Source: a virus
IMG/VR virus record: IMGVR_UViG_3300009509_001471
Location: 1-22,565 of that record
DNA: 22,565 nucleotides
Strand: one strand, 5' to 3'
Shown here piece after piece: positions 1 to 22,565 of the stretch. Under the pieces are notes generated by a model. It did no database searches, was not told where the DNA came from, and saw only the letters and a list, made by a program, of their open reading frames with translations. A program made the position numbers and the translations under genes. How positions within the stretch are numbered: the first letter of the stretch is position 1; each line of letters begins with the position of its first letter.

Positions 1-1760
1 AACCCAGACATCATACTCGGATCCGTTTCCATCACGGCCACCGCGTCTGCAGTAGCATCCACCACCAATCCCAGCGTATCTGTCAGTACAGACCAAAGAA
101 TTCTCGTCTCAATGGCGCGTTTCCGATATCCGGTCACGCCAAGTATTATCCCGGATCCCGCCACTGCAATAGCATCGACAATAGACCCGGATGTAATACA
201 GACATCCATCACGTATGAACCATCATCCGCAACAGCGGTAACAAGCAGCACGGATCCAACCACCGTCCAGGAAAACATCACATACGAGCCGGATGCATCG
301 ACCGCGGTCGCCAGCACAACTGACCCAACCATACCGTTACAAGACCTGATCGTATCTCCTGATCCGGCATCCACAGTTGCCTCGACAACCAATCCAGCTG
401 TTGTTTATGGCTCCATCACATACGAGCCAGCAGAAGCCATATCTGTAAGCTCGACAAGCGACCCAACCGTGATACTGGAAGATATCACTGTCACGGCAAC
501 CGCATCCACGATAGCGTCCACAACTGATCCGGTAATAGTAAACAATGTGACAGTCACTGCAACCGCAAACACAGTGGCCAGCTCTACTAACCCGGTAGTG
601 GACAACAACATAGTATACGAGCCCAGTGCCGTGAACGCGGTGGCATCCACCGCCAATCCCGATGTTGTGCTCGGCAGCGTGACAGTATCAGCAACATCTT
701 ACACGGTAGCGTGTACAACTGACCCATCGGTACTAACTGGGGACATCATTGCAACCCCAGATCCTGCATCCACAATTGCTTCCACGACCAACCCGGATGT
801 AGTCCAAAGCTCAACAACCGCAACACCAGACCCGGCAACATCAATTGCGCAAACAACAAACCCGGATGTGGTACTCGAAAGCATCACATTAACGGACACA
901 GCCAGCGCAGTCACCTCCACAACAAACCCGTCAGTTGTAAATGACACGACTTATGAACCGGATCCAGCGACATCAGTAGCCAGCACAACCGATCCGAGCG
1001 TAATAAACAATGTAACTTATGAAGTCTCACCATCGAGCGCGATAGCCGCAACAACAAATCCTGATACCATTCAGGAAAGCATAAGTTACGAACCACAGGC
1101 CTGCAGCTCTGTAGCATCAAGTACAGCCCCCATAGTTATACTGGAAAGCCTGCAAATTTCGCCATCTCCAGCTTCTGCTATCGGAAGCACGACAGACCCA
1201 ACGGTAGCACTTGGCGATGTAATTGTTACAGCAGACCCAGCTTCCGCTATCGCAACCGGGACAGATCCATACGTAGCACTCGCATCCGTAACAGTCGAAC
1301 CGGATCCGGCAACTGCGATAACATCGAGCACAGCTCCAAGTGTGATACTTGGATCAATAACGTACGAACCAGCACCGGTCTCGTCGGTATCATCAACAAC
1401 CAACCCAACCGCCGTTATGGGGGATATCACGGTGGCTCCAACAGCCGCCACAGTCATAACAACGTCGACGGGGCCGGTGACTGTTCTTGAGAGCATCGTA
1501 TACGCTCCAAGCGCTTCCACGGCAATCGCTCAAACAACCAACCCAGATATCGTCCTGGGGAGCATAACATACGAACCGTCAGCCGCTTCCGGCATCGGAA
1601 GCACAACAGATCCTGTTGTAATAAACAATGCTACTTATAGTCCGCAAGCTGCAAGCTCCATCGCCCAGACCACAGACCCATCCGTGGTACTCGAGAGCCT
1701 GCAAATAGCACCACAGCTGGCATTCGCGCGCGCTTCCGCTGCAGCACCGACAGTTGTAAT
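1..1760 (+). repeat. Degenerate coding tandem repeats, about 63-69 bases per unit
   Basis: About 26 units of 21-23 codons are recognisable by a recurring S-T-T-[DN]-P core. The early units between 170 and 470 have an exact 23-residue spacing. DNA identity between units is low while the protein pattern is kept, so this is an old, diverged array rather than a recent expansion. One interruption near 70-140 replaces the normal linker with a segment reading V-S-M-A-R-F-R-Y-P. Confidence 0.85.
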
Positions 1761-2073
1761 ACTGCTGACGATCATCGGGGAGAGCGATGTCTCCATTGGA
1801 TCATGGACAGACGAACTTGATGGGACAACCAATATTTACCAGAGTATCGATGAGCTCCCACCTGGTGCAAACGATGACGACTATATAAAGAGCGACGAAG
1901 ACCCGTCGAGTGATATATATGTCATGATGATGGAAGACGCCCGCCGCAGACCCAAACACAGACGAATATCACATTGTCGAGTACAGATACAAGAGCGGAG
2001 GATCAGGGACAATAAACCTTACAGTAAGGCTCAAGCAAGGCACAACAACAATAGCCTCGTGGCAGCACAATAG
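1..2073 (+). CDS. Tandem-repeat fibre-like protein, 5' partial, frame broken near its C-terminus
   Basis: This reading frame is already open at base 1, and the residues before the first ATG (112) are the same repeats as those after it. The true start therefore lies left of the window and 112 is only an internal methionine. The protein is about 26 degenerate repeats of 21-23 residues with core A-S-T-T-[DN]-P-x-V-V-L-G-S-I-T-Y-E-P, rich in Thr, Ser, Ala, Val and Pro and almost free of Lys and Arg. No signal peptide or membrane segment is visible. From about 1775 a different domain begins (S-D-V-S-I-G-S-W-T, then N-I-Y-Q-S-I-D-E). It matches the N-terminal domain of the next gene until about 1940, where the frame turns into an Arg/His/Asn-rich tail ending at 2073. 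The homologous continuation is in the +1 frame and ends at 2182. The alternating strand-like pattern suggests an extended beta fibre; the function is not recognised. Confidence 0.75.
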   Translation, partial: NPDIILGSVSITATASAVASTTNPSVSVSTDQRILVSMARFRYPVTPSIIPDPATAIASTIDPDVIQTSITYEPSSATAVTSSTDPTTVQENITYEPDASTAVASTTDPTIPLQDLIVSPDPASTVASTTNPAVVYGSITYEPAEAISVSSTSDPTVILEDITVTATASTIASTTDPVIVNNVTVTATANTVASSTNPVVDNNIVYEPSAVNAVASTANPDVVLGSVTVSATSYTVACTTDPSVLTGDIIATPDPASTIASTTNPDVVQSSTTATPDPATSIAQTTNPDVVLESITLTDTASAVTSTTNPSVVNDTTYEPDPATSVASTTDPSVINNVTYEVSPSSAIAATTNPDTIQESISYEPQACSSVASSTAPIVILESLQISPSPASAIGSTTDPTVALGDVIVTADPASAIATGTDPYVALASVTVEPDPATAITSSTAPSVILGSITYEPAPVSSVSSTTNPTAVMGDITVAPTAATVITTSTGPVTVLESIVYAPSASTAIAQTTNPDIVLGSITYEPSAASGIGSTTDPVVINNATYSPQAASSIAQTTDPSVVLESLQIAPQLAFARASAAAPTVVILLTIIGESDVSIGSWTDELDGTTNIYQSIDELPPGANDDDYIKSDEDPSSDIYVMMMEDARRRPKHRRISHCRVQIQERRIRDNKPYSKAQARHNNNSLVAAQ

Positions 2074-2182
2074 CATTGGGCCATCATGGGTTGATGCTTA
2101 CCAGACTTTAACTTCACAAGAGGCAAACAGCATCACAGACTACACAGATCTCAGAATTGAGTTCGAGGCGGCGGTGCCATAA
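1931..2182 (+). other. Displaced +1-frame C-terminal end of the first repeat protein
   Basis: Read one base forward of the upstream frame, this stretch encodes a segment containing H-I-V-E-Y-R-Y, then L-T-V-R-L-K-Q-G-T-T, then Q-T-L-T-S-Q-E-A-N-S-I-T-D-Y and D-L-R-I-E-F. It ends in TAA at 2180-2182. The same order of motifs occurs in the N-terminal domain of the next protein (H-I-V-R-Y-T-Y, L-R-V-R-L-M-Q-G-T-T, Q-T-L-T-S-N-Q-A-D-A-I-T-N-Y, D-L-R-L-Q-F). The TGATGA at 1925-1930 closes this frame on the left, so the switch must fall after 1930. Removing one C from CCC at 1940-1942 gives an uninterrupted domain. The restored stop overlaps the next ATG (TAATG), as with most genes here. It could be a sequencing error, a real mutation or recoding. 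Confidence 0.8.
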
Positions 2183-4806
2183 TGGCTCAATACGGACGTC
2201 CCTCATCAGATATAAGCGTTGGCGGTTCAACCGGCTGGTACGAAAGCGCCGGGGGAACACAAACCAATATCTACACCGCCATCGACGAAGCAACCCGAGC
2301 AGATGGCGACTATATCTACTCATCAGCTAACCAGTTATCTACCTGCGAGATCGCGCTCTCGTCGGTAACCGACCCAGAGAGCTCAACAGGTCATATCGTA
2401 CGCTACACATACTTACGTACGATAACGAACAAGAATTACACCCTGCGCGTCCGCCTGATGCAGGGAACAACAGAAATTGCATACTGGGATCATGTAAACC
2501 CTTCAACATCCTTTACCCAGGCTGCTCAAACATTAACATCAAACCAGGCTGACGCAATCACAAATTATGGAGACCTGAGACTTCAGTTCAATGTCACCGT
2601 AGCCGGCGGTGGCGGCGGCATAATGCAAGTATCATGGGCAGAATTGGAAGTGCCGGATGCAACTGGTGGCCCTGTAACGGTAGAGCCATCTCCGGCAACA
2701 GTCATAGCCTCACGTACAAACCCAACAGTCGTACTAGGATCAATATCTTATACACCATCAGCCGCCAGCACGATAGCATCTACAACAAATCCTGTTCCCA
2801 TTTTGGGAACAATAACCTATACACCACAGCTATCCTATTCACTGGCATCATCCACAAACCCGGAAATTGTCCTGGGATCAGTATCCGTAACAGCAATTTC
2901 CTATGCAGTAGCAAGCGTCATAGTACCAGATGTAGTACTAGGCTCCATAACCATCACACCGGCAATATCCAGCGCCATCGCATCAACCACGGATCCAGAT
3001 GTATCGATACCATCCGGAGTGGAATATGAGCCCTCGCCAGCGACAACCATCGCTTCGTCAATAAACCCAGAGACGATCCAGGGTTCATTATCCATCACAG
3101 ACATAGCGTCTTCTGTATCATCTTCGACTGATCCAGATGTTGTCCTTGGCTCAATAGTTATTGAGCCAATATCCACAGTTATAGCATCATCTTCGAACCC
3201 GGAAATCGTCCTTGGGTCTATAACATACACACCACAGATCTTGACTTCTGTGGCGTCTGGTACAGACCCTAATGTAGATACCGGGGATTTAATAGTAAGC
3301 CCATCTCCGGCAAATGCCATTGCAAGCTCAACCAATCCAGACGTGACGCTAGGATCGTTGTCGATAGAGCCAACTTCCGCCAGCTCGGTAGCATCGACAA
3401 CAGATCCAAGCGTTGCAACAGGAGGTGGAATACGGGCTTTTGTGTCAATGGCGCGCATACGCCTGCCACTATCTTCAAACGTACTTCCGCAACCGGCTAC
3501 CACGATTGCTTCAACTACAGATCCAACAATAGTGCTTGGATCCGTAACGGTTGAACCAACACTATCATACACAATAGCGAGTACAACCAGTCCCGATATT
3601 GTACTCGGATCGATAACATACACACCGCAATTATCAAGCGCTGTAGCATCCACAACAGACCCGACCACCGTGATAGGGTCAATAGTATACGAGCCATCAC
3701 CAGCGACCTCGGTTGCATCCTCGGTTGACCCAGATACTATCTATGGATCTATCTCCATCACGGCAACAGCATCATCGGTTGCGTCAACAACCAACCCAAG
3801 TGTTCTTGTAGGATCGATAGCTGTAGAACCGAACCCTGCAACATCCATTGCGTCAACAACAGGCCCAGATGTCATACAGAGCTCAATTACGTACGAGCCA
3901 AACAGCGGATATGCAGTAGCCTCTACAACAGATCCCAGCGTGATATACGGATCGCTGACGATAGAAGTCTCACCGTCGAATGCGTTAGCATCAACAACCG
4001 ATCCGACTGTTGCCGTGAGCGATGCATATATCACTCCCGATCCGGCAACCGCAGTTGCAAAGACAACAGACCCAAGCGTAGAAATTGGCGCCGTCCTTGT
4101 ATCACCGACACCGTCATCCGCCATCGCAAGCACAACGGCCCCTGATATAGTACAGACATCTGTAACGGTTGAACCACAGCCATCCACATCGGTAGCCAGC
4201 GCCACCGACCCAGATGTTATATGTAGCACACTAATCCTACAGCCAAGCCCAGCAACTGCAGTTTCCGATACCGGAAGCCCGACCGTGGTACTTGGATCCA
4301 TCACCATCACGGCAACATCCAGCGCGATAGCATCGGCCACGGGCCCACAGGTCTTAATTGGATCAGTAGCCATAGAGCCATCCGCCGCAAGCGCAGTGAC
4401 ATCAGCAGTGGATCCAGAGACCGTCCAGGGATCAATAGTAATAGAGGACACAGCCTCGGTTGTCGCCAGCACGACTGACCCACAGATCATATACGGATCG
4501 GCCACAATCGAGCCAGCCGCCGCCACCGCAATAGCCAGCACAGAAATAGGTAATGTCCAATCATCGATATTTATACTGCCCGCTACAGCAGTTGCAAGAA
4601 CAAAGAACCCAAGAGTACCAGTAGACGAGATAGTCTACATAACCCTGCACATAACAAAGGACATAGAGTATGACCTGAGTATATGCAAGGACATCGAAGG
4701 CGATCTGCATATTACAAAAGACATCCAAATGTCGCTCTCAATAGACACATATAGAGAGTTTGAGATGACAATTACAAAAGATATAGACTTTGAGGTAGAA
4801 AGATGA
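2182..4806 (+). CDS. Second tandem-repeat fibre-like protein, 874 residues, complete
   Basis: The start at 2182 overlaps the TAA of the frame-restored upstream gene (TAATG), and the stop overlaps the next start (ATGA). There are three parts. Residues 1 to about 155 form a globular domain (S-D-I-S-V-G-G near the start, then N-I-Y-T-A-I-D-E, D-G-D-Y-I, V-R-Y-T-Y and D-L-R-L-Q-F). This domain is homologous to the C-terminus of the preceding protein and resembles a domain seen in many phage fibre-like proteins. Residues from about 160 to 810 hold about 28 units of the 21-23-residue A-S-T-T-[DN]-P-x-V-V-L-G-S-I repeat. The end, residues 822-871, is a run of charged 10-residue repeats. An internal V-S-M-A-R-I-R-L-P segment (from 3442) interrupts the array midway, matching the one in the first protein. 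It is probably an elongated virion or surface fibre; the exact role is unknown. Confidence 0.85.
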   Translation: MAQYGRPSSDISVGGSTGWYESAGGTQTNIYTAIDEATRADGDYIYSSANQLSTCEIALSSVTDPESSTGHIVRYTYLRTITNKNYTLRVRLMQGTTEIAYWDHVNPSTSFTQAAQTLTSNQADAITNYGDLRLQFNVTVAGGGGGIMQVSWAELEVPDATGGPVTVEPSPATVIASRTNPTVVLGSISYTPSAASTIASTTNPVPILGTITYTPQLSYSLASSTNPEIVLGSVSVTAISYAVASVIVPDVVLGSITITPAISSAIASTTDPDVSIPSGVEYEPSPATTIASSINPETIQGSLSITDIASSVSSSTDPDVVLGSIVIEPISTVIASSSNPEIVLGSITYTPQILTSVASGTDPNVDTGDLIVSPSPANAIASSTNPDVTLGSLSIEPTSASSVASTTDPSVATGGGIRAFVSMARIRLPLSSNVLPQPATTIASTTDPTIVLGSVTVEPTLSYTIASTTSPDIVLGSITYTPQLSSAVASTTDPTTVIGSIVYEPSPATSVASSVDPDTIYGSISITATASSVASTTNPSVLVGSIAVEPNPATSIASTTGPDVIQSSITYEPNSGYAVASTTDPSVIYGSLTIEVSPSNALASTTDPTVAVSDAYITPDPATAVAKTTDPSVEIGAVLVSPTPSSAIASTTAPDIVQTSVTVEPQPSTSVASATDPDVICSTLILQPSPATAVSDTGSPTVVLGSITITATSSAIASATGPQVLIGSVAIEPSAASAVTSAVDPETVQGSIVIEDTASVVASTTDPQIIYGSATIEPAAATAIASTEIGNVQSSIFILPATAVARTKNPRVPVDEIVYITLHITKDIEYDLSICKDIEGDLHITKDIQMSLSIDTYREFEMTITKDIDFEVER
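2670..4620 (+). repeat. Degenerate coding tandem repeats of the second repeat protein
   Basis: About 28 units of 21-23 codons share the repeat core of the first protein. The units are diverged from each other at both DNA and protein level. The array splits into about 11 units before and 17 after the interruption at roughly 3415-3480. Confidence 0.85.
4645..4794 (+). repeat. Five exact-length 10-residue repeats at the C-terminus
   Basis: Five consecutive decapeptides fit a pattern of hydrophobic-x-I-x-K-D-I-x-x-x: LHITKDIEYD, LSICKDIEGD, LHITKDIQMS, LSIDTYREFE and MTITKDIDFE. The period is 30 bases with no gaps, and the fourth unit is the most diverged. Alternating hydrophobic and charged residues suggest short beta strands. 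This differs completely in composition from the uncharged repeats before it. Confidence 0.85.
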
Positions 4807-5120
4807 CAGAAGAACTACACATAGGTGACGATGGTACGATCCTGGTATTCACTATACTCGAGGACAATGTGCCCGCACCAATATCAGACGCAACAACGAA
4901 AACGATAAAATTCGAAAAGCCAGACGGAACCACATTCAGCAAGACTGCAGACTTTCTCACGGATGGAAGCGACGGAAAATTGAAATACGTGACAGCAGAA
5001 GCAGACTTTGACACAGCCGGTGTATGGAGAGTACAGGCATTTGTAGAACTCTCTGACTGGTACGGGAACTCAAGCATAGCGACCTTGCGAGTTTACCCGA
5101 ATATTGTAATTACAATTTAG
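4803..5120 (+). CDS. Small Ig-like protein resembling the BppU N-terminal domain
   Basis: This 105-residue protein starts inside the stop of the upstream gene (ATGA at 4803-4806), so it is likely translated by coupling. The pattern I-G-D-x-G-T near the start, S-D-A-T-T-K-x-I-x-F-x-K-P-D-G-T, then D-G-x-D-G-K-L-K-Y and a late G-x-W-R-V-Q is typical of the small beta-sandwich domain at the N-terminus of phage upper baseplate proteins (BppU type). It is also common as a stand-alone phage protein. Family knowledge suggests a role in attaching fibres to the virion; whether it anchors the repeat proteins is inference. Its last codons lie within a perfect palindrome (5103-5116). Confidence 0.7.
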   Translation: MTEELHIGDDGTILVFTILEDNVPAPISDATTKTIKFEKPDGTTFSKTADFLTDGSDGKLKYVTAEADFDTAGVWRVQAFVELSDWYGNSSIATLRVYPNIVITI

Positions 5121-5140
5121 TACTTTACAAATAATTGTAA
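5103..5140. promoter_or_regulatory. Cluster of TTGTAA/TTACAA half-sites, possible operator
   Basis: ATTGTAATTACAAT at 5103-5116 is a perfect 14-base palindrome. A second pair, TTACAA (5125-5130) and TTGTAA (5135-5140), is inverted around ATAA. Four copies of the same hexamer in 37 bases next to a possible promoter look like a binding site for a dimeric regulator. The DNA is AT-rich, so chance is not excluded. Confidence 0.35.
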
Positions 5141-5151
5141 TATGGTACAAT
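5124..5151 (+). promoter_or_regulatory. Possible sigma70-type promoter before the head genes
   Basis: TTTACA (5124-5129) and TACAAT (5146-5151) are separated by 16 bases. Each differs from the consensus at one position. It lies in the longest AT-rich gap of the window, just upstream of the scaffold and capsid genes. A terminator-like hairpin lies between it and the first gene, so the promoter would drive that gene only with read-through. Evidence is by motif only. Confidence 0.35.
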
Positions 5152-5185
5152 AAAATAACATTTGGAGCTTAATAGCGCCAACCGT

Positions 5186-5220
5186 ATAAACGGAGGCTAT
5201 TTGTCTCCGTTTATTTATTT
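5186..5220 (+). terminator. Terminator-like hairpin in the leader of the head operon
   Basis: ATAAACGGAG (5186-5195) pairs perfectly with CTCCGTTTAT (5205-5214) across a 9-base loop. The sequence TTATTTATTT follows from 5211, an imperfect U-tract. It probably ends or attenuates transcripts from the repeat-protein genes. A smaller helix, CCGT (5182-5185) with ACGG (5190-5193), would compete for the left arm. Confidence 0.6.
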
Positions 5221-5244
5221 AACCCTGGAGGTAATTAGTAAAAC

Positions 5245-5928
5245 ATGAGCGAAGAAACGAATGTCCCTGCACAGCCGGAAGGAGCTACTGTAGATAATAC
5301 AACTAGCTCTACATCATCCTCTGCGCAGCAGACCACCGTGCCCGTGAACAACGAAGGCGTCACGGATTGGAAAAAACGCTACGATGGGCAACAGATCGCC
5401 CTTCAGAAGCTCTCACTAGAAAAACAGGATCTACAGAAACAGCTTGACGCAAAGATCTCGGAAGCCGAGCAGCTTGGCGCACAACTGTCGCTGAAAGATA
5501 CTGAGAAGACAGTGGCCGTCGGAGAGCGCGATAAGCAACTACAAGAAGCACTGGGAAAGATCCAGATGCTCGAGACCGAAAACAACGAACTGAAGGCACT
5601 TGCCTTGAAAGTTCAGATCGCTCGAGAGCTGAAGAAACCGGAGCTGATCGAGATCGCAGAAGCGTTTCCTAACCTGACAGACAAAGATATGCTAACCCAG
5701 GTAATGAAAGACATTGCCGGGTTCTCTGACAATCAGGTCAAAGCACGAGAAAGTCAGCTGCTGGCAGGAACCTTACCAACAATCGTACAAGGAGACGCAT
5801 CCCCAGCCATGCCTGCAACAGAACAGGAGTGGATGGATCGCATCAATTCGTTCGATTTTGGAACTCCCGAAAGACAAAAAGCCCTGGATCAATACGGTGA
5901 CTTCTTAAATAATAAGTATCAAACTTAA
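5245..5928 (+). CDS. Scaffold-like coiled-coil protein
   Basis: This 227-residue acidic protein is preceded by GGAGG at 5227-5231, 13 bases before the ATG, which is longer than ideal. Residues 1 to about 40 are a Ser/Thr/Gln-rich disordered leader. Residues about 42-130 are a Lys/Glu/Gln/Leu-rich coiled coil. The C-terminus is a small helical region ending N-N-K-Y-Q-T. Disordered N-terminus, central coiled coil and position directly before the major capsid gene fit a phage head scaffolding protein, which nucleates shell assembly and then leaves or is degraded. No protease motif is seen. The assignment rests on architecture and position, not on a recognised family. Confidence 0.7.
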   Translation: MSEETNVPAQPEGATVDNTTSSTSSSAQQTTVPVNNEGVTDWKKRYDGQQIALQKLSLEKQDLQKQLDAKISEAEQLGAQLSLKDTEKTVAVGERDKQLQEALGKIQMLETENNELKALALKVQIARELKKPELIEIAEAFPNLTDKDMLTQVMKDIAGFSDNQVKARESQLLAGTLPTIVQGDASPAMPATEQEWMDRINSFDFGTPERQKALDQYGDFLNNKYQT

Positions 5929-5942
5929 TTTAAGGAGTAACA

Positions 5943-7229
5943 ATGCCTAACGAGTATACAACCGGAATGCTTTGGTCGTCCACTCTTCCGAGCTGGCAGC
6001 GCGACTATTACGCTATGCTGCTTCTGGAGACCCTGCGCACCAAATCTATCCTGGTTCCCTACACTGTAACAAAAACCGACTATGCAGCGGCCAATTCAGG
6101 CACCATTATCTATACCGAAGTCTTTGACACCGAACCCGACTGGTCACCCCTGTCGGAGAGCGGTATCTGGCTGAGTGGTGCCCACCTTGACAGCCGCACT
6201 GTCAGCATCGCACTGGAAATCCACGGCGATATCCTGAAATTCTCGGACTACAACGAAGTAGTCCAATACGTCAACAAAGGCGATATGCGCGGTTTGGTAC
6301 GCGACAAGATCGGCCAGAACCAGAAGGACTATTTGGACATCCTGGCTCGCAACGCGTTCCTGCAGCACCCGTACATCAGCCGCTTTGTGAACGACGTCCT
6401 CGGCACCGGCTCCGGCTACGCCCGAACCGATCTGGACAGTCTGGATCTGTTCGACCCTGACATCGTTGAGACCATCCGTGTACACCTGGAAGAGAACGAA
6501 ATCCCCGGTGTTGTGGCTGTTGACGACAGCGACATCCCCACCATTGTGTGCGTAACCACGCCCCGTGTGATCAAAGACATCCGCACCGGCAACGCCTCGA
6601 AATGGCTAGAAGTCATCGAGTACGCCGGCTCTGGACGCAAGTTCACTGGCGAGGTCGGTATGTGGGGCGGTGTGCGTTTCGTGCGCACAAACCGCTTACG
6701 ACTGCGCAACCATGGTGCAGTGACAACCCAGACAACCCTGAACGGTGCAACAGTTGCCGGTCAAGGTTCTGCCGCCACCGTAGACACCGTCTACACCCCC
6801 GGCCAGTCAACCTCAACCCGCTACGTGACCGTGACAGACGAAACTGGTTTCGCAGTTGGTCAATATGTGACCATTCACGGAACCGGCAACGGCTCTGGGA
6901 ACCCCCCGCTGGAAAGCGACGGTACGCAAGAGACACGCCGCATCGTGTCCATCGACGCTGGCAACAACCGCCTGGCATTCGATAAGCCACTGTTGAAGCC
7001 CCATAGTGACGCAGACTATGTCACCAATGGTGTCGATGTCCATAGCTCCATCTTCATGGGTGGGCCTGGCGTGGTCTTTGGTATTGGCGAAGCACCGAAC
7101 GTGATCGTTCCCCCGAAATACGATGACCTGTTGATGGTCAATCGCTATGGATGGCGTGGCTTCCTGAAAATGCAACTCTTCCGCCCCGAGTACTTCGAGG
7201 TTGTAGAGAGCGCTGGTTCTACGGACTAA
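5943..7229 (+). CDS. Major capsid protein, N4-gp56 type
   Basis: The 428-residue protein has a strong ribosome site (AAGGAG 5932-5937, 5 bases before ATG). The opening with T-T-G-M-L-W, the helical W-Q-R-D-Y-Y-A-M-L-L-L-E-T-L-R segment, the D-I-L-K-F-S-D region and the late V-D-V-H followed by a G-G-P-G-V-V-F-G segment fit the N4-gp56 family of HK97-fold capsid proteins. Residues about 258-363 are a Thr/Gly/Val-rich beta insertion (Y-V-T-V-T-D, F-A-V-G-Q-Y-V-T-I, R-R-I-V-S-I-D, L-A-F-D-K-P-L), probably an added surface domain. Codons such as CTG, CGC, AAC and GGC dominate, unlike the ATA/AGA-rich repeat genes, as expected for the most abundant virion protein. The scaffold upstream and neck genes downstream support the call. 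Confidence 0.85.
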   Translation: MPNEYTTGMLWSSTLPSWQRDYYAMLLLETLRTKSILVPYTVTKTDYAAANSGTIIYTEVFDTEPDWSPLSESGIWLSGAHLDSRTVSIALEIHGDILKFSDYNEVVQYVNKGDMRGLVRDKIGQNQKDYLDILARNAFLQHPYISRFVNDVLGTGSGYARTDLDSLDLFDPDIVETIRVHLEENEIPGVVAVDDSDIPTIVCVTTPRVIKDIRTGNASKWLEVIEYAGSGRKFTGEVGMWGGVRFVRTNRLRLRNHGAVTTQTTLNGATVAGQGSAATVDTVYTPGQSTSTRYVTVTDETGFAVGQYVTIHGTGNGSGNPPLESDGTQETRRIVSIDAGNNRLAFDKPLLKPHSDADYVTNGVDVHSSIFMGGPGVVFGIGEAPNVIVPPKYDDLLMVNRYGWRGFLKMQLFRPEYFEVVESAGSTD

Positions 7230-7231
7230 AG

Positions 7232-7885
7232 ATGAGCACCTGGGGCGAACTTTTAGCTGATATTAGAGCTGACCTGAAGGACACCTCCACCACACAGAGG
7301 TGGCCCGATACGTCCCTCTACGTCTGGACAAAAGACGCTATACGCGACTATTCGGTACATTTTCCGATGAGCAAATCAGCAGCCGTGACAGTAAGCGATG
7401 GAAAGTATGCCCTCCCGGCAGACTGTGACCATGTCTTATACGTCACATGCCCAGACGACAACTATCTTGAGCAAAGAGATACACGCCCTGGTGTAGAGTA
7501 TCTGGCCGTATTCAAACCTACACTTTACCACATACGAGAGGGGTTCCTATATCTGAATGGGAGCCCCTCCACTGGTGAAGTCGTGACGGTTTTCTACGAG
7601 GCAAAGCATCCGGTTCCGACATCGGAACTTGACACAACATTTGACCTAACCATCCCTGAAGGAGACGAAGAGCTCCTCAGGCTTTACGTGAAAGCAAAGG
7701 CAACAGAGCAAATTAGGACAGCAACATCCAATCTGGATCGCTTCAGCCCTGGCTCAGGAAGGAGAGATGACAATCCTCTGGAGCCGGAAACTAACAATCT
7801 TATGATCGAGTACTATCGCAAAGTTGCGCAACGTTTTCCCGGTGGTGTTATTAGGCTATACAGACCTGGTGGGAGATACAGATAA
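7232..7885 (+). CDS. Head-tail adaptor-like neck protein
   Basis: I chose the ATG at 7232, two bases after the capsid stop, over the in-frame ATG at 7151. The earlier start would overlap the capsid gene by 79 bases and add an atypical Arg/Pro/Cys-containing leader. The resulting protein has 217 residues and begins M-S-T-W-G-E-L-L-A-D-I-R-A-D-L-K-D, a helical opening typical of phage adaptor proteins that bind the portal. It then has a beta-rich middle (Y-A-L-P-A-D-C-D-H, E-V-V-T-V-F-Y-E-A) and a long helix near residue 150 (P-E-G-D-E-E-L-L-R-L-Y-V-K-A-K-A-T-E). No clear ribosome site precedes it, so coupling to capsid translation is likely. The role is inferred from position and fold pattern. 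Confidence 0.6.
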   Translation: MSTWGELLADIRADLKDTSTTQRWPDTSLYVWTKDAIRDYSVHFPMSKSAAVTVSDGKYALPADCDHVLYVTCPDDNYLEQRDTRPGVEYLAVFKPTLYHIREGFLYLNGSPSTGEVVTVFYEAKHPVPTSELDTTFDLTIPEGDEELLRLYVKAKATEQIRTATSNLDRFSPGSGRRDDNPLEPETNNLMIEYYRKVAQRFPGGVIRLYRPGGRYR

Positions 7886-8469
7886 TGTTCCCTAGCACAT
7901 CTTATCTGGATCTCCAGTCAATCCACGCATCAATAATAGATCGGGTTCAGGAGGCTCTAGACGAGGCCCTGATAAACAATCTGTACACTGGCGATCCAGC
8001 GAGAGCTGGGGTCGTCAAACAGGGGTCATTGCAGGGCGACCCCGACCCTGACGTTGCAAGGATAAGCGTCAATGTCTACGAGAATGATCCCGACAGGTTC
8101 TTTGGCTCAGATAACACCTCCGCGTTCGGTAATACCGAATGGGAAGACGAAGTCGATCACATCGAGATTGGCGGCGCCATCACATGGAAGCGCCGTTTCA
8201 CTGTCAAGTCCAGATGCCTATTGGTTAATTCGCAAGAGGCAACAGAAAATGCCCAAAAAGTGGCACGCGCTGTAAGAACACGGATAGAAGAAACCATATT
8301 AGGCGTAGACTGGACAGGTATCGAGACAGATGACGAGTACGTCTCCAGAGGAGCCTTTGCAGAAACGATGAAGGGTGAAATGGTGCAAGCCGGAGGCCCA
8401 CCAGATAGCTACGACTTCTACATCAAAGTCCGCTTTGAGGTATTAACTACGAGGAGTATTACACTATGA
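7885..8469 (+). CDS. Tail-completion/terminator-like neck protein
   Basis: The 194-residue protein starts within the preceding stop (TAATG) and its own stop overlaps the tail tube start (ATGA). It opens with a helix (residues about 10-35, including I-I-D-R-V-Q-E-A-L-D-E-A-L). Strands then alternate with acidic loops, a helix lies near 125-145 (A-T-E-N-A-Q-K-V-A-R-A-V-R-T-R-I-E), and it ends on strands (F-Y-I-K-V-R-F-E-V). This alpha/beta pattern and position directly before the tail tube fit a tail terminator or completion protein that caps the tube and joins it to the head. No specific family was identified by motif. Confidence 0.5.
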   Translation: MFPSTSYLDLQSIHASIIDRVQEALDEALINNLYTGDPARAGVVKQGSLQGDPDPDVARISVNVYENDPDRFFGSDNTSAFGNTEWEDEVDHIEIGGAITWKRRFTVKSRCLLVNSQEATENAQKVARAVRTRIEETILGVDWTGIETDDEYVSRGAFAETMKGEMVQAGGPPDSYDFYIKVRFEVLTTRSITL

Positions 8470-8981
8470 CCGCTTCTGAACGATCATATATAGGTTTTGC
8501 CAAGCAAACTGCTAAAGGCACTATAAACAGCACGGACGCCGACTTCACTTACCTTCTAATTCTAGAAGGCGGGGTTGGCCCCAATAACCAGGTGCTTCCA
8601 CTCGACCAAGAGATCGGTGGCGGCGCTCTGCCGAGAGACGTTGTCAGGACTGGTGTTGTCACAACGGGTGCGATGAACTTCATCCCGCGCCCCTCCAGCA
8701 TCGCCGCACTACTGACCGGCGCCATCGGACACTGTATCAGGTACAGGCCCATCCTATACCCACACAATCACGCACAATACGGATCAGTTCTCCGTACCCT
8801 ATTACACCTGGCGTTCACAACCAGGTGGGCTATGGGGCGAGACATTCCAGGACGTGCGTGTGCAGAGCCTATCACTTGCGTTCCGAGCAGGCGACTACCT
8901 GCGTGGTCAGGTCTCGTTGCTGGGTGGCACACCCACCCCCAATGTAACCACAACCACCTGGACACCAGCAACGTACGTTGA
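8466..8981 (+). CDS. Tail tube protein, N-terminal part (frame breaks near 8727)
   Basis: GAGGAG at 8451-8456 lies 9 bases before the ATG, which also overlaps the previous stop. The first 87 codons look authentic: G-F-A-K-Q-T-A-K-G-T, a P-L-D-Q-E-I-G-G-G segment, then G-A-M-N-F-I-P-R-P and I-A-A-L-L-T-G-A-I-G. This resembles the N-terminus of phage tail tube proteins. After about 8727 the frame turns into a Cys/His/Arg-rich sequence unlike a virion protein and ends at 8981. The proper continuation lies one base forward (8728-9489). Residues after about 87 are therefore probably not part of the main product. Confidence 0.75.
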   Translation: MTASERSYIGFAKQTAKGTINSTDADFTYLLILEGGVGPNNQVLPLDQEIGGGALPRDVVRTGVVTTGAMNFIPRPSSIAALLTGAIGHCIRYRPILYPHNHAQYGSVLRTLLHLAFTTRWAMGRDIPGRACAEPITCVPSRRLPAWSGLVAGWHTHPQCNHNHLDTSNVR

Positions 8982-9489
8982 CGGTGGCCCACAGTTCATC
9001 GCAACCGAACAGCAAGTACAGGTTCCAACCGCCACAAATATCAAAGTGTTGCGCGGTTCCTTCACGGCAGTCAACCAGATCCCTCTGGATGAGCAATGGA
9101 TCGTCGGTTCTTACGCACCTGACGACTTTGAGATCAACCAGAAAGCATACACCATCAACCTGGTATGCAAGATCGCGGACGCCACCCTATACAACAAAAT
9201 GCTTTACGATCCCGCGAACGGCAGCGCATGGGTCGCAGACCTCTTCCGCGAGGCTGATATTCTGCTAAAGTTCGAAAGTCCGAAAGAAGCCGACACTGGC
9301 ATTCCGTTCAGTATCGATATCAACGGAAATGGAAACTCAGGAGCCACAGCTAACATCGTGTGGTCTGCAGAGCCTATTGCACTGCGCGCCGGACGCCAGG
9401 TTTTACTGGCCGTCACGGGTGTTGTACTCGCAAGCTCCACAGAGCCACTGTCAGTTGTAGTTGTAAACACTGATAGCTCTGCTAACTAA
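8728..9489 (+). CDS. Tail tube protein, main C-terminal part in the +1 frame
   Basis: This frame is closed upstream by TGA at 8713-8715 and continues the tube protein from about 8716-8728. It includes Y-T-H-T-I-T-H-N-T-D-Q-F, Y-Y-T-W-R-S-Q-P-G-G-L-W-G-E-T-F-Q-D and then S-L-A-F-R-A-G-D-Y-L-R-G-Q-V, a pattern typical of long tail tube proteins. Dropping one G of GG at 8727-8728 joins the halves into a single protein of about 340 residues. The ATG at 8854 would remove this conserved middle, so it is unlikely to be a true start, and no ribosome site stands out there. The C-terminus (V-L-L-A-V-T-G-V-V-L-A-S-S-T) could be a small Ig-like or exposed strand pair. The tube forms the DNA channel of the tail. 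Confidence 0.8.
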   Translation, partial: DTVSGTGPSYTHTITHNTDQFSVPYYTWRSQPGGLWGETFQDVRVQSLSLAFRAGDYLRGQVSLLGGTPTPNVTTTTWTPATYVDGGPQFIATEQQVQVPTATNIKVLRGSFTAVNQIPLDEQWIVGSYAPDDFEINQKAYTINLVCKIADATLYNKMLYDPANGSAWVADLFREADILLKFESPKEADTGIPFSIDINGNGNSGATANIVWSAEPIALRAGRQVLLAVTGVVLASSTEPLSVVVVNTDSSAN

Positions 9490-9510
9490 TATAAATAAGG
9501 AGGCTTCAGA

Positions 9511-9960
9511 ATGGCCGAAATAAACTGGGGCAAATACGCCCTAATAAGTGAGACAAAACATAACTTCAAGGAAGAGCCCGAATGGTGGTGGGCAATTAAG
9601 CCTGTCACGTCCGGGATGGAAATTGAGTATGCAAAATTTCTCAATGCATCGGAAAACCTGATCGGGATAGAGATAGCCCATCGCCAGATCGCCTTAACAT
9701 TTGGCAGGACAAACATCCCAAGAGGAGACAAACCAGATGAGCCCATATTGAAGGAAGGCGCCACCGTGGATCAGGTAGAAACCATGCTCAACGCGATGCC
9801 GCCCGATATGGTCATGGAGATCTGGAATGCAGTTGGAGATGCATATCCATTCTGGGGCCCAGCGAAAAGGATCGAGCAAAGCCTCTCAGAGGATGAGCTT
9901 GAGGAGATCCGCAAAGAAGAGGAAGGTAAAGAAGTCCCAAATTTAGGGGAAGAGCAGTAG
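9511..9960 (+). CDS. Tail assembly chaperone, short (gpG-like) form
   Basis: The 149-residue acidic protein has the best ribosome site in the window (AAGGAGG 9497-9503, 7 bases before ATG). It lies between the tail tube and the tape measure, the standard place for the chaperone pair that coats the tape measure during tail assembly. A Trp-rich opening (W-G-K-Y, E-W-W-W-A-I-K-P) leads to a helical body and a Glu/Lys-rich end. A -1 slippery site lies five codons before its stop (TAG at 9958), so a fraction of ribosomes should extend it into the next frame. The family assignment is by context and frameshift, since sequence in this group is poorly conserved. Confidence 0.75.
   Translation: MAEINWGKYALISETKHNFKEEPEWWWAIKPVTSGMEIEYAKFLNASENLIGIEIAHRQIALTFGRTNIPRGDKPDEPILKEGATVDQVETMLNAMPPDMVMEIWNAVGDAYPFWGPAKRIEQSLSEDELEEIRKEEEGKEVPNLGEEQ
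9936..9945 (+). promoter_or_regulatory. -1 programmed frameshift site of the tail chaperone
   Basis: CCCAAATTTA contains two overlapping X-XXY-YYZ heptamers in the zero frame: C-CCA-AAT (9936-9942) and A-AAT-TTA (9939-9945). The -1 frame is closed by TAA at 9927-9929 and open from 9930 to 10217. The shift window is therefore 9930-9960, and the heptamers lie inside it. GGGAAGAGC (9947-9955) can pair with GCTCTTCTC (9999-10007), with one G-T pair, as a possible stimulator. Its spacing from the slip site is short. Confidence 0.8.
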
Positions 9961-10220
9961 AGCTAGTCCTGTCAAAGATGGAGAGCGAGATAAAAGACGC
10001 TCTTCTCGAAGGGACAGTATCAGACAGACTGCTGCTCATGTACATCGACTTTGCGGCAACGAACGTTAATGAGCAAAGACATCTGACAAACGATCCTCTC
10101 AACGAGCCCAGGCTCTGGAGAAAATACTTCCAAAGATGGGTTCGCGAGGGACTACTCGAAGGAGAGAAGATCGATCAGATCGAACGCAAACTAATGCAAG
10201 ATAGCAAGCAGGTGGGGTGA
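9945..10220 (+). CDS. Tail assembly chaperone, -1 frame extension (gpT-like)
   Basis: After a slip at 9939-9945, ribosomes read R-G-R-A-V-E-L-V-L-S-K and continue through the methionine at 9978 to TGA at 10218-10220. The fusion is about 236 residues. The extension is helical and rich in Leu, Glu and Arg (D-R-L-L-L-M-Y-I-D, R-L-W-R-K-Y-F-Q-R-W). No ribosome site is evident before 9978, so independent starting there is less likely than frameshifting. In well-studied siphoviruses this minor fusion contacts both the tape measure and the tube subunits. Confidence 0.75.
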   Translation, partial: RGRAVELVLSKMESEIKDALLEGTVSDRLLLMYIDFAATNVNEQRHLTNDPLNEPRLWRKYFQRWVREGLLEGEKIDQIERKLMQDSKQVG

Positions 10221-10242
10221 CGCCTCCCACCCTACCTGCTTG
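10205..10242 (+). promoter_or_regulatory. Strong hairpin between the chaperone and the tape measure gene
   Basis: Bases 10205-10219 pair with 10228-10242 as a 15-pair stem with one G-T wobble and an 8-base loop. It spans the chaperone stop and ends 4 bases before the AAGG (10247-10250) ribosome site of the tape measure gene. No U-tract follows, so it is not a standard terminator. A role in RNA processing, partial termination or damping of tape measure translation is inference. Confidence 0.6.
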
Positions 10243-10256
10243 AAATAAGGTACACT

Positions 10257-13200
10257 ATGGCTAGGGATCCGCTTGTAGACGATATCATTGCAGGTTTCCG
10301 CGACTATTCCAAAGGCGGAATTTATCTGCCTGAACAACTCCAAAACGAAGTCGCCAGAGTTCTAGGGGAGCTTTATCAGGAACACTATGAAGCCTCAGCT
10401 ATCACGGATGCAGAAGGCAAAACTGAAAGCATATACTCCTGGCTAAAAAGCTCACGCGGTCTTTCCGCCGTATCTGAAATCGCAGGAACCGACGTAACCG
10501 GGATGTTAAAGCAACTTCCCGGACTTAACGTTTCCAGCGATCCAGGCAACGTGCCAAACTGGATAGCTAGATCGGTCGGTGTACCAAAGAGCGGAAGACT
10601 AGAAGATAGTCCATTCTACAATCCATCAGTAGGGACATTTGAATATCAGGGGCAACAAAGAATTCCAATACCACAAGAGATCAGAGCTGGATACTGGAAC
10701 AAAACCAGGCAAGGACTGCTATCGTTCCAAAATGCTCAGACTGGATCAGACCTCACCCGGCTTCTGCTAGAAAGCTCGCGTGGAATTATCGCGCAATCCG
10801 CAGCATTCGGGGTACGCGAGAGAGGGCTTGATCCGACAGAAGCCCTGACAAGGTCATCCCTTAACCTATCATACAGGATGGCAACCTTCTCACCGACATA
10901 CCAGCAGGGCACCCAGACAAAACAAAGTTCATGGCCAATGTGGGCAGCATTTGGTGGCCGCCAAACAAACACAGACATGATCCAGGAAGCCACCGAGAGG
11001 AAAAGGCTCAACATTGTAAGCCTTGATGCACTCGGTGGAGAAGGAACATACTATGCTGGCCAGAACATCCAGGTCGAACAGCTCTCATACATAGACAGAC
11101 AAACCAACAAATGGGTTTTCCCATCCCTGCTGACAACAACGGGAAGACTGCACACACAGGGCGGAACACAGTTTGCGAACGTCGTATTCGATCCATTCGG
11201 ACAGGGCAAAAAGGGATACAAGCCGCTCGAGCTGAGTGCAAGAGACGTCCGCAGCATCGGCTACTATGTCAGCCATGGCAACGTTGATGTTTTCGCAAGG
11301 GAAGGACGCGCTCCCGGCAGAACAAGCAACCTTGATAAAGTCCTCCAATACATGCAAGCGGAAATCCCAGAATGGACAGAGCGCCGGCACGCACTGACAG
11401 ACGAAGCTGAAAGCGAGATAGAATTCAACTATCGGGGTGGTGGCGGCAGGGGGGACTTCACACAAGAAGAAGCCAACATAGCGTATCTCCAGAGAAGGCT
11501 CGACGAGCGCAATGCAAGAGTACGCCGTGAAGGTATCACGACATGGGAAGACCCGCAAGGAAACCCTATCACTGGCGACATCCTCAATGCACCAGACCCA
11601 AGAGCCAGGACAACCTTTGTCACCACCGGTGGACGAGAAATCTACGAAGACCCATTTGGGGATACTGGATATGATGCTTCTCTGCGCGTAAACTATGGAT
11701 ACAAGCAAAAAGGTGGACGCTGGATAGCCAGGTGGGGTGCCGGGAAGGGCCCGGCCAATCCAATGGAAGCATTTGAACAAGGAAAAGTTACCCACGGATT
11801 GGTTTTCAGATCACAGGACAGAGACCTGATCAGAAGCCTGGAAAAAGGCGAAGAGCTGACGTTAAGGGGACACGACCTGGCAATAACAGGGACAGTCAGC
11901 GGGAGAGCAGTATTCGGAGAAGACATCAGCGATGAGAGGCTTGAAAAAATCTCCAAAGCAACCGGGATAGCACCAGGTTATATAAGAGAACAACTCAAGA
12001 GATCAGGTGAAGGCATCGCATATAGATTTAACCCAGAACTCGTTGAGCCAATCGACGAGGATGTGATGAACATGACGCCTGCAGAATATGCTGAGTTCAG
12101 CAGGCAGAAGAAACTTGAGGCAGCAGAGGCACTCGCATCAGCATCTGACACTCCCGGCTCAATTGCGGCGAAAAACATCCTGGCCAGCCGAGAGGGCAAA
12201 CCAGGACAATTTAGAGACGAATATGAACAGATAGATCCACAGATGGCCGCCATGGAAAGAGCCATGTACGCAAAACTCAGGCCTGGTGTACCGGTACAGG
12301 GATCCAGAGGAATTCCGAACATGCCAAGCGAACCACCATTCGAACCGACAGAAGCCGACATGGCATGGCTCCGAGAACAAGAAGCGGCAGGAGCGGCGCC
12401 AACTCACGTTGATCCAAGAAGATTGTATAAAAGACCAAGCGAACTTCTATACAAACACACAAAGGGCATCGCGAAATACGCACCAACAGAAGCCACACAA
12501 CCACCACTTCCCGGCATGAATGTTCCGGCATCGGAAGCAATATCAAGGAACCCATTATCATACGAGAGCTGGGTATCCGGAGAGGCCTCAAGAGTTCTTT
12601 ACAAGGGAGAACGACTGCGAGACGTTGTTGGCAACCTGAGCAAACCAGACCAGTCCAACATAGTAAGTTTTATCAGATCGCAGAGACATGCTGATAGGGT
12701 AAACGAAGCGCTTGATGCAGCGTACAGAGCAGATAGAATTGAAGCAGCAGGCGGCGATCCTGGAAGGGTAACACCAAGAAGGAGCGAAGCCGACGTATCC
12801 CGCGCAATGAGGGACTATGCAGACACACCTCTAGCCGGAACCGGCGATGCAGGAAACCAGCCACCACAAGAACCACCCACTCCGCCAGCACCACCCGCCC
12901 CACCACCGGATGACGAAGGTAGACGCAGAAGCAATCCGCCAGAACTAGGCGATACAAGCGGATCGTTCATATACAATGGACAGGAGTGGATAAACCAGGA
13001 AGCCGAACCAGAAGAAGTGGAGCGTATAAAAACTCTGATGCGGCGCAGGAGATCGGGGGTGACATTCCAGGAGCTCGCAAACGAAGCACCCCAGCCATCG
13101 CAGTATGCAGAGAGCATGGTTCCCAGCCAGGCAGAGGGCGGGAGATCGTGGCAGTCCATAACAGATGAACAGTTCAGGAAATTTGTCGCCACTGGTGCAT

Positions 13201-16200
13201 CAAGAGCAGACCCAACATGGTTAGCCGGAAAGTACCAGGACAAACCTCCACACTCACTGCTCGGTACACCACATGTTGCCAAGAAAGACGAACTGGGAGG
13301 GATAGAGGAACTAGAATTCGTCGAGCCAAACTCGATAGTAAGAGGACGGCACCAGTTCACGGAAAGAGAGGACTACTGGGGCAGGCGTTTCAAGATCTTG
13401 AGCCCAGAGCAGGAAGGCCTGACAACAAAGACAAGCTCAGCAGTCATAGGACAGGCCTATCACTTATTCCAGTCAAGCCTTGGTTCCGCCTTGATGGGTG
13501 CAGACACCTCACAGGGTGGACAGAACGCAATAGCAAACCTGCGTGCCTCGATAGACAAGTATGCCAATGACTATGTAAAACAAATGATCAAGGACGCCGG
13601 CACAGACCCAGAGGCGATCCGCCAGGCATCTGAAACCGGCGACAAGATCAAGACCCTTGTAAGGGAATTCACTGACGAAACTCTCGATCAAGCAGTGAGA
13701 GAGGGCAAAAGCGAAAAATTCGGAGATCTGGACTGGCGTGGCATACAGTCCACAAGACTGTATAAAGGATCAGATATCCGCCGCCTGGCACAAGCTTATC
13801 CAGAATTCGGTGACTGGGTAGAAGAACAGGGCGGTGTCTCAGCAGTCCTCAAAGGAAGACCACAAACATTCACCACGTTAAAAGGTAGAAACCTGACTGT
13901 TGGAATGGGTGGATGGGATGACACCGGTGGAGACTTTGGCGGGCCAGGCGGTGGTGGGCCACCTGGACGCGGGCCAACCGGAAGAGGAGGTCTTTGGGGC
14001 GGCAGAATGGGCTCGCTGCTCTATGGTGCATACGTAGGTAAACGCCTGTGGAGCTGGACAGCAGGAGCATCCATACAAGAGGCCGAAGCATACGGACAAT
14101 ACGTGTCGTCAATGGCACCATCCATTGGTGGTATTGCCGCCATGCAACCAACCGGTTACGAGGCAAGACAACAACTCGGCAGAATGTGGATGGCAGAAGG
14201 GGCGTACGAGCAATTCGGTGGCTTCTCAACAGGTCTATACTCCCTTAGCGGTGGGAGCACATTCGTACCGAGAACAGCTGCAGGCTTAAAACTCGCTGGT
14301 GGTCTTGCAGCTGGTGGATACACGACTGCTGTTGGTGCCAGCGTAATGGCACAAATGGGAGGCGGTGGTGCCACAATGGCAGCAGGAGGAGCTGCCGCTG
14401 GCGCAGGAATGATAGCACTTGGCGCCGGAGCCGTAGCATCCCTGGCAGGGATGGAAGTGTACAACGCATTTTTCAAGCCAGAAGGCATGCAGAACATGAC
14501 CTTTGGCAACATTTTCCAGAACTTCCTCACAGAGTACCAGTACAATCTCGCCAAGACTAAATACGGTATCGAGAACCCACTCGAGGCCATAAAAAGCAAG
14601 CTCCCCGTTTTTGGAACACAAGCAGCCGCGAAACAACTCATGGAACAGGACTATCTAAGCCGTGAAGCTTACTATAGTTTTGTAGCCGCCAGAGCGCCTA
14701 TTAACCAGGAGTTAGAACAGTTAAAGGAAACAACATCAATCGTTTCCGCTATCACGGGATCGAAGCCAGAAGAGATCCAGCCATTTGTAAGGAACATTTC
14801 TCGCATCACGGGTGGAATGGATCAGCCTATGTTCGAGCAAATGGCAATGGCAGCCCAGGGAATGGGGATGACATTTGGGGAATATTCCCAGATGTTCGCA
14901 TCCACAATATCCACCATGGGGATAAGATCCGGAACCGATCAAGCAAGATATGTGGCACAGCAATTCGCCGGATTTCAGGGCTTCGAGGAAGCAGAGGCAT
15001 TCGCCGCCAAGCAATCGGTATATGCAAGATATGGTGCAATGCTATCGCCATATTCCTCAAGCTCAGCAGAAGCAACAAGACTGGCAAGAACCTATGGTAT
15101 AGAAACCATGGCCCAGGCTCAAGGGCTCACATCCTTAGCCGCCGTAGCGAACATGTATGGTATGGATCTAGCTGAAGTTGTATCCACCTCAACAATGCAT
15201 GAACGCGATGGAAGAACTGTAACAGCAAGGCGTACAGTTGGTGACGAACTTGCTGAAATGTCAGCAAGGCTTGGGCCAGTAAGATCTATGGTTGCTGGAC
15301 AAGCTGCCGACTTTCTAACTGGATACGGCGTTCCGATACAGGAAGCTCTTGGGTTTGTGGAGCAATACGGAGTTCAAGACAGGCGCCAGTGGGGACGTGC
15401 ACAAACCATGATCCAGATGGCAGGCCAATATACAAATGACCTGTCACAAGAGGCTATGGGCAGGCTTGCCGAAGCCGGCATGAAACTCACGGAGTATCAG
15501 ACCGGACAAATAGGAAGTATATTACAGAGAGTTGCTCCAGGAACATCTGGGGATAACCTAGCACAGCTCGCGGAGATACTAGCATCATCCGGAATGTCCA
15601 ATGCGGACATGTTCCGCCTGAACAATATGATGTCAGGCGACATCAAGGCCTGGTCATACGATGCATTCCAACGTGGCACTTACCAGGGTCGCTTTACAGA
15701 CATGGCAGGTCGCCCCATCTACATGTCATCCCTGAACGACTTTATGCAGATGAGCAACGCCCAGTTCAACGCCGGCAACCCGTACGCAAGAGCAGGGTAC
15801 GACACATACGGCTTCCTGGGCATGCAGAGTGTCGGAGACACACAGGCAGCACAGGCCTGGATGGAAGGCGGACAACTGGGCCGTGAAATGTTGCACCGCC
15901 AGCGCATGAGGGGCTACGATGTCATGCGCATGGATCTAGCCCAGGAACAGCTCACTTCCGATATCGGATACACCCAGCAGATGTGGGGTCTCCAGGATCA
16001 GCAAAGAGCCCTATCGCACCAGTCACAACTCGCGAGCTTTGGAGCCGCATGGAGACGGCTTGATGTGAACCAGGCCTACGGACTGGCACAAGAAGACTTG
16101 TCCTTCCGCCAGATGATGGCCCGCCACCAATACGGAGACATCACAGCCGGTATCAACCTGCGCAGACTTGACCTGCGGGAATACTTCGGCGAGAGACAAG

Positions 16201-17060
16201 CCGATCTATCACGGCAAGGTTTTGAGAGCCGTCAGGCATGGCAAATGTACAGTATGCAGTTCGGCAGGGAAAATGCCCTGCTGCAACGCCAATGGACACA
16301 GGCCGACTGGCAATACTCCGACCAGATGCGCGGTCTCCAGTTTGGCTGGGGCATGGAGGATATCAACGAGCAGATCAGGCGTTCAACCGGATACCAGAGA
16401 CGCCAGCTGATCAAGCAACGCGAGCGCATGGTGCTCACACAGAACCTTGAAGAAGGCCACATCGACGAACAGCGCGAGCGCCAGGAAGAGATGTGGGCCC
16501 GCGAGGATGAGCACTACGAGAAACTGAAGACATATACCGAGCAGCAGATGGCGCTCGAGAAAGAACAGTTCGAGCTCAACGAAGACCAGCGCAAACAGTT
16601 AATGGAGCTTGACCGCGAGGCATTCGAGGCGCAAGAGAAATATCGCCAGGAAATGCAGGCGTTCGAGAAGGAACAGTTCGAACTGAGCAAGCAACAGCGC
16701 CAAGCACTTTACGAGCTAGAACGCGAAGAACTTGCCCGCAGGCAAGAAGAGTACATGCGCCAGTATGCCCTGCAGGAGCAGATCATCAACCTGCAACGCC
16801 AGCACCAGCAGGAACAATGGGACTTCCAGCAGCGTTCGCTCGACATCAACCGCATGATCGCAGACGAGAACTGGAAATACCAAATGGAACTGGCAAACGT
16901 TTCTAATTTGTACAGTGCAATTGTAGGCCACTTCCAGATGATGTCTGCTTACGATCCAACATTCCAGCTCAGCCAACTGGTGGGCTTTATCCAGCAGATC
17001 AACAGCCTTGATCCATACAGGTTAATGCTGCTCAGCAACATAATGGCGACAATGAGATGA
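10257..17060 (+). CDS. Tail tape measure protein, 2267 residues
   Basis: This is the longest gene in the window. It lies directly after the frameshifted chaperones, and AAGG at 10247-10250 serves the ATG. Residues 1 to about 1215 are a hydrophilic region without recognised motifs, with a Pro-rich linker at about 867-890 (P-P-T-P-P-A-P-P-A-P-P-P). A Gly-rich linker lies at about 1217-1250. A hydrophobic Ala/Gly block at about 1340-1405 (G-A-G-M-I-A-L-G-A-G-A-V-A-S-L-A-G) is typical of tape measures and could help DNA cross the membrane. Helical Met/Gln-rich sequence follows, then a long Gln/Glu/Arg-rich coiled coil at about 1880-2210. The family sets tail length at roughly 0.15 nm per residue, so the full protein would imply about 340 nm if all of it acts as ruler. 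The stop overlaps the next start (ATGA). Confidence 0.9.
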   Translation: MARDPLVDDIIAGFRDYSKGGIYLPEQLQNEVARVLGELYQEHYEASAITDAEGKTESIYSWLKSSRGLSAVSEIAGTDVTGMLKQLPGLNVSSDPGNVPNWIARSVGVPKSGRLEDSPFYNPSVGTFEYQGQQRIPIPQEIRAGYWNKTRQGLLSFQNAQTGSDLTRLLLESSRGIIAQSAAFGVRERGLDPTEALTRSSLNLSYRMATFSPTYQQGTQTKQSSWPMWAAFGGRQTNTDMIQEATERKRLNIVSLDALGGEGTYYAGQNIQVEQLSYIDRQTNKWVFPSLLTTTGRLHTQGGTQFANVVFDPFGQGKKGYKPLELSARDVRSIGYYVSHGNVDVFAREGRAPGRTSNLDKVLQYMQAEIPEWTERRHALTDEAESEIEFNYRGGGGRGDFTQEEANIAYLQRRLDERNARVRREGITTWEDPQGNPITGDILNAPDPRARTTFVTTGGREIYEDPFGDTGYDASLRVNYGYKQKGGRWIARWGAGKGPANPMEAFEQGKVTHGLVFRSQDRDLIRSLEKGEELTLRGHDLAITGTVSGRAVFGEDISDERLEKISKATGIAPGYIREQLKRSGEGIAYRFNPELVEPIDEDVMNMTPAEYAEFSRQKKLEAAEALASASDTPGSIAAKNILASREGKPGQFRDEYEQIDPQMAAMERAMYAKLRPGVPVQGSRGIPNMPSEPPFEPTEADMAWLREQEAAGAAPTHVDPRRLYKRPSELLYKHTKGIAKYAPTEATQPPLPGMNVPASEAISRNPLSYESWVSGEASRVLYKGERLRDVVGNLSKPDQSNIVSFIRSQRHADRVNEALDAAYRADRIEAAGGDPGRVTPRRSEADVSRAMRDYADTPLAGTGDAGNQPPQEPPTPPAPPAPPPDDEGRRRSNPPELGDTSGSFIYNGQEWINQEAEPEEVERIKTLMRRRRSGVTFQELANEAPQPSQYAESMVPSQAEGGRSWQSITDEQFRKFVATGASRADPTWLAGKYQDKPPHSLLGTPHVAKKDELGGIEELEFVEPNSIVRGRHQFTEREDYWGRRFKILSPEQEGLTTKTSSAVIGQAYHLFQSSLGSALMGADTSQGGQNAIANLRASIDKYANDYVKQMIKDAGTDPEAIRQASETGDKIKTLVREFTDETLDQAVREGKSEKFGDLDWRGIQSTRLYKGSDIRRLAQAYPEFGDWVEEQGGVSAVLKGRPQTFTTLKGRNLTVGMGGWDDTGGDFGGPGGGGPPGRGPTGRGGLWGGRMGSLLYGAYVGKRLWSWTAGASIQEAEAYGQYVSSMAPSIGGIAAMQPTGYEARQQLGRMWMAEGAYEQFGGFSTGLYSLSGGSTFVPRTAAGLKLAGGLAAGGYTTAVGASVMAQMGGGGATMAAGGAAAGAGMIALGAGAVASLAGMEVYNAFFKPEGMQNMTFGNIFQNFLTEYQYNLAKTKYGIENPLEAIKSKLPVFGTQAAAKQLMEQDYLSREAYYSFVAARAPINQELEQLKETTSIVSAITGSKPEEIQPFVRNISRITGGMDQPMFEQMAMAAQGMGMTFGEYSQMFASTISTMGIRSGTDQARYVAQQFAGFQGFEEAEAFAAKQSVYARYGAMLSPYSSSSAEATRLARTYGIETMAQAQGLTSLAAVANMYGMDLAEVVSTSTMHERDGRTVTARRTVGDELAEMSARLGPVRSMVAGQAADFLTGYGVPIQEALGFVEQYGVQDRRQWGRAQTMIQMAGQYTNDLSQEAMGRLAEAGMKLTEYQTGQIGSILQRVAPGTSGDNLAQLAEILASSGMSNADMFRLNNMMSGDIKAWSYDAFQRGTYQGRFTDMAGRPIYMSSLNDFMQMSNAQFNAGNPYARAGYDTYGFLGMQSVGDTQAAQAWMEGGQLGREMLHRQRMRGYDVMRMDLAQEQLTSDIGYTQQMWGLQDQQRALSHQSQLASFGAAWRRLDVNQAYGLAQEDLSFRQMMARHQYGDITAGINLRRLDLREYFGERQADLSRQGFESRQAWQMYSMQFGRENALLQRQWTQADWQYSDQMRGLQFGWGMEDINEQIRRSTGYQRRQLIKQRERMVLTQNLEEGHIDEQRERQEEMWAREDEHYEKLKTYTEQQMALEKEQFELNEDQRKQLMELDREAFEAQEKYRQEMQAFEKEQFELSKQQRQALYELEREELARRQEEYMRQYALQEQIINLQRQHQQEQWDFQQRSLDINRMIADENWKYQMELANVSNLYSAIVGHFQMMSAYDPTFQLSQLVGFIQQINSLDPYRLMLLSNIMATMR
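16557..16772 (+). repeat. Tandem 108-base (36-residue) coiled-coil repeat in the tape measure gene
   Basis: Two adjacent 36-codon units begin E-K-E-Q-F-E-L at 16557 and 16665 and share Q-R-[KQ]-[QA]-L near residue 13 and a [DE]-R-E core. The third base often differs between units, so the duplication is not recent. A unit of 36 residues does not fit an integral number of heptads, but it is close to whole helical turns. Confidence 0.7.
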
Positions 17061-17431
17061 ACGACTATATACAGCTAAATTCGAAATACTATCCAACATC
17101 GGCAAAAGCGTGGGAACCGTCCATCCAGAAACCGAGCACGTTCCGCCTGCTTCTCAATGGGAACACCGATACCACCTACGGCGCCGCCAACCTGGCAATG
17201 TGGGAAGGGGAGATCGTGGTGAAACAGGGCGAAAGCCGCACCAACTACGGGACACCATCCGACCTGGAAAGCGCGCTTAACACAAAAGGCAACATAACAT
17301 TTGTCGACCATTACGGAACTTCATACAACGTCGCAGTCCAAAGCTGGCGCAGGAGATCGCTAAGTCCAAAATGGGACGGCTCAACAAACCGCCACCATTA
17401 CATAGTACAGCTAAAAGGTAAATCGGCATGA
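17057..17431 (+). CDS. Small tail protein between tape measure and hub
   Basis: The 124-residue protein starts in the tape measure stop and its stop overlaps the next start (both ATGA). It is Trp/Tyr-rich with several likely beta strands. It contains G-E-I-V-V-K-Q-G-E-S, a late F-V-D-H-Y-G-T-S-Y-N-V-A-V and L-S-P-K-W-D-G-S-T-N, and ends with Y-I-V-Q-L-K-G. Small beta proteins in this position often serve as distal tail or hub accessory proteins; the length is short for a full Dit protein. I do not recognise the family with certainty. Confidence 0.5.
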   Translation: MNDYIQLNSKYYPTSAKAWEPSIQKPSTFRLLLNGNTDTTYGAANLAMWEGEIVVKQGESRTNYGTPSDLESALNTKGNITFVDHYGTSYNVAVQSWRRRSLSPKWDGSTNRHHYIVQLKGKSA

Positions 17432-20400
17432 GAAGTGTAGACGCGGCAGTCATGTCAAATCGCGATAGCGACAGGCAGGTTGATGGTTACATCACGGTAT
17501 ACAAAGATCGCCTGACGTGGACAGAGATGTCCCAGAGAACCATAGACAGTTCGATCAGCGCCAACATATACTCCATGGACGCATGCGAATACAATGGAGG
17601 GATTTTACGCGTCGCATCCGTAGGCGCGTCCTACTCAACCCAGTATCTATACGTGCAATATATTGCAAACCCAACATCGACACCATGGCCAAGCTGGGTG
17701 AGCGCAAACATCCATCTAGCTTACTACACAAGGCCGGGAGTGAGAGGGAATAGAATTTGGTTCCTAGAATATGGTGCATCAGAGCCAACACTGAAATACG
17801 GTGACTGGAACACAGGCACTGGATCCATGGGCACAACCGTATCATTTGATGACGTGAACATGACCTGGCCACTCACAAATGACACTCCGTGCGCACTCGC
17901 ACCAGTCAACACCCAGGAAGCTTACATGATGAGGCAGGCGGCCTCTTCAGACAGTTTCAAATACGGCAACATCGCCTACCTGAAATACAACTCCAGCTCA
18001 ACGGACTACACATACAGACTGGCTGCAATGCGCGTCTACGGCGAGAACACTATCCGCCACTTTGATGCCGAACGCATCACAATTGGATCAAAAGCCATGG
18101 ACTATGTGTTGTACACAGACGAGAACGAGAAGAGAACCTGGATCATCTCCGCAGACGAAGGTTACGCCTACTCAAATCCTAAACCGGTTGTCCCGCTGGA
18201 TGTTGTGGATGATACAACATTATTCACCGCCACAGCACTCGCAACCACTTCCCATCACGGCGAAACAAAACTGGTCGCCACCGGGATCTACAAGCGCACA
18301 AATGGCATGGCCATGCAAGCCTACATGCTGGGCAGTGTCAACGGCTCCACAGCCGGCTTCCTACCATACCCTTCCGGTGTCGGATGGTCAATAGGAAGAG
18401 ACCTTTATGTTGGAACCACAGGCGTAGAGGATTTCTTGCTCAGCGGATCAAACTGCCCAGCACTTGGCGGAAAGATGATGATCTCTGGGAGTTATGTATA
18501 TTATATAGGGCCAGGTGTAGCATATCAGGCAACCAGAACGGCACTTGTTGGCGGAACATCACCTTCAACCACCATGTCTGTAAATAACGCCAGTGTCGTC
18601 CTAGACGGGAGCGGCATGGGGCACGCTGTATTTGATATCCCATCGGACGCCACGCTAACAAATGTAATTGGTGGATCCAGAGTGGTATTCTTCGCTGGAT
18701 ACAACTCCAACTATGCACGCATGGGGACATACGAAGTAGACAACATCGCCACCCAGTACGGAAACGGGAAACTTGTATCAATCGTGTGCAGACCGGTAGC
18801 AATCAAGCGCCTCCAGCAGTGGAGATGTGATGCGTCATTCGACTATTGGTCTCAAGCAAAGCAGCACACAGATGCACCCTCTCTCACGGAGTTGGTCGTC
18901 GCCCAGGGAGAATTTGATGTGGACGGCAGCGGCCATCTTAAAAACGTGAACTTAAACGAACGTGGTATCAAGTACGCAGTTGCCAAGGAAGCGCGCGGAT
19001 ACCACGCAGAAGCAAAATACTACTACCCAACTGACGCAAACCTGCTTCCGGAAGTAGGCGTTATCCTGAACTTCCACATGGAAACACGCTACGAAGCATC
19101 GGAGAGGCTCGGTATAGAGCCAAAGAACGTAGCCGCCAACCAATACGGCTACTACGGCATCATCGTCGCATGGAGCCCCGTAGCACATGGCGGAAACCCT
19201 GGTATTGGGATCTGGTTTGCATACCAGGGCGATGACACCTGGCAACAGTTAACATCATTCTCTCTTTCTGTCCCGGCAGACACATGGTTCTGGATCGGCG
19301 GAGCATACGAAGAAGGACAGATAAGAGCCTATTACAGGCTGCACAGCAGCAACACCTGGACAACTGTGGGCACAGCCGCATTCGCTTATGCAAGCGGCAG
19401 CAACCACTACATGCCGCATTACAAATACAACACGGGCAGAGCCGGCTTAATTATGAAGAGCCACGACAACACGCTCTCAACCAGCAACAGGGTCATCTGC
19501 GATACCGTGAACATCTACTCGACTGAGCCAGAGTGGTCATTCTCTGCAATGGCAGCAGAACTGGCAATGAAAGCTGGAATTGTGACTGCAACCCCGGAGA
19601 CAGTATACGATGGGACATCCACAATAAGCTGGTCACACTCAGGATGGAACCTAACCAGTAACTCCACCCAAAAACTCAAGGACGGAGCCGGGATACTACA
19701 CTTCAGAATTACATCTGGGACTGAGATTGGTGTAGCTGGGCTCACATCCGGTGGATCTCTAGGTGGGAGTGTGAACGGTGGGATCGTCTCAGTAACATAT
19801 AGCAAAGTAAGATACTACACTGTCACAAGCGGCTCAGCAAGCCAAACGTTCGAGTACAACCTGGAAGACTGGCAAGGCGCCAAGGGATGGGTATCCGTGT
19901 CATGGCAGGAAGACTTTGTCACACTCTACGTCAATGGCAGGTACGCTGGATCGTTCTTTACAGGGATAAAGCCATTAAGCCTGCAATATGTTTCAAACGG
20001 GAGCGCAACATTCTATCCATACTGGGAAGAGATCGATTTGAGGGTTGACAACTACATATTTGACATGGGCCAAACTGGAGAACAGCTCCTGCGCAACCTC
20101 ATTCGCCAGAAGAGAATTTTCTTCCAGGACACAAATTACGGCAACTTAAAGTATTTCAGAAACAAGACCGAAATTAACAACGGATCTCCAGACAGCATGT
20201 CCGTGAGTGCTGCAATAAGTGATATGGACAGCAATAGGATAACCAGGGTTCGCCTTGAGGGTGCAGAATTCTCAGAAGCATTTGACGAAACCGTGATGAA
20301 CAACTATGGCAATATCTTCTCACTCGCCAATGCTGAAGAGCTGAACACACAGGAAGAGTTTGACAGCGAAGTCCAGCTGATACTCGACGACTTTGTGAGA

Positions 20401-20598
20401 GCCAGCGAGCAGACCACCCTCGTCGCCGCCGCGGATCCAAGGATAGAACCAAACGACATCTACGAAGCACGCGTATATTACGATGCAACTAACTACGAGT
20501 TCAGGCACCTGCATGTAAAGCAGATCGAGTTCAGACTTAACATCACAGAAAACTCGGCTGCATTTGATATGAACGTCATCGCGGAGAGCGGATCATGA
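17428..20598 (+). CDS. Large tail hub-like protein with lectin-like insertions
   Basis: This 1056-residue protein starts in the previous stop. Residues 1 to about 350 contain repeated strand-rich units with many Trp and Tyr and could form a beta-propeller. Residues about 466-700 (F-D-V-D-G-S-G, then Y-G-I-I-V-A-W and P-A-D-T-W-F-W-I-G-G) look like a concanavalin/LamG-type beta-sandwich. A second such unit at about 730-875 has W-V-S-V-S-W-Q-E-D-F-V-T-L-Y-V-N-G-R-Y-A-G-S, a close match to the LamG strand motif. Residues about 875-1055 (G-Q-T-G-E-Q-L-L-R-N-L-I, then D-P-R-I-E-P-N-D-I-Y-E-A-R-V) resemble the last part of tail hub (gp27/Tal-type) proteins. The likely role is the tail-tip hub with sugar-binding domains for host contact. 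Domain limits are estimates by eye. Confidence 0.65.
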   Translation: MRSVDAAVMSNRDSDRQVDGYITVYKDRLTWTEMSQRTIDSSISANIYSMDACEYNGGILRVASVGASYSTQYLYVQYIANPTSTPWPSWVSANIHLAYYTRPGVRGNRIWFLEYGASEPTLKYGDWNTGTGSMGTTVSFDDVNMTWPLTNDTPCALAPVNTQEAYMMRQAASSDSFKYGNIAYLKYNSSSTDYTYRLAAMRVYGENTIRHFDAERITIGSKAMDYVLYTDENEKRTWIISADEGYAYSNPKPVVPLDVVDDTTLFTATALATTSHHGETKLVATGIYKRTNGMAMQAYMLGSVNGSTAGFLPYPSGVGWSIGRDLYVGTTGVEDFLLSGSNCPALGGKMMISGSYVYYIGPGVAYQATRTALVGGTSPSTTMSVNNASVVLDGSGMGHAVFDIPSDATLTNVIGGSRVVFFAGYNSNYARMGTYEVDNIATQYGNGKLVSIVCRPVAIKRLQQWRCDASFDYWSQAKQHTDAPSLTELVVAQGEFDVDGSGHLKNVNLNERGIKYAVAKEARGYHAEAKYYYPTDANLLPEVGVILNFHMETRYEASERLGIEPKNVAANQYGYYGIIVAWSPVAHGGNPGIGIWFAYQGDDTWQQLTSFSLSVPADTWFWIGGAYEEGQIRAYYRLHSSNTWTTVGTAAFAYASGSNHYMPHYKYNTGRAGLIMKSHDNTLSTSNRVICDTVNIYSTEPEWSFSAMAAELAMKAGIVTATPETVYDGTSTISWSHSGWNLTSNSTQKLKDGAGILHFRITSGTEIGVAGLTSGGSLGGSVNGGIVSVTYSKVRYYTVTSGSASQTFEYNLEDWQGAKGWVSVSWQEDFVTLYVNGRYAGSFFTGIKPLSLQYVSNGSATFYPYWEEIDLRVDNYIFDMGQTGEQLLRNLIRQKRIFFQDTNYGNLKYFRNKTEINNGSPDSMSVSAAISDMDSNRITRVRLEGAEFSEAFDETVMNNYGNIFSLANAEELNTQEEFDSEVQLILDDFVRASEQTTLVAAADPRIEPNDIYEARVYYDATNYEFRHLHVKQIEFRLNITENSAAFDMNVIAESGS

Positions 20599-22565
20599 AC
20601 AACCCAGTAGAGCTGACAAAACTTCTACAAAGGATAGCAGAAGGCATGCGGGACACAAAACCAAAGCTCGCCACCGCATTATCCGTAGAAGGGACAACCG
20701 CCGCCATCCAGTTAAAAGGATCTCCCTCTGTCTTACATGGGGTTAAGGTACTTGGCAATCCGGACGGCATCCGCAATGGCGACGAGGTCGCACTCGTATG
20801 GGATACCGACAAAGACGGCTACCCAGTTCCCTCCGTGATCGCCCCGAATTCCAGCTGGGCGACCGCTTCCGATGCCGGAACCTCAGACCACGGGGAACTG
20901 ACAGGCCTATCGGACGATGACCACCCACAATATGCCGCCCTAGCACAAGCCGAGAGCATCACAGCTCAATGGCAATTCGCACCGGACGCCGCCCAGGCAC
21001 CTTTTACACTCAACGCGAACGCACAGGGACAGCTGGTAACAGGACTTAACGCGGACAAACTTGATGGATACGAGGCTTCCGAGCTGCTGGCAGGAGGTGG
21101 CGGTGCACCGACAGATGCACAATACCTGGCCCTAAATCTTGACGATGACCTCACGGCAGAGAGAGTTCTTACACCTGGAGACGGGATCTCCGGGACGGAC
21201 GGCGGAGCAAACAGCACATACACGCTTGCGGTAGACCTCGCCACTACATCAGGCCTCTCATTCGCAACAGGCGAACTGCAAGTTGACGATAGCTTGGCAG
21301 GCAATGGGCTCAGCATCACCAACAAGGTTATGGCCGTGAACGTTGGGTCACCAAGCGGGCTCACAATATCTGGAGACGCCCTGGTACTGGATGACAATAT
21401 CGCCGGGAATGGACTGTCAATAACGAATAAGGTATTGGCAGTTGGGTCAGGAAATGGCATCACTGTCAACGCCAACACTGTAGACCTGACAACGCCAGGC
21501 ACACTGACAGTATCTACATCGAACTCATCGTCCGGAAACCACACACACGCGATAACATCATCCTCAAGCCCAGGCGCCGCCACATCCATATTAAAGTCCG
21601 ACACAAATGGATACCTGCAGCTTGTCAGGCTGGGGCTTGGCACAACGCCATCATACCCATTACACGTATCAGGCAATGCATACCTGGCTGGTGTTGTTAA
21701 TGATACCTTCACCCTAAACCAGGACGACACCAACACAACCATAAAACTGATCTTCGGGCATCCATCTGACGATGGTGAATTGTGGTGGACGGGTTCAACG
21801 TTCCAATTCAAAGACCCAGTCGCATTTGAAGGGAGCCTCTCATTCGGCCACATCCTCCCGGCAGCCAACGACACCTATGACATCGGCTCCTCCACCCTAA
21901 TTTGGAGAAAGGCATATATCTCCGAGATGGAAGCAGTCCTGTTCTCGCAAAACTCAGTCAACGTACAGGGCGGATGGTTGATGATCCCGCACTCAACCGG
22001 TACACTTGGCGCAGATGTCACCGCTGTCGCCACCAGAATTGACTTCGGAGACAATGCTGGCTCAATTTCCGCCAACGACTTTATCTTGTTGAGAGCAAGC
22101 AACAAAGTGGAGTACGTCAGAGCCACTTCACTTTACTCCGGATCACAATGGAACGTTACAAGAAACTTGGACGGTTCCGGCGCAGATACCTGGCCATCAG
22201 GACATGTATGGGTAAATCTCGGCTACAACGGAGATGGACGCATAGAACTGAACGCGCAGAGCGGCGGGCCCAAAATACAGGTTCTCACCCAGGGCACATC
22301 CTACAACCAGCAAACAGAATATGTGCGCTTTGGAGACCTCACTGGCTGGCAGGCCGCGGGCTTGTCTGGCTACGGATATGCAGTAGGCAATTTCTCTGGC
22401 AATGAGTACGCATACTACTCATCCGCGAGTGGAATGGTCATCCGCGGCACAATCTATGCTGATGACGGACAACTTGCCAGCCTCACGGTTGCTGGAACCC
22501 TAACACTCGGATCAGGTGGTGTTCTTAAATCTGGAGCTACGGGATATAACTCCGGTACAGGCTTC
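20595..22565 (+). CDS. Tail fibre protein, 3' partial
   Basis: The start overlaps the hub stop (ATGA), and the frame stays open for 657 codons to the right edge. Residues about 25-85 may be a small OB-like attachment domain (S-V-E-G-T-T-A-A-I-Q-L and G-V-K-V-L). Next come motifs common in phage fibres: D-H-G-E-L-T-G-L-S-D-D-D-H-P-Q-Y at 98-113, A-D-K-L-D-G-Y-E-A-S at 153-162, G-N-H-T-H-A-I at 314-320, and D-I-G-S-S-T-L-I-W-R-K-A-Y-I at 429-442. The last visible segment (G-Y-G-Y-A-V-G-N-F-S, then M-V-I-R-G-T-I-Y-A-D-D-G and G-Y-N-S-G-T-G-F) is also a recurring fibre pattern. The receptor-binding tip and any chaperone or peptidase domain would lie beyond the edge. It is probably trimeric and attached to the hub. 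Confidence 0.85.
   Translation, partial: MNNPVELTKLLQRIAEGMRDTKPKLATALSVEGTTAAIQLKGSPSVLHGVKVLGNPDGIRNGDEVALVWDTDKDGYPVPSVIAPNSSWATASDAGTSDHGELTGLSDDDHPQYAALAQAESITAQWQFAPDAAQAPFTLNANAQGQLVTGLNADKLDGYEASELLAGGGGAPTDAQYLALNLDDDLTAERVLTPGDGISGTDGGANSTYTLAVDLATTSGLSFATGELQVDDSLAGNGLSITNKVMAVNVGSPSGLTISGDALVLDDNIAGNGLSITNKVLAVGSGNGITVNANTVDLTTPGTLTVSTSNSSSGNHTHAITSSSSPGAATSILKSDTNGYLQLVRLGLGTTPSYPLHVSGNAYLAGVVNDTFTLNQDDTNTTIKLIFGHPSDDGELWWTGSTFQFKDPVAFEGSLSFGHILPAANDTYDIGSSTLIWRKAYISEMEAVLFSQNSVNVQGGWLMIPHSTGTLGADVTAVATRIDFGDNAGSISANDFILLRASNKVEYVRATSLYSGSQWNVTRNLDGSGADTWPSGHVWVNLGYNGDGRIELNAQSGGPKIQVLTQGTSYNQQTEYVRFGDLTGWQAAGLSGYGYAVGNFSGNEYAYYSSASGMVIRGTIYADDGQLASLTVAGTLTLGSGGVLKSGATGYNSGTGF
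21285..21443 (+). repeat. Duplicated 35-residue fibre unit
   Basis: The segment starting D-D-S-L-A-G-N-G-L-S-I-T-N-K-V at 21285 recurs 105 bases later as D-D-N-I-A-G-N-G-L-S-I-T-N-K-V at 21390. Such L-x-V and G-L-x-I units are typical of trimeric beta fibre shafts. Confidence 0.75.

Follow-up and report, generated by a model that had tools for sequence, protein, structure and literature searches.

Two giant repeat genes of an uncultured tailed phage occupy the start of the window (the whole 22,565-nucleotide stretch of the IMG/VR virus record IMGVR_UViG_3300009509_001471) and lie directly before its capsid genes, which raises the question of what such proteins do and where on the virion they are attached. 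A sequence-only reading had proposed either head fibres or a second adhesion system. The overall explanation that we consider reasonably probable is that both are adhesion fibres, each with a solenoid rod and a CBM-like end, served by a BppU_N-type adaptor and belonging to a mobile cassette.

All features described here are on the + strand. The contig begins inside gene 1, whose N-terminus is therefore missing; its frame is open at the contig start, where a remnant of about 1.5 units (1–78) marks an earlier repeat stretch. Linker 1 (79–171, VSVSTDQRILVSMARFRYPVTPSIIPDPATAI) breaks the array, 23 units of 21–23 aa follow (172–1731) and the C-terminal CBM-like domain lies in two frames (1774–1945 in frame 1, the remainder at 1955–2182 in frame 2). 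Gene 2 starts with a non-repeat CBM-like domain of ~160 aa (2182–2670), continues with array A (2668–3390, 10 units and one partial), linker 2 (3415–3507, ATGGGIRAFVSMARIRLPLSSNVLPQPATTI) and array B (3508–4533, 15 units), and ends in a charged C-terminal tail of ~12-residue repeats (4621–4803, ..LHITKDIEYDLSICKDIE..); the tail was assigned from the sequence. A linker motif, ..VSMAR[FI]R[YL]P..S..LPxPATxI, is common to the arrays of both genes, and tails resembling that of gene 2 were recognized by reading in loci L036, L037 and L039 and in Microcystis phage Mae-JY22. A protein of ~105 aa (4803–5120) is encoded directly after gene 2. The right border of the cassette is a scaffold-like protein (5245–5928) with a weak PHROG scaffold match, which precedes the major capsid protein (MCP) in relatives too; the MCP itself (5943–7229) matches phrog_1357 (E 6e-10) and has 19 related IMG/VR loci. 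Tail-tip proteins are encoded at 17057–20598, and a further fibre-like gene is present at 20595–22565.

The presence of two adjacent repeat genes is confirmed, although some details need correcting. Searched with a profile made from 20 units, gene 1 yields 27 domains and gene 2 yields 28; 49 domains score above 8 bits, versus one in 400 shuffled copies of both proteins. Counting by hand gives 48 units that are complete, 33 of them 23 aa long, 13 of 22 aa and one each of 21 and 24 aa, besides about six that are partial or degenerate; the earlier figure of about 54 copies was therefore right. The description of the products as fibre-sized is also supported. Autocorrelation has maxima at 23 and 46 residues (z 11–19). 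The two proline positions that had been noted per unit are real: Pro6 is invariant and Pro17 occurs in 31 of the 33 units of 23 aa. The repeat had also been called almost free of charge, which is wrong; the array is acidic, with ~2 D/E and almost no K/R per unit, and of its 1,103 aa 97 are acidic and 3 basic. Mean pairwise identity among units is 43% at the protein and 49% at the DNA level, and at fourfold sites where the residue is the same, the difference is 0.62, near the saturation value of 0.675. The copies are therefore old and have been kept by selection on the protein, and are not the product of recent slippage.

No named family accounts for the repeat, as had been suspected. Pfam and NCBIfam give no significant match, and PHROG gives two weak partial ones: phrog_8501 ('minor tail protein', E 5e-5), over several stretches of the gene 2 array, and phrog_21181 (no function), over part of the array with its best stretch at 752–786. 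The alignment of units is too variable to serve as a search query; exact peptide patterns in IMG/VR and tblastn against GenBank phages (low-complexity filter on) found nothing, as did genome-contig scans with the adaptor and the CBM-like domain. Gene 2, the CBM-like domain and the adaptor have no sequence relatives in the PDB at E below 0.1.

For seven natural, diverged units from array B (3508–3987), AF2 predicts a right-handed β-helix with one coil per unit (pLDDT 87, pTM 0.83), each 23-residue coil comprising three short strands; two of the five models are poor (47 and 31). Every proline lies in or beside a predicted turn, as do the acidic positions 5, 7, 16 and 18. Foldseek returns no PDB match for the array model at E < 1e-3. 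Second-look alignments superimpose it on the right-handed β-helices of Awp1 (7o9q), PL3 (4yzq), HxuA (4i84) and FHA (1rwr), with r.m.s.d. 2.7–3.6 Å over 121–150 residues and Z 9.7–10.9; the LpxA/GlmU- and curli-type folds that Foldseek and VIA also proposed were dropped because their r.m.s.d. was 9–10 Å. The only BFVD match at E < 1e-3 is an ORF of White spot syndrome virus, which at 16% identity is read as a coincidence of fold; proteins of Caulobacter phage Seuss and of an uncultured Caudovirales phage, of unknown function, match with probability 1.00 but E ~0.04. The beta-solenoid suggested earlier is supported at the level of prediction, with a right-handed parallel β-helix as the candidate fold. 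Like pectate lyases, phage tailspikes, FHA and Awp1, the predicted shaft would have three strands per coil and the same handedness, here with 22–23 residues per coil; unlike them, the arrays have an explicit sequence repeat, with prolines in two turns of each coil, and no sequence similarity to such proteins was found.

Phage fibres are usually trimers, and the shaft could instead be an intertwined homotrimer (triple β-spiral-like or a triple-stranded β-helix), in which case the monomeric solenoid would be an artefact of AF2. The program is prone to confident solenoid predictions for repeat sequences (PMC11795689), and the repeat proteins in these loci have mostly even periods (14, 16, 18, 20, 22, 24), a pattern that fits no single solenoid type. 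Against this, the units have diverged to 43% identity, and it is mainly near-perfect repeats that the bias is believed to affect; the placing of charges and prolines in or beside predicted turns also speaks for the solenoid. The triple β-spiral of adenovirus and reovirus type, a trimer, has a ~15-residue repeat, whereas the period here is 22–23. We consider an intertwined homotrimer rather unlikely; this alternative is a question of how the shaft folds and does not conflict with a role in adhesion.

Frameshifted at the C-terminus of gene 1 and intact at the N-terminus of gene 2, the end domain is recognizable in both, the two portions in gene 1 being 44% and 45–46% identical to the domain of gene 2. 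From a 57-sequence alignment AF2 confidently predicts a β-sandwich (pLDDT 93) of CBM16/CBM4-like fold: Foldseek gives probability 1.00 (E ~1e-4) to CBM16, CBM8, CBM61 and CBM4, and VIA aligns the model with 2zew [Z 11.4, r.m.s.d. 3.2 Å over 129 residues]. Proteins with CBM-like folds do not necessarily bind sugars. The domain has no family in Pfam or PHROG and no match at E 1e-3 in 50,697 GenBank phage records, but it is present in no fewer than 65 different IMG/VR loci, in one third of which it adjoins a 20–24-residue array of different sequence. Among 194 proteins encoded within 1.5 kb of the domain there are 45 repeat proteins, compared with 12 among 223 farther away; in the MCP-relative loci there is one among 147, which on inspection is that of L008.

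The small protein encoded after gene 2 matches BppU_N (PF10651) with E 7e-10 and 39.2 bits, above the Pfam cut-off of 23.1, and has a 13-member alignment. In lactococcal phage TP901-1 and mycobacteriophage Douge, a BppU N-terminal domain, likewise of ~100 aa, forms an attachment ring on the distal tail protein, and is combined with carbohydrate-binding modules (PMC10747895, PMC13033339). In known BppU proteins the same chain continues into a C-terminal part that is helical or a CBM, whereas in the window BppU_N is a separate small protein 3′ of separate giant repeat fibres. A small adaptor gene close 3′ of the fibre is also found in podophages with GP4 fibres, where Gp77 (PF23148, PDB 8jou) joins fibre to tail, and a Gp77 gene follows domain-plus-array fibres in L048, L049 and L101 (E 5e-14 to 8e-27). 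The adaptor of the window has no Pfam match to Gp77, and hhalign gives a probability of 0.1 between the two adaptor profiles; it is of BppU_N type and unrelated to Gp77 by this comparison. Its relatives also follow 22-residue fibres of unrelated sequence in L034, L036 and L039.

These neighbours bear on the proposal of head fibres, according to which both proteins would stand out from the capsid (or from the portal vertex), with the BppU_N-like protein as an Ig-like adaptor that anchors to the capsid. The genes do lie directly 5′ of scaffold and MCP, in a head-gene slot that in relatives is taken by other proteins of unknown role; in MCP relatives this slot, flanked by phosphoesterase and scaffold, contains various short β-rich proteins that may be capsid decorations, and the domain-plus-array fibre of L106 lies between portal and scaffold/MCP. 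In L101, nevertheless, the cassette sits between terminase and portal, and in L046 it comes after minor tail genes; with its position so variable between phages, position says little about the site of attachment. Moreover, where their role is known, BppU_N (PMC13033339, PMC10747895) and Gp77 adaptors are tail-attachment proteins, and neither genes 1 and 2 nor the slot proteins of relatives match a head-fibre family (phi29 gp8.5 type) in Pfam, PHROG or NCBIfam. The argument from position before the scaffold is weakened accordingly: head fibres appear improbable and attachment to the tail, which we infer, is the more likely. The other suggestion, a second adhesion system, is favoured by the CBM-like domain and by the additional fibre-like gene of the window.

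Frame 1 of gene 1 ends at 2073, which is not its natural end; the domain continues in another frame, with the shift somewhere in about 1920–1955, and the stop of the continued frame (2180–2182) overlaps the ATG of gene 2 (TAATG). That gene 1 is a degenerate, unexpressed pseudogene of a duplicated fibre would agree with a real frameshift in the domain and with the truncated domain of the matching first gene in L049, but it is very doubtful, since both halves of the domain are conserved, the array is under selection and the tail-tube gene of the same contig is also frameshifted, around 8700–8760 (with a single open frame in five relatives), which makes a contig error the likelier cause.

The cassette recurs in other loci, in variable positions. 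L008, the closest MCP relative (72%), carries in the same slot a different 22-residue repeat fibre and an adaptor of 35% identity. L046 (IMGVR 3300035158_001279) has the same two-gene plan and a domain core 82% identical over 67 residues; its units, of 22 residues, have an S.TPD...L motif, and unlike in the window the fibres follow minor tail genes in a record with no match to the window's MCP family. Ten records with related fibres gave no match to that family, in a search run without a positive control. The HAH-type repeat proteins of the uncultured phage L075 and of Microcystis phage Mae-JY22 share the repeat length of 22 residues, and L075 also the two-gene plan (array–domain, then domain–array), with LamG-like segments; these proteins differ in being histidine-rich with another unit sequence. 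Mae-JY22, which also has a Gp77 gene, is the nearest cultured phage with such arrays that the searches found.

As adhesion fibres, the products of genes 1 and 2 would each form a stiff rod of ~25 stacked coils of 22–23 residues in a right-handed β-solenoid, ~12 nm long at 4.8 Å per coil, with the CBM-like sandwich at one end binding surface polysaccharide. Past the short charged tail of gene 2, the BppU_N-type protein encoded next would link this fibre to the virion, most probably at a ring on the tail. Fibre and adaptor would together constitute a late-region module that is mobile: fibres of like plan, with a 20–24-residue repeat of quite different sequence, are present in related phages, whether in this slot or at another place.

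The unnamed CBM-like domain and the small adaptor genes offer an anchor for recognizing, in uncultured phages, a common kind of fibre that has no name in the family libraries searched, and a gene position 5′ of the capsid genes is by itself no proof of a head fibre. Tentatively, these fibres may represent an undescribed and widespread class of phage adhesin, with a sequence-agnostic solenoid shaft in which only coil length (mostly 20–24 residues) and end modules are conserved, the repeat itself changing its sequence entirely from phage to phage; the CBM-like tips would be mobile and the small adaptors, of BppU_N or Gp77 type, interchangeable. If coil length is indeed kept while sequence is swapped, the shafts would be a natural experiment on the features that make a solenoid, and on the exchange of adhesion modules between unrelated phage lineages.

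The two neighbouring fibre genes at window 1–4803 (genes 1 and 2) encode a genuine repeat. A profile made from 20 units finds 27 domains in the gene 1 protein and 28 in the gene 2 protein, with 49 above 8 bits where 400 shuffled proteins gave one, which bears out the sequence-only reading on the repeat itself. Of the 48 complete units, 33 have 23 residues, 13 have 22, and single ones have 21 and 24; they follow the consensus A-S-T-T-[DN]-P-x-V-V-L-G-S-I-T-Y-E-P-x-P-A-[TS]-A-[VI], in which Pro6 is invariant. Identity between units averages 43% and silent sites are near saturation (0.62 versus 0.675), thus the copies are old and have been kept by selection on the protein. The same reading took the repeat to be almost free of charge; this is wrong, as the three arrays (one in gene 1, two in gene 2) contain 97 acidic residues against 3 basic, the former mostly at unit positions 5, 7, 16 and 18, in or beside predicted turns. 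One linker, common to the arrays of both genes, interrupts each and carries an in-frame ATG (window 112, MARFR, and 3448, MARIR), the second with AGGAGGT ~21 bases upstream; these may be sites where translation begins internally, or marks of past gene fusions.

Seven units in a row from gene 2, aligned with another five blocks of seven from the same phage, are predicted by AlphaFold2 to form a solenoid of 23 residues per coil with three short strands each (pLDDT 87, pTM 0.83, with poor results from two of the five models). Known right-handed β-helices superpose on the model at 2.7–3.6 Å and the LpxA type only at about 10 Å, so the model is right-handed; Foldseek found no PDB chain at E < 1e-3. 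At an assumed 4.8 Å per coil, arithmetic would put the rods at ~12 nm. For perfect repeats AlphaFold2 is known to predict solenoids that are confident yet unrealistic (PMC11795689); the divergence of the units here, and the location of prolines and charges in or beside turns, make such an artefact less likely.

The domain shared by both genes is predicted by AlphaFold2 as a confident β-sandwich (pLDDT 93, pTM 0.89). Its fold matches (Foldseek, VIA-align) are the carbohydrate-binding modules CBM16, CBM4, CBM8 and CBM61 (probability 1.00, E about 1e-4; Z 11.4, r.m.s.d. 3.2 Å over 129 residues), and on this predicted fold we call it CBM-like. It has no sequence match in Pfam, PHROG or the PDB, and none was found in 50,697 GenBank phage records at E 1e-3. 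The domain alignment comprises 57 sequences; alignment searches with the domain gave 79 IMG/VR loci, 65 of them distinct by sequence. Gene 1 is broken within the domain, which starts near 1774 in frame 1 and resumes in frame 2 (1955–2182); frame 1 is nonsense past about 1945, up to a stop at 2073, and frame 2 closes with a TAA overlapping the ATG of gene 2. Both pieces can be aligned with the N-terminal ~160 residues of gene 2 (44–46% identity). This contig's tail-tube gene (window 8466–9489) is likewise frameshifted, at about 8720–8740, and is a single open frame in five relatives (L009, L010, L014, L015 and L021), hence contig indels are the likeliest cause of both breaks.

The domain has a protein with 20–24-residue repeats at most 1.5 kb away in 22 of the 65 distinct loci. 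Counting every period, repeat proteins account for 45/194 proteins near the domain, 12/223 farther off and 1/147 in loci with a related major capsid protein (MCP), the sole case, by inspection, being that of L008. Genes 1 and 2 run ‘array, domain’ and then ‘domain, array’, an arrangement found again in L046 and L075, and in L049 with the first domain truncated. Unit sequences there are wholly different: S.TPD...L.V.RALA (L046), IENS.HAHTAD..LTQ (L075) and TANVGAATVAGLT (L049). The domain core is 82% identical between the window and L046, in whose record no MCP match was found, suggesting transfer of the module from phage to phage.

Across loci L008–L124, 71 of 669 distinct proteins are clearly repetitive, with mainly even periods: 14 (8 proteins), 16 (9), 18 (3), 20 (11), 22 (15) and 24 (3), beside the odd 21 (3) and 23 (4). 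The cultured cyanophage Microcystis phage Mae-JY22 (L125) encodes at 744–1421 a 225-aa protein whose 22-residue HAH repeats give way at the end to ~11-residue ETRAL repeats; a gene for Gp77, a fibre-tail adaptor, lies three genes downstream.

The window, a linear 22.6 kb IMG/VR record and probably a fragment, runs from gene 1 (open at the contig start) through gene 2, a ~105-aa protein, a scaffold-like protein and the MCP to a head-tail adaptor (SU10_adaptor), the tail-tube pieces, a 2267-aa protein and more large proteins. The 2267-aa protein (10257–17060) is taken as the tape measure and has an 18-residue periodicity (z 7–8). The last gene (20595–22565), open at the contig end, contains ..YDIGSSTLIWRKAYISE.. 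and has no family match; its product reads like a classical tail fibre, by which genes 1 and 2 would be a second fibre system. The proposed second adhesion system is supported by this other fibre-like gene and by the CBM-like domain; the head site proposed from gene position is left undecided by position. MCP relatives share the order terminase, portal, phosphoesterase, variable slot, scaffold, MCP (portal and terminase named by order and sequence). The slot holds a fibre and adaptor in L008, a GH25 muramidase before the scaffold in L011 (7340–8248), and short proteins of no named family in L010, L015, L016 and L021. Elsewhere the domain-and-array fibre separates portal from scaffold (L106) or terminase from portal (L101), or sits behind minor tail genes (L046), and because its site varies in this way, position does not decide between head and tail.

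A head fibre is possible; we favour tail attachment, to which the adaptor families point. The ~105-aa product (window 4803–5120) is of BppU_N type, with relatives in 12 other loci, which in L008, L034, L036 and L039 come after 22-residue fibres of other sequence. In TP901-1 and Douge a ring of BppU N-terminal domains anchors adhesins on the distal tail protein (PMC10747895, PMC13033339). The CBM-like-domain fibres of L048, L049 and L101 are followed instead by Gp77, the podophage GP4 fibre-tail adaptor, for which profile comparison detected no relation to the window's adaptor. Genes 1 and 2 are ordinary in kind, probably encoding a phage adhesin, yet of a variant unnamed by family libraries: an apparently mobile fibre cassette whose predicted coil length is constant and whose repeat sequence is freely swapped, with a CBM-like domain at one end and a small, putatively attaching protein.
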